NCBI GenBank assembly: GCA_030696455.1
Contig: JAUYSH010000031.1
Location: 1 to 49,102, forward strand
Direction of reading: 5' to 3'
From: Elusimicrobiota bacterium
GTDB lineage: Bacteria; Elusimicrobiota; Elusimicrobia; UBA1565; UBA9628
DNA length: 49,102 bases
Part shown: positions 1 through 49,102 of the stretch, one piece after another
Layout of the letters: every line of letters starts with the position of its first letter
Position numbering within the stretch: position 1 is the first letter of the stretch
Notes under the pieces: model-generated
What the model was told of the DNA's origin: nothing
Databases searched by the model: none
Seen by the model: only the letters and a program-made list of their open reading frames with translations
Made by a program: the position numbers and the translations under genes

Positions 1-189
1 GCAAAAGAAGAAATTCTCAGACACGCTGAGGCGCAGAAAGCGTACGGCGCCCGCCCGCTCAAGCAGATCGTCGAGCGCCAGCTCTCCGACGCCATCGTGT
101 CGGCCGAGCTCGAGGGCCGCATCGGCGAGGGCGACGCGGTCTTGATCGACTGGGCCGGCGGCGTCTTCACCGCGGACAAAACAAAGTAA
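1..189 (+). CDS. clpB: C-terminal end of a ClpB-type AAA+ chaperone (5' end outside the window)
   Basis: The open frame enters from the left edge and gives 62 residues before TAA. The stretch YGARPLKQIVERQLSDAIV is the sensor-2/small-domain signature at the end of the second AAA+ module of ClpB and its Clp/Hsp100 relatives (known family pattern: GARPL followed by a helix). The downstream GRIGEGDAVLIDW matches the final beta-strand segment of these chaperones. ClpB is a cytoplasmic ring ATPase that extracts proteins from aggregates together with DnaK. With only the tail visible, ClpA or ClpC cannot be fully excluded, although the spacing of the tail favours ClpB. About 110 bases separate it from the next gene. 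Confidence 0.72.
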   Translation, partial: AKEEILRHAEAQKAYGARPLKQIVERQLSDAIVSAELEGRIGEGDAVLIDWAGGVFTADKTK

Positions 190-302
190 TCCGTTTTCCG
201 AGCGTTATCCCCATTCAGATGGCCGACTGTTGTTGACAACAGCTGGAGCGCCGGTTGGGGACGATTCGCCAAGCATGGCCTCATAAGGGGTAAAATCTCC
301 CT

Positions 303-1106
303 GTGACCAGCAAGAAGGCCGGAGCGGTTCATCTGCGCGACTGGGGCGGCCCCGGCGTCCCCCTTCTCCTGACGCACGGCATGGCCGCGCACACGCATTG
401 GTGGGACGCCGTCGTGCCCCGCTGGAAAGGCGTGTTTCACGCCGCCGCGCTCGACTTCCGCGGCCACGGCGACAGCGACTGGCTCTCCGGCGAGGAGACC
501 TACGTCTCATCGCGCTGGGTCGAGGACATCGAGACCGCTCGAGCGGCCCTGGGCTGGGAGCGCTTCATCCTCGTCGGCCACTCGATGGGCGCGCGCATCG
601 CGCTCGACTACGCCGAGCGCCACGGCGAGCGCCTGCGCGGGGTCTGCGCCATCGATTTCCTGCCCGAGTTCTACTCGTCGCGCACGCGCACCCACGAGAA
701 GGTCCGCTCCCGCTCTCAGCCGGTGTACGCCGACGAAGAGACGATGCTCGCCAAGTTCCGCCTCCAGCCGCCCGGCACCTTGCTCGACGAGCGGGGCCTG
801 CGGGAGCTGGGCCGCCACGGGGTCAAGAAAACCGAGGCGGGCTGGTCCTGGAAGTTCGACTGGCGCTCCTTCCTCTTCCCGTACGGGCCGGTCTGGGAGC
901 AGCTGCCCAAGGTCGCCGCGCAGGCCTTGATCGTGCGCGGCGAGCACAGCACGATCATGACCCGCGAGTCGATGGAGAAGATGCTGGCTCTGCTGCCGCG
1001 CGGCCGCGGCGCGGAGATCGCCGGCGCCCATCATCACATCCCGCTCGACAAGCCCGCCGAGCTCGCCGCCGCCGTGTCGGCCTGGGCCGCTTCCTTGCCC
1101 GCGTGA
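303..1106 (+). CDS. alpha/beta hydrolase
   Basis: This is a 267-residue alpha/beta-hydrolase fold protein starting at GTG. It shows the oxyanion-hole segment LLLTHGMAAH (about residues 21-30), the DFRGHGDSD strand-turn (about 51-59) and the nucleophile elbow VGHSMGAR with Ser94. The late histidine lies in GAHHHIPLDKP near the C-terminus. The usual acid position after strand 7 reads GEHSTIM, without the expected Asp, so the third triad member is not obvious. There is no signal peptide, so it is probably cytoplasmic. It resembles MenH/epoxide hydrolase-type esterases, but the substrate cannot be told from sequence. Its TGA overlaps the ATG of the MOSC gene (ATGA), implying translational coupling. 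Confidence 0.85.
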   Translation: MTSKKAGAVHLRDWGGPGVPLLLTHGMAAHTHWWDAVVPRWKGVFHAAALDFRGHGDSDWLSGEETYVSSRWVEDIETARAALGWERFILVGHSMGARIALDYAERHGERLRGVCAIDFLPEFYSSRTRTHEKVRSRSQPVYADEETMLAKFRLQPPGTLLDERGLRELGRHGVKKTEAGWSWKFDWRSFLFPYGPVWEQLPKVAAQALIVRGEHSTIMTRESMEKMLALLPRGRGAEIAGAHHHIPLDKPAELAAAVSAWAASLPA

Positions 1107-1744
1107 TGAAGATCGTCTCGCTCTGCGTCGGGCCCGCCCGCGACCTCGTCTGGCGCGGCGAGGCCGTATCCACGGCGATCTTCAAGACCCCGGTGGAGTC
1201 AGCCGCCGTGGGCAAGCTCGGGCTGGAGGGCGATCAGCAGGCCGACCTCGCCGTGCACGGCGGGCCCGACAAGGCGGTTTACGTCTACTCGGGCGAGCAC
1301 TATCCGTGGTGGAAGGGCGAGCTTCCCGGCAGGGAGCTCGCCTACGGCGCCTTCGGCGAGAACCTCACGGTCGCCGGCTTCGACGACGAGGACGCCGGAC
1401 TCGGCGACGTTTACCTCGCGGGCTCCGCGCTGCTGGCGGCGGCGCAGCCCCGCCTTCCCTGCGCCAAGCTCGGCCTGCGCTTCGACGACCCGGGCATGGT
1501 CAAGCGCTTCGCGCGCAGCCTCCGCCTCGGCGTTTATTTTCGCGTCACGAAGCCGGGGCACGTCCGCCGCGGCGACGCGTTCGAGAAGGTTTCGAGGCAC
1601 GAGCTCAGATTTCCCGTGCCGGACCTCGCTCGCCTGTATTTCGACGCCGAGCTCACCGCCGAGAAGGCCCGGCCCGCGCTCGAGCATCCCGCGCTCAACG
1701 ACAATTGGCGCGAGATGCTGGGCAAACGCCTGAGAGCCGCCTAA
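1106..1744 (+). CDS. MOSC domain protein (YiiM-like)
   Basis: The product has 212 residues. The N-terminal half carries the MOSC beta-barrel pattern GLEGDQQADLAVHGGPDKAV and the AFGENLTV strand. The conserved cysteine region PCAKLGLRF follows at about residues 120-130, then a GVYFRV strand as in YiiM. The last about 45 residues (VPDLARLYFD onward) look like the 3-alpha helical tail that follows MOSC in YiiM-type proteins. Known members bind the molybdenum cofactor and reduce N-hydroxylated compounds or deliver sulfur. The start was chosen at the ATG overlapping the upstream stop, the longer open frame being a shadow of the hydrolase gene. Confidence 0.88.
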   Translation: MKIVSLCVGPARDLVWRGEAVSTAIFKTPVESAAVGKLGLEGDQQADLAVHGGPDKAVYVYSGEHYPWWKGELPGRELAYGAFGENLTVAGFDDEDAGLGDVYLAGSALLAAAQPRLPCAKLGLRFDDPGMVKRFARSLRLGVYFRVTKPGHVRRGDAFEKVSRHELRFPVPDLARLYFDAELTAEKARPALEHPALNDNWREMLGKRLRAA

Positions 1745-1761
1745 ATTTGGATAATACCGCC

Positions 1762-2979
1762 ATGGACCCCGACGAGCAGCGGCGCCTGAAGTCGCTTCGC
1801 GCGCTCAAGATACTGGACACCCCGCCCGAGGAGCGCTTCGACCGCATCGCGCGCCTGGCCCAGCGCACCCTGGGCGTGCCGATCGTCCTGATCGCCTTCA
1901 TCGACGACAAGCGCGTGTGGTTCAAGTCCCGCGTCGGCCTCGAGGAAAGCGAGGTCCCCCTCAACGGCTCCTTCTGCGAGGCGACCCTGAGCTGCGACGG
2001 CCTGCTGATCGTCCCGGACGCGGCCGCCGACCCCCGCTTCGCCGCGCATCCTCTGGTCGCGGCCGGCCCGCGGGTGCGCTTCTACGCCGGGCAGCCCATT
2101 TCGGCGCCGGACGGAAGCGTCGTCGGCACCTTGTCCTTGCTCGACCGCGCGCCGCGCGACCTCGACCTCGAGCAGCGCCGGACCTTGCGCGACCTGGCCG
2201 GCATGGTCCAGGAGCAGCTCGCGCTCTCCGGCGGCGGCGTGGAGACCGACGAGCACTCCCGCCTGCTCGCCCGCCTGCGCTCGACGCCGGAGCACGCGGC
2301 CGCGCGGCGCAACGTCCGGGCGGCCTTCCTCGCGATCGCGACCCTCCTGATCCTCGCGACCGTGTATTCGCTGCGCCTGGCCCACCGGCTCGTGGACGAC
2401 GCGGCGGTCGTCGAATCGGTCCTCGGCGCCGCCGGGAAACCGGCGGCGCTCGAGACCGCCCAGGCCCATTTCGAGCGCCTGCGTTCGACCGCGCGCTTTT
2501 TCAGCGTCGGCGTCGGCGTGCGCGGGCTCATGGGGCTGACCTTGCTGCTCGTCGTCCTCGTCATCTTCGACCGCCACCTGGACTCGCGCCTCTCGGCCCT
2601 GGCCGCCGTGGAGCTCGAACGCGCCCGGCTGAAGGCGGTCATCGACGCCCTCGGCGACGGCGTCGTCGTCGCCGACGCCCGCGGACGCTTCACCCTGTTC
2701 AACCCGGCGGCCGAGCGCATCCTCGGGCTGGGCATGGTCGACGATCACGAGACGAGCCGCTTTTACGGGTCCTTCTTCACGGACGCCGGCGAGGCCTGCC
2801 CCCGCGAAAAGCACCCCCTGGCGCGCGCGATCGCCGGCGAGACCGCGCACGGCGAGCGCCTGATCGTGCGCAACGACCGCCGCCCCGGCGGCGTCGCCGT
2901 CGTCGTCACCGCCACGCCCGTGCGTTCGTCCGACGGGGGACCCGCGGGCGGCGTCATCATCTTCCGTGACGTGCTGTAA
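1762..2979 (+). CDS. membrane sensor with GAF and PAS domains, no output domain
   Basis: This is a 405-residue protein. Residues about 10-155 form a GAF domain of the type found at the start of many signalling proteins (ALKILDTPPEERFDRI, then the NGSFCEATL region). Two hydrophobic helices follow, near residues 188-207 and 248-268, enclosing a short extracytoplasmic loop. A PAS domain starts at VIDALGDGVVVADARGR and runs to the end. The chain stops at GVIIFRDVL, exactly where PAS domains normally continue with an ITERK-type linker into a kinase or cyclase. No histidine-kinase, GGDEF or phosphatase motif is present. The end overlaps the GTG start of the TonB receptor gene by 14 bases. It may act by partner binding, or be the truncated front half of a kinase. 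Confidence 0.82.
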   Translation: MDPDEQRRLKSLRALKILDTPPEERFDRIARLAQRTLGVPIVLIAFIDDKRVWFKSRVGLEESEVPLNGSFCEATLSCDGLLIVPDAAADPRFAAHPLVAAGPRVRFYAGQPISAPDGSVVGTLSLLDRAPRDLDLEQRRTLRDLAGMVQEQLALSGGGVETDEHSRLLARLRSTPEHAAARRNVRAAFLAIATLLILATVYSLRLAHRLVDDAAVVESVLGAAGKPAALETAQAHFERLRSTARFFSVGVGVRGLMGLTLLLVVLVIFDRHLDSRLSALAAVELERARLKAVIDALGDGVVVADARGRFTLFNPAAERILGLGMVDDHETSRFYGSFFTDAGEACPREKHPLARAIAGETAHGERLIVRNDRRPGGVAVVVTATPVRSSDGGPAGGVIIFRDVL

Positions 2980-5005
2980 GCCGCCGGCCAAGAGGATGTG
3001 GGCGCTGGCGGCGGCCCTCCTCTCCGCCGCGCCGCCGCTGCGCGCGGAGCCCGCTGCGGTCCTCGGACCGCTCGACGTCTTCGTGATCACCGCCTCTCGC
3101 CGCGCGCAGTCGCTGAGCCGGATCACGGCGCACGCGAGCGTCCTGACGGCGTCCGACGTGAAGGCCTCGCCCGCGCGCGCCCTCGACGACGTCGTGCGGC
3201 ACGCCGCCGGGGTCCACATGAAGGCCGGCGGCTCCGCCGTCATCCCCCCCGCGACGCAGACGGTCTCGATGCTCGGCGTCGGCGGCGGCGCGCGCGCCCT
3301 CGTGCTGATGGACGGTCTGCCCCTGACGGACGGGTTCGGGGGCTGGGTCAATTGGGGCAAGGCGCCGACGCCGCTCATCGCACGCGTCGAGATCCTGCGG
3401 GGCGGCAGCTCGAGCCTGTACGGCACGTCGGCGATGAGCGGCGTGATCAACATCCTCACGCGCGATCCGATCGAGCGGGCCGCCGACCTCGACGTCTCCT
3501 ACGGCTCGCGCCGCACCAGGCGTCTGAACCTCTACGCCAGCGATACCTTCCGCCGCAAGTTCGGGGTGAGCGCCGCCTTCGACCGCTACGAGACCGGAGG
3601 CTATCAGTGGCTGCAGCCGCCCGTCCGCGGCCCCATCGAGCGCGACGTCTGGGCGCGGGGATGGTCGACGCACCTCAAGGCGGCCTCCCTCGAGGGCGGC
3701 GCGGACGGCCCGTTGTGGTTCGCGCGCGCGATCGCCTTCAGCGAGCGCCGCGGCCACGGGCTCGACCACTTCTTCAGCTCGCGCGACTCTCTCGAGGCCG
3801 GCGGCGGCTTCCGGGTCGTGACGGACGCCTCGGGCGATCTCCGCGGCACCGCCTTCGCCGGCCGGCATCTGCTCGACGCCTCCAACGCCGCGGTGAACGC
3901 GGCGCGCACGACCGAGGCCCTTTTCGTGCGCAGCTACATGCCCTCGCTCGACTCCGGCGGCGGCCTGCAATGGTCGCGGCCGTTCGACGCGCTCGCCTCG
4001 TCGGTCACCCTTGGCGTCGACGTCCGCCATGTCTACGCCCGCAATAACCAGGATGAGTTCAGCGCGGCGGGGACCTACCAGCGCAGCCTGAGCTCCGGCG
4101 GACAGCAGACGAACGTCGGGACCTACGCGTTGGCGAGCGTCGAGCCGCTCCCCGGGGTCGTGGTCACGCCGAGCGCGCGCGTCGATCACTGGCGCAATCA
4201 CCACGCGATCCAGCAGACCTCCGCGGGGGCGGCGGCGCTCCCTTCCAAGGAGTTCACCTTCCTCAGCCCGCGCCTCGGCGCGCGCTGGCAGCTCACGGAG
4301 CCTTTCGCCGCGCGCGCGGCGGTTTACCGCGCGTTCACGGCGCCGACCCTCCAAAGCCTGTATCGCGGCGCCCGCGCCCAGGGCGCGACCTTGCTGCCCA
4401 ACGCCGGCCTCGGACCCGAGGTTACGCGCGTCGGCGCCGAGCTCGGCGGGGACTGGATCATCGGGACCGGCCTCGTGCGCGCGACCTTGTTCTGGCAGGA
4501 GCTCACCGACGCGATCGCCGCGGTCACGATCGCCCCCGGCACGCAGCAGGCGAGGAACATCGGCTCCATCCGCTCGCGCGGCTTCCTGCTCGAGGCCCCG
4601 TGGCGCCTCGGCGAGCGCTGGTCGGCCAAGCCCGCGTATACCTACACCAACGCGACCATCCGAGGCAACGTCGCCGCGCCCGCCACCGTCGGCAACACCT
4701 TGCCGGAGATCCCGGTCCATTTCGCGTCCCTCTCGCTCGGCTTCGACGACCCGCGCCTCGCGACCGCCCGGCTCACGGGCCGCTGGCTCTCGCGCCGCTG
4801 GGGCAACGACGCGCACACCCAGCCGCTTGACGAGCACCTCGTCCTGGACCTCCGCGTCTCTCGCCGCCTCACCCCGGCGCTCGAGGTCTATTTCGACGCC
4901 GAGAACCTCCTCGACCGGCGCTACACCGCCTGGCAGCTCGGGGGCCAGCCCGTTCTGGGAGAGCCGCTCTATCTCGGCGTCGGCGCGCGTCTGCGCTATC
5001 GATAG
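2966..5005 (+). CDS. TonB-dependent outer-membrane receptor
   Basis: The product has 679 residues. A short signal peptide (MWALAAALLSAAPPLRA, if the ATG at 2996 is used) precedes a plug domain with VVRHAAGVHMKAGG, LVLMDGLPLTDGFGG and VEILRGGSSSLYGTSAMSGV, the classical plug signatures. The rest is a beta-barrel rich in alternating residues, ending in YLGVGARLRYR with the usual aromatic/Arg terminus. Such receptors import siderophores, cobalamin or other scarce ligands, powered by TonB-ExbBD, none of which is encoded here. The GTG start at 2966 gives ten extra residues and overlaps the sensor gene. The ATG at 2996 gives the better signal peptide. No Fur box or cobalamin riboswitch is recognisable upstream, so the ligand is unknown. 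Confidence 0.92.
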   Translation: MTCCKPPAKRMWALAAALLSAAPPLRAEPAAVLGPLDVFVITASRRAQSLSRITAHASVLTASDVKASPARALDDVVRHAAGVHMKAGGSAVIPPATQTVSMLGVGGGARALVLMDGLPLTDGFGGWVNWGKAPTPLIARVEILRGGSSSLYGTSAMSGVINILTRDPIERAADLDVSYGSRRTRRLNLYASDTFRRKFGVSAAFDRYETGGYQWLQPPVRGPIERDVWARGWSTHLKAASLEGGADGPLWFARAIAFSERRGHGLDHFFSSRDSLEAGGGFRVVTDASGDLRGTAFAGRHLLDASNAAVNAARTTEALFVRSYMPSLDSGGGLQWSRPFDALASSVTLGVDVRHVYARNNQDEFSAAGTYQRSLSSGGQQTNVGTYALASVEPLPGVVVTPSARVDHWRNHHAIQQTSAGAAALPSKEFTFLSPRLGARWQLTEPFAARAAVYRAFTAPTLQSLYRGARAQGATLLPNAGLGPEVTRVGAELGGDWIIGTGLVRATLFWQELTDAIAAVTIAPGTQQARNIGSIRSRGFLLEAPWRLGERWSAKPAYTYTNATIRGNVAAPATVGNTLPEIPVHFASLSLGFDDPRLATARLTGRWLSRRWGNDAHTQPLDEHLVLDLRVSRRLTPALEVYFDAENLLDRRYTAWQLGGQPVLGEPLYLGVGARLRYR

Positions 5006-5034
5006 CACCGGAAAATAGCGTAAAGTTACTGCCC

Positions 5035-5361
5035 ATGAAGAAAATCGAGCTGGGCGCCTCGGAACTGGGATTGCTCTCGCGCATGCTGCGCAAGATCGAG
5101 TTCTTCACGCCGCTCACGGTCGGCCAGCTCGAGCGGGTCCTCCCCGCGGTCATGCTCTACTCATACGAGAAGGGCGAGATCGCGCTGATCTCCGATGAGC
5201 CGCGCACGGCCTCCGTCGCCGCCGCCGAGCCGACCATGCTGTTCACCCTCGTCGCCGACGACTTCAAGTTCGTCCTGCACGAGAACCCCGCCGCGGCCGA
5301 GGAGATGAAGCGCATCGGCGCGCGCCGCAAGTTCGCCTCCGACCACGAAGCCGCGTCCTGA
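5035..5361 (+). CDS. cyclic-nucleotide-binding-like protein, apparently internally deleted
   Basis: The 108-residue product begins with the entry helix of a cNMP-binding domain ([20 protein letters not shown], then YSYEKGE) and jumps directly to its late strand and exit ([14 protein letters not shown], then [17 protein letters not shown]). In complete CAP_ED domains about 45-50 residues lie between the two parts. They form most of the beta-roll and the start of the phosphate-binding cassette. The join falls at a Gly-Glu pair that normally occurs on both sides of the gap, as expected of an in-frame deletion between short repeats. The protein can hardly bind a nucleotide in the usual way. Its TGA overlaps the ATG of the NUDIX gene. 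Confidence 0.75.
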
Positions 5362-5813
5362 TGATCTCCCGGAAATACTGCTTCGTCGCCACGGGCTATC
5401 TGGTCCGCGACGGCAAGACCCTCCTCCTCAAACACAAGAAGCTGGGCCTGTGGCTTCCGCCGGGCGGCCACATCGAAGAAGGCGAGACGACGGACGAAGG
5501 CGTCCTGCGCGAGGTTCTCGAGGAAACCGGTCTGACGGCCGAGTTCATCACCCCGCCGCGCGCGCCGGTGATGCGCGGCGGCCGCGTCGAGTCCCTCCAT
5601 GAGCCCCACCGCGTGCAGATCGAGGAGATTCCCGGCCACAACCACCACATCGACTTCATTTACTACCTTCGCGCGCGGCCCGGGGAGCACGCGCATCGCC
5701 CGGACGAAAGCGACGACATCCGCTGGCACACCCACGAGGAATTAGGGCTGCCGCATGTGCCCGACGAGGTCCGCGAGTCGGGCCGCGACGCGATAAAAGT
5801 CGTCGGCGGCTAG
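5361..5813 (+). CDS. NUDIX hydrolase
   Basis: A 150-residue NUDIX protein. The Nudix box is complete: GHIEEGE, then nine residues on, REVLEETGL, giving the metal-binding glutamates of the REUXEEXGU core. A PPGGH lead-in precedes it. The fold begins at [18 protein letters not shown] and ends in the HTHEEL helix region. Family members cleave nucleoside diphosphates linked to another group and usually act in nucleotide-pool cleaning. The substrate cannot be read from sequence. The start overlaps the upstream stop (ATGA). The 3' end overlaps by four bases the convergent TPR gene. Confidence 0.93.
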
Positions 5814-7054
5814 GGCCGCCGCTTCTTTAGCCAAGCCGCCGCGAGCAGGCCGCCCGCGGCGGCGGCCAGCACGAGGAGCAGCGTCATCAACCCCCGCTTC
5901 TTGGGCAAGGCCCGCCAGCCGCGAAATCCGTCGGGCGCCGAGCCGGCGGCCGCGTCCGTATTCGAGCCGTCGGCCTGCGCGCCCGCGGAGGAGGAGGCGA
6001 GCCGGGTCGAGAGCGCCTTGTAGGCCTGCGTGAAACGGGCGTCCAGACCGGACGCGGTTTCATAGTCCGAGAGGAGCTCGGCCTCGGCGCGCCCGAGAGC
6101 GCGCATGGCCTCCGCCCGGGCGGCGTACGCCTCGCCGAGGCGCGGCTCCATGCGTACGGCGTCTTCGGCGTCGCCGAGCGCGCCGGGCGCGTCGCCGGCC
6201 GTCAGGCGGGCCTTGGAGCGCTGGACTCTCACCGCCGCGCTCAGCGGATCGGCGGTGATCGCCGCCTCGAAGCTCTTGAGGGCCGCCGCCGGGTCGAGCG
6301 CGAGGCGGCTCCAGCCGAGCGCGAGCTGCTTCCGGGCTTCGAGGGAAGCGGGGCTCGTCATCGCCACGGGTTGGGCGGGCGTCGCCGCGGCCGCCTCTCC
6401 GGAATTCGTGGCGGGAGCAGGGGCGGCGCGGCCGCCCACGGGCGGCGGCGCGGTTCCCGGCGATGACTTGCCGCGGCCCGAGGTCATGTGGAGGAGCGCG
6501 AGGGCGTTCTTGTCTCCCGGTCGGATTTTGAGCGCGTATTCCGCGTCGGCACGGGCGCGATCGTACTCGCCGGACTTTACCAGCAGGGCCCCGCGCGTGT
6601 TCAGCGCGTTGACCAGTTTTTCCGTCTTCCGTGGATCCTTTTTTGCCCGCTCCGCGGCGTCGACGGCGCGGTCGGCGAGCCCCCGGGCCTTCTCCGGATT
6701 TCTCTCCGACATGGCCATTCCCACGGCCGCGGTCAAGGTGGCGGGGCAATTGAGGCAGGAATTAACGACATCGTCGACCTGACCGGAGCGGACCTGGTTT
6801 TCACGCTCGAGCGCCTCCCGTTGCGGGCCGGCCGGCGTCGCGGCGATCTGCTCTTCCGTTTGCTCGTGCTGCTCGGTCACTTCGCCGACTTGGCGGGCAA
6901 ACCCATCATCGTCCGGGTTCTCGTCAATACCGAATTCCGAATCATCTGCTCTGGCTGGCGAGGAAATTAGAGAGAGGAGCGCCGGAAAGGAAAACAGAAT
7001 CAGCCCGGCCATCAGCAACCGACAGGCCGGTCGATTCTTTGGAGACATTCTCAT
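5810..7054 (-). CDS. TPR-repeat protein with signal peptide and C-terminal membrane anchor
   Basis: The product has 414 residues. A signal peptide or N-terminal anchor ([19 protein letters not shown]) is followed by an acidic stretch. TPR-like helical pairs come in two blocks: about residues 95-175 (with [20 protein letters not shown]) and 235-345 ([39 protein letters not shown]). The blocks are joined by a Pro/Ala-rich linker. The C-terminus has a hydrophobic segment ([19 protein letters not shown]) capped by KKRRP, a typical stop-transfer. It is probably a periplasmic scaffold held in the inner membrane. It is divergent from the exported protein gene at 7082, with only 27 bases between the starts. 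No specific function is recognised. Confidence 0.8.
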
Positions 7055-7081
7055 TAGTTCAGTCGTGATACAATAACGCCG

Positions 7082-7792
7082 ATGAAAGACAAGAGGCCGT
7101 TTTTTTCCGTCGGAGGCCGCATGAACTGGCTGATCGGTCCTATGCTTTTCATTATCAGTATTGTGGTATTTCCCCAGGCTGTCAAGGCGCTGCCCTCCGA
7201 TCCGCCAAGCGTCAGCTCGGGCACACCAAAGGCAGGCCAGAAAAGCCCGGCTGAGGATAATGAATTCATACAGATCGTCGATTTGATGATGCAGAACGGT
7301 TTGGATAGCCGTTATGGCGACAACCTAGCGCCAAACATCGGCCTGCCGGGGGCGAGATCGGTGAAGGGCAGAAACATACGGTCAAAGAAGGTTGACCCGA
7401 AGCGCGGATCCCTCAATTGCGCCGTCGCCTATGAGCGGATGGAAAATGGAGACAGGCGTCCCCTCTATATTTTTCTGCAAGTCGCAAAGCATTCAGGTCA
7501 AGACGCCGAAACCCGCTACTACCGGCTCAATCTCGACGGCCAACTTGAAAAGGTCACCCTCATACGCACCAAAAGAGATAAGGATGGAAAAGGCGTCCGC
7601 GGCAGCGGAACCGCAACGGATGAAAAATTGAACTCGCCCGAAGTCAAAAAGAACTTCGCCGCCGAAATGGCCGATGTCCGCCAGTGGCTTAAGCGAGAGA
7701 CGGAGCCGGCCCCTGAAGAGGCGACCGCCGGCGCAGCCAAGCCCGGCAATACGGATTCGAAGACCGCCAAACCCGCCAAGACGGCTCCTTAG
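7082..7792 (+). CDS. exported protein of unknown function, distant member of a local five-gene family
   Basis: This is a 236-residue protein with an N-terminal hydrophobic segment (WLIGPMLFIISIVVFPQAVKA) read as a signal peptide. The middle holds a predicted mixed alpha/beta domain and the last about 35 residues are Ala/Pro/Lys/Thr-rich and probably disordered. The pattern YYRLNLDGQLEKV followed by VRG and later NSPEVKKNFAAEMADVRQWL is echoed in the protein at 12163 (GAGRLREV, VRG, AAPEVKERFDETVDYWHW). I therefore place both, with those at 7849, 8452 and 12891, in one family. No catalytic motif is visible. Base composition is less GC-rich than the neighbours at either side. Confidence 0.75.
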   Translation: MKDKRPFFSVGGRMNWLIGPMLFIISIVVFPQAVKALPSDPPSVSSGTPKAGQKSPAEDNEFIQIVDLMMQNGLDSRYGDNLAPNIGLPGARSVKGRNIRSKKVDPKRGSLNCAVAYERMENGDRRPLYIFLQVAKHSGQDAETRYYRLNLDGQLEKVTLIRTKRDKDGKGVRGSGTATDEKLNSPEVKKNFAAEMADVRQWLKRETEPAPEEATAGAAKPGNTDSKTAKPAKTAP

Positions 7793-7848
7793 CGGCCCCG
7801 ACGGGCGACCCGGCTATGGGCTGCTCCATCCGGACCGCGGCCTCAGCT

Positions 7849-8391
7849 TCATTTCGTGAGCTGGCTAAGCTCGATATCCCGCAAGAATAACTTCCTTTCG
7901 ATCTCCAGAAGCCCCTTAACTTCAGCCGATTCAACAGAAAGCGCCTGCTGTTTTACTTTTCCGACGATGCCCTCGGCACGCATGGCCGATATCGAATGAC
8001 CGTCTAAATTCAAACGAAGTCGGCAGCTCTTGATCGCCTTGACCGAGTTCGCCTCTTTAATCCGAATGCTTCCGAGCACAATTTCACGCGGATGCGGGAT
8101 TCCCCCCGTCCCCGTTGAATCGTAGACGATAAATACGGAATGTTCCCGTCCATCCTTCGAGTCCGACGATTTAATACGCAGCACTTTGGCGGCGACAGAA
8201 TCCAAACTGTATCCAAGGGTCCGGGAGGCAGGTGCTTTGATGGCCCACTCGAAGCCATTTTGCATGACGTGATCCGTCAACGCCTGCCATGTTCTTTCGG
8301 AGATCGGCTTCGCCGGATCGGAAACAGCAGCTGCCGTGGCCACCGAGAGAGCGGCGCAGAACAGAAGCCCGAGGGCGAATCGGAGGGTCAT
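7849..8391 (-). CDS. exported protein of unknown function, tandem paralogue A
   Basis: The product has 180 residues with a signal peptide (LGLLFCAALSVATAAA). It is clearly paralogous to the next gene upstream on the same strand. Shared blocks include KAPASRT against KAPSSRT, the identical KDGREHS, PREIVLG against PREILLG, NSVKAI against NSVKEI, and RLRLNLDG against RLRLSLDG. The body looks like a compact alpha/beta domain with a W....L.....NG start. No enzyme motif is seen. The start ATG is preceded by a leader nearly identical to that of the paralogue. The gene is oriented head-away from the gene at 7082 and shares the reduced GC of this segment. Confidence 0.77.
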   Translation of the reverse strand: MTLRFALGLLFCAALSVATAAAVSDPAKPISERTWQALTDHVMQNGFEWAIKAPASRTLGYSLDSVAAKVLRIKSSDSKDGREHSVFIVYDSTGTGGIPHPREIVLGSIRIKEANSVKAIKSCRLRLNLDGHSISAMRAEGIVGKVKQQALSVESAEVKGLLEIERKLFLRDIELSQLTK

Positions 8392-8451
8392 CGCCTAAGG
8401 ATATCGGGAACGGATGCCGGGAGCAAGGAGCGCCATAAAATCCCTGTGGTT

Positions 8452-9012
8452 TTATTTTACGAGCTTCGCCAGATCGACTTCCGTCAGCCAAAACTTACTC
8501 TCCGCGGCGAGGAACTCCTTTGCTTGAGCGGAATCGCCGGGGACGGACCTGTGTTTTACTTTCCCCGCGACGCCGGCCGCATGCATGCCTTTGATGGGTT
8601 TCCCGTCGAGCGACAGCCGAAGCCGCATGGTGTCGATCTCTTTAACGGAGTTCTGATCTTTGACTCGAATTCGGCCCAGCAAGATTTCCCGAGGAAGCAT
8701 GTCCTTCTTATCCGTCAGCTCATAGACGACGAACGAATGCTCCCGTCCGTCCTTGGCATCAGCCGCTTTTAAATACAACCCCCGTGTGTCGACAAGGTGT
8801 GAATCGAAGCCCATTGTTCGTGACGACGGAGCTTTGGTGGTGTAATGAGCTCCGTTTGCAACCATATGTTCGACCAAGGTTTTCCAATTTCGAGCCGGAA
8901 CCTCTTTGGCCTTTGTTGGTTGAGTGTCCTTCTCTTGGGATGGTTCCGCGGCCGAAAGGCCTTGAGACAGGGCGCCGCTGAGCGCGAGGCCGATGGCGAA
9001 CCGATTGGTCAT
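8452..9012 (-). CDS. exported protein of unknown function, tandem paralogue B
   Basis: The product has 186 residues. The start was set at ATG 9012, which gives a normal signal peptide (MTNRFAIGLALSGALSQGLS) and corresponds to the start of paralogue A. The open frame extends further upstream but that part lacks signal-peptide character. The mature part carries the same blocks as paralogue A (KDGREHS, PREILLG, RLRLSLDG, AGVAGKVK). About 60 bases separate it from paralogue A, so the two may be cotranscribed. Function unknown. The pair appears to result from a gene-plus-leader duplication of about 620 bases. Confidence 0.78.
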   Translation of the reverse strand: MTNRFAIGLALSGALSQGLSAAEPSQEKDTQPTKAKEVPARNWKTLVEHMVANGAHYTTKAPSSRTMGFDSHLVDTRGLYLKAADAKDGREHSFVVYELTDKKDMLPREILLGRIRVKDQNSVKEIDTMRLRLSLDGKPIKGMHAAGVAGKVKHRSVPGDSAQAKEFLAAESKFWLTEVDLAKLVK

Positions 9013-9108
9013 CGCCCAAGGATAGCGGGAACGGATGGCGAGGGCAAGGGTTATAGGGGGTTGGGGATGCTCCCCGACCCTATCACAGGAGAGGGTCCTC
9101 GACGTCAT

Positions 9109-9138
9109 CCCCCGACTTCCAACGTTGGAAGTCGGGGG
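9109..9138. repeat. perfect 30-bp palindrome
   Basis: The left half is CCCCCGACTTCCAAC and the right half is its exact reverse complement with no spacer. It is GC-rich, with no T-run after it on either strand, so it is not a standard intrinsic terminator. Candidates are a dimeric-protein operator, a cruciform-prone element, or part of a dispersed palindromic repeat. Confidence 0.85.
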
Positions 9139-9197
9139 AAACCCCCCTCATACCGGCATGTCGCCGAAGGTCGCGCCGTCGGCCTCCCGGAGGTCGT

Positions 9198-9229
9198 CCC
9201 CATCACCTCCAGCGCTGGCGGTAATGGGG
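9198..9229. repeat. imperfect 32-bp palindrome with a core shared with 23925-23948
   Basis: Fourteen of sixteen base pairs match about a centre at 9213/9214. The right half contains GCGCTGGCGGTAA, which is identical in the palindrome downstream of the PorV gene. Two intergenic copies with a common core suggest a small dispersed repeat family. Confidence 0.65.
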
Positions 9230-9365
9230 ATAGCCGTGCCTCCGGCGGACATTTCCCCCCATCTCCCGACGAGGATTCCTTGACCTCCGAGGGGAAATCA
9301 TGTTGAATAAGGCCTTAACGCCGGGAAAGCCCTTCGAGGCGCCGGCTTCCAGGAGATATAACAAC

Positions 9366-9623
9366 ATGGCGAAGAAGGCGAACGCGGCGTTCATGAAGCC
9401 CCTCACCCCGAGCGACAAGCTCGCGGAAGTCGTCGGCAGCAAGCCCCTCCCCCGCACCGAAGTCGTCAAGAAGCTCTGGGCGTACATCAAGAAGAACAAC
9501 CTGCAGGACAAGAAGAACAAGCGCAACATCAACGCCGACGCGGCGCTGAAGGCCGTGTTCGGCGGCAAGGCGACGGTCAACATGTTCGAGATGACCAAGC
9601 TCGTCTCCAAGCACCTGTCTTAA
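9366..9623 (+). CDS. stand-alone SWIB/MDM2-domain protein
   Basis: This is an 85-residue basic protein that consists almost entirely of a SWIB domain. It shows FMKPLTPSDKLAEVVG, PRTEVVKKLWAYIKKNNL, then KRNINADAALKAVFGG and FEMTKLVSKHL, all standard positions of the fold. In bacteria the domain occurs as such small proteins or fused to topoisomerase I (Chlamydiae). A role in chromatin or nucleoid organisation is assumed but poorly tested. The start was set at ATG 9366 because AGGAG sits ten bases upstream; an in-frame ATG at 9300 would add 22 residues outside the domain. An intrinsic terminator follows. Confidence 0.92.
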   Translation: MAKKANAAFMKPLTPSDKLAEVVGSKPLPRTEVVKKLWAYIKKNNLQDKKNKRNINADAALKAVFGGKATVNMFEMTKLVSKHLS

Positions 9624-9658
9624 TCAACGACCTTCGGGGTTTCGACGACCCGAAAGTC

Positions 9659-9688
9659 AGAAGGCCCCCGCGCGAGCGGGGGCCTTCT
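9659..9688 (+). terminator. intrinsic terminator of the SWIB gene
   Basis: A 13-bp perfect stem (AGAAGGCCCCCGC) with a GCGA loop is followed by TCATTTT. It stands 35 bases after the SWIB stop codon. A weaker hairpin around TTCGGG/CCCGAA precedes it. Confidence 0.85.
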
Positions 9689-9741
9689 TCATTTTACGGA
9701 TTTGATAAACTGGCGCGGTGGGAGAAAAGGTCTCGGGGGTC

Positions 9742-9818
9742 TGGTGGCGCGTACGGGATTTGAACCCGTGATCTCTTCCTTGAGAGGGAAGCGTCCTAGG
9801 CCGCTAGACGAACGCGCC
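9742..9818 (-). tRNA. tRNA-Glu (anticodon CTC), CCA encoded
   Basis: Read on the minus strand, the acceptor stem GGCGCGT pairs with ACGCGCC, followed by A73 and an encoded CCA (9742-9744). The anticodon arm TTCC-CTCTCAA-GGAA gives anticodon CTC, reading GAG codons of glutamate. The T arm CGGGTTCAAATCCCG is canonical. The 5' leader and 3' trailer continue the acceptor pairing: 9731-9752 is complementary to 9812-9833 with one mismatch. The primary transcript can therefore form a 22-bp helix. Confidence 0.95.
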
Positions 9819-9866
9819 ACCAGAACCCCGAGAACGGAAGGAGCCAGCATCTTACCAATTCCGAGG

Positions 9867-10259
9867 ATGTTGAGGCAACTGTGCGTCATCGCGGCCCTGG
9901 CGGCGATGACGGGGGCGTGTTCGACCCTCGAGAGCGCCTTCGCCCCCGCCCCCAACCCCTGGCCCATCCCGAAAGAAAGCCGCGTGCGCCGGGACGGGCG
10001 GCTGCTGCGCATCTACGGCGCCTCCCTCAAGAGCAAGGATGAGGCGGAGGCGGACGCGGCCCGTTCTCTCGAGGCCTGGCTGTGGAGCCTCGATCTCGGC
10101 GACGACTTCCCCGTGCGCAAGGCGGAGATCGACGCCATCCTGGCCTCGCCCGCGGCCAAGCCCGTGCCGTCGCCGGTGCCGGAGAAATCCGGCTTCACCT
10201 CGATCATCGAAATCGACCTGCCCACCCTCCAAAAAAGGCTCGGAACCCATTATGAGTGA
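9867..10259 (+). CDS. small lipoprotein of unknown function
   Basis: The product has 130 residues. A type II signal peptide (LCVIAALAAMTGAC) ends in a lipobox with the acylated Cys about 17 residues in. The mature part carries a charged region (SLKSKDEAEADAARSLEAWLW) and a C-terminal segment with SIIEIDLPTLQKRL. The start was set at ATG 9867, preceded by GAGG. The longer frame upstream crosses the tRNA gene and is not coding. Its end overlaps the start of the S9 peptidase by eight bases, which implies coupled translation. Family not recognised. Confidence 0.8.
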   Translation: MLRQLCVIAALAAMTGACSTLESAFAPAPNPWPIPKESRVRRDGRLLRIYGASLKSKDEAEADAARSLEAWLWSLDLGDDFPVRKAEIDAILASPAAKPVPSPVPEKSGFTSIIEIDLPTLQKRLGTHYE

Positions 10260-12051
10260 ACGCGTCCCCCGGGAACTGCTGTTCGGCAATCCGGAAAAAG
10301 CCTCGCCCAAGATCTCCCCGAACGGCAAGCTGTGGGCCTATCTGGCCCCGGACGAGGGCGTGCTCAACATCTGGGTCGGGCCCGAGGGCGGCCTCGCCAA
10401 GCCGCTGACCAAGGACCGCGGCCGCGGCGTGCGCGTGTTCCTGTGGGCGGAGGATGAACGCTCGATCCTCTATCTGCAGGACGAGAACGGCGATGAGAAC
10501 TGGCACCTGCACCAGACCGACCTCGAGACCGGCGTCACGCGCGACCTCACGCCCTATCCCGGCGCGCAGGCGCAGATCGTCGCGACCGAGCCCCGCTTTC
10601 CGGACCAGATCCTGGTCGCGCTCAACGACCGCGACCCCAAGGTCCACGATGTTTGGCGCATCGACCTCAGGGACGGCTCGCGGACCCTCGAGGCGAAGAA
10701 CCCCGGCGACGCGATCGGCTGGCTGCCCGACCATGAATTCAAGATCGGTCTGCACAAAGCCATGGCGCCCGACGGCGGCACGATCCTGCGCCTGCGCGAC
10801 GGCGACGGCTGGCGCGATTTCCTGAGCTGCGGGCCCGACGATCAGCTCGGCGCTCACGGGTTTTCGCCGGACGGCAAAAGCGTCTACGTCGAATCGAGCG
10901 TCGGCCGAGACACCACCGCCTTGCTCGAGGCCGCCCTCGACGGCTCCGGGCAGAAGGTCCTCGCCGAGCATCCCGAGTCGGATCTCGGGGCCGTCCTCAT
11001 CCATCCGCGCGATTATAAGGTGGAAGCCGCCGCGTTCGAGGTCGACCGGATCTCCTGGCGCGTGCTCGCGCCGGAGCTCAAGGCCGACTTCGCGGCGATG
11101 GCCGCGCTCAACGGCGAGGTTTCCGTCGTCAGCCGCAACGACGCGGACACCGTCTGGTACATCCTCGTCAACAAGCCCGACCGCTCTCCCGCCTTCCTGC
11201 GCTGGGACCGGATCACGCGCATCGCCGCGCCGCTGTTCGTCACGCGCCCGGGGCTCGAGGCGTATACCTTGGCGCCGATGACGCCGATCAAGTACGCCGC
11301 GCGCGACGGCCTGACCGTGAGGGGCTGCCTGACCACGCCGGCGGGCCGGGAGGCCAAGGGCCTGCCCCTCGTGCTCCTCGTCCACGGCGGTCCGTGGGTG
11401 CGCGATCATTGGGGCTTCCACCCCGAGGCGCAATGGCTCGCGAGCCTCGGCTTCGCCGCGCTGCAGCTCAACTATCGGGGCTCGGCCGGCTTCGGCAAGC
11501 GCCACCTGCACGCCGGGGACCGCGAGTGGGGCGCCAAGATGCAGGACGACCTCACGGACGGCGTGCGCTGGGCGATCGCGGAGGGCATCGCGGATCCCGC
11601 GCGCGTCGCCATCTACGGCGGTTCTTATGGAGGATACGCCGCGCTGGCCGGCGCCGCGTTCACGCCCGGCGTTTACCGCTGCGCCATCGACGTCGTCGGG
11701 CCTTCGAACCTGATCACCTTGATCAAGTCGATCCCTCCCTATTGGGAGCCGCTGAAGCGGATCTTCGATCTGCGGGTCGGGTCGGTGGAGACGGAAGAGG
11801 ACTTCTTGAGGTCCCGCTCGCCGTTGTTCCATGTCGACAAGATCGACATCCCCCTCTTGATCGCCCAGGGCGCGCACGACCCGCGGGTCAAGCAGGCCGA
11901 GTCGGAGCAGATCGTGGAGGCCTTGCGGGCGAAGGGCAAGCCCGTCGAGTACCTGCTCTATCCCGACGAGGGTCACGGCTTCGCCAAGCCCGCCAACCGG
12001 CTCGACTTCTACGCCAAGGCCGAGGCGTTCCTCGCCAAGCACCTGGCCTGA
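10252..12051 (+). CDS. S9-family prolyl oligopeptidase-like serine peptidase
   Basis: The product has 599 residues and no signal peptide. The first about 340 residues form a beta-propeller with WD-like strands (KISPNGKLWAYL, GFSPDGKSVYVES). The C-terminal alpha/beta-hydrolase domain has the oxyanion region LLVHGGPW and the nucleophile motif GGSYGGYAA with Ser458. The acid is Asp543 in QGAHDPRV and the base His575 in PDEGHGF. This matches acylaminoacyl-peptidases/dipeptidyl peptidases of family S9 in length and motif order. It probably degrades short peptides in the cytoplasm. It is coupled to the upstream lipoprotein gene. Confidence 0.94.
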   Translation: MSERVPRELLFGNPEKASPKISPNGKLWAYLAPDEGVLNIWVGPEGGLAKPLTKDRGRGVRVFLWAEDERSILYLQDENGDENWHLHQTDLETGVTRDLTPYPGAQAQIVATEPRFPDQILVALNDRDPKVHDVWRIDLRDGSRTLEAKNPGDAIGWLPDHEFKIGLHKAMAPDGGTILRLRDGDGWRDFLSCGPDDQLGAHGFSPDGKSVYVESSVGRDTTALLEAALDGSGQKVLAEHPESDLGAVLIHPRDYKVEAAAFEVDRISWRVLAPELKADFAAMAALNGEVSVVSRNDADTVWYILVNKPDRSPAFLRWDRITRIAAPLFVTRPGLEAYTLAPMTPIKYAARDGLTVRGCLTTPAGREAKGLPLVLLVHGGPWVRDHWGFHPEAQWLASLGFAALQLNYRGSAGFGKRHLHAGDREWGAKMQDDLTDGVRWAIAEGIADPARVAIYGGSYGGYAALAGAAFTPGVYRCAIDVVGPSNLITLIKSIPPYWEPLKRIFDLRVGSVETEEDFLRSRSPLFHVDKIDIPLLIAQGAHDPRVKQAESEQIVEALRAKGKPVEYLLYPDEGHGFAKPANRLDFYAKAEAFLAKHLA

Positions 12052-12162
12052 TATGAGCGCGGCTATAGGCCTTTAGCACTTTATAATTACAGGTCTTATA
12101 ACCGACGCCCGCCGGGCCTTATGGCCGCCGTGTCGCGCCCGCGGAATTCGTAGCATGCGAGC

Positions 12163-12783
12163 ATGAACAACGCGCCCCTTCGCCTCGCCGCTCTCGCCGC
12201 CGCCGTCGCCGTGCTGGCCTGCCCCGCCGCCGCCAGGAGCGACGCCGCCTTCGCCGCCGCGCTGGGCAAGCCCCTCCCCGGGCTCGCGACGATGGCCGAG
12301 CTCAAGACCCTGCCGCAGGTCCCCCCCGTCCCGGTCCAGGCTCAGGGCCCGGTCGCGTCCACCGCCGCCTGGAGGTCGGTGCTCCAGGTCGCGATCCGCG
12401 AAGGCAAGGTTGAGATCGACCCAAAGTCGAAGATCCACACCTTCACCGTCGAGGACTCGTTCGATCACCCGAACGGGAACTTCTATAAACTCAATATCAT
12501 CCTTCTCGCCACCAAGAACGCCGACGGGAGCTTCAAGGCGCACGCCGCTCAGCTGTACATCCTGGAGATACAAGCCGCCGTCGGCGGCGCGGTCAGAGCC
12601 GAACACTGGTTTTTCAACGTGTCGGGCGCGGGCCGGCTCAGGGAGGTCAGGCTCATCTCATCGGTCACGCGAGGGAACTCCACCGTGCGCGGACCGGAAG
12701 AGGTCAAGGACCTGGCGGCGCCCGAGGTCAAGGAGCGCTTCGACGAGACGGTCGATTACTGGCATTGGACCATGCAACGCTAG
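12163..12783 (+). CDS. exported protein of unknown function (five-gene family)
   Basis: This 206-residue protein has a clear signal peptide (LAALAAAVAVLACPAAARS). After a Pro/Val-rich linker a domain begins at AAWRSVLQVAIREGK, continues with HTFTVEDSF and ends with APEVKERFDETVDYWHW. The mature N-terminus SDAAFAAALGKPLP resembles SDAAFSSALAEGAPVP of the protein at 12891. The tail pattern matches the protein at 7082. The short leader before the ATG (gcatgcgagc) resembles that of the 12891 gene (ccatgagggc). Probably periplasmic. No active-site pattern is visible. Confidence 0.77.
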   Translation: MNNAPLRLAALAAAVAVLACPAAARSDAAFAAALGKPLPGLATMAELKTLPQVPPVPVQAQGPVASTAAWRSVLQVAIREGKVEIDPKSKIHTFTVEDSFDHPNGNFYKLNIILLATKNADGSFKAHAAQLYILEIQAAVGGAVRAEHWFFNVSGAGRLREVRLISSVTRGNSTVRGPEEVKDLAAPEVKERFDETVDYWHWTMQR

Positions 12784-12788
12784 CCGGG

Positions 12789-12846
12789 ACGCCCGGGCCT
12801 TTAGCCCGGGAATGACCCGGGCCTTACGCCCGGGCCCTCCTGGGCC
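12789..12846. repeat. array of GCCCGGGC hairpin halves between two paralogues
   Basis: Four copies of (G)CCCGGG(C) at 12791, 12804, 12816 and 12828 can fold as two successive hairpins with CTTTA and CTTAC loops. There is no T-run, so it may serve as a Rho-independent-like pause, RNA stabiliser or simply a palindromic repeat. It lies just after the stop of the 12163 gene. Confidence 0.6.
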
Positions 12847-12890
12847 TTCCGGTGCTGAATTCCTTCCCGAGAACAACCTACCATGAGGGC

Positions 12891-13526
12891 ATGATCCCCT
12901 CATACCTGCGCCGGGCCCTCCTCGTTCTCGCCGTCATCGCCTTAGCGATCGCCCGGGCCTCCGCCCGGACGGGGAGCGACGCCGCCTTCTCCTCGGCCCT
13001 CGCCGAAGGCGCCCCCGTGCCCGCCCAGTTCGCGGCGCTCAAGGCCAAGCCCCGGAAGCCGGCCGCGCCGCCCGCGGCCCCCAGCGCGCCCGAGGCCGTG
13101 TGGCAAAAGGTGCTCGAAACGGTGAAGAGGGACGCGGAGTACGCGCCCGGCGCCGGACCGATGCCGAGCGTGTTCTCCATCGAGGATTCCACGGGCGACC
13201 CGAAGGGCGAGCACGTCAAGCAGGGCATCACCGTCCTCGGCATGATCAACGACGAAGATCAGTTCGTGGCGGTGGGCGTGATCCTGATCTTCGGCGAATC
13301 CAAGCTCAACGCGAAGGACGGCAACTATCACGTCGAGCAGTGGATGTTCCAGACCGACGTCTACGGCGACGTCGGCGAGGCCGCCCACGGCGTGGTCATC
13401 ATGTCGCCGGATGGCAAGCCGCTGGGCTCTAAGCGCAGCCCGCTCGACCCCGCCGACCCCAAGATCCAGAAGCAGTACGACGCGATGCTCAAGCACTGGG
13501 CCGAGCGGACGCCCAAAGGAGCCTGA
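12891..13526 (+). CDS. exported protein of unknown function (five-gene family), next to an HtrA-like protease
   Basis: The product has 211 residues. The start was chosen at ATG 12891, which begins a proper signal peptide (LRRALLVLAVIALAIARASA). An upstream in-frame start adds 13 hydrophilic residues. The mature protein begins SDAAFSSALAEG, has a Pro/Ala/Lys-rich linker, then a domain starting EAVWQKVLETVKR and FSIEDSTGDPKG, and ends DPKIQKQYDAMLKHW, parallel to its paralogues. The HtrA-like protease gene begins two bases after its stop, so both are expected on one mRNA. It might be a partner or substrate of that protease (inference from position only). Confidence 0.78.
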   Translation: MIPSYLRRALLVLAVIALAIARASARTGSDAAFSSALAEGAPVPAQFAALKAKPRKPAAPPAAPSAPEAVWQKVLETVKRDAEYAPGAGPMPSVFSIEDSTGDPKGEHVKQGITVLGMINDEDQFVAVGVILIFGESKLNAKDGNYHVEQWMFQTDVYGDVGEAAHGVVIMSPDGKPLGSKRSPLDPADPKIQKQYDAMLKHWAERTPKGA

Positions 13527-13528
13527 CC

Positions 13529-14731
13529 ATGAAGATCCTCCCCTTCGCCCTCGCGCTGACTTTCGCGGTCTCCGCCGAGGGCGCCGATTTCGAATCGCTC
13601 GGCAGCATCGGCGAGAGCCTCATCGGCCGCGCCAAGGCCCACCAGGGCTTCTACAAGAAGACGACCCAGGAGTCGGGCCCGAACGACCCCATCCTGCTCG
13701 CCCAGAAGCCCCTGCTCGACATGATCAAGAAGGTCGAGCCCTCGGTCGTGTTCCTCGTGATGCCGGACGCGGATAAGAAAAAGCCCGGCGGCGGGATCTG
13801 CACCGGCTTCTTCGCCGACGCGCTCAAGGAGCTCGGGCGTCCGAGCATCATCACGACCAACGCGCACTGCGTCGAGAAGCTGGCGATCGGGGCCGAGCTC
13901 CAGGTCGGGCTTTATACCGGCAACGACAACCGGCCCCAGATGGTAAAGGGCAAGGTCCTCGCGTACGGCAGCAGCAGCGCCGCCAAGGACATCGCCTTCG
14001 TCGAGCTCGTCGACCAGTCCCTCGACCGCCGCCCGCTGCCGCTGTGGTCCAAGCTCGACCGCGGCGAGCAGGTCGTCGCCATCGGCAACCCGCTGGGCAT
14101 GACCTTCTCCGTTTCGCGCGGCATCGTCAGCGCGCTCGAGCGCGACCGGCTGAGCTCCTCGTTCGTGCTCGAGATGAACCAGTCCGACGTCGCGGTCAAC
14201 CCCGGCAACTCCGGCGGCCCGCTGTTCAACATGTGGGGCAGCGTCGTCGGCATCAACACGATGATCGCCTCTCAGTCCGGCGGCTTCGACGGCATCAGCC
14301 TATCCGTGCCCTCGTCCTACATCACGCTCGCGATGAAGCAATTCAAGCGGACCGGAGACCTGAAGCCCGGCGCGCTCCAGGTGGAGATCTCGCCTTCGAC
14401 GGAGACGCTCAAGCTGACGGTGCGCAAGGTCGTCCCCGGCGGCCCGGCCGCCGCGGCCAAGATGCAGGCCGACGACCAGCTGATCGCGGTGGACGCGATC
14501 GCCCTCGGCGGCGAGGACGTCGAGGCCGCGATGAAGGCCTTCCTCACTTACGTGAAATACCGCTCCCCCGGCGAGACCGTCGCCGTGACCGTGCGCCGCG
14601 GCGGGAAGGACGTCGTGCTGAGCGTGACCCTCGGCGAGGCGAAGCCGCCGGAGCCGCCCCGCCCCGAGTGGGCCCCGATCCCGCCCAAGGAAAAGGGCGA
14701 CAAGTCCGGGCCGACCAGCTTCTCGATCTGA
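13529..14731 (+). CDS. HtrA/DegP-like S1C serine protease with one PDZ domain
   Basis: The product has 400 residues. A signal peptide (MKILPFALALTFAVSAEG) sends it to the periplasm. The trypsin-like domain holds His113 in TTNAHC, Asp154 in AKDIAFVEL and Ser228 in NPGNSGGP, the full S1C triad. A PDZ domain (about residues 300-375; VRKVVPGGPAAAAKMQADDQ) follows, and the end is a Pro/Lys-rich tail. Family members remove damaged envelope proteins and sense misfolding. The insertion before the catalytic core (about residues 20-65) is longer than in DegP. It follows the 12891 gene with only a two-base gap. Confidence 0.94.
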   Translation: MKILPFALALTFAVSAEGADFESLGSIGESLIGRAKAHQGFYKKTTQESGPNDPILLAQKPLLDMIKKVEPSVVFLVMPDADKKKPGGGICTGFFADALKELGRPSIITTNAHCVEKLAIGAELQVGLYTGNDNRPQMVKGKVLAYGSSSAAKDIAFVELVDQSLDRRPLPLWSKLDRGEQVVAIGNPLGMTFSVSRGIVSALERDRLSSSFVLEMNQSDVAVNPGNSGGPLFNMWGSVVGINTMIASQSGGFDGISLSVPSSYITLAMKQFKRTGDLKPGALQVEISPSTETLKLTVRKVVPGGPAAAAKMQADDQLIAVDAIALGGEDVEAAMKAFLTYVKYRSPGETVAVTVRRGGKDVVLSVTLGEAKPPEPPRPEWAPIPPKEKGDKSGPTSFSI

Positions 14732-14773
14732 CGTCCTCTTGACGGCCCGGGGAACCGGGGGCATAATCGGGGC

Positions 14774-15463
14774 ATGGCCTCCTCGCTCCTGCTCGCAGCG
14801 CTCCTGGCGGCCCCCGCTTCGGCCCAAAAGGTCCCGGACTGCATCCACGTCTCGACGACGGCGGTCAAGCTCCGCTATAAGCCCGACCTCGAATCGGTGC
14901 GCGATTGCCAGGAGAAGGCGCGCCAAAAGCTGATCGACGACGCCGTGAGCAAGGGGAAGCCGCTGTCGTATCGGACGATCGAGCGCATCGACGACGAGCA
15001 GCGCGCGCAGGTCCGCGACTTCCTGGCCAACAGCGGCACGGTCATCGAGGGGGCCACGAAGAGCGACCGCGCGCTCGGCGGCGTCACCGAGGAGGACCGC
15101 TCCCGGGTGTCTTCCGAGGAGGGCGCCGCGCTCGGCGCGCTCGAGGAGCGCCTGCACGCGGCCGCGGGGGACGGCAAGGACGGGATCACGCCGGCGATGG
15201 GCCGCGACCTCATCGATTCCCTGACGAAACAGCAGGGTTTCGTCAGCGGGGAGATGAAGGACCTGATCGACGCCGTCGTCCGCGACGGCGGCAAGCTCAC
15301 GCCCGAGACGATGAAAAGGCTGCAGAAGGCCGGGCGCGCGGCGAAGGGCGCGGGGCTCGACCTCAACATCGACAAGGGCACAGAGAAGAACCTGCTCGAG
15401 CACGACTTCGACTCGGACAAGGAGGCCAAGCCGGAGGCGCACGCCGACCCCGGCAATCTGTAA
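14774..15463 (+). CDS. exported helical protein of unknown function
   Basis: The product has 229 residues with a short signal peptide (SSLLLAALLAAPASAQ). The mature part is strongly charged and predicted mainly helical. Its first 35 residues contain two Cys (PDCIHVSTT, VRDCQEKAR) that could form a disulfide. The later part is a series of amphipathic helices (MKDLIDAVVRDGGKLTPETM). It resembles no enzyme I know. The gene stands 42 bases after the HtrA-like gene and nine bases before the aminopeptidase gene, so it may share their transcript. Confidence 0.72.
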   Translation: MASSLLLAALLAAPASAQKVPDCIHVSTTAVKLRYKPDLESVRDCQEKARQKLIDDAVSKGKPLSYRTIERIDDEQRAQVRDFLANSGTVIEGATKSDRALGGVTEEDRSRVSSEEGAALGALEERLHAAAGDGKDGITPAMGRDLIDSLTKQQGFVSGEMKDLIDAVVRDGGKLTPETMKRLQKAGRAAKGAGLDLNIDKGTEKNLLEHDFDSDKEAKPEAHADPGNL

Positions 15464-15472
15464 GATAGCCGG

Positions 15473-16567
15473 ATGAGAACAAAACCCGGCGCGCTGCCCC
15501 TTTTCCGTCACCTGACCTCCGTGCCCACGGCCCCCTTCCGCGAGGCCGCCGTCTCGAAGAAAGCCTTGGAGTGGATCCGCGAGCACCTCGGCGCCCGCGC
15601 CCGGGTCCGCCGCCTGCGCGGCGGGATCATCGTCTCCTACCGCGGCGCGGGCGCGGGCCCGGCGCTGTGCCTCGCGGCCCACCTCGACCACCCCGCCTTC
15701 GACCTGCTCAAGGTCACGCGGACCGGCGCCTCCGCCCGCCTGCGCGGCGGCCTGCCGCCGCACCTGCTCGCCGGGGCGGCCGTCGAGGCCTTCCCGAGGA
15801 TTCCCAAGGACAACCGGCCGCTCGCGCGCGGCGTGATCGGGCCGCGGCCGAAGAAGGACGGCGGCGCGTGGACGATCGGATGGGACGAGCCCCTGAAGAA
15901 GGGCGCCAAGCCCGACTTCGCCGTGCTGTCCCTCGTCGCCTGCGAGGCCAAGGACGGCTGGCTGCGGTCGCGCTCGGTCGACGACCTCCTCGGCTGCGCG
16001 ATCAGCCTCGAGGCGATGCGCCGCCTGGCGAAGGCGCGCGCCAAGGTCAACCTCACCGTCCTGCTCAATCGCGCCGAGGAGGTCGGCTTCGTGGGCGCGC
16101 TCGACATGCTCCGCTCCGGCGCGCTGTCGCCCCGCGACTCGTACCTGTCCATCGAGTCCTCACGCGAGCTTCCGGGCTCCAAGCCCGGCAAGGGACCCAC
16201 GATCCGCCTCGGCGACAAGGCGACGGCCTTCGACCCCAACCTCACCGCCTTGCTCGACGACGCGGGGGACGCCGTGCGCAAGCGCGGCGGCAAGGTCCAG
16301 CGCCTGCGCCTGACCGGCGGCACCTGCGAGGCGACCGCCTACCTCGCCTTCGGCTTCGAGGCCGGCGGCGTGGCCGTCCCCCTCGTCAACTACCATAACG
16401 GCTGGGGCGCCGCGGCGGTCGCTCCGGAAATGGTGCGGCTGGCGGACGTGGAGGGCGGCGTCAAGCTCCTCGTCGAGGCGTCGAAGCGCTTCGGCGCCAA
16501 GACCCTGCGCGGGACCCTGCGCGCCCGCCTCGAGAAGCGGCACGACGCGGAGAAGCGCGCGCTGTAA
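15473..16567 (+). CDS. M42-like metallo-aminopeptidase (M28/M20 clan)
   Basis: The product has 364 residues. Metal-binding and catalytic positions of the M42/co-catalytic aminopeptidase fold can be seen in order: AAHLDHPAF (first His and Asp), RSVDDLLGCA (bridging Asp), NRAEEVGFVGAL (Glu-Glu catalytic and ligand), SIESS (Asp/Glu ligand position) and a final NYHNGW His. Known relatives cut N-terminal residues from peptides with two zinc or cobalt ions. A cytoplasmic location is expected, as there is no signal peptide. The first ligand motif reads HLDHPAF rather than the usual H-x-D-x-x-GF, so it belongs to a divergent subgroup. Confidence 0.85.
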   Translation: MRTKPGALPLFRHLTSVPTAPFREAAVSKKALEWIREHLGARARVRRLRGGIIVSYRGAGAGPALCLAAHLDHPAFDLLKVTRTGASARLRGGLPPHLLAGAAVEAFPRIPKDNRPLARGVIGPRPKKDGGAWTIGWDEPLKKGAKPDFAVLSLVACEAKDGWLRSRSVDDLLGCAISLEAMRRLAKARAKVNLTVLLNRAEEVGFVGALDMLRSGALSPRDSYLSIESSRELPGSKPGKGPTIRLGDKATAFDPNLTALLDDAGDAVRKRGGKVQRLRLTGGTCEATAYLAFGFEAGGVAVPLVNYHNGWGAAAVAPEMVRLADVEGGVKLLVEASKRFGAKTLRGTLRARLEKRHDAEKRAL

Positions 16568-16636
16568 AAGCGTGACACCGCCGCGATGGACCGGCGCGCG
16601 GACGGGAGCTACCATGACCTCGATGCGGAGGAGACC

Positions 16637-17227
16637 ATGGCGAACGAACTGCACGGCTTCACGGTCGCGATCCTGGTGACGGGCGGCTTCGAGGAGATCG
16701 AGCTCGTCGACCCGAAGAAGGCTCTCGAGGCGGCGGGCGCCGCCACGAAGATCGTCTCGCCGGTCATCGGCGAGGTCCTCTCGTCGCGCCACGGCGCGGA
16801 GGGCGGCTTGTTCCCCGTCGACGCGCTGCTGGGCGAGACCCACGCGGGCGAATACGACGCGCTGCTCCTGCCGGGCGGCGTGCTCAGCCCCGACCGCCTT
16901 CGCATCATGCCCAAGGCCGTCGCCTTCGTCCGGCATTTCGTCGAGACCGCCAAGCCGATCGCCGCGATCTGCCACGGGCCGTGGACCTTGATCGAGGCCG
17001 GCGGCGCGCGCGGGCGGCGCATGACCTCCTGGCCCTCGCTGAAGACGGATCTGACCAACGCCGGCGCGGCCTGGGTCGATCAGGATGTCGTCGTCGACGG
17101 CAGCCTCGTGACCAGCCGGCGCCCCGACGACCTGCCCGCCTTCATCCCCAAGATGCTCGAGTTGTTCAACGCGAGCCGGCTCGCGCACGCGGGGGTCATC
17201 CGGAGCAACGGCAAGAAGAAGCATTAG
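16637..17227 (+). CDS. DJ-1/PfpI family protein
   Basis: The product has 196 residues. It shows VAILVTGGFEEIELVDP near the start, YDALLLPGGVLSPD, and the nucleophile elbow AAICHGPW with the reactive Cys. SLVTSRRPDDLPAF follows, as in the PfpI/YhbO subgroup. These proteins have been described as proteases or as glyoxalase/deglycase-type enzymes that protect from carbonyl stress. The start was set at ATG 16637, because GGAGGAG lies just upstream; an in-frame ATG at 16586 has no such site. Confidence 0.93.
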   Translation: MANELHGFTVAILVTGGFEEIELVDPKKALEAAGAATKIVSPVIGEVLSSRHGAEGGLFPVDALLGETHAGEYDALLLPGGVLSPDRLRIMPKAVAFVRHFVETAKPIAAICHGPWTLIEAGGARGRRMTSWPSLKTDLTNAGAAWVDQDVVVDGSLVTSRRPDDLPAFIPKMLELFNASRLAHAGVIRSNGKKKH

Positions 17228-17245
17228 CTACAATGTCGGGCGCGC

Positions 17246-17911
17246 ATGAAGCTGGAACGATTCATCGGCCTCAACGACCCGATCTCGAGCCTGAGCCATC
17301 TCACGGCCGCCGTCGGCGCTTTGGGCGGGGCCTTCTTCCTGTACAAGAAAGGCCGCGGCGACCGCCTGCGCACCTCGTCGCTGATGATCTTCAGCGCCTC
17401 GCTGCTGTTCCTGTTCGCGATGAGCGGCGTTTATCACGGCCTGCCGCCCGGCCCCTCGCGCACCTTCTTCCGCCGTCTCGACTACGCCGGCATCTGGCTC
17501 GTCATCGCCGGCTCGGCCACGCCGGTGCACATCCTCCTTTTCAAGGGCCATTGGCGCTGGGGCCTGACCGCGCTGTTCTGGGGAGCGGCGCTCACCTGCC
17601 TGGTGCTCATCGACGTGTACTTCAAAAGCCTTCCGTACTGGTCGATCGTCCTCGCCTACGTCGGCGTCGCCTCGCTCGGCATCATCTCCTTCGCGCGCAT
17701 CACCGCGCGCTACGGCTGGAAGGAGTCGGCGCTGCTGTTCCTCGGCGGCATCGCCTACATCGCCGGCGCGCTGATCGACTGGCTTGATGGGCCCGTGATC
17801 TTCACGGGCTGGCTCGGCGCGCACGAGCTGTTCCACTTCCTGGTGATCGTCGGCGCCTCCCTGCACTGGAGCTTCATCTACAACTGGGCCGGGCGGCAGG
17901 ACCTCGACTGA
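17246..17911 (+). CDS. HlyIII/PAQR-family membrane protein
   Basis: This is a 221-residue integral membrane protein with about seven hydrophobic helices. The family markers are SGVYHG after the second helix, a conserved DYAGIWLVIAGSATPV segment, and HELFHFLVIVGASLHW in the last helix. Those His/Ser/Asp residues form the zinc site seen in PAQR relatives. Bacterial members are called hemolysin III, although their real role may be in lipid hydrolysis or membrane homeostasis. It is convergent with the glycosyltransferase-like gene at 17942, with 30 bases in between. Confidence 0.93.
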   Translation: MKLERFIGLNDPISSLSHLTAAVGALGGAFFLYKKGRGDRLRTSSLMIFSASLLFLFAMSGVYHGLPPGPSRTFFRRLDYAGIWLVIAGSATPVHILLFKGHWRWGLTALFWGAALTCLVLIDVYFKSLPYWSIVLAYVGVASLGIISFARITARYGWKESALLFLGGIAYIAGALIDWLDGPVIFTGWLGAHELFHFLVIVGASLHWSFIYNWAGRQDLD

Positions 17912-17941
17912 CCCGCTCGTAATCGCCGGGCGGCGGTCGAA

Positions 17942-19231
17942 TCAGCGGGCGGCTTTTTCGGCGCGCTCGATGTCGGCGAGCGCGGCGCGGGCGCCGGAGC
18001 TCTCGGTCAGCGCGAGGACTCGCTGGTAGGCGGCCCGCGCGGCGGGGTAGTCCTTCTCCTGGAAGCAGATCATGCCGAGGAGGAACTGCGCGCGGGCGTT
18101 GCGCGGGGCGCACGAGGCGGTCTGCTCGAAAAGGGCGCGCGTGGAGCGGTAGGTCATGTTGCGAGAAACGGAGATGCCGGACCAAAGCACGGCGAGGCAA
18201 ACGAGGACGGGGACGGGCACGGGAAGGCGCGCCAGCAGGAGGCAGAGGCCGGCGGCGGGGAGGTACAGATACCGGTCGGCGACGGGGCTGACGTTGGAGA
18301 AGGGGATGAGGTGCAGGAAGGGGAGCAAGGCGACGGGGATCCACGCCAGGGCGAAGAGGCTTTCCTTGGAGCGGCGCAGGAGGACGGCGAGGCCGGCGAA
18401 GAGGGCGAGCCAAACGATCCACCAGGGACCCAGGGGCATGGTGCGTTCCAGGCACAACGGATACGGAACGGCGAGGGTGCGGAGATAGAAGGCGAAGGAC
18501 TCCAAGGCGGAATAGTCGAAGGTGCGGGGGAAGGCGCGCGGGGGCGAGAGGACGGCGAAGCGGAAAACAAAATAGGCGGCGCAGATCAGGGCGACGGGGG
18601 CGGCGAGGCGGCGCAGGCGCGGGAGGTCGGGGCGGGCGAACAACGCGATGTAGGTCAACGACAGGGGAACGGCGACGAGGGCGGATTCCTTGGAGAACAG
18701 GCCGAGGATCAGGAAGATGAACAAATTCAACGGCAACGTCGTCTTTTTCGTGTCGGCGCAATATCGGATCACCGAGAGAAGAACGGCGAGAATGCATGTA
18801 GCGGCGAAGAGATGGCCTTTGAACGACGAGAAGTTGAGCAGCTCGGTGGAGGCGGGAAAGACGGCGAAGAGGATCGCCGCGAAGATCGCCGGCCTGCGGC
18901 CGGCGTTTAATGCCAGGGCGACCCGATATAAAAGAACGGCGTTCAGGAAGTGGAGGCTGAGGCCGAAAGCACGGTAGAGCAGCGGCTGGTCGTGGGTCGC
19001 GTAGTGGAACAGCGTGACCAGCGGCTGGTAGGTCCGCTCGTTGGCGAACGAAAAATAATCTCGGGAAAACAAACCGGACAGGAATTCACCGAAGGGAAGG
19101 CGGAAAGCGGGGTTGTCCCGGACATGCGAGGCGTCGTCGTATATGACCGGGGATCTGAGCGCCGGCGCGTAGATGAGGGCTATGGCGCCGGCGAGCGCGG
19201 CGGAGCCGCGCTGCTCGAGAGACAATTTCAT
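17942..19231 (-). CDS. GT-C/PMT-like membrane glycosyltransferase with C-terminal TPR
   Basis: The product has 429 residues. It has about ten hydrophobic helices. The first periplasmic loop carries IYDDASHVRDNP, the acidic pair expected of GT-C enzymes (TMTC/PMT type). The membrane part is followed by TPR-like helices (ARAQFLLGMICFQEKDYPAA). Such proteins transfer a sugar from a polyprenyl-phosphate donor to proteins or lipids at the outer face of the inner membrane. The start was set at ATG 19231, overlapping the stop of the upstream PAP2 gene (ATGA); an in-frame extension of 64 residues overlaps PAP2 coding and is rejected. Confidence 0.85.
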   Translation of the reverse strand: MKLSLEQRGSAALAGAIALIYAPALRSPVIYDDASHVRDNPAFRLPFGEFLSGLFSRDYFSFANERTYQPLVTLFHYATHDQPLLYRAFGLSLHFLNAVLLYRVALALNAGRRPAIFAAILFAVFPASTELLNFSSFKGHLFAATCILAVLLSVIRYCADTKKTTLPLNLFIFLILGLFSKESALVAVPLSLTYIALFARPDLPRLRRLAAPVALICAAYFVFRFAVLSPPRAFPRTFDYSALESFAFYLRTLAVPYPLCLERTMPLGPWWIVWLALFAGLAVLLRRSKESLFALAWIPVALLPFLHLIPFSNVSPVADRYLYLPAAGLCLLLARLPVPVPVLVCLAVLWSGISVSRNMTYRSTRALFEQTASCAPRNARAQFLLGMICFQEKDYPAARAAYQRVLALTESSGARAALADIERAEKAAR

Positions 19232-20112
19232 GAAGACAAACGGCGGTGGGTGACCTTGCCGGCCCATAGACAAACTAGCGCCAAGAAAATACCGGCCGGA
19301 ACGTCCACGAGGTAGTGCCAGCCGAGAAGGACCGTGGATGCGATCACCATTACGTTTAAAACGACGAGAGCGGCGAAAACGTTTTTTCGCGGCTGCGCCG
19401 CGTAGGTCACCAAAACCGACCAAGCGACGTGGAACGACGGGAAGGCGACCAAGCCGCCCAAAAGCGTGGTCACGGGCTGGAAATTGTGGACCTGTTCATA
19501 CTTCAAATGCGTCAAACGCTGCACGTTCATAAAGTGCGGGCTCTCAAAAACCCCGGCGGGACCCGAGCTCGGGAAGAAATAATAAAAGAGACTTCCAAAA
19601 AACGAGGAATAGACGACGGCGTAAAGATATGTACGCAATCGCGCGCGATCATGAGCGAACGCGGCGATGAAAGGCGCCAGGACCAGCTGGAGCTCCGTCG
19701 TGTTGTAACAGAAGATCATGAAGGACCTTAAGCGCGGCCGTTCGGCGAGCCATTGCAAAGTCCCGACGGTATCCCACCCGATCGCGGCGTCCCACCGCGC
19801 CAGGGCGGCGTCGATCCGGGGGAAGGGCGTGTATTGGATGCCGGTCGTGAGCACGCCCATGACGGCGGCGGTCAGGGCGTAGAAGGCGAGGTTGACCGCG
19901 ACGAAGGAGGCGTAAGGCGAGCGGGTGCGGACCCAATGGCCGAACACGGCGAAATCCAGTGCGACGAAGGCCAGCCACCAGGTCTCGCGCGGGAAGTAGC
20001 TGATGCCGGTGTAACGGAAGAACGAGGCGTTGACGGCGAGCAGGACGGCGGCCGTGAGCAGGGCCGCGAGCAGCCAGCCCGTCAGCCAGCGGTCCTCGCG
20101 CGAAAGTGTCAC
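19228..20112 (-). CDS. PAP2-superfamily membrane phosphatase/transferase (AUR1-like type)
   Basis: This is a 294-residue membrane protein with six or more hydrophobic helices. PAP2 motifs 2 and 3 are present as FPSFHVAW and LGWHYLVDVPAG, providing the two catalytic histidines. The classical motif 1 (K-x6-RP) is not seen, as in the PAP2_3/inositolphosphotransferase-like subgroup. The start is probably the GTG at 20112 (VTLSREDRW). The longer frame overlaps the opposite-strand barrel gene. It is coupled by ATGA overlap to the PMT-like gene. The pair may handle polyprenyl- or inositol-phosphate lipids for envelope glycosylation, which is inference. Confidence 0.85.
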   Translation of the reverse strand: MTLSREDRWLTGWLLAALLTAAVLLAVNASFFRYTGISYFPRETWWLAFVALDFAVFGHWVRTRSPYASFVAVNLAFYALTAAVMGVLTTGIQYTPFPRIDAALARWDAAIGWDTVGTLQWLAERPRLRSFMIFCYNTTELQLVLAPFIAAFAHDRARLRTYLYAVVYSSFFGSLFYYFFPSSGPAGVFESPHFMNVQRLTHLKYEQVHNFQPVTTLLGGLVAFPSFHVAWSVLVTYAAQPRKNVFAALVVLNVMVIASTVLLGWHYLVDVPAGIFLALVCLWAGKVTHRRLSS

Positions 20113-20157
20113 ACCCGAAGTGTACCGCAATCGCTTCGAATTTGGCAAAATCCCCCC

Positions 20158-20886
20158 ATGAAGACCACCATCGGCCTCCTGGCCCTGCTCGCCGCGCTCA
20201 CCCCCTCCGCCCACGCGGACCCTTTCGACGACTTCAACAGCCGCGTGCGGACCGAGTACATCAAGCCCTTCGCTCTCGACCTCGGCGGCGTCTTGGGCGG
20301 CGCCTCGGCTCATACCGGCCGCACTCTGGGCATGCCCGGCTTCTGGGTGGGCGCCGTCGGCGCCGTGCAGCTGCGGCCGGACCGCGACAACCGCATCCTG
20401 CGCGATTCCGGCGTGAAGGCCTTCGGCCTGCCCTTGATCGAGGCCGGCGTCGGGCTGCCCTTGAAGATCGACGTCATCGTCCACGGCATCGGCGCGAACG
20501 GCGCCTCGATCTACGGCGGCGGCGTGCGTTACGGCCTGTACCGCACCGACCTCGTGGACTCCTTCATGCCCAACGTCTCGATCTCGGCCTTCGGCGACAA
20601 GGTCAACCACAAGCACTTCAGCGCCTCCCACGGCGCGCTCAACGCCGCGGCGACCTGGAACCTCCCGATCGTCAAGCCGTTCTTCGTCGCGGGCTATGAC
20701 GTCACCGAGGTGAAGGTCGGCGCGGCGACGACGGCGGGCGTGTCCGGGGCGAAGGCCACCGCGCGCGGCTCGCGGTTCTCCGCGGGCGTGGACCTGCATC
20801 CCCTCCCCTTCATCAGCCTGCGCGGCGCCTACACCTTGCGCCACGGCATCCCCGGCTTCGACATCGGCCTCGGCGCCCAGTTCTAG
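20158..20886 (+). CDS. exported outer-membrane beta-barrel-like protein
   Basis: The product has 242 residues. A signal peptide (LLALLAALTPSAHA) is followed by a mature part made of alternating strands with many Gly and aromatic residues. It ends in GFDIGLGAQF, the terminal Phe expected of barrel proteins. It resembles small barrels with eight to ten strands of unassigned function. The ATG at 20158 lies 45 bases from the divergent PAP2 start, so both promoters must overlap in that gap. The adenosyltransferase gene starts one base after the stop. Confidence 0.75.
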   Translation: MKTTIGLLALLAALTPSAHADPFDDFNSRVRTEYIKPFALDLGGVLGGASAHTGRTLGMPGFWVGAVGAVQLRPDRDNRILRDSGVKAFGLPLIEAGVGLPLKIDVIVHGIGANGASIYGGGVRYGLYRTDLVDSFMPNVSISAFGDKVNHKHFSASHGALNAAATWNLPIVKPFFVAGYDVTEVKVGAATTAGVSGAKATARGSRFSAGVDLHPLPFISLRGAYTLRHGIPGFDIGLGAQF

Positions 20887-20887
20887 G

Positions 20888-21460
20888 ATGGCGATCTACA
20901 CGCGGGCCGGCGACAAGGGCGACACCGGCCTGTACGGCGGCGGCCGCGTGCCCAAGTGCCACCCGCGCGTGACGTCCTACGGCGAGGTCGACGAGCTCAA
21001 CAGCGCGCTCGGCCTCGCGCGGGCGGCGTTCCGCGATGACCCGGCGCTGGCGTCCGTCGACCAGGGCCTCGCGCGCATACAGGCCGAGTGCTTCATCATC
21101 GGGGCTTTGCTCGCCACGCCGGGCGATAAATCAGGGAAACTGGCGCCCCCTTTCGACACGGGCCTTCCCGCGGACGCGCCCAAGCGCCTGGAGTCGGAGA
21201 TCGACGCCTGGGAACTCAACCTCACGCCGCTGACGACGTTCATCCTTCCCGGGGGCGGGCGCGCGGGCGCGGCTATGCATATGGCGCGCGCGGTCGCGCG
21301 CAGAGCCGAGCGCGCCGCCGTCGAACTATCGGCCCTCGAATCGGTGCCCGACGGGGTCATCGTGTATTTGAATCGATTATCGACATGGCTTTTCGTCGCC
21401 GCAAGATTCGTCAATAAAGAAACGGGCCACTCTGAAACCCCGTGGACAGGTCTAAAATAA
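20888..21460 (+). CDS. cob(I)alamin adenosyltransferase, PduO type
   Basis: The product has 190 residues. The ATP-binding N-terminus reads YTRAGDKGDTGLYGG. VTSYGEVDELNSALG and the late FILPGGGRAGAAMHMARAV, RRAERA and YLNRLSTWLFVAAR complete the PduO/ATR signature. The enzyme transfers the adenosyl group from ATP to cob(I)alamin, giving coenzyme B12, in the cytoplasm. No B12-dependent enzyme or corrin transport gene lies nearby. The stop TAA overlaps the ATG of the ABC ATPase gene (TAATG), so the three genes from here may be one unit. Confidence 0.95.
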   Translation: MAIYTRAGDKGDTGLYGGGRVPKCHPRVTSYGEVDELNSALGLARAAFRDDPALASVDQGLARIQAECFIIGALLATPGDKSGKLAPPFDTGLPADAPKRLESEIDAWELNLTPLTTFILPGGGRAGAAMHMARAVARRAERAAVELSALESVPDGVIVYLNRLSTWLFVAARFVNKETGHSETPWTGLK

Positions 21461-22410
21461 TGGATGCAGTCGTCGTAAGGGGTATCGTTCACGATTACCC
21501 CGCCAAACGAAAGTCGGTCGCCCGTCGAGCCCTCAACGACGTGTCGTTCTCCGTCGCCGAAGGCGAACTTTTCGGCCTGCTGGGTCCTAACGGGGGCGGC
21601 AAAAGCACCCTCTTCCGAATCCTCTCCACCTCATTCCCCCCCACGAGCGGATCGGCGGCGATCCTCGGTCGTGATTTGATCGCCGATCCGGCTTCGGTGA
21701 GGCCGTTCCTGGGCGTCGTTTTCCAGTACCCGTCTCTCGACAACAAGCTGACCGTTCGTGAGAACCTGATCCACGGCGGCCGTCTCTACGGCCTGGGCGG
21801 CGCGGATTTAAAGTCCCGCATCGATGAGATGCTGACGCACTACCGCCTGACCCAGCGCGAAGGCGACCTGTGCGGGACTTTGTCCGGCGGCCTGCGCCGC
21901 CGCGCCGAGCTCGCCAAGAGCCTCCTGCATCGACCTTCGGTCGTGCTGCTTGATGAACCCTCGACCGGCCTCGACCCCGCCGCCCGCCAGGACCTCTGGG
22001 AGCACCTCATGAAGCTCAAGTCCGAAGGCGCCACTATTTTGACCACCACCCACCTCATGGACGAGGGCGACCGCTGCGACCGCGTCGCCATCCTCGACCA
22101 GGGGAAGATCGTGGCCCTCGGAACCCCGGCCGCGCTGAAGGCCGAGATCGGCGGCGACGTCATCACCATCGAGGCCGACGACGCCTCGGGCCTGCGTGAC
22201 GAGATCACCAAGAAATTCGGCGTCACGCCCCAGGCCTTCGGCGCCCAGCTCCGCCTCGAGCGCCCCGCCGGCCACGCTTTCATCCCCCAGCTCGTCGAGG
22301 CCTTCCCCGGGCGCCTGCGCACGGTCAGCCTCTCGCGACCGAGCCTCGAGGACGCCTTCCTGCACCACGCCGGCCGGCGCTTTTCCGACTCCGACGAGGC
22401 CTCCAAATGA
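21460..22410 (+). CDS. ABC-2 type exporter, ATP-binding subunit
   Basis: The product has 316 residues. Walker A is GPNGGGKST (residues 42-50; Gly replaces the usual Ala), the Q-loop is VVFQYPSLD, the signature LSGGLRRR and Walker B VVLLDEPSTGLDP, followed by the switch His in TTTHLMDEGDRCD. The C-terminal about 90 residues form the extra domain seen in drug/antibiotic or lipid exporters (DrrA/NodI type), ending SLSRPSLEDAFLHHAGR. It works with the permease encoded next, whose start overlaps its stop by four bases. The substrate is unknown. Confidence 0.95.
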   Translation: MDAVVVRGIVHDYPAKRKSVARRALNDVSFSVAEGELFGLLGPNGGGKSTLFRILSTSFPPTSGSAAILGRDLIADPASVRPFLGVVFQYPSLDNKLTVRENLIHGGRLYGLGGADLKSRIDEMLTHYRLTQREGDLCGTLSGGLRRRAELAKSLLHRPSVVLLDEPSTGLDPAARQDLWEHLMKLKSEGATILTTTHLMDEGDRCDRVAILDQGKIVALGTPAALKAEIGGDVITIEADDASGLRDEITKKFGVTPQAFGAQLRLERPAGHAFIPQLVEAFPGRLRTVSLSRPSLEDAFLHHAGRRFSDSDEASK

Positions 22411-23174
22411 GCGCAATCCTCACCCTCTGGGAACGCGACATCGTGCGCTTCTTCCGCGACAAGCCGCGCGTGATCGGCGGCCTCGTGCCCCCGATCGTGT
22501 TCTGGCTGCTCATCGGCGCCGGCCTGGGCACGGCCGTGCGCGTGCCGGGCGCCCCCGACGGGATGACCTTCCTCCAATACTTCTACGCGGGGACCTTGGT
22601 GCTGATCGTCCTGTTCACGTCGATCTTCGCCACCATCTCCATCATCGAGGACCGCCACGAGGGCTTCCTCCAGGCCGTGCTCGTCTCCCCCGTCTCGCGC
22701 CTGTCCATCGTGCTCGGCAAGGTGCTCGGCGCCTCGACGGTCGGCCTGGCCCAGGGCCTGGCCTTCCTCTTGCTGGCCGGGGCCGCGGGGCTTCAGCCCG
22801 GCCTTCACGGCTACGCGCTCGCCTTCGCCGTCCTGACGCTCGCCTCGGTGGGCCTGACGGCGCTGGGGTTCTGCATCGCCTGGGTGCTCGACTCCTCGCA
22901 GGGCTTCCACGCCGTCATGAACCTCTTCCTCATCCCGATGTGGATGCTCTCCGGGGCGCTGTTCCCCGCCGCCACCGCGCCGCGCTTCCTGCAGTGGGTC
23001 ATCGCGGCCAACCCGGTGTCCTACGCGGTCACGGGGCTGCAGCGGGCCCTGCTGCCGTCGGTCGTGCCGGCGGGCGCGGCCTCGATGGCCTGCTGCCTGG
23101 CCGTGCTGGCCGGGTTCGCGGCCGTCATGATCGGCACCAGCGTGTTCGTCGCCTCGCGCCGCGACTCGCGCTGA
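22407..23174 (+). CDS. ABC-2 type exporter, permease subunit
   Basis: This is a 255-residue membrane protein with six hydrophobic helices, in the order expected of ABC-2 permeases. It shows LWERDIVRFFRDKPRV before the first helix, the DRHEGFLQAVLVSPVSR cytoplasmic coupling segment, and the late NPVSYAVTGLQRALL before the last helix (all typical of the DrrB/NodJ family). It pairs with the ATPase gene directly upstream. Its stop adjoins, without spacer, the end of the convergent lipoprotein gene. Confidence 0.95.
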   Translation: MSAILTLWERDIVRFFRDKPRVIGGLVPPIVFWLLIGAGLGTAVRVPGAPDGMTFLQYFYAGTLVLIVLFTSIFATISIIEDRHEGFLQAVLVSPVSRLSIVLGKVLGASTVGLAQGLAFLLLAGAAGLQPGLHGYALAFAVLTLASVGLTALGFCIAWVLDSSQGFHAVMNLFLIPMWMLSGALFPAATAPRFLQWVIAANPVSYAVTGLQRALLPSVVPAGAASMACCLAVLAGFAAVMIGTSVFVASRRDSR

Positions 23175-23717
23175 TCACTCCTGCTTGAGGCCGGGCTCGC
23201 AGCCCCGCCCGACGAGCACGATGCCCGTGGACGTCGCCTTGCAGCGCTCGACGAGGCCGCTGGGGCAGCAGCGCTCCTTGATCTCGTCGTAGTTCGCCGA
23301 GCCCGAGCATTTCCCGTCGGGCGAGGCCGACAGGATGCGGCACTTGATCTCGACGCGGTCCACCACCCCGTCCACCCGGCGCCGGATGATGGTCGCGATC
23401 GGCAGCGCGCGCGCGCGCCGCGCCGCCGGCGACAGCGGAATGACGGGCGCGGAGATCGTCGCGGTGGATTTCGCGGTCTCGGTCGACCGCTTCCGCTGAT
23501 ATTCCTCGGGCACGCGTCCCTTTTTATCCTGGGTGATCAGCTGCGCCGCGCCGGAGGAGCCGCCCGCGCTGCGCGACGAGCCGCCGGCGCCCTGCTGGGG
23601 CTCCTCCGCCTTCTTCTCCGGGGCGGGGCCGCAGCCTCCCTCCTCGTCGCCGCAGCCGAGCGCGCCGAGAACGAGGACCGCGTGGAGCACGGCCAGGAGG
23701 CGGAGGCTCGAGTTCAT
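23175..23717 (-). CDS. Cys-rich putative lipoprotein of unknown function
   Basis: The product has 180 residues. The type II signal peptide LLAVLHAVLVLGALGC predicts an acylated Cys22. A low-complexity Glu/Gly/Ser/Pro linker follows. The C-terminal half has six Cys (VEIKCRI, GKCSGS, ERCCPSG, VERCKA, GRGCEPG), which suggests a small disulfide-bonded domain. I recognise no family. The gene is convergent with the ABC permease and shares no spacer with it. A strong promoter is not evident in the 248 bases upstream, which hold the terminator palindromes of the PorV operon. Confidence 0.7.
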   Translation of the reverse strand: MNSSLRLLAVLHAVLVLGALGCGDEEGGCGPAPEKKAEEPQQGAGGSSRSAGGSSGAAQLITQDKKGRVPEEYQRKRSTETAKSTATISAPVIPLSPAARRARALPIATIIRRRVDGVVDRVEIKCRILSASPDGKCSGSANYDEIKERCCPSGLVERCKATSTGIVLVGRGCEPGLKQE

Positions 23718-23924
23718 CGCCCTCAGTTTAAGGCTTCGTCACGTTTTCGTCAACCCTTGTAAACGTCGATTACATGGTTTCCAGCGGTCGCGCCTCGTTT
23801 GAGCTCGCGTAGTCGCGTCCGGCGGGATGATCCTCCGGGCCCGGCGACCGCGCGCCGGCTCCCTCCGGATCATCCCCCCGGCCTACCTGGATAGCTCGGC
23901 GGCGCGACCTTGGGAGATATCCCC

Positions 23925-23967
23925 TTTACCGCCGGCGCTGGCGGTAAAACTCGCACCGGTGCGAGTT
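23925..23967. terminator. two adjacent palindromes at the end of the giant-protein/PorV operon
   Basis: TTTACCGCC and GGCGGTAAA enclose a six-base loop (23925-23948). A perfect 20-bp palindrome, AACTCGCACCGGTGCGAGTT, follows at 23948-23967 and touches the PorV stop codon. They probably terminate or protect the 3' end of the minus-strand mRNA. The first shares GCGCTGGCGGTAA with the palindrome at 9198-9229. The rest of the gap up to 23717 has an inverted pair around GGATGATCC/GGATCATCC and no gene. Confidence 0.6.
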
Positions 23968-24850
23968 AGAATCTTGCGCCGAAGCTGAAGCGGTGCGAGC
24001 GTCCGAGCTCGCCCGAGGGAAGGACTGCGTAGTCGAGGCTCCACTTCGCGTTGCGGAAGCCGAGCCCCAAGGTCAGGCCGCGGGCCGCGTCGAAGCCCGA
24101 CCCGCCGGTGATCGACGTCTGGGTCGTGTAGCCCGCGCGCAGGAACACATTCGAGACCGCCTGGAACTCGCCGCCGAAGGAGGCGTCGGTCCCCGCCCCG
24201 CGCGGCCCGTTGACGGCCTCGGCCGCCGCCGCGTGGCCGCCCTCGAACTTGTACGCCGCGCCCAGGGCCAGCCGCAGCGGCAGGTCGTTGCGTTGGTCCT
24301 GGTATTTTAGGCCGGGACCGAGATTGCGCAGAGCCGCTCCCACGCTGACGCGCTCGAAGGCCCGCTTTGCGCCGACATCGACGGCGACGCCCTGGGCCTC
24401 GGTCCCGGCGATGTGGCTGCGCAGGTACTTGATCGCGGCCCCCAGGTCGATGAACTCCATTTTGCGGGCATAGCCGAAAGCCACCGCCGCGTCCGAGGCG
24501 TCATAGCCAGCCGTTTGGCGGCCCAGGCTGTCGCGCCCGTCGATCTTTCCCTGACTAAGGTAGGTCAGTCCCGCCGCGAACGTCCCCTGGCTGGTGGGGT
24601 GCGCGTAGGCCAGGAAGTCGTGCCGGGTGCTCTCGAACATCTCGGCGTGGCTCGCCGTGACCTCCCGCTTCTCGAGCTTGCTCAGCCCCGCCGGATTCCA
24701 GTACAGCGAGCTCGCGTCATCGGCCAGGGCCGTGTAGGCCCCGCCCATGCCCAAGCCCCGCGCGCCCACGCCGATGTCGAGGAACGAAGCCGTCTCGGCC
24801 CCGAAGGCCGGCGCGGCCAGCAAAACGGCGGCGAGAAGGCCGGTCCTCAT
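23966..24850 (-). CDS. PorV/PorQ-family outer-membrane protein
   Basis: The product has 294 residues. It has a signal peptide (TGLLAAVLLAAPAFGA) and the PorV hallmark at the start of the mature chain, FLDIGVGARGLGMGGAYTA followed by SLYWNPAGLS. The rest is a 14-strand barrel in outline and ends SFGARF. In type IX secretion PorV receives cargo carrying a C-terminal sorting domain and passes it to the surface. Here it directly follows the giant protein whose C-terminus has a FlgD-like domain, with an ATGA overlap, so a cargo/shuttle pairing is likely. No other type IX secretion genes are in the window. Confidence 0.9.
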   Translation of the reverse strand: MRTGLLAAVLLAAPAFGAETASFLDIGVGARGLGMGGAYTALADDASSLYWNPAGLSKLEKREVTASHAEMFESTRHDFLAYAHPTSQGTFAAGLTYLSQGKIDGRDSLGRQTAGYDASDAAVAFGYARKMEFIDLGAAIKYLRSHIAGTEAQGVAVDVGAKRAFERVSVGAALRNLGPGLKYQDQRNDLPLRLALGAAYKFEGGHAAAAEAVNGPRGAGTDASFGGEFQAVSNVFLRAGYTTQTSITGGSGFDAARGLTLGLGFRNAKWSLDYAVLPSGELGRSHRFSFGARF

Positions 24851-27800
24851 CGGATGACTCCGACCTTGCCGTTCTTCGTGATCGGCTTATGGCCGCGCTG
24901 GCTAGCCTTGATCACGAAGTTGTACACCCCGCTGCCCACGCCGCTCACGTTCCAAACATGGTCGTACGTGTTCTGAGCGCCCTTCCCGTTGCCGTCGTCG
25001 ATCGCCCCGCGGAAGGTGAAGTCCGAGGAAGAATGGATCCTGCGGCCCGACAGGTCGTAGACGCGCAGCTCGACGGTCTCGGCCAGTCCGGGCTGTATCC
25101 TGAACGTCACCAGCGCCCCGCCGCGTGAGGGGTTGGGGAAAGCGTACGCGTCGCGGAAGTAGAACTCATCCTGCGCCACCGTCGTAGGCGCCAGGCCCAG
25201 CGGCTGATAGATCGAGAAGTGATCCGTCTTGGCCGTCACCACCTTGCGCGCGCGGTCGACGACGCTCGGCAGCGCCTCCCACTCGCGCCGCAAGGGGTTG
25301 TAGTAGTGAACGGCGATCTTGGTCTCGTCGCCCGTGAGCGCAGGGTCGTAGGGCAGTTCGATGGTCACCGGGGTGGCGAAGCGCGTGCCCGGCGGACCGA
25401 ACTCGATGGGCTCACCGGCCGGACGCATCTTGATCTCCTCGGCGGCGGAGGCGCGCAGGCCGTCGCTTCGGATGCGCTTGAGCGTGATCGCGGTGTCCTG
25501 CTCCATCGCGTTGGGCGGAATCTCCACGGCGGCCTTGGCGGGCGTGTCGATGCGCCCTCCCGCCGCCGACGAAAGGCTCATGTCGCCCTCGAAATGGGTG
25601 TCGGGCGTGGCCGCGAGCGAAAGCGTCTCGGTGAATCCGAACGACGCGCCGCTGTAGCCCGTGCCTACCGTAAAGGTCGCCGAGGCGCTGACCACGGTGC
25701 CGCCGGCCGGGGAGCGCTCGACGACGACCGGATACTCGCCGTCGCCCAGCGAGGCGGGCACGGTCCAGCGGATCGTCGTGTCGTTCCAGACCGAGAGCGG
25801 CACCGTGGCTCCGCCGACAAGAAGTTTGGTCAAGGTCCCCGAGTAGGGCCCGAAGCCCGAGCCGTTGACCGTCACCACCGTTCCCACCGGGCCGTAGGAA
25901 GGCGATATGGTCGAGATGGACGGTGCCAGCACGAAGAAGGCCTGGGTGGCACTCGCGGAGAGCCCCGTCCCAAACGCGCGCTCCACGACAAGCACCGCCT
26001 CGCCGGGCTCAAGCGATCCCGGCACCGTGCCGGTGATCTGGATATCGTTCCACACCGACAACGGCGCGATCACGCCGTTGAAAGTCACCCGCGTGTTGGC
26101 CCCAGCGTATGCGCCAAAGCTCGTCCCCGTGATCGTAAACGGCGCGCCGATGGGTGCCGAAGAAGGCGTCAACGTCGCCACCTCGGGCGTGGTCACGTTG
26201 AAATAAGACGTGGCGCTCGACGAGACCCCGCTGCCCGCGCTGCGCTCGAGCCAGACCGGGACAACGCCGGGTGGAAGGGCCGGGATCGTGCCCTTGATCG
26301 TCGTGTCGTTCCACAACGACAGCGCCGCCGTCGTCCCGCCGATGAGCACGCGCGTGTTGGCCCCCGCATACGGCCCGAAGCCGTTGCCCGTGATCGTGAA
26401 GATCGTGCCGATGGGCCCCGAGCCCGGGGAGACGCCGCCGACCGCCGGGTCGAGAACCGTAAAGGGCACGGCGACGCTGGCCGAGACATCAGCGCCCTGC
26501 TGGCGCTCGACGATGATATCCACTATCCCGGCGGGCACGGCCGGGACCGTTCCGGTAATGGTCGTGTCGTTCCACAGCGACAAGGCGGCGATGACGCCAT
26601 TAAAGGTCACTCGCGTGTTCGCCCCGCCGAAGACGCCGAAGTTGGTCCCGGTGATCGTAAACGGCGCGCCGATCGGCGCCGAGGAAGGGATTATTCCCGC
26701 GACCGCGGGAACCGTGACCTCGAAATACACGGGTGGCGAGATGCTCTCGCCCGTTCCCGAGGTCCGGCGCAATACCACCGGGCGCGTGCCGGTCGACACC
26801 GAGCCGGGGATGGTCCCCACGATCGACGCGTCGTTCCACACAGACAACGCCGCCGTCGCCCCGTCGATGAGAACGACCGAGGCGGCACCCGCGTAAGGAC
26901 CGAAGCCCGGCCCCGTGAGCGTGAACGCGGTGCCGATAGGGCCGGAGGAAGGCGAGATCGCGTTGACGCTCAGCGCCGTCGCCGTGAACGTCGTCGTGAG
27001 GCTGGCCGAGACGGCGCTTCCCTGCTGGCGCTCGACGACGACCGGCCACTCTCCCGGCTCGAGCGCCGGTATGGTCCCGGTGATCGTCGTGTCGTTCCAC
27101 AGCGACACAGCCGCCGTGCTCACGCCGAACTTGACCCGCGTGTTGGCGCCGTCGAAGACCCCGAACCCGGACCCGCTGATCGTGAACGGCACGCCGATCG
27201 GGGCCGACGAGGGAACGATGCCCGCGAGGGCCAAGCCCGCGACCTGGAAGTAGGCCGTGCCCGACTGCACGAGGCCGCCGCCCGCGGTGAGGCGCTCGAC
27301 GATGACGGTCTGCACGCCGGGCGAAAGCGCGCCCGGCACCGTCCCCTTGATGACGCGGTCGCTCCACAGCGACAGCGCCGTGGACGCCCCTCCGAAGAGC
27401 ACGCGTGAATTGGACCCCGCGTATGGCCCACAGGAGAACCCCGTCAAGGTGTAGACCGCGCCGATGGGGGCCGACGAGGGGCTCACCGACGTCACCGAGG
27501 GCACAGTCACCTCGAAGGCGAAGCCTTCGCTCGTCGACAAGCCGCCGTCCGCCGTCGCGCGCTGAATCAGGATCGTCGTCTCGCCCGGTGGCACGGCGGG
27601 CAGCGTCCCTGAAATCGTCGTGTCGTTCCACACCGAGAGCGGCGCGGTCGCCCCGCCCAGAAGCACGCGCGACAAAGCCCCCGCGTAAGGCCCGAAGCCC
27701 GTGCCCGCGATGCTGAAGGGCACGCCGATAGGTCCGGAAGAAATGTTCAGGACCGCGGTATTAAGATCGGTCACCGTGAAAAGTCCCGCCGAGGTCACGG

Positions 27801-30800
27801 TCAGGCTCGAGACGTTCTGGCGCTCGATGGCGACCGCATAGACGCCGGTAGACAGGCCGGGGATGGTCCCTTTGATGGTCGTGTCGTTCCAGACCGACAC
27901 CGGCGCGGCGAGGGTACCGAACTTGATCCGCGTATTGCTTCCACCATACGGCCCGAACCCCGCGCCCGCGACGGTGAACGGGATTCCGATCGGGCCGGTG
28001 GACGGTGCCACCGCGACGCCGCCGGCCGCCGGGGTGCTGACGTCGATAAAAGAGCCTACGACGGGTGTCTCACTCGTCACTCGATACGGGGAGGTCGAAC
28101 CGTCAACGGACAGCCACAGTTCGCTCCCCTTGAACACCGCGCCCTGTGCTCCGCCCGCGTCCGCGGTCGTCGCGCCCAGGAAGGCGCCGTCATAGCCGAA
28201 ACGCCACAGCGCGGCGTCGGTCATGTCCTCGCCGATGGCGCCCGCGATGAGGAGCCCGCCCGCCTCGGGCAGTATGGCGACCGGATAGGAACGCGTCCCG
28301 CCGGGGGCGCGCCAGACCTTCTCGACGAGCGTCTGCCCCGTGGCCTTGTCGAATTTAAGGAATGCCGTGTCCGAGCCGTCCGAGTCCACCGAGGCGTTGA
28401 GCCTCGGGGCCGCCACGAAGACGGCGTCATTGGTCACGTGGACCTTGGCTGTGATCCCGCCATCGAGATGGCTCAGGTAGCCGGGCTTGAAGAAAGGCCC
28501 GCCGAGCAAGGTCTGGCCGTCGGAGGCGTAATGACGCAAGGCAAGGTCGAGGCCGCCCTCGTCGGGCGCGTCGGGCTGCGCCGAGTAGCCCACGATCCAA
28601 AGGCTGCCGTCCGCGTCGACCGCCAGGCCCGTGCCGAAGTCGAAGCCCGCCCGGGACACGCTCGTCGAGAGCTCGACCGCGCCCGACACGGGATCGAAAC
28701 GCCAGAGCGCCAATGAAAAGCTGCGATCGCCGTCTTCATCGAGGTCGGGAGGGCCGGCCGTCTGAGCTCCGCCGACGATCCAGCCCGGCGCCTTCGCGTC
28801 GAAGACGAGTTCGTTGTTGGCGTAGCCGCTGTCGAATAAGGTCCGCGTTTCGATCGCGTCGCCTGACGGGGAGGCCTTATAGATCGCCAGGTCCAGGACC
28901 TCGCTTTCGGGCTCGGGATGGGCCATGCCGATGGCGTAGGCCCGGCCGGAGGCGTCGAAGAACACGGACCAGGGCATGTCGTCGACGCCGTCCTCCAGGG
29001 GCGAGGAGGCGAGCGGGGCGCCCGAGGAGTCGCTGCGGGTGAAAGCGATCGCGTCGGGCTCCGCGTTGACGGTCCAGAACGCATCGAAGGGGTCCCGGCC
29101 GATGCCCAGGCCGCCCGGGTCGTCTTCGTCATCGGAGAATCCCACGTTCGGGAATACCGTCTGAGCTTGCTCCGCGTTGCCGACATTATCAAACGCCCGG
29201 AAGCGGACCACATGCCCGCCGTTCGAGAGCATGAACGGGCCGGCGTACCAGGGGTTCTCGCAGGTCCCCCGCGCGGCGGCGGTATCCTCGGCGACGTTGT
29301 TGCAAACGTCGGGGTCGAGGTAATCGACGAGATAATGGATTCGGAAAACGCCCGCGCCGTTAGAATCGGACGCCTCCAAAGTGATCTCGGCTCCGTTTTG
29401 GCTCAGCTGGGTAACGGGCGGCTCCGGATCCACGATCACGGTGCGCGAAGAGATGGACCCCGGATTATCCGCCGCGTCCATGGCATAGAAATCAATCAGG
29501 TGCGCGGTTCCGGCCGCGACGCTGAACGAGCTCGAAAATGCAGTGAACGATCCCGTCGAGTCGACGCGGTAATACGCCGACGGCGCGCCGCCTCCCAGGC
29601 CGTCGCCGAAGGCGAGCTTGTCGTCGGTCACAACGAAGGCCAGTTCGCTCGTCGGACCCACGAACACCTCGCCGCCGGCCACGAACATGGGTCCTGCGGC
29701 GCTAAGTTCGACGCGCGGCGGCTGGACGTCCGCGAGCGACCCTGAAAGGGCGTTCTCGTTCGTCACCTTATATGGGGACGTTGCGTCATCCACCGCCAAC
29801 CACAACTCCGAGCCGCGAAATGCCGCTCCACGCGCCCCGCCCGCGGCCGCCAAAGACGCCGAAGTCAGACCGCCGTCCGCGCCGTAGCGCCACAGCGCCG
29901 CCCTCGTCGTCCCGCTATCGAGGCCGCCCGCCGCCAGAAAGCCCTCTCCATCGGGGAGCGCCGCCGCGGGATAGGCGCTCGACCCGTCGGTCGCTCGCCA
30001 AGCATGTTCCGCGAGCACCGCCCCGCTCGCCTTGTCGAAGCGCACCGAGCCCAGGTCCGTTCCCCCTCCCGTCCGACCGCGAGGGACCGTGACCGTGACG
30101 GCGGCGCTCGCGATGGAGATCGCGGCGGCGAACGTCGATGAAAAGCCCGAGGCGTAAGCCTCGCGCCGGAAGGGGCCGGCAAGAAGGGTCTGTCCATCCG
30201 CGGCGAAATGCCAGAGACCGAGATCGAAGCCGCGGCTTGAGCGCGGAGCCGGGTTCGTCAAATATCCGGCCACCCATGCCGAGCCGTCCGCGTCAACCGC
30301 CACGCCTAGGGCGACGCCCGAGGAGAAGGTCGTGCTGAGGGCCACGGTCATATCCTCCGGATTAAATCTCCAGAGAGCGGCTTTGGAGTCGCCCAAGACC
30401 TGAACGGAGCCAACGATCCAACCCGGGGCGGCCGCGGCGAAAACCTGGTCGTCGCCGCCGAAGCCGCTGTCGAAGATTCTCGTGGATATGATCGCGTCCC
30501 CGTCCACGGAGGCTTTGTAGACGGCAAGGTCAGCGCCTATGCCCTCCGCGGTGCCCACCGCGTATGCCCCGCCCGAGCCGTCGAAGAGGACGTTCCACCG
30601 CGCATTCACGCTGGCCTGCGCCAGCGAAGCCGAGGCGAGCACGACGGCGTTGACGTCCGCTTTCGCGAGCGCCAATTCCGTGCCATTCACCACCACCGTC
30701 CACAGCCTGTCCGCCGAGTCCCGGCCGATGCCGAGAGTCCCTGTTCGCGGGAGCGGCTCATCGACGAGTACGGACACGCCACGGGCGGTCTCGACGTTGC

Positions 30801-32391
30801 CCGCGATGTCGCGGCTGTAATACACGAGAGTATGGGAACCTGCGCTCAGGATGAACGGCCCAGCGTAGGGCTGCCCCGGCGTCGAGACGGTGTCCACGAA
30901 AGGCGCGTCCAATAACACCAAGGTATCCACCACGCCCGACACTGGCGCGCCGGGAAATGAGGGATCCGAGGCCGCCAGCGACAAGGTCGAAGTCGTGCTC
31001 AGGACCAGATACTCAGTTGATGACGGTGTGAGGCCGTCCACGAAGAGGGTCGTGATCGGGCGCAGGTAATCGGCGGCTGGGACCGCTGGCGTGACGCCAA
31101 AAACCCCGAATATAGATGAAAGCTCGCTGACCCGCGCAGAGATCTTGCGGCATTGCCTATCGACAAGCACCGATGTGGGGGGATGCGGCTGGGAACCGTC
31201 TGAACTCTTAAGCTGTAGCAGCTTGCTCGCTATTGTACCCGCGGTCAATTCATCCTCTTCGCTATAGCTCGTCTCGATCAATAGAGGCGGATCAAAAATT
31301 CGACCGGATGGACCCACATCGTAGGCCTCGCCCAGCATAGCGGCTCCCAGGGACCGCTGAACGGAAATCAACTGCTCCAAATTCGGATTGCTCGACGCGG
31401 AGGCGATCGTCGGCGCGGGCGCGTTTGAGGTCAGACGAAAGGCCGGGCCGCCCACGCTGACTTCGTTTTCGAACTCGCTGCTGGCCAGCAGGTAGCTTCC
31501 GAAGCCGGTCGCCGAAATCACCGCTTCGTTGGCCCCCGCGTTGATCGCGACCACCCGTGATTGGCGCGTGCATTGGTCCGGAAACTCAAACGACTGCGCC
31601 CGTTGCTCTTGCGTCTCAGTCAACCCCGACTCCCCATAGGCGACCTTAATTTGAAATGGGCCTCCGATTTCCGCAATATTGCCGGCCAGGGTCAGAGCTG
31701 TTCCGGCCAACAAGTTGTTGTAACCCTGGATGCCGGGCGTTTCCCCAATTATCGCGGACACTCTGCCCTGGATCTCGGGGTTCATTCCCGCCAAGGATAG
31801 ACCGGTACCGAGCTTCAAAGTCGACTGCCCCGGAAAGAACCGTCCCAACTCGGCAGGGAAGGAAGTCGAACTAAAGAGTACGCCGTAAATATTCACGCCG
31901 GGCTTTACGACAAGCGCATGCCGTCTTCCCAAGTCGCAGGTCACCTCGTCGGGATTCGGCACTATGCAATCGGCGAAAGCAGTTTGCGGAGCGTGGGTCA
32001 GGGTCGCGACGTATTTGTAGAACTTTTTATAAACGCACATCGTATTAATCGTAGGCGAGCTGATCTGGATCGAGATGCCAAAGCCCGCATTTTTCACTGC
32101 GCTAGCGCTTCCTGAACCTAACGAACAGGAGGTCTCAGATTCGCCCTCGTTCCACGTCACTAGTGCGGTGGAATAAGTCCCGATCGGCTGAACGCTCGTC
32201 AAGGGAAAAGAACCTGCAACCGTTCCAATCGACACGACTTGCACGCCGGAAGCATCGACATACGCACCGTTCCCGGTGAAAAGGTCGACATAATGGCCTA
32301 CCGGCTCAACTGCGCCCTCAAGAAACATAGACGTGGAGATAGCCGATTCAAAGAATTCCGACTGTTGCGTCGTCGTCCAAGGCCCCCCCCC
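24847..32391 (-). CDS. giant surface protein, C-terminal 2514 residues (frame-separated from the phospholipase-like N-terminus)
   Basis: This is the downstream part of one large gene. From the ten-G run at 32383-32392 the frame is open to 24847. In order from the N-terminal side it has about 500 residues of mixed strand content without a recognised domain. Then come two copies of a propeller-like module of about 330 residues (LGIGRD starts at about 30740 and 29105), nine IPT/TIG repeats, a ZU5-like segment (TRFATPVTIELPYDPAL) and a C-terminal FlgD-like Ig domain (AFPNPSRGGALVTFRI, ELRVYDLSGRRI) ending in GVIR. Such C-termini are used for surface sorting through PorV. The frame extends 96 codons upstream to 32679, but there it overlaps the other frame and reads as Arg/Pro/Ser noise. 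Taken alone, the first plausible ATG is at 32328. GC rises from the N-terminal to the C-terminal part. Confidence 0.85.
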   Translation of the reverse strand, partial: GGGPWTTTQQSEFFESAISTSMFLEGAVEPVGHYVDLFTGNGAYVDASGVQVVSIGTVAGSFPLTSVQPIGTYSTALVTWNEGESETSCSLGSGSASAVKNAGFGISIQISSPTINTMCVYKKFYKYVATLTHAPQTAFADCIVPNPDEVTCDLGRRHALVVKPGVNIYGVLFSSTSFPAELGRFFPGQSTLKLGTGLSLAGMNPEIQGRVSAIIGETPGIQGYNNLLAGTALTLAGNIAEIGGPFQIKVAYGESGLTETQEQRAQSFEFPDQCTRQSRVVAINAGANEAVISATGFGSYLLASSEFENEVSVGGPAFRLTSNAPAPTIASASSNPNLEQLISVQRSLGAAMLGEAYDVGPSGRIFDPPLLIETSYSEEDELTAGTIASKLLQLKSSDGSQPHPPTSVLVDRQCRKISARVSELSSIFGVFGVTPAVPAADYLRPITTLFVDGLTPSSTEYLVLSTTSTLSLAASDPSFPGAPVSGVVDTLVLLDAPFVDTVSTPGQPYAGPFILSAGSHTLVYYSRDIAGNVETARGVSVLVDEPLPRTGTLGIGRDSADRLWTVVVNGTELALAKADVNAVVLASASLAQASVNARWNVLFDGSGGAYAVGTAEGIGADLAVYKASVDGDAIISTRIFDSGFGGDDQVFAAAAPGWIVGSVQVLGDSKAALWRFNPEDMTVALSTTFSSGVALGVAVDADGSAWVAGYLTNPAPRSSRGFDLGLWHFAADGQTLLAGPFRREAYASGFSSTFAAAISIASAAVTVTVPRGRTGGGTDLGSVRFDKASGAVLAEHAWRATDGSSAYPAAALPDGEGFLAAGGLDSGTTRAALWRYGADGGLTSASLAAAGGARGAAFRGSELWLAVDDATSPYKVTNENALSGSLADVQPPRVELSAAGPMFVAGGEVFVGPTSELAFVVTDDKLAFGDGLGGGAPSAYYRVDSTGSFTAFSSSFSVAAGTAHLIDFYAMDAADNPGSISSRTVIVDPEPPVTQLSQNGAEITLEASDSNGAGVFRIHYLVDYLDPDVCNNVAEDTAAARGTCENPWYAGPFMLSNGGHVVRFRAFDNVGNAEQAQTVFPNVGFSDDEDDPGGLGIGRDPFDAFWTVNAEPDAIAFTRSDSSGAPLASSPLEDGVDDMPWSVFFDASGRAYAIGMAHPEPESEVLDLAIYKASPSGDAIETRTLFDSGYANNELVFDAKAPGWIVGGAQTAGPPDLDEDGDRSFSLALWRFDPVSGAVELSTSVSRAGFDFGTGLAVDADGSLWIVGYSAQPDAPDEGGLDLALRHYASDGQTLLGGPFFKPGYLSHLDGGITAKVHVTNDAVFVAAPRLNASVDSDGSDTAFLKFDKATGQTLVEKVWRAPGGTRSYPVAILPEAGGLLIAGAIGEDMTDAALWRFGYDGAFLGATTADAGGAQGAVFKGSELWLSVDGSTSPYRVTSETPVVGSFIDVSTPAAGGVAVAPSTGPIGIPFTVAGAGFGPYGGSNTRIKFGTLAAPVSVWNDTTIKGTIPGLSTGVYAVAIERQNVSSLTVTSAGLFTVTDLNTAVLNISSGPIGVPFSIAGTGFGPYAGALSRVLLGGATAPLSVWNDTTISGTLPAVPPGETTILIQRATADGGLSTSEGFAFEVTVPSVTSVSPSSAPIGAVYTLTGFSCGPYAGSNSRVLFGGASTALSLWSDRVIKGTVPGALSPGVQTVIVERLTAGGGLVQSGTAYFQVAGLALAGIVPSSAPIGVPFTISGSGFGVFDGANTRVKFGVSTAAVSLWNDTTITGTIPALEPGEWPVVVERQQGSAVSASLTTTFTATALSVNAISPSSGPIGTAFTLTGPGFGPYAGAASVVLIDGATAALSVWNDASIVGTIPGSVSTGTRPVVLRRTSGTGESISPPVYFEVTVPAVAGIIPSSAPIGAPFTITGTNFGVFGGANTRVTFNGVIAALSLWNDTTITGTVPAVPAGIVDIIVERQQGADVSASVAVPFTVLDPAVGGVSPGSGPIGTIFTITGNGFGPYAGANTRVLIGGTTAALSLWNDTTIKGTIPALPPGVVPVWLERSAGSGVSSSATSYFNVTTPEVATLTPSSAPIGAPFTITGTSFGAYAGANTRVTFNGVIAPLSVWNDIQITGTVPGSLEPGEAVLVVERAFGTGLSASATQAFFVLAPSISTISPSYGPVGTVVTVNGSGFGPYSGTLTKLLVGGATVPLSVWNDTTIRWTVPASLGDGEYPVVVERSPAGGTVVSASATFTVGTGYSGASFGFTETLSLAATPDTHFEGDMSLSSAAGGRIDTPAKAAVEIPPNAMEQDTAITLKRIRSDGLRASAAEEIKMRPAGEPIEFGPPGTRFATPVTIELPYDPALTGDETKIAVHYYNPLRREWEALPSVVDRARKVVTAKTDHFSIYQPLGLAPTTVAQDEFYFRDAYAFPNPSRGGALVTFRIQPGLAETVELRVYDLSGRRIHSSSDFTFRGAIDDGNGKGAQNTYDHVWNVSGVGSGVYNFVIKASQRGHKPITKNGKVGVIR
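25660..28030 (-). repeat. nine tandem IPT/TIG repeats in the giant protein
   Basis: Each unit of about 87 residues (about 262 bases) starts with a P-SS-(A/G)-PIG motif, has a GFGPYAGANTR-type middle and SVWNDTTI before the last strands. IPT/TIG units are Ig-like domains of adhesins and extracellular enzymes. Copies 4, 6 and 8 are closest to each other (ANTRV-F start, ERQQG in 4 and 6), and 2, 5 and 7 form another group, which points to growth by two-unit duplications. Confidence 0.85.
28070..30745 (-). repeat. duplicated propeller-like module in the giant protein
   Basis: Two copies run from about 30745 to 29750 and from about 29110 to 28070. They share LGIGRD, a D(L/A)AVYKAS or LAIYKAS block, PGWIVG, ALWRF, VDADGS, DGQTLL, and end SELWL(A/S)VD...SPY(K/R)VT. 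They are separated by about 200 residues with Ig-like features (LSQNGAEITLEASDSNGAG). The repeated VDADGS-type strands suggest a beta-propeller. Confidence 0.75.
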
Positions 32392-34363
32392 CGAGCGACG
32401 GGAAAGCGCTGAGAGAATAGCTGACGTCGAGCTGCGTCGTGGCATCGTTGTTGTCGGCCAGCACAAATGAACGGGCGGACGAGGAATGTTGCCAAGACAC
32501 GCTGGCCCCGACCGACAAGGCGAGATCCGGGAATTCGCTTGACGAGAAATGCGTCGTGGGCTGAGCCTCGGTCGTTGAGTTCGGCTCGCCCGTCTTGTAG
32601 GTATACAGGGTCTTCTCGCCCGCCGGGGCGGTGAAGTCCGCGTCGAATTCAATCTCGAATTTTCGGGAGGCGGGATCATAGGTACCGAGTGCCCTCGGTA
32701 CGGTTTGTGCGGATAAATCTACGGGTTCAACCTGCCACTCCAACGCTGTAGGCGTGGGGTTGGAATTTTGGGCGGAAAGTTTGTAGGTGCCGCCGCCCAT
32801 TGTGCCGCCTATCGAACCGGAGTAGGTGGTCTGGCCGGCGGTAAAACTCGGCGACAGGAGTGCATTCTGGATAATGCCGTCTATTTGCAGGGTTACGGAC
32901 TCGAGCGGAGAGCCCTCGCCGGATAGCGTGAAGGTACCCCCACTGTTGCGTGTGGAAATAGGATACCGCAACGTCCCGCTATTGGCCGTAACGGTGATAT
33001 TACCTGCAGACACTGATATTTTTGGTGGTGAATGCTGCATTGTGAAAATCACACAAGTGTCCTGGCCTGGGGCGTTGCCGTCTCTGTCTATCGCGCGCAG
33101 GCAAAGGGTGTGTTCGCCATCGGCAAGTGGCGCGCCGCTAGCGACCGCGCCTTTCCAGTTCAGATTGATTTCGCCCTCAAACGGGAGGATGTATTGATTG
33201 GTCCCAGCCACAATCGGCTGGCTAGTCGTCGTGCGCAGTTGGACGGGCTGGGCGAGCCACGTCTGCGGGCCCGGCAGGATTTGTGATTCGGTGCTGCCCG
33301 ACGCGCTCCTAAAGCCGGTCAGGGACACCGTCGCGCTTTCGGAGACGATCCGTTGGCCGGTGTCTTGGACCCAAATGTCGATGTCGACGATGTCCGTCCG
33401 ATTTTCGGCGACCACAAAACGGATTGGCGTGCCAGTCAAATTATTGATAATCGGAGACGCGCCCCCGCTGTCGATGACAAACTCGGAGGATCGAGGCGGC
33501 AACAGTCGGGACATTTTGCTCAGGAAGAAATAGGCGTAATCTGTCGCTTGCTTTCCTTGCTGAAGATACAAGCCCGGCTGCTCGGGGTCATGGAATATGT
33601 CGTTATAGCCGACGCCGCCGTATGCTCCGAATAGCGCGTCGCCAGGAGTTGCCTCGCCGTCGTATGGCGTTGAAATCTTTCTCGGAGCGAACGTGTCATC
33701 CCAGGTCAGCTCTTCATTTCTCCACCAATAGCGCAAACCTGTTGATGTTGCATAATTCCCAACAATCGCTCGCGTTTGTCGAAGGCTCGACAAGTAGGCC
33801 TGGTCGGGTGCAACGTTGCCCTGATTTGCCGTCAGTGATACATTAACCTTGGAGGGAATGAGCGGCTCGTTCTCAAAATTATCGGGATCGAAGCCCTCAG
33901 TAAACGAAGGGCAAGCCCCGTGTCGGACGTTGGCCCCATGCGGCATCGATGCCTGATCCTCAATTAGGTGCAACGCAGAGCCCATATAAACATACGCGCC
34001 CTCGGCCCCCGCCGCCTCGTCGGAATAATTTCCGGCCTCGTAACGAGTGAAAATGCGATTGAAAATTGTCTCATACTGCCCGCCGTTCCACGGCACCACA
34101 CAAATGTCAGTGTTCTGATTCAGAACATGCGCAAGCTGCTCTCCAGGAGTCACATTGTTCGGGATAGGTTTTCCAATCCCAGCCACCCAATTGACGATGA
34201 CGTTTTTGAACCGAGCGATATCAGGGTTTTGATTCGTCGCATTCAAACTATCTGCGGCAAGATTTGTGGCAGCGCGGTGTTGTTCGGTGTTGAATGACCA
34301 TGCCGACCCCGCAAGAGAGGCCAAAACAAGACCAAAGACGGCTCGCGCGGCGGACTTTTTCAT
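32348..34363 (-). CDS. secreted zinc phospholipase C-like protein, N-terminal part of the giant gene
   Basis: As sequenced this is a 671-residue protein. A signal peptide (VFGLVLASLAGSA) is followed by a mature N-terminus starting at Trp22 (WSFNTEQHR), the same kind of start as Bacillus cereus phospholipase C, whose N-terminal Trp binds zinc. The zinc motif follows in YMGSALHLIEDQASMPHGAN, where His132, Asp136 and His142 keep the H-x3-D-x5-H spacing of the family. The remaining about 480 residues carry Ig-like segments (ISVSAGNITVTANSGTLRYP). The last eleven codons after the G run are out of the original frame and end in GIL. The ATG at 34363 overlaps the stop of the HEAT gene by one base; a GTG sits directly before it. 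GC is clearly below that of the C-terminal part. Confidence 0.85.
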   Translation of the reverse strand: MKKSAARAVFGLVLASLAGSAWSFNTEQHRAATNLAADSLNATNQNPDIARFKNVIVNWVAGIGKPIPNNVTPGEQLAHVLNQNTDICVVPWNGGQYETIFNRIFTRYEAGNYSDEAAGAEGAYVYMGSALHLIEDQASMPHGANVRHGACPSFTEGFDPDNFENEPLIPSKVNVSLTANQGNVAPDQAYLSSLRQTRAIVGNYATSTGLRYWWRNEELTWDDTFAPRKISTPYDGEATPGDALFGAYGGVGYNDIFHDPEQPGLYLQQGKQATDYAYFFLSKMSRLLPPRSSEFVIDSGGASPIINNLTGTPIRFVVAENRTDIVDIDIWVQDTGQRIVSESATVSLTGFRSASGSTESQILPGPQTWLAQPVQLRTTTSQPIVAGTNQYILPFEGEINLNWKGAVASGAPLADGEHTLCLRAIDRDGNAPGQDTCVIFTMQHSPPKISVSAGNITVTANSGTLRYPISTRNSGGTFTLSGEGSPLESVTLQIDGIIQNALLSPSFTAGQTTYSGSIGGTMGGGTYKLSAQNSNPTPTALEWQVEPVDLSAQTVPRALGTYDPASRKFEIEFDADFTAPAGEKTLYTYKTGEPNSTTEAQPTTHFSSSEFPDLALSVGASVSWQHSSSARSFVLADNNDATTQLDVSYSLSAFPSLGGGALDDDATVGIL
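32383..32392 (-). repeat. run of ten G (minus strand) where the two halves of the giant gene lose frame
   Basis: The minus strand reads CTC, ten G, CCTTGG. The upstream frame continues GGG GGG GGG GCC and stops at 32348. The downstream 2514-residue frame needs nine or twelve G. A homopolymer of this length is prone to replication and transcription slippage, and also to sequencing or assembly error. Confidence 0.9.
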
Positions 34364-35586
34364 CACTTGTTGCGGCGACTATCCTCAACACTCTTATCGA
34401 TCTGTCGCGGGTACTCGCCTGAGAGCCACTTGAGCGCGCCTTCGGCCGCCATTTGGACGCGGCTGGAACGATCAGTCAAAGCGGCTTTGAGCTCAGGCTC
34501 AGCGCTCTTTACATTCTTGCGTCCCAATATGGATGCAGCCTGCGAACGGACACCTGCATCAGGATCGTTCTTCAGCAGGTTGATGACTATCGGCGCTTTG
34601 TCTTCGCTCCAGGTTTTTTCAACCAGGGCAACAAGCCCCTGAAATCTCACCTCGGCATCAGCGTCCTTCAGCATGTCCATTATTGGCCCAGAATCATCCT
34701 TGGTCATGCTTTGGGAAAGCGCAACTGATACCGTTTCAACTACACGGCGATCTTTGTGTTTCAGAAGGGTTTTGAGTCGTTGCGGTGCCCCGGGTCCCTG
34801 CATGCGGGCGAGTCTCACGATCAGCGCGCCACTGACTTGCGCATTAAGTTTTTCAGAATCGACCTCGCGCATTATTCGGTCGATTCCCGCGACACCAAAG
34901 CCCGAAAAGTCCAACTGGGCTTTAGGGTCTTTTTTGACGCGTTGAACAAAATCGTCAAGGTCCTGTGGGTCGCCAATTTGGCTGATAGCTCCAGAGGCGC
35001 GATCACCCGCCAGCCCACCTTTATTGAGAATTTTTCGAAGCCCGGGCAGGGCATCGCGATTTTTTCCCTTGCCTGCTACTTCCATCAGCAACGAAACGCG
35101 GGCGAACTGGATCGTTTCCTTCTCGTTCTTCTGTCCGCCCCCATGTCCTAATACGGGGGTGAAATTTCTGGGGAGATTGCGGGATTCATCCTCAAGCAGC
35201 TCGGCGACAACTGCGTGGTGCTTGGGTTCCGTGCACTTTTGAAGCGGCCGCGCGAGTTTGAATGCCCTCGCTAGGGCTTTCTTATCGCCCTTTGCGTCAG
35301 CTTTCTTTTCGACATCTTTTATTGCGTCATAAATGGCAATAACATCCTCTCGTCCTGCCGGCTCCGAGTCCGCCACCGCATCAAGGGCAGCATCTTCAGT
35401 CCCCGCGTCCTTCGCGTTTCTCGCGGCTTCCAACGCCGCGCGCAGATTGGCATATTTCCTGGGCTTTTTTTCTGAATAGGCTGCCCTTGGAAACAGAACC
35501 GCAAGGCCAAGAACGACTAATCCGAGCTGAACAATGCGCTTCATCAAATTTTTAGTCTTCGATTTGCTGAGGACCAATCGTTTCAT
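34363..35586 (-). CDS. exported HEAT-repeat protein
   Basis: The product has 407 residues. The start was chosen at ATG 35586, with GAGAGG eight bases upstream. The n-region is long and Lys-rich and precedes a hydrophobic core (IVQLGLVVLGLAVLFPRAAYS). The mature chain has a helical region and then four to six HEAT-like pairs (RRVVETVSVALSQSM, AEVRFQGLVALVEKTW, AGVRSQAASILGRKNV, SRVQMAAEGALKWL). These are binding scaffolds. It heads the operon with the giant protein and PorV: its stop TGA overlaps the next ATG (TGATG). It may help the folding or export of the giant protein (inference from position). Composition is less GC-rich than the genome average here. Confidence 0.8.
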   Translation of the reverse strand: MKRLVLSKSKTKNLMKRIVQLGLVVLGLAVLFPRAAYSEKKPRKYANLRAALEAARNAKDAGTEDAALDAVADSEPAGREDVIAIYDAIKDVEKKADAKGDKKALARAFKLARPLQKCTEPKHHAVVAELLEDESRNLPRNFTPVLGHGGGQKNEKETIQFARVSLLMEVAGKGKNRDALPGLRKILNKGGLAGDRASGAISQIGDPQDLDDFVQRVKKDPKAQLDFSGFGVAGIDRIMREVDSEKLNAQVSGALIVRLARMQGPGAPQRLKTLLKHKDRRVVETVSVALSQSMTKDDSGPIMDMLKDADAEVRFQGLVALVEKTWSEDKAPIVINLLKNDPDAGVRSQAASILGRKNVKSAEPELKAALTDRSSRVQMAAEGALKWLSGEYPRQIDKSVEDSRRNK

Positions 35587-35789
35587 TGCTATTCCTCTCG
35601 CTGCCATGCGGATTCAAAATAGACGGAACGGGCGCTCGCGGAGTTTTCATCGAAGTGTAAAAATTTGTCGGGGACGGCTGCGCCTGGTCGGGAAGGTTGC
35701 GGCTTCGACGATCGTTGCTCGCTGTTCGTTGTGTCCTTCTCGCGGTCTTCGAGCGCGCCCTGAGGTTGTGGTTTTGTGACCGCTGGACC

Positions 35790-35818
35790 ACTTTAACCCC
35801 GGTCATTAATTTCGTCAA
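35790..35818 (-). promoter_or_regulatory. possible promoter of the HEAT/giant-protein/PorV operon
   Basis: On the minus strand TTGACG (35818-35813) is followed after 17 bases by TAAAGT (35795-35790). The -35 matches five of six consensus bases, the -10 four of six. It would leave a leader of about 195 bases before the ATG at 35586. Call is by pattern only. Confidence 0.4.
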
Positions 35819-35819
35819 G

Positions 35820-36488
35820 ACCTACGATAAAATAAGCGCTTTGATGTTCCTTTGACATTGGTTTTCCTCGACGAGAACATTCTGTCAGTCGCCATGGCTA
35901 GCTGCCAGACCACCTCACCTTACCCGCTCGGTAAGACCGCCGACGGCGTCGCGGCCGCCTTTTAGGGGACCGTCGGCGTCGGTTTGCTCGGGCACCGCTT
36001 TCTTCGTGGGCCTGAACACGCCGAGCAACGTGGCGTGTCCGCGGCCAAGACGACGCCCAGGGCCTCAGCTCGAACTATTTTGCAGGTAAATGCCACCTCG
36101 CAGAGTGGAAGCGATGGTGGTTCTGTCCGGCTTGTCTTTCATTCCCGCACCTTGGGCGATGGCCTTCACGTCCCGAATCCATCAGGGTCCCAATTTCAGC
36201 CGCCGCCGCCTGTGCGCTACGCTCATTGATGGGCAGAAACGTGGGGAACAGCGTCTCATCCTTGCCGTTGATGAAGTCGACCAGCGATGCCATCGCACGT
36301 ACACGGTCCGACGAGGGTAGAGGTCATCTCCATATCCGATATAGAGGGTGTGTGATACAATCTTGACTGGAAGGCGTCCCTTAGGACGCAGGTGATGCGA
36401 TAGCGTTCACGCGCCACTGCTTCTGTCAAGGACTAGAGACTATGCCAGTTCGCAGAAAAACGAAAGCACTCATGCGGCCACGTGCCAC
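35820..36488. other. gene-poor junction between the surface-protein operon and the defence island, with decayed coding fragments
   Basis: No intact gene is visible. On the plus strand, about 35895-36050, the reading PLGKTADGVAAAF, stop, GTVGVGLL, then PEHAEQRG resembles the end of a MotA/flagellar stator protein with an internal stop. This is weak. On the minus strand, about 36293-36080, MASLVDFINGKDETLFP continues in one frame to a GTLMDSG and then, after a shift of one base, in another frame to a stop, as a broken gene would. Both look like relics. A hairpin GCGTCC-CTTA-GGACGC lies at 36374-36389. Confidence 0.45.
36353..36361 (+). promoter_or_regulatory. possible extended -10 promoter of the defence operon
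   Basis: TGATACAAT is an extended -10 (TG-n-TACAAT). No good -35 stands 17 bases upstream, which an extended -10 does not strictly need. A six-bp hairpin follows at 36374-36389, and the first ORF starts about 125 bases downstream. Pattern-only call. Confidence 0.3.
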
Positions 36489-36626
36489 GTGAGCGTCTAC
36501 CTGCCGCCGCAATTATTCGAGCAAATCGTGGAGAACCCCAAGACTGCGCGCCGTTCGCTTAGCGCCGAGATCGTAATGGTCAACGGGCTCGCGACTCGCA
36601 AGAGCAAGACGACTAAGGGAGGATAG
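36489..36626 (+). CDS. tiny ribbon-helix-helix (CopG/Arc-like) ORF, possibly truncated
   Basis: A 45-residue frame starts at GTG. SVYLPPQLFEQIVENP is the beta-strand and first helix of a ribbon-helix-helix fold, and RSLSAEIVMVNGLATR the second helix. Complete members usually have six to ten more residues before the strand. The in-frame sequence upstream to 36396 lacks ATG, GTG or TTG, and an ATG at 36471 in another frame ends at TGA just at this point, so a frameshift near 36488 is possible. It ends directly before the GTG of the ParB-like gene, and its last codons (AAGGGAGGA) provide that gene's ribosome binding site. A role as autoregulator of the operon is plausible. Confidence 0.5.
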   Translation: MSVYLPPQLFEQIVENPKTARRSLSAEIVMVNGLATRKSKTTKGG

Positions 36627-37760
36627 GTGAAGCTCAACACGAATCGCGCCAAACAGGTCGAGGCATGCCTCAAGGATCAGAAAGAACTGCCCAATACGGC
36701 CGTCCGCGTGGAGCTTGCCGGTCAGCTCCACGTGCTGCTCGTCTACCGCGTCCCCACGAAGCTTCTTCTTTTTAATATCCGGAACGGACGTTTCGCTGCG
36801 GAACTGCTTGAAAAAGAAGAGCAACTCAAGCGCAAACTTGACCCGTCGGTTGAAACTGATGCCAAGATCATCCAGAAATTGCTGCTTGAGCAGGATGAGA
36901 CAGAGACCAAGGTGCTGAAGGACGACCTCCTAGCACATGGCCAACTTGAACCTGGCATCATCACCTTCGACGGCGCTGTGATCAACGCCAACCGGAGAAT
37001 GGCCATCATCAAGACCCTCTTTGATGAAACCCGCGAACCCCGATTTGAGCATCTCAATGTCGCGCGGTTGCCCGAAAATGTTGACGAACGCGATCTCTGG
37101 CGAATCGAGGCGGGTCTTCAGTTTGCCCGCGATTTCCGACTTGAGTACGGCCCCATCAACGAGTTGCTCAAGCTGAAAGAAGGCCGCGAAAGAGGATTGG
37201 AGCCCGAAGATATCTCGAAGTCTTTGCTCGGCCGGTACAATCCCAAAAAGGTTTTAGAAAAGATCGAAATCTTAAAGCTAATCGACACTTATCTGCGCTC
37301 GAACAAGAGGGCGGGCGAGTATCATCATGTCGCCCGTAACGTCGAAAAGTTCAATAGCTTACAGGCCAACGTGGTCGCACCATTAAGGCGGAAAGGCAAG
37401 AATGAGGCTGAGATCGCCAAAACCATCGCAGTCGCTTTTGCCCTGATTCACAAGACCGATGTCAGCCATTGGGATATCCGAGATCTGCAGAAAATAGCTC
37501 TGAATGCAAAAGCCGAGAAAGAGCTCGGGCCGATCCTTAAAGACAAGCCCTCGAAAGAGGCAATCACAGAATCTTTTACCGCGGCTCAAGAAATCATCGA
37601 GGACGAGAAGCAGAAGGATAAGCCTGAGCGTCTCTTGAAGCGCGCGCTATCCGCAGTCCGTAGCATCAGTCCCCAAAATAGCCGGCTAGGTACCGCGAAG
37701 ATTAAAACGATGCTCAGAGAATTGGCGAGCCAAGTCAACCAATTGCTGAAGGGTCACTGA
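36627..37760 (+). CDS. ParB/Srx-fold protein of the defence island
   Basis: The product has 377 residues starting at GTG, with GGGAGG four bases upstream. An N-terminal part (VLLVYRVPTKLLLFNIRNGR) matches the first strand-turn of ParB/sulfiredoxin-fold proteins. HGQLEPGIITFDGAVINANR and R-M-A-I follow (about residues 107-126), the equivalent of the GQ-EPI.V-.-GN-RR motif, with Arg123-Arg124. The second half is helical with a ParB-like KKVLEKIEILKLIDTYLRS region and a basic C-terminus. ParB folds act as CTP-dependent DNA clamps or nicking/ATPase proteins; DndB and related modification proteins are distant relatives. In this context I expect a DNA-recognition or licensing role rather than chromosome partition. 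It begins the operon of tightly spaced genes. Confidence 0.75.
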   Translation: MKLNTNRAKQVEACLKDQKELPNTAVRVELAGQLHVLLVYRVPTKLLLFNIRNGRFAAELLEKEEQLKRKLDPSVETDAKIIQKLLLEQDETETKVLKDDLLAHGQLEPGIITFDGAVINANRRMAIIKTLFDETREPRFEHLNVARLPENVDERDLWRIEAGLQFARDFRLEYGPINELLKLKEGRERGLEPEDISKSLLGRYNPKKVLEKIEILKLIDTYLRSNKRAGEYHHVARNVEKFNSLQANVVAPLRRKGKNEAEIAKTIAVAFALIHKTDVSHWDIRDLQKIALNAKAEKELGPILKDKPSKEAITESFTAAQEIIEDEKQKDKPERLLKRALSAVRSISPQNSRLGTAKIKTMLRELASQVNQLLKGH

Positions 37761-37766
37761 TTCTAA

Positions 37767-39674
37767 ATGGCTCAGCAAGCACGTTTGATTGTCGAGAATG
37801 GAACGCTAAAAATCACAGCGCCGGCTCGTTCGCCCATTCATCAGGGGACCCACTACATCTTCCTGGTCAATGTCCTGGGGCTGGAGCCGATCCTTAAACC
37901 CGAGCCTGGATTCCAAATTCAACTCGGCCCTTCGAAACAAGCGCTGATCCGTCAACTTGTCGATTACTTCCATGAGGCGGGAATCAAGCTTAGTCTGGAA
38001 GGAACGGCGGGCGAGATTTCTCGCCGACTCGAGAGTGATGAGCAGGCCCTGGAAGCAGCTCGCAAAGCGGGCGATGGCTTGAAGCGAGCCCCGCCGCGAA
38101 CAGAACGCTTTCAGATTCCCGGGTTTAAGCGCGAACTCAAAACGTATCAGATACCGGCGGTTCAACATGCTGTCAGCGTCGCGAATGCGGCCAATTTCTC
38201 AGTCCCTGGGAGCGGGAAGACGACCATCACGCTTGCAGCCTACGCGATCATGAAGGCGCAGGGCGCAGTCGACAAATTGGCCGTAATTGGTCCCCGGGCC
38301 TGCTTCATGCCGTGGGAAGATGAATATGAGGGCTGCTTCGGTGAACAACCGGAATCCATCCGCATTTCGGGAAGCCGCGCTCGCCGAAAGGGCCTATTCA
38401 GAAAGGCCGATAGCGCAGAGTTGGTTCTTCTTACTTATCAGATGGCAAGCAACGATGCTGATGATGTGGCTGCGTTTCTTCAGCGCAATCGCTGCCTCCT
38501 CGTGCTGGACGAGTCACACTACATCAAACGCCTCGAAGGCGGAACCTGGGCGTCCGCGTTGCTTGATCTGGCCCCGTTCGCGTCGCGGCGGCTGATATTG
38601 TCCGGCACCCCCGCGCCGAACTCACTTCTCGACCTCTGGTCTCAGTTCGCGTTTTTGTGGCCCAACCCCCCATTGCTCGGGCGGCGCGATCACTTTCGCT
38701 TCAAAGTGGACCAACACGGATCAGAGGCGGAACAGATCAAGCGCACTCTTAGACCGTTCTTTTGGCGTGTACGGAAAGCCGACCTCAAGCTGCCCTTGCC
38801 GACATTCCACAGAGTAGACGTTCCCATGCGGCCGTACCAAAGGCGAATCTATGACGCGATCGGCGCCAAAGTTCTTAGGGACGTAGTCAAGGCGCCCAGC
38901 GATCGCTCCAAACTGCGTTTATGGCGGAAGGCGAAGATAGTGCGCCTTCTCCAGGCTGCGTCCAATCCTTCGCTTTTGACGGAGTATTCGACCGAGTTTC
39001 GGATTCCGCCTTTGGATGCGACCGGGCTGCCGATTGATCAACTCGTCGAACAATATTCGAAATTTGAAGTTCCGGCCAAGTTGGATTACGCGGAAAAACT
39101 TGTGCGGCGCCTAGTTAAGAAGGGCGAGAAGGTGCTTCTGTGGAGCACCTTCGTCCATAACATCAAGACGCTGGAAGCTCGGCTTAGGGACCTCAAACCC
39201 CTTTCGATCTTCGGTGAAGTGCCCAAGGACGATGATGAGAACGAGGAATACAATCGCGAGCTCATCATACGGCAGTTCAAGACGCCCGACGGCCCTCCGA
39301 TCCTAATCGCTAACCCCGGCGCCTGCGCTGAATCTGTCTCACTCCATAAGATCTGCAAACATGCCGTGTATTTGGACCGGACGTTCAACGGCGCTCAATA
39401 CCTCCAATCGTTGGATAGGATTCATCGTGTCGGCCTCGGCCCGAAAGAACACGTGCACTACTACATCATCCAGGCTACCGACAGCGTCGACAGCGTGGTC
39501 GACCAACGTCTCGAGGAAAAGAAACTCCGAATGCTGCATCTACTCGAAGACGAACTCCCAGTGATGTCACTCGATGTTTCAGAGGACGAGGTGTCGGACG
39601 AGGACGACGAGGGCGCCGATTTTGCGGCGATGGTCGTTGAACTGAAAAAGGAATTTTCTCGTGCACACTCATGA
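37767..39674 (+). CDS. SNF2-type DEAD/DEAH-box helicase of the defence island
   Basis: The product has 635 residues. After about 130 N-terminal residues, RELKTYQIPAVQHA is the Q-motif-like entry. Walker A is FSVPGSGKTTITLA (Lys151), the Walker B/DEAH box is LLVLDESHY (Asp248), motif III LILSGTPAPNS, and the second RecA domain shows VLLWSTFVHNIKTLEARL and LDRTFNGAQYLQSLDRIHRVG (motifs V/VI). An acidic tail ends the protein. SNF2 proteins translocate on double-stranded DNA and drive restriction or remodelling complexes. Six bases follow the previous stop; the next gene overlaps by four bases. Confidence 0.93.
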   Translation: MAQQARLIVENGTLKITAPARSPIHQGTHYIFLVNVLGLEPILKPEPGFQIQLGPSKQALIRQLVDYFHEAGIKLSLEGTAGEISRRLESDEQALEAARKAGDGLKRAPPRTERFQIPGFKRELKTYQIPAVQHAVSVANAANFSVPGSGKTTITLAAYAIMKAQGAVDKLAVIGPRACFMPWEDEYEGCFGEQPESIRISGSRARRKGLFRKADSAELVLLTYQMASNDADDVAAFLQRNRCLLVLDESHYIKRLEGGTWASALLDLAPFASRRLILSGTPAPNSLLDLWSQFAFLWPNPPLLGRRDHFRFKVDQHGSEAEQIKRTLRPFFWRVRKADLKLPLPTFHRVDVPMRPYQRRIYDAIGAKVLRDVVKAPSDRSKLRLWRKAKIVRLLQAASNPSLLTEYSTEFRIPPLDATGLPIDQLVEQYSKFEVPAKLDYAEKLVRRLVKKGEKVLLWSTFVHNIKTLEARLRDLKPLSIFGEVPKDDDENEEYNRELIIRQFKTPDGPPILIANPGACAESVSLHKICKHAVYLDRTFNGAQYLQSLDRIHRVGLGPKEHVHYYIIQATDSVDSVVDQRLEEKKLRMLHLLEDELPVMSLDVSEDEVSDEDDEGADFAAMVVELKKEFSRAHS

Positions 39675-40669
39675 TTGAACACATCGGCGAGTTGAATCGA
39701 GTACTCATAGCGACTCGCACCGTCGCCGATGCGGCGCGCTCAGCCACCGTTGGGGCAGTGATTGAACAGTGTCAGACCACCGTAATAGAAGGCCGAATGC
39801 CGGACCATGCGGTCAGCATCAGATTTGCGGCGTCTCTCGGACTTGTAACCGACGACAGCGGGCGGGTCGCGATCACCGACAAGGGGGTCGCATTTCTTGA
39901 GCGCAACGAAGGCGACAGCTATGATTTGGCCGACGAACAGAAGAGGCTCCTTCTTCGAGGATGTTTTCTCCAAGGGCCGATGCGGGACCGAACTCGCCGG
40001 CTACTCAAGGGCTTCTCGCCTGTTTTTAAGACGGGCACATTTCGCTGGTCGGAAATCGACAGCGCTCCTCTCGAAGCGGAAGATTGGCTCATCGAACAAC
40101 TCCGCCAGCTTGGACTCCTTAAGCGAGACGGTGCCGCGCTCGAGGTCGAGCAACTCTATGTGAAGACCGTCGCCGCCTTTCTGGAAGAGAGCGCGGGCTT
40201 TACCGAGGAACAGGCTGCGGAGTATTACCGGGAGAAAATCGAAATTGGAGCCTTAGCCGAGGATCTCATCGTTAAACATGAGATGGGTCGCCTCCGCGGA
40301 GCAGGCCATCCTGTAGAGGCCGAATGCGTTCGAAGGATCAGCGCAGTCAGGGTAAACGCTGGCTACGATGTTGAGTCGTATGACGCGGGGGCGCACGACA
40401 TGGATTTCGATCGCTTCATCGAGGTGAAGGGGTCCCGCGGCTCCGACCTCCGCTTCATCTGGACCGATAACGAAATGAGGATCGCGAAGAAGCTCAAAGA
40501 TAAGTACTGGATATATTTCCAAGGCGGCATCGACCTCAAGAACCGCGCCGCAAAGAATGAGCCCATGCTATTCAAGAATCCGATCGACACCTTACACAAA
40601 GACGCACGCATAAAAATGACTCCCTATGGCCTGGTAGTCGAAGGAAAGTTGCGGGGAGCGGCGCGATGA
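39671..40669 (+). CDS. DUF3883 nuclease-like protein of the defence island
   Basis: The product has 332 residues. The N-terminal about 170 residues look like winged-helix segments (AVSIRFAASLGLVTDDSGRV, then KGVAFLER). The C-terminus is a DUF3883 domain, a PD-(D/E)XK-like fold. AGYDVESYDAGAHDMDFDRF leads to IEVKGSRG with Glu251 and Lys253, and then FIWTDNEMRIAKKLKDKYW. DUF3883 domains occur mostly beside helicases and methyltransferases of restriction systems. The acidic partner is probably one of the Asp residues before the strand. Overlaps of four bases with both neighbours (ATGA) show a tight operon. Confidence 0.85.
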   Translation: MIEHIGELNRVLIATRTVADAARSATVGAVIEQCQTTVIEGRMPDHAVSIRFAASLGLVTDDSGRVAITDKGVAFLERNEGDSYDLADEQKRLLLRGCFLQGPMRDRTRRLLKGFSPVFKTGTFRWSEIDSAPLEAEDWLIEQLRQLGLLKRDGAALEVEQLYVKTVAAFLEESAGFTEEQAAEYYREKIEIGALAEDLIVKHEMGRLRGAGHPVEAECVRRISAVRVNAGYDVESYDAGAHDMDFDRFIEVKGSRGSDLRFIWTDNEMRIAKKLKDKYWIYFQGGIDLKNRAAKNEPMLFKNPIDTLHKDARIKMTPYGLVVEGKLRGAAR

Positions 40670-41625
40670 ACTTGGCTGATCTTGCGCCGAATATTATCGA
40701 TCCTTTGGCTCCGAAGAAACGAAGCCATTACGTCGATGCTCCTTTCGGCTATTACGGCTCCAAACAGCGTCTGGCGTCGCGGATCGTGGAGCAACTTCCG
40801 CCGCACAATGCTTGGGTCGAGGTCTTTTGCGGGTCCGCCGCGGTAACGCTCGCAAAAAAGCCCGCGCCCATCGAGATCATCAATGACATCGACAGCGAAG
40901 TCTTCAATTTTTTCAAGCAACTCCGAGAAAATGGCGATGAGCTTTGCAGGCAGATCGCGCTGACGCCCTACGCGCGCGAGGAATTCGAGCTGGCGCGAAA
41001 ACGTCAGCTAGCGAAAAACGGAATTGAGCGCGCTCGGCGATTCCTTGTTTCATCCATGATGACCGTAAATGGAACCGTCGGCGCCGCGGCACACTCTGGT
41101 TTCTCCTACTCTCAGTCCTATGTCCGAAATGGGAAAGAGGCGCGGGTCAACCGATGGTATACGCTGCCGGATAAGCTGGCCAAAGTCGCGGAGCGCCTTA
41201 GAGGCGTTCGAGTTGAAAACAGAGACGCGCGCGAACTGCTGGCGATGTTCATCCACAGACCGGCAACCCTCGCTTATCTGGATCCGCCATATCTGATGGA
41301 TCGAGAGCACGGATACAGGACAGACGCGCGCGATCAAGAGTTCCATGTGGAGCTCTTGAGAATCGCATGCAAAGCCCACTGCATGATCTTGATCAGCGGA
41401 TACAACAATCACGTCTATAATTCAATCCTGACGAAAGAGCATGGGTGGACAAAGAAGCTGATCTTCACGACGACGAGAGATACCCGGGGACACGATCACA
41501 AGCGCACCGAAGTGCTCTGGAAAAACAAGGCTTTCGAGAAAGCCCGCAAATCGAGACAAATCCCCATTCATCTTTCAAAGATGGAACGTGAACAGAACAA
41601 GGTAAACCCCGCTAGAAAAGGATAG
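40666..41625 (+). CDS. Dam-type (D12 class) DNA adenine methyltransferase of the defence island
   Basis: The product has 319 residues. FGYYGSKQRLASRIVEQLP is the SAM-binding N-terminal motif of the DpnM/Dam family. WVEVFCGSAAVTL is motif I (FxGxG type, with Ser-Ala after the Gly) and D206-PPY is the catalytic motif IV, LAYLDPPYLMD. HDHKRTEVLWKNK lies near the C-terminus. These enzymes methylate adenine at N6; many recognise GATC, but the target recognition region here cannot be read. As part of the operon it would mark the host DNA against the Mrr-type and DUF3883 nucleases. Confidence 0.94.
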   Translation: MNLADLAPNIIDPLAPKKRSHYVDAPFGYYGSKQRLASRIVEQLPPHNAWVEVFCGSAAVTLAKKPAPIEIINDIDSEVFNFFKQLRENGDELCRQIALTPYAREEFELARKRQLAKNGIERARRFLVSSMMTVNGTVGAAAHSGFSYSQSYVRNGKEARVNRWYTLPDKLAKVAERLRGVRVENRDARELLAMFIHRPATLAYLDPPYLMDREHGYRTDARDQEFHVELLRIACKAHCMILISGYNNHVYNSILTKEHGWTKKLIFTTTRDTRGHDHKRTEVLWKNKAFEKARKSRQIPIHLSKMEREQNKVNPARKG

Positions 41626-41631
41626 AGACCA

Positions 41632-42639
41632 ATGGGCGCAGCGGTATTGCCACGCATTCAACTTATCACGACGCTTAGCGAGGTCGCAGGGTACAAGTCT
41701 GGCCTTGCTCTGACCACAAAGCAGATCATCGAGCACCTTCCAGATCACGCCGGGTATTTGGCGGGCCCGGAAAACCAGATCATCAGGATACGATCCGAGG
41801 ACTACGAAGATATTTTCGTCGATCTTCTTCATAAGCTGGGAGTAATTGAATCGCCCCGCCAGACTCTCCTTGGAAAGGGCTTCCGGGACCGCTACAAGGC
41901 CGACACGAAGAAGTTCGACTTGGCCGATAAGATCATTAAGATTTTTCTCGTTGAGATGCCCAAGGCAACTGCAAAGGCCGGCAAGGACAAGATCGACTTG
42001 ACGCCATTCGTCGAAGAATGCGCCCGGCAACACGGCAAGGATGGCCTCGACCTCGGCTTGGCATTTGTCGATGACGTCATGGGCTCGCTCCAGAGCAGTC
42101 CTTGGAGCAATTTCCGGCGGGTAGATTGGACTGATACCGCTCAGCTCAAAGACCTCTTCGAGAGCGAGGGATTGACGACGCTCTACGGCAGGTTCTTCGA
42201 TCAGAGATATATAGATTATCTCGGTCAAAACTTCGACGAGATCGACAAAATCAATTGGCGGAAATTCGAAGGCTTGACGGCAGAATTTTTTGAGCGCGAG
42301 GGCTTTCGGGCGGAGATAGGACCCGGGCGCGACGATGGCAATATCGATGTCCGCGTCTGGCCAAAAGACGCAGCCGATGGCCGACCCCCGACGATCATTA
42401 TTCAGTGCAAGCGGGAAGCGAGCAAAATCGGAAAGGTCGTCGTAAAGGCTCTATACGCCGACCTGCTTCACGAGCGCGCCGAGTCAGGCCTCATCGTCAC
42501 GACAAGAAGCCTGGCGCCGGGCGCCGCGGAAGTTTGTACCGCCCGCGGATATCCGATCACGCAGGCGGACAGGGCCGCCGTGAAAAAGTGGGTCGAGAAC
42601 ATGAGAACCCCCCTCACCGGTGTCTTTCTTGGCGCGTAG
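41632..42639 (+). CDS. Mrr-type restriction endonuclease of the defence island
   Basis: The product has 335 residues. The N-terminal about 215 residues look like winged-helix modules. The C-terminal Mrr_cat domain starts FEGLTAEFFEREGFRAEIGP and has the catalytic strand pair GNIDVRVW (Asp239) and TIIIQCKRE (Gln258, Lys260), i.e. the D-x(n)-QxK version of the PD-(D/E)XK motif. It closes with SGLIVTTRSLAPGAAEVC. Mrr proteins cut DNA, often modified DNA (type IV); alternatively it is the cutting subunit of a conventional restriction-modification set with the adenine methyltransferase six bases upstream. It is the last gene of the operon, and the GC-rich backbone resumes after about 42640. Confidence 0.92.
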   Translation: MGAAVLPRIQLITTLSEVAGYKSGLALTTKQIIEHLPDHAGYLAGPENQIIRIRSEDYEDIFVDLLHKLGVIESPRQTLLGKGFRDRYKADTKKFDLADKIIKIFLVEMPKATAKAGKDKIDLTPFVEECARQHGKDGLDLGLAFVDDVMGSLQSSPWSNFRRVDWTDTAQLKDLFESEGLTTLYGRFFDQRYIDYLGQNFDEIDKINWRKFEGLTAEFFEREGFRAEIGPGRDDGNIDVRVWPKDAADGRPPTIIIQCKREASKIGKVVVKALYADLLHERAESGLIVTTRSLAPGAAEVCTARGYPITQADRAAVKKWVENMRTPLTGVFLGA

Positions 42640-42781
42640 CCGTTAGCCGTTTAAAACGAAAGCCCGCCGCGAGCGATTCCCGCGAGGCTAGGCCGGTGTG
42701 TAGGATGGCGAGCATCAAGCGCGAGGGACGGACGCCCGGCACACCCTTGTCCCGCTTCCCCACCCTTGCTAGACTCTCGTC

Positions 42782-43579
42782 ATGATCCAAGACCTGCTCG
42801 GCTCCATCGCCTCGACGCAAGCTTACCGCCGCTTCGCCGCGGAGAAGACGAGCCGCACCGTCCTCTATCTCTTCTTCATCTCCCTGCTCTTCACCGTCGG
42901 CGGCTCGATCGCGATGCAGCTGCGCATCGGCCCCGTCGTCGACCAGACCTTCTCCTGGCTCGCCGCCGAGGTCCCCACCTTGACCTTCTCCGCCGGCAAG
43001 GTCACGAGCAGCCAACTCGAGCCCAAGCGCCTCGTCCACCCCCAGGCCCCCGAGGTCGCCGTCATGATCGACACCGGCCGCGTCGAGCCGGTGACCTTGC
43101 AGGCGATGCAGGAGGCCAAGGTCCTCGCCTATCTCACGAACAACGCGCTGTACATCGAGCAGCAGCAGGGCAAGATCGAGATCTACGACCTGTCCAAGGC
43201 CGCCGTCGAGCGCCCGATGGTCGTCGACGCCAAGTTCTTCCGCGACGCGTCCAGCGCGCTCAAGAAGGTCGTCTACCCCCTCGCCATCCTCACCGTCTTC
43301 GTGTTCGCCGCGGCGTGGACCGCGTTCGCCGGGCTGATCTACGCTTTGGTCGCCATGCTCCTGCAGGCGGTCGGCGGCGGCACCCTCGGCTTCGGCTCCC
43401 TCTACCAGATCGCCATCCATGCCCAGACGACGGCGCTGCTGGCCCGCATCGTCATGTCCTTCCTGCCCTTCGTCGTCCCCCTGTCGGGCGTGCTGACCAT
43501 CGTCATCACCTCGGTCTATCTCTGGCTGGCCGTGAAGGCCAACGCGGCCGCGGTGTCCGCGGAGACCTCCCCGATTTGA
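42782..43579 (+). CDS. DUF1189-family membrane protein
   Basis: The product has 265 residues. A first hydrophobic helix (VLYLFFISLLFTVGGSIAM) is followed by an extracytoplasmic domain of about 110 residues, then three C-terminal helices beginning at VYPLAILTVFVFAAAW. This arrangement, with a PLAILTVFVF stretch and a VDAKFFRD-like soluble part, is that of DUF1189 proteins. Function unknown. The stop TGA overlaps the TTG start of the lipoprotein gene. The start ATG stands at the right edge of the return to GC-rich sequence. Confidence 0.85.
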   Translation: MIQDLLGSIASTQAYRRFAAEKTSRTVLYLFFISLLFTVGGSIAMQLRIGPVVDQTFSWLAAEVPTLTFSAGKVTSSQLEPKRLVHPQAPEVAVMIDTGRVEPVTLQAMQEAKVLAYLTNNALYIEQQQGKIEIYDLSKAAVERPMVVDAKFFRDASSALKKVVYPLAILTVFVFAAAWTAFAGLIYALVAMLLQAVGGGTLGFGSLYQIAIHAQTTALLARIVMSFLPFVVPLSGVLTIVITSVYLWLAVKANAAAVSAETSPI

Positions 43580-43980
43580 GAGCCGGCGCGGCGCTGCTGA
43601 TCATCGCCGCACTGGCGGGCGGCTGCGAGTGGCTGACGGGCGACTTCCGCCTTTCCGGCGTCGTCGAGATCTCCCCCGAGCTCGCGGCGCGGGCGCCGAA
43701 GACGAACTCCGTGCTGTTCGTGATCGCCAAGAACGCCGGAGGCGTGCCCGTCGCCGTGCACCGCATCGTCAACCCCGATTTCCCCGCCGAGTTCTCCATG
43801 ACCCCCAAGGACCTGCTCGTCCCCGGCATCCGCCGCAACGAGCCGCTCTTCGTCGTCGCCCGCCTCAACGCCCACGGCAACCTCGGCGCCCCGAAGCCGG
43901 GAGACCTCGAGGGAAGGGGCAAGGCCGCGGCGCGCCCCGGCGACCGGGGCGTGAAGGTCCGCCTCGACACCGCCCTATGA
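43576..43980 (+). CDS. lipoprotein resembling the C-terminal domain of CcmI/CycH
   Basis: The product has 134 residues, starting at TTG in TTGA overlap with the upstream stop. The signal peptide ALLIIAALAGGC carries a lipobox. The mature part VVEISPELAAR, then LFVIAKNAGGVPVAVHRIV, the phrase FSMTPKDLLVPG, and the late PKPGDLEG parallel the extracytoplasmic C-terminal domain of the cytochrome c assembly protein CcmI (SL-PELA, LFVFARA, PLAVKRL, DLPL-F-L, PQPGDLEG), here without the TPR and membrane parts. In CcmI this domain holds apocytochrome. No cytochrome c assembly gene is nearby. The NamZ-like gene starts in ATGA overlap. Confidence 0.8.
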   Translation: MRAGAALLIIAALAGGCEWLTGDFRLSGVVEISPELAARAPKTNSVLFVIAKNAGGVPVAVHRIVNPDFPAEFSMTPKDLLVPGIRRNEPLFVVARLNAHGNLGAPKPGDLEGRGKAAARPGDRGVKVRLDTAL

Positions 43981-45215
43981 CCAACCAGAGAATCATCGTC
44001 CTGACGCTCGCCGCCCTGCTCTGCGCCTGCGGGGGGGGCGGCACCCGCCGCGCGCCGTCCTCCGGCACCATGTCCGGGCTCGACGTGCTCGTCGCCGACG
44101 GCTTCGCCCCGCTGCGCGGCAAGCGCGTCGGCGTGCTCACCAACAGCACCGCCGTCGACCGCCGCGGGCGCGGAATCGTCGACCTGCTCGCCTCCGCTCC
44201 CGGCGTGGAGCTCGCCGCGATCTTCTCGCCGGAGCACGGCTACGCCGCCGCCAGCGAGTCGGAGAATATCGCGTCGGGCCTCACGCGCGTCAACGGCAAG
44301 GACATTCCTCTGTACAGCCTCTATTCCGGAGGCATCCGCGGCATGCGCCCCAAGTCCGAGCAACTGCAGGGCCTCGACGTCCTCATCTTCGACATCCAGG
44401 ACATCGGCGCCCGCTTCTACACCTACCTCGCCACGATGGCCATGGCGCTCGAGGAGGCCAAGACCGCGGGTGTCGATTTCATGGTCCTCGACCGCCCTAA
44501 CCCCATCCGGGGCGACATCGTCGAGGGACCCATACTCGCCGATCCGAACCTGCGCTTCCTCACGCCGACCGCCTATTTCCAGGTCCCCGTCCGCCACGGC
44601 CTCACGGCCGGCGAGATGGCGCTGCGCCACAATCTCTCCGTCGGCCACCGGCGCCTGAAGGTGATCAAGCTGCGCGGCTGGAAGCGCGACCAATGGCACG
44701 ACCAGACCGGCCTGCCCTGGGTGCCGCCGTCGCCGAACATGCCCGACGTCGAAGCGGCCGCCCTGTACCCTGGCATCGGTATTTTCGAGGCGTCGAACCT
44801 CGCCGTCGGGCGCGGCACGCCCCTCCCCTTCCGCTGGATCGGCGCGCCGTGGATGCGGGCCGACGAGATCGTCGCCCGCCTGCACGGGCTCGTCGAGGGT
44901 GTCGAGTTCTCGGCCCAGGACTACACGCCGAGCAAGAGCGTCTTCTCCGGCAAGGCCTGCCGCGGCGTGAAGATAACGGTGACGGACCGCGACGCGATGC
45001 GCCCCCTCGTCGTCTTCCGCCACCTGGCGCTCGCGCTGCGCGAGCTGCACCCCAACGAGTTCGAATGGCGCTGGGACGAGGTCAAGCGCATGGTCGGCGT
45101 CGACGAGTTCCGCCTGCTCTGGGAGACCGGCGCCGGCGACGAGGCCTTTATGTCCCTCTTCGACAAAGGCCCCCGCGACTTCGAGTCCGACCGCCGCGCG
45201 GTCCTCTTATATTAA
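43977..45215 (+). CDS. namZ: NamZ-like exo-beta-N-acetylmuramidase (DUF1343)
   Basis: The product has 412 residues. A lipoprotein signal peptide (LTLAALLCAC) precedes the DUF1343 core. The core shows VGVLTNSTAVDRRGR, IFSPEHGYAAASESE, LYSLYSGG, LIFDIQDIGARFYTY, FMVLDRPNPI and the later PSPNMP, all typical. Family enzymes remove MurNAc from the non-reducing end of peptidoglycan fragments, as shown for NamZ of Bacillus subtilis. The C-terminal part continues to VLLY. A run of eight G directly after the lipobox Cys could slip. It faces a symporter/NagZ gene pair on the other strand, which makes the salvage role likely. Confidence 0.92.
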   Translation: MTNQRIIVLTLAALLCACGGGGTRRAPSSGTMSGLDVLVADGFAPLRGKRVGVLTNSTAVDRRGRGIVDLLASAPGVELAAIFSPEHGYAAASESENIASGLTRVNGKDIPLYSLYSGGIRGMRPKSEQLQGLDVLIFDIQDIGARFYTYLATMAMALEEAKTAGVDFMVLDRPNPIRGDIVEGPILADPNLRFLTPTAYFQVPVRHGLTAGEMALRHNLSVGHRRLKVIKLRGWKRDQWHDQTGLPWVPPSPNMPDVEAAALYPGIGIFEASNLAVGRGTPLPFRWIGAPWMRADEIVARLHGLVEGVEFSAQDYTPSKSVFSGKACRGVKITVTDRDAMRPLVVFRHLALALRELHPNEFEWRWDEVKRMVGVDEFRLLWETGAGDEAFMSLFDKGPRDFESDRRAVLLY

Positions 45216-45283
45216 GGTGCCAGGCCTACCGGTATTTGCGTAAGCCCGGTCGGAGTTACGCAAATACCGGTAGGCCTGGCACC
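45216..45283. repeat. 28-bp perfect inverted repeat between convergent operons
   Basis: Arms at 45216-45243 and 45256-45283 are exact reverse complements with a 12-base loop (GCCCGGTCGGAG). The arm begins GGTGCCAGGCCTACCGGT. It starts directly after the NamZ stop and ends two bases before the end of the symporter gene. It can act as a bidirectional terminator, although no T-run follows. The arm size also recalls REP/MITE-like mobile palindromes. Confidence 0.9.
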
Positions 45284-45285
45284 AA

Positions 45286-46797
45286 TTAGGCGCGGCCTTC
45301 TCCGTCCAGGGCCGGCGCAAGGAGCCAGCCGAGGGTGAAGGTGCCGGCGGTGCCGATGATGACGAGCCAGCTCCAGCCGAGCGGGATGAAGCCCTTCTCC
45401 GACAGGCCGAGCAGGACCGCGTTGACGACGGCCATGGTGCCCATCGCGACGACGACGGCCTTGTCGCCCTTGCGCTTCGTGGCCAGGCCGAGCAGGAATA
45501 CGCCGAGCATCGAGCCGTAGGTCACGCCGCCGATCTTGAAGGCGAGCCACAGCATCTTGTCGAAGAAGCTGAAGAAGTAGGCGATGCCCCCGAGCGCCAC
45601 CGCGAAGACGCCCACGCAGACGCGCGAGACCTTCATGTAGTGGGCCTGGGACGCCGCCTTGGCGACGAGCGGCTTGTACAGGTCGTTGACGAACACCGCG
45701 GTGAGCGACGCGAGCGGCGAGTCGATGGAGGCCATCACGATCGCGGTCAGCACCGCGCCGCGCAGGAACTGCGGCATCACCGTCGAGGCGAAGTGCGGGT
45801 AGATCTTGTCGAGCTGGGTCGGCAGCGCCAGGCCGGGGTTCTGCTTGTAGAAGACGAAGAGCAAGGTCCCCACCGCGACGAAGACGCACAAGGTCAGCAG
45901 GGAGCCCGCGATCGAGAGCAGGATGGTCTTCTGGCTGTCGCGCCGCGTCTCGACGGTGAGCAGCTTCTGGGTCATCTCGTGGTCGGTGCCGAAAGCGGCC
46001 GTCGACCCGACGAAGCCGTTGAGGATAGCGATCCACACGATGTTGGGGTTGCCGAAGAACTTGGCGAAGAAGCCCTCCTCCAGCACGTTCGGGCCCCAAT
46101 GGAAGATCTTCATCTTGCCGGCCTCCGAGGCCAGCTGCAGGGCCGCCGGCAGGCCGCCCTCGATGCGATGGATCAGGAAGGCGATCGTGACCGCGCCGAC
46201 GCCGAGGAAGGTGATGGCCTGGAGGACGTTGGTCCAAACGACCGATTCGATGCCGCCGTAGGCGATGAAGGCGACGCTGACGATGGTGAACAGCAGGATG
46301 GTGGGCACGATGTGCCAGCCGAGCAGGACGCTGACCGCGACGCTCGCCGCCATGAGGCGCACCCCGGAGGCGAGCAGGCGCGTGACGAAGAAGAAACCGG
46401 TGGCCATGTACTGGCTGCTCGGGCCGAAGCGCTGGCGGAGGTACTCATAGATCGTCGTGCTGTTGTATTTGTAGAAGGCGGGGATGAAGAGGAAGGCGAT
46501 CAGGATGCGCGCGCCCGCCGAGCCGATGAAGAACTGCAGGTAGCCCCAGTCCTCGCGGAAGGTCGTCGCCGGCACGCCGATGATGGTCATCGCGCTGATC
46601 TCGGTGGCGACGAAGGAGAGCATCGCGGCCCACCACGGGATGCGCCGGCCGCCCAGGAAGAAGCTTTCGGTGCTCTTGGAGCCCCGCCCGCCCCACCAGC
46701 CGACGAGCAGCATCAGAGTCAGCGTGCCCAAGAGGACCGTGAAGTCGGCCGCGGTCAGCGCGGAGCTGCCCGTGAACCAGGAAGTGGCTTCATCCAT
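45286..46797 (-). CDS. sodium:solute symporter (SSS family)
   Basis: This is a 503-residue membrane protein with about 13-14 hydrophobic helices. Early residues FTVLLGTLTLMLLVGWWGG, then SKSTESFFLGGRRIPWW, TEISAMTIIGVP, and the later IASIDSPLASL-like segment with ASIDS fit the SSS/SLC5 core (sodium-binding helices). The start ATG 46797 is preceded by AGGAG. It lies within the last codons of the NagZ-like gene, an eight-base overlap. In Tannerella forsythia a member of this family is reported to import MurNAc. By analogy I propose that this one takes up sugars released by NamZ and NagZ; substrate assignment is inference. Confidence 0.88.
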   Translation of the reverse strand: MDEATSWFTGSSALTAADFTVLLGTLTLMLLVGWWGGRGSKSTESFFLGGRRIPWWAAMLSFVATEISAMTIIGVPATTFREDWGYLQFFIGSAGARILIAFLFIPAFYKYNSTTIYEYLRQRFGPSSQYMATGFFFVTRLLASGVRLMAASVAVSVLLGWHIVPTILLFTIVSVAFIAYGGIESVVWTNVLQAITFLGVGAVTIAFLIHRIEGGLPAALQLASEAGKMKIFHWGPNVLEEGFFAKFFGNPNIVWIAILNGFVGSTAAFGTDHEMTQKLLTVETRRDSQKTILLSIAGSLLTLCVFVAVGTLLFVFYKQNPGLALPTQLDKIYPHFASTVMPQFLRGAVLTAIVMASIDSPLASLTAVFVNDLYKPLVAKAASQAHYMKVSRVCVGVFAVALGGIAYFFSFFDKMLWLAFKIGGVTYGSMLGVFLLGLATKRKGDKAVVVAMGTMAVVNAVLLGLSEKGFIPLGWSWLVIIGTAGTFTLGWLLAPALDGEGRA

Positions 46798-48208
46798 CTG
46801 ATTCTCCTGTGAGATGAGAGGCGGCGGCGGCCTGAGCCGCGTCGGCGCGAGAGTATACGCAAAGACCTCCCGTCTTCGGCGGGAGGTTTGATAGGACGAA
46901 CGGGCTGCCGAAGCTGATCGCCGCGGCACCCGGCGCGCGCTTGAGCGCGGCGACGAGGCGGACGCGGGACTTCTCGTCGAGCCGGATGCGGCCCGAGTAG
47001 GCGCGCGGCCCGACGAAGACGCCGGCGACGAGGGCCTCGCCCTTGCGGGCCTTCCCAGCGCGCGTCAAGCGCACGCGGACGAGGGCGCGCCTCAGCGCGG
47101 CGACGAAGGCGCCGCCCTGGAGCTTACCGCCCTGAGGCTCATAGTAGGCGACGCGGAGCGGCGCCGGCCCGAAGGGCGCACGGGTCCACGCGGCGCAGGC
47201 GGAAAACAGCGGGGCCGCCGCGCGCCGGTGCGCCGCGCCGCCCACGACGGACAAGGCGGGCCGCGGAGAGCGCACGCGCGACAAGGCCTTGTCGAGCCGG
47301 CGCTCCGCCTCGGCGCAGCGCCGCCGGAAGGCCGCGTCGCGACCGGCTTCGACCCGCAGTTCCGCGACGAGGGCGGCGGCATCCTTCGGCACGAGGAGGA
47401 TGTCGGCGCCGCCGCGCAGCGCCATCAGCGCCGCCTCGCGCTCGTCCCAATGCTTGGCGACGGCGCCCATGTCGAGCGCGTCGGTGGCGATCAGGCCGCG
47501 AAAGCCCCAGCGGCGCAACAGCTTCGGACCGGCGGCGGACAAGGTGAACGGGAGCTTCGACGGGTCGAGCGCCGGGACGACCAGGTGGCCGAGCATGACC
47601 GTATCCGCGCTCCGCGCCAGAGCCTTGAACGGCGCCAGCTCCCTCGCGTTCAGCAGCTTGAGCGGCGCGTGCACGACGGGCAGGTCGAGGTGGCTGTCCT
47701 CGGTCGTCGAGCCGTGGCCGGGGAAGTGCTTGAGGCAGCCGAGCGCCCCCGACGCGCGCAGGCCGGAGAGATAGGCGCGGCCCAGGCGCGCGGCCTCGCG
47801 CGGGTCCGCGGAGAAAGCCCGCAGGTTCACGATCGGATTCTTCGGCTCGCTGAGCAGGTCGAGGACGGGTGCCAGCACCCAGTCGACGCCCAGCGCCCGC
47901 GCCTCGCGGCCGGTGAGCCGCCCCTTCTCGCGCGCCACCGCCTCGGAGTCCGACGCGCCGACGCCCAGGTTGGTCGGCAGGGGCGTCGCCCCGGGGACGT
48001 GCACCCAGGCGCCCTCTTCATAATCCGCGCAGATCAGCAGCGGGCGCCGGGCCGCGCGGCGCAGGCGCGCCGTCAGCGCGGCGACGGAGCGCGGCGTGCC
48101 GCGATACAGGCAGAAGCCGCCGACGCCGAGGCGGACGAGCGCCTCGGCCTCGCGCGGGTCCTGCTTGCCGACGGTGAAGCCGGGGAAGACCAGACGAGCG
48201 GGATCCAC
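46790..48208 (-). CDS. family GH3 beta-N-acetylglucosaminidase (NagZ-like)
   Basis: The product has 472 residues if GTG 48208 is the start. The longer frame begins inside the -10 region and is unlikely. The GH3 barrel shows GGFCLYRG, KHFPGHGSTTEDSHLDLPV (residues 160-178; the KHFPGHG and the DSH loop with the catalytic His and Asp of NagZ), VMLGHLVVPALD and LIATDALDMGAV with the nucleophile Asp. A C-terminal extension of about 150 residues is present, as in two-domain relatives. The enzyme removes GlcNAc from peptidoglycan fragments. It has no signal peptide. It is cotranscribed with the symporter. Confidence 0.9.
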   Translation of the reverse strand: MDPARLVFPGFTVGKQDPREAEALVRLGVGGFCLYRGTPRSVAALTARLRRAARRPLLICADYEEGAWVHVPGATPLPTNLGVGASDSEAVAREKGRLTGREARALGVDWVLAPVLDLLSEPKNPIVNLRAFSADPREAARLGRAYLSGLRASGALGCLKHFPGHGSTTEDSHLDLPVVHAPLKLLNARELAPFKALARSADTVMLGHLVVPALDPSKLPFTLSAAGPKLLRRWGFRGLIATDALDMGAVAKHWDEREAALMALRGGADILLVPKDAAALVAELRVEAGRDAAFRRRCAEAERRLDKALSRVRSPRPALSVVGGAAHRRAAAPLFSACAAWTRAPFGPAPLRVAYYEPQGGKLQGGAFVAALRRALVRVRLTRAGKARKGEALVAGVFVGPRAYSGRIRLDEKSRVRLVAALKRAPGAAAISFGSPFVLSNLPPKTGGLCVYSRADAAQAAAASHLTGESDG

Positions 48209-48248
48209 TCGGCGATTCTGCCTTTTACGGGCGCTTTCCGGCAATAAA

Positions 48249-48256
48249 AGTATAAT
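48249..48256. promoter_or_regulatory. overlapping divergent -10 elements
   Basis: TATAAT at 48251-48256 faces the gene at 48285; the opposite strand reads TATACT at 48254-48249 towards the NagZ-like gene. The two -10 boxes share four bases, so transcription in the two directions should exclude each other. No strong -35 is seen. Confidence 0.5.
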
Positions 48257-48284
48257 CACCCCCCTGTCACACTTTCCTCAGAGC

Positions 48285-49102
48285 ATGCACGCCCCCTTTC
48301 TCGCCTTCCTCCTGGGATTTCTCGCCGGCCCCGCGTCCGCCCAGTCGCCCACGACCGAGGCCTACAACACGCGCGCGACGCCGCTCGACGACCTGTCGCG
48401 CGAGCTCCTGCTCGAGACCGGCTACGTCATCCGCGACGACGGCAAGATCTGGGACAATATCGCCGATAACGCGGTGCGCCACGACGAGATGTCCTACCTG
48501 CTCTCGCGCCTGGCCGGCGCGCGGCGCCTGAAGGCGCTGCTCGAGCTCAACCTGATCCTGAACCGCTCCAAGGGGGAGAAGAAGCTCACCGAGGAGGAGC
48601 GCGAGCGCGTGCGCGGCATCCTGCGCAAGCACTGGGCCGTGTTCGGCGTCGGCACGCGCAAGGACTTCCGCGCCTACTTCTCCCTGAAAGAGCTCACCGA
48701 GGAACTCGACAAGATCCCGCCGCGCTTCGACCGCGGCTCCGCTTTGCTGATGCGTGACCCCGATCCCAACACGGCGCCGTCGAGGGCCATGACCGCGGCG
48801 CCGATCTCGGTGACGGCCCCCCCGCCGGCGCAGACCTACGCCCCGGTGCCGGTTCCCGCCGCGGAGCCCGCCCCGGAGCCGCAGCGGGCCGCCGCGCCGC
48901 GCCAGTTCATCCCGCGCTCGGTCCTGACCCCGTTCCTCGCGCCGCCCTCTCTGCGCCGGCCCTCTCCCTTCGCGCCGCGCGCGCGGCCCCCCGAAGCCGA
49001 GGTCGCGGTCTCGGCCGCGGTCGTCCCTGCGCCCGCCCCCCCTCCGGCGCCCGCGCCCTACGCCGACCCCGCCGTGCCGGCGGCGATCGCCGCCGTGCTC
49101 GG
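48285..49102 (+). CDS. exported protein with Pro/Ala-rich region, 3' end outside the window
   Basis: An open frame from ATG 48285 runs off the right edge after 272 codons. A signal peptide (APFLAFLLGFLAGPASAQ) is followed by a charged helical domain of about 140 residues (LLLETGYVIRDDGKIWDNIA, LLELNLILNRSKGEKKL, LRKHWAVFGVGTRKDF). After that come at least 110 residues dominated by Pro, Ala, Arg and Val without domain character. It is probably periplasmic or surface-associated. No function recognised. Its promoter is the divergent -10 pair at 48249-48256. Confidence 0.8.
   Translation, partial: MHAPFLAFLLGFLAGPASAQSPTTEAYNTRATPLDDLSRELLLETGYVIRDDGKIWDNIADNAVRHDEMSYLLSRLAGARRLKALLELNLILNRSKGEKKLTEEERERVRGILRKHWAVFGVGTRKDFRAYFSLKELTEELDKIPPRFDRGSALLMRDPDPNTAPSRAMTAAPISVTAPPPAQTYAPVPVPAAEPAPEPQRAAAPRQFIPRSVLTPFLAPPSLRRPSPFAPRARPPEAEVAVSAAVVPAPAPPPAPAPYADPAVPAAIAAVL

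What the first reader, a model, noticed from the sequence alone, without database searches (positions are those of the whole stretch)
36489..42639. Five-gene operon of ParB-like, SNF2 helicase, DUF3883, Dam methyltransferase and Mrr nuclease: possible undescribed restriction-type system
The genes overlap by four bases or lie six bases apart, in the same direction. Each core motif is intact: R123-R124 in the ParB-like protein, GSGKT and DESH in the helicase, EVK in DUF3883, DPPY in the methyltransferase, D-QxK in Mrr. Known defence systems such as DISARM, BREX, Dnd/Ssp or type I do not have this combination as I know them. There are two predicted nucleases for one methyltransferase and a ParB fold as leading gene. 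The unit is inference; the genes are seen.
Basis: partly seen in the sequence, partly recalled or inferred. Interest (0 to 1): 0.85.

Follow-up and report, generated by a model that had tools for sequence, protein, structure and literature searches.

The report
ParB-clamp restriction-modification operon
Four neighbouring genes in this bacterium (a relative of the chromosome-segregation clamp ParB, a DNA motor, a DNA-cutting enzyme and a DNA-marking enzyme) form a mobile unit found across bacteria and archaea that looks like a restriction-modification defence against foreign DNA, and I found no published name for it.

Summary
The five genes exist as described, but the recurrent unit is four genes: ParB-like, SNF2 ATPase, DUF3883 nuclease, DNA methyltransferase. 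A search with the SNF2 protein alone gave 80 genome loci. A ParB-like gene is in 77, DUF3883 in 64, and a methyltransferase in 67. The methyltransferase is D12, N6_N4 or C5 class, swapped at least 13 times on the SNF2 tree. More distant SNF2 proteins (56 viral loci) lack the core partners. Mrr occurs in 0 of 80 loci, and DNA identity with the nearest copy (G227) ends inside the methyltransferase gene, so Mrr is a local add-on. AlphaFold and Foldseek place the ParB-like protein with the ParB/Noc/KorB CTPase clamps. The DUF3883 protein models as two winged helices plus a PD-(D/E)XK nuclease with invariant D, E and K. The operon lies in a 19-kb insert flanked by 8-bp repeats; three relatives have the empty site. 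Best reading: an ATP-dependent restriction-modification system using a ParB-type clamp. No PADLOC, NCBIfam or held-paper description was found. Defence activity and mechanism are inferred, not shown. Subscription papers and newer defence databases were not searchable.

The parts
36489..36626 (+). small GTG-initiated ORF, 45 aa, ribbon-helix-helix-like by eye; possible local regulator, not part of the conserved unit
   Evidence: Read from sequence. No similar ORF upstream of ParB in the related loci.
36627..37760 (+). ParB-like protein, 377 aa: ParB NTPase fold plus HTH region; predicted NTP-gated DNA clamp
   Evidence: AlphaFold pLDDT 94.7. Foldseek top hits Spo0J 1vz0, Noc 7nfu, ParB-CDP 7bnk, KorB 8qa9, prob 1.00. 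N122 and R124 conserved in 92 of 96 aligned rows.
37767..39674 (+). SNF2-family ATPase, 635 aa; predicted double-strand DNA translocase
   Evidence: Pfam SNF2-rel_dom 1.2e-17; motifs conserved in about 90 relatives.
39671..40669 (+). DUF3883/NOV_C protein, 332 aa: two N-terminal winged helices plus PD-(D/E)XK nuclease; predicted restriction nuclease
   Evidence: Pfam NOV_C 8.2e-16; model pLDDT 91; weak Foldseek hits to BpuJI recognition domain and Hjc resolvase; E197, D233, E251, K253 invariant in 44 sequences.
40666..41625 (+). D12-class (Dam-family) adenine-N6 DNA methyltransferase, 319 aa
   Evidence: Pfam MethyltransfD12 4e-23; the same subfamily sits with the core in about 30 loci.
41632..42639 (+). 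Mrr_cat endonuclease, 335 aa; co-oriented local add-on, not part of the recurrent unit
   Evidence: Pfam Mrr_cat 3.5e-20; absent from 80 of 80 loci; plasmid relatives not with this unit.
23753..23760 (+). left copy of the 8-bp direct repeat ACCCTTGT at the insertion junction
42743..42750 (+). right copy of ACCCTTGT; end of the insert just after the operon

Best explanation
A mobile, ATP-dependent restriction-modification-type defence unit of four genes. The methyltransferase marks adenines at the cell's own recognition sites (family inference). The DUF3883 protein is the restriction nuclease: its two winged helices are proposed to read the site and its PD-(D/E)XK domain to cut (fold predicted, activity inferred). 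The SNF2 protein translocates on double-stranded DNA with ATP (family inference). The ParB-like protein is an NTP-gated DNA clamp that loads on unmodified foreign DNA and holds or activates the SNF2 motor and nuclease there, much as ParB stimulates ParA (fold and key residues supported; role inferred). Unmethylated DNA is cut and methylated host DNA is spared. Mrr is an extra nuclease gene placed behind the unit in this genome.
For: Searching with the SNF2 alone gave 80 loci: ParB-like in 77, DUF3883 in 64, methyltransferase in 67. The exact order ParB-SNF2-DUF3883-D12 occurs in 13 of these loci plus G227. Negative control: 56 more distant viral SNF2 loci (L143-L198) have no ParB or DUF3883, and only one has a C5 hit, whereas nearly all closer ones (L119-L142) have ParB. 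Three unrelated methyltransferase classes serve the same core, with at least 13 class changes on the SNF2 tree. Catalytic residues are invariant. When DUF3883 is missing, several loci carry a ParB with an N-terminal HNH-like nuclease domain. Type II R-M genes lie beside some copies: HaeIII-like REase, Dcm and Vsr, MutH-like. The unit is on plasmids, a prophage and viral contigs and in an insert here. ParB fold; Box-II arginine needed for NTP binding in this fold (PMC12704722).
Against: No phage-defence or cleavage data. Nothing shows that DUF3883 and the methyltransferase share a site. Five loci (mostly Bacteroidota) have a phosphorylase-family gene upstream and no DUF3883, so the effector may not always be a nuclease. 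13 of 80 loci have no recognised methyltransferase in the stretch held; some contigs are cut short, others are not. Clamp loading and motor coupling are untested. Foldseek for DUF3883 is weak (best E 0.008).
Confidence: 0.6

Rival explanations
1. Restriction system in which ParB is not a clamp but a regulator or nucleotide-hydrolysing effector (as proposed for DndB or GmrS), with SNF2 and DUF3883 forming the nuclease machine.
For: ParB/Srx-superfamily proteins in conflict systems have been reported as NTPases or nucleases (PMC5512222; PMC10853773). HNH-like fusions to ParB and PNP neighbours suggest effector roles.
Against: The model matches ParB/Noc/KorB over both the NTPase domain and the HTH region (about 200-260 columns), the layout of DNA clamps. 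All three ParB boxes look recognisable: GQxxP, NRR, ExxLQ (invariants, compared by knowledge).
Confidence: 0.2
2. Anti-restriction or DNA-protection module of a mobile element (like P1 DarB, a methylase-SNF2 dyad), not a restriction system.
For: SWI2/SNF2 plus adenine methylase with ParB-type partners are described in phage and plasmid polyvalent proteins. Copies occur on plasmids and viral contigs.
Against: A conserved nuclease with invariant catalytic residues and its apparent replacement by HNH or PLD nuclease domains argue for cutting. The window copy sits in a cellular contig with no phage structural gene seen beside it.
Confidence: 0.1
3. Methyl-directed (type IV-like) or host-regulatory module: the methyltransferase is an orphan and the nuclease cuts other modified DNA.
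For: Mrr-type genes often act on modified DNA (general knowledge). D12 methyltransferases also occur as orphans.
Against: Mrr is not part of the conserved unit. The core travels with three methyltransferase classes, which suits self-protection better.
Confidence: 0.07
4. Plasmid or chromosome partition or maintenance unit.
For: ParB fold; annotators call homologues 'ParB/RepB/Spo0J family partition protein'.
Against: No ParA among the genes of the window unit; the genome has its own ParB_N protein on contig C42. The neighbours are nuclease and methyltransferase.
Confidence: 0.03

Closest known systems
CglI / NgoAVII ATP-dependent restriction-modification systems
   Same: Separate genes for methyltransferase, nuclease with its own DNA-reading domain, and an SF2 helicase-like ATPase; cutting needs NTP hydrolysis and DNA translocation is proposed (PMC4267653, PMC5737866).
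   Different: Those use a PLD nuclease, a DEAD-family ATPase and no ParB. Here the nuclease is PD-(D/E)XK (DUF3883), the motor is SNF2 and a ParB-fold protein is present. Two plasmid relatives (L006, L007) have a long N-terminal extension on SNF2; in L007 it matches PLDc_2 at 7e-7.
ParB/Noc/KorB CTPase clamps
   Same: Predicted fold over NTPase domain and HTH region; Box-II arginine conserved.
   Different: Operon with motor, nuclease and methyltransferase, no ParA. The 2025 survey of the fold contains no mention of SNF2 (PMC12704722).
Zorya ZorD, DpdE, DrmD SNF2 helicases
   Same: General SNF2 motor similarity (ZorD 1e-25; DpdE 2e-20).
   Different: None of their partner proteins matched here; this motor is about 635 aa with no fused Mrr domain.
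R-M operons with SNF2 fused to DUF3883 (Anantharaman 2013)
   Same: SNF2 plus DUF3883, named there as a novel REase domain, in R-M context (PMC3710099).
   Different: Those operons are described with a DUF499 ATPase and HEPN; no ParB-SNF2-DUF3883-methyltransferase unit was seen in the passages read.
PD-lambda-5
   Same: D12 methyltransferase (PD-Lambda-5_B 3e-18); its authors call it a compacted RM+Abi system (PMC9519451).
   Different: The window methyltransferase fits a type II MTase model far better (2e-48). Only 1 of 49 ParB members gives a weak hit to PD-Lambda-5_A.

Membership tests
Restriction-modification (general) | DNA methyltransferase gene linked to an intact nuclease gene | tested here: met
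   D12 MTase and DUF3883 with invariant D/E/K, linked in many loci.
Restriction-modification (general) | methyltransferase protects the same sites that the nuclease cuts | not testable with these tools
   Needs methylome and cleavage assays.
CglI/NgoAVII-type R-M | PLD-family restriction protein | tested here: not met
   No PLD domain in any of the five proteins; PLDc_2 found only in a distant relative, L007.
CglI/NgoAVII-type R-M | separate SF2 ATPase needed for cleavage | tested here: inconclusive
   SNF2 ATPase gene present; requirement untested.
ParB CTPase-fold clamp | ParB NTPase fold with HTH region | tested here: met
   Foldseek top hits all ParB-family, prob 1.00, TMt up to 0.61.
ParB CTPase-fold clamp | Box-II arginine | tested here: met
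   R124 in 92 of 96 aligned rows, the other four gapped.
ParB CTPase-fold clamp | NTP binding and DNA clamp closure | not testable with these tools
   Biochemistry needed.
DISARM | DrmA/DrmB (DUF1998) core | tested here: not met
   No DUF1998 Pfam hit; DrmA only at 0.005.
BREX | PglZ and BrxC | tested here: not met
   No hit to either in the five proteins.
Zorya | ZorA/ZorB membrane motor next to ZorD | tested here: not met
   None among the five proteins; neighbours are HEAT and DUF1189 proteins.
Type I R-M | HsdR, HsdM and HsdS | tested here: not met
   No HsdM/HsdS-type hit.
Dnd/Ssp | DndACDE or SspABCD modification proteins | tested here: not met
   No such hits in the five proteins.
PD-lambda-5 | gene A of the pair | tested here: not met
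   Window proteins have no PD-Lambda-5_A hit.

The most novel reading that the evidence does not exclude
A widespread, so far unnamed class of restriction-modification systems in which a ParB-type, NTP-switched DNA clamp (the principle of chromosome segregation) tells a SNF2 motor and an interchangeable nuclease which DNA to destroy, and which accepts adenine- or cytosine-modifying methyltransferases as plug-in self-markers.
Probability: 0.4. Interest if true: 0.87.

Novelty: new variant of a known kind. Interest (0 to 1): 0.72.

Why it matters
If true, a segregation-type nucleotide-gated clamp is also a working part of DNA immunity in bacteria and archaea. The unit is common (552 SNF2 relatives in a capped scan of one-per-species genomes), compact (5 kb), modular, and missing from the profile libraries tested. 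It makes testable how one restriction core can work with three kinds of self-mark.

Tried and rejected
Five-gene unit including Mrr: rejected (0 of 80 loci; DNA identity with G227 stops inside the methyltransferase gene; Mrr elsewhere not with this unit). Partition system: rejected (no ParA in the unit; separate ParB_N gene on C42). DISARM, BREX, Zorya, type I, Dnd/Ssp: defining partners absent. 36489 as ParB start: rejected. Sequence searches of PDB with ParB and DUF3883 gave nothing useful; only the fold comparison did. NCBIfam hits of ParB (transaldolase model, devC) are far under cut-off and are noise. A mitochondrial R-M paper mentioning SNF2 was unrelated. Plasmid search with the Dam protein returned only general D12 enzymes and was not informative. 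The one weak PD-Lambda-5_A hit among 49 ParB members was not traced to its member.

Full report
Observation. The ParB-like gene starts at GTG 36627, preceded by a Shine-Dalgarno-like GGAGG; the nearest homologue starts at the aligned residue. 36489 is a separate 45-codon ORF that looks ribbon-helix-helix-like by eye and is not conserved.

Recurrence. The ParB protein first led to plasmid loci in Azospirillum, Mesorhizobium, Rhizobium, Kozakia and others with ParB next to a helicase, often followed by DUF3883 and near Dcm and Vsr. I then searched one-per-species genomes with the SNF2 family only. The scan reported 552 relatives and kept the best 80. The hosts span many bacterial phyla and archaea. 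The exact window order, ParB-SNF2-DUF3883-D12, occurs in 13 of these loci (L010, L011, L040, L042, L043, L050, L053, L055, L057, L061, L063, L070, L072) and in G227 (L091).

Control. A scan of viral contigs returned both close and distant SNF2 proteins. Nearly all close ones carry ParB and many carry DUF3883 and C5 or N6_N4 methyltransferases; the 56 distant ones (L143-L198) have no ParB or DUF3883 and a single C5 hit. The partnership is specific to this SNF2 subfamily, and the labels do not fire at random.

What is core and what is not. Mrr was not found in any of the 80 loci. In G227, the closest relative (78% ParB identity), blastn identity runs 36628-41549, from the ParB start into the methyltransferase gene, and stops; another gene (NERD-UvrD) follows after a gap. 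Full-length Mrr relatives on plasmids are solo or in unrelated operons. Within the phylum the ParB was found in only 3 of 341 genomes, one of them weakly, so the unit is sporadic. On the SNF2 tree the methyltransferase class changes at least 13 times among labelled rows (quick search, some weak branches). The methyltransferase is therefore a plug-in part.

Nuclease exchange. DUF3883 keeps E197, D233, E251 and K253 in all 44 aligned sequences and D/E/K in every ungapped row of a larger set. Its model (pLDDT 91) shows two winged-helix-like units and an endonuclease-like fold; Foldseek hits are weak but include the BpuJI restriction recognition domain and Hjc resolvases. Where DUF3883 is missing, ParB often carries an N-terminal extension that matches CBASS endonuclease effectors in PADLOC (L049, L075) and HNH_2 below Pfam's cut-off (L035, L036, L049, L073, L075). 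Five other loci have a PNP-family gene upstream. One distant relative has a PLD domain on SNF2 and a MutH-like neighbour. One Thaumarchaeota locus has a HaeIII-like enzyme.

The ParB-like protein. Pfam does not see it: 3 of 49 members hit ddrB-ParB weakly. The AlphaFold model is very confident (pLDDT 94.7, pTM 0.87). Its best PDB matches are Spo0J, Noc, ParB bound to CDP, and KorB, all probability 1.00, followed by a ParB-N domain and then by noise. In the 2025 survey of this fold, mutating the Box-II arginine abolished nucleotide binding (PMC12704722); the corresponding R124 is conserved. That survey does not mention SNF2.

Mobility here. In three same-genus genomes (G196, G197, G204) window positions up to 23760 join directly to 42743, with one copy of ACCCTTGT; the window has two copies (23753-23760 and 42743-42750) around about 19 kb. 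Third-position GC of the five genes is 0.63-0.68 against 0.96 for the neighbouring core gene. Other relatives have different DNA at the same place (G208, G205), so it may be an insertion hotspot. The insert also holds other genes (24847-35607) and may have been built in more than one event.

Mechanism. Shown: gene content, order, conservation, predicted folds, mobility. Inferred: site recognition by the winged helices, translocation by SNF2, clamp function of ParB, protection by the methyltransferase. The closest functional parallel is CglI/NgoAVII, where a nuclease and an ATPase must act together and translocation is proposed. It is not a member of that family, because the PLD nuclease is absent.

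Novelty. No PADLOC 2.0 or NCBIfam model covers the ParB or the set, and literature searches for the combination found none. The library lacks bioRxiv and most subscription papers, and the defence library dates from 2023, so a name may exist that I could not see.

Noticed in passing
window 23753-42750: About 19-kb insert with 8-bp direct repeats ACCCTTGT at both ends; empty site in G196, G197, G204 and other content in G208 and G205. No integrase was sought.
   Followed up: partly
window 24847-32679 (-): 2610-aa ORF with repeated IPT/TIG-like units by eye, within the same insert, overlapping the next ORF (32348-34366) by 332 bp; possible frameshift or start misassignment.
   Followed up: no
window 17001-20000: Strong GC skew (0.12-0.22) and AT skew (up to 0.33) confined to about 3 kb; cause unknown.
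   Followed up: no
window 7001-9818: GC falls to 0.56 just before a tRNA-Glu (9742-9818); possible second island at a tRNA.
   Followed up: no
L049, L075, L035, L036, L073: ParB-like proteins with an N-terminal HNH-like domain (two tested resemble CBASS/SAVED-HNH endonuclease effectors), in loci without DUF3883.
   Followed up: partly
L048, L051, L066, L067, L074: PNP_UDP_1-family gene directly upstream of ParB in loci without DUF3883; possible nucleotide-acting effector.
   Followed up: partly
L022, L060, L092: Two or three tandem ParB-like genes before SNF2, suggesting hetero-oligomeric clamps.
   Followed up: no
L099 1-6607: Streptococcus phage Javan191 carries ParB-SNF2-DUF3883 with a C5 methyltransferase on the other strand and a 307-aa unknown gene at the front.
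   Followed up: partly
L005, L008, L071, L080, L081, L083, L084: Unknown family of about 300 aa directly before ParB in C5-type loci; no clear Pfam hit in the one tested; candidate specificity or nuclease part.
   Followed up: no
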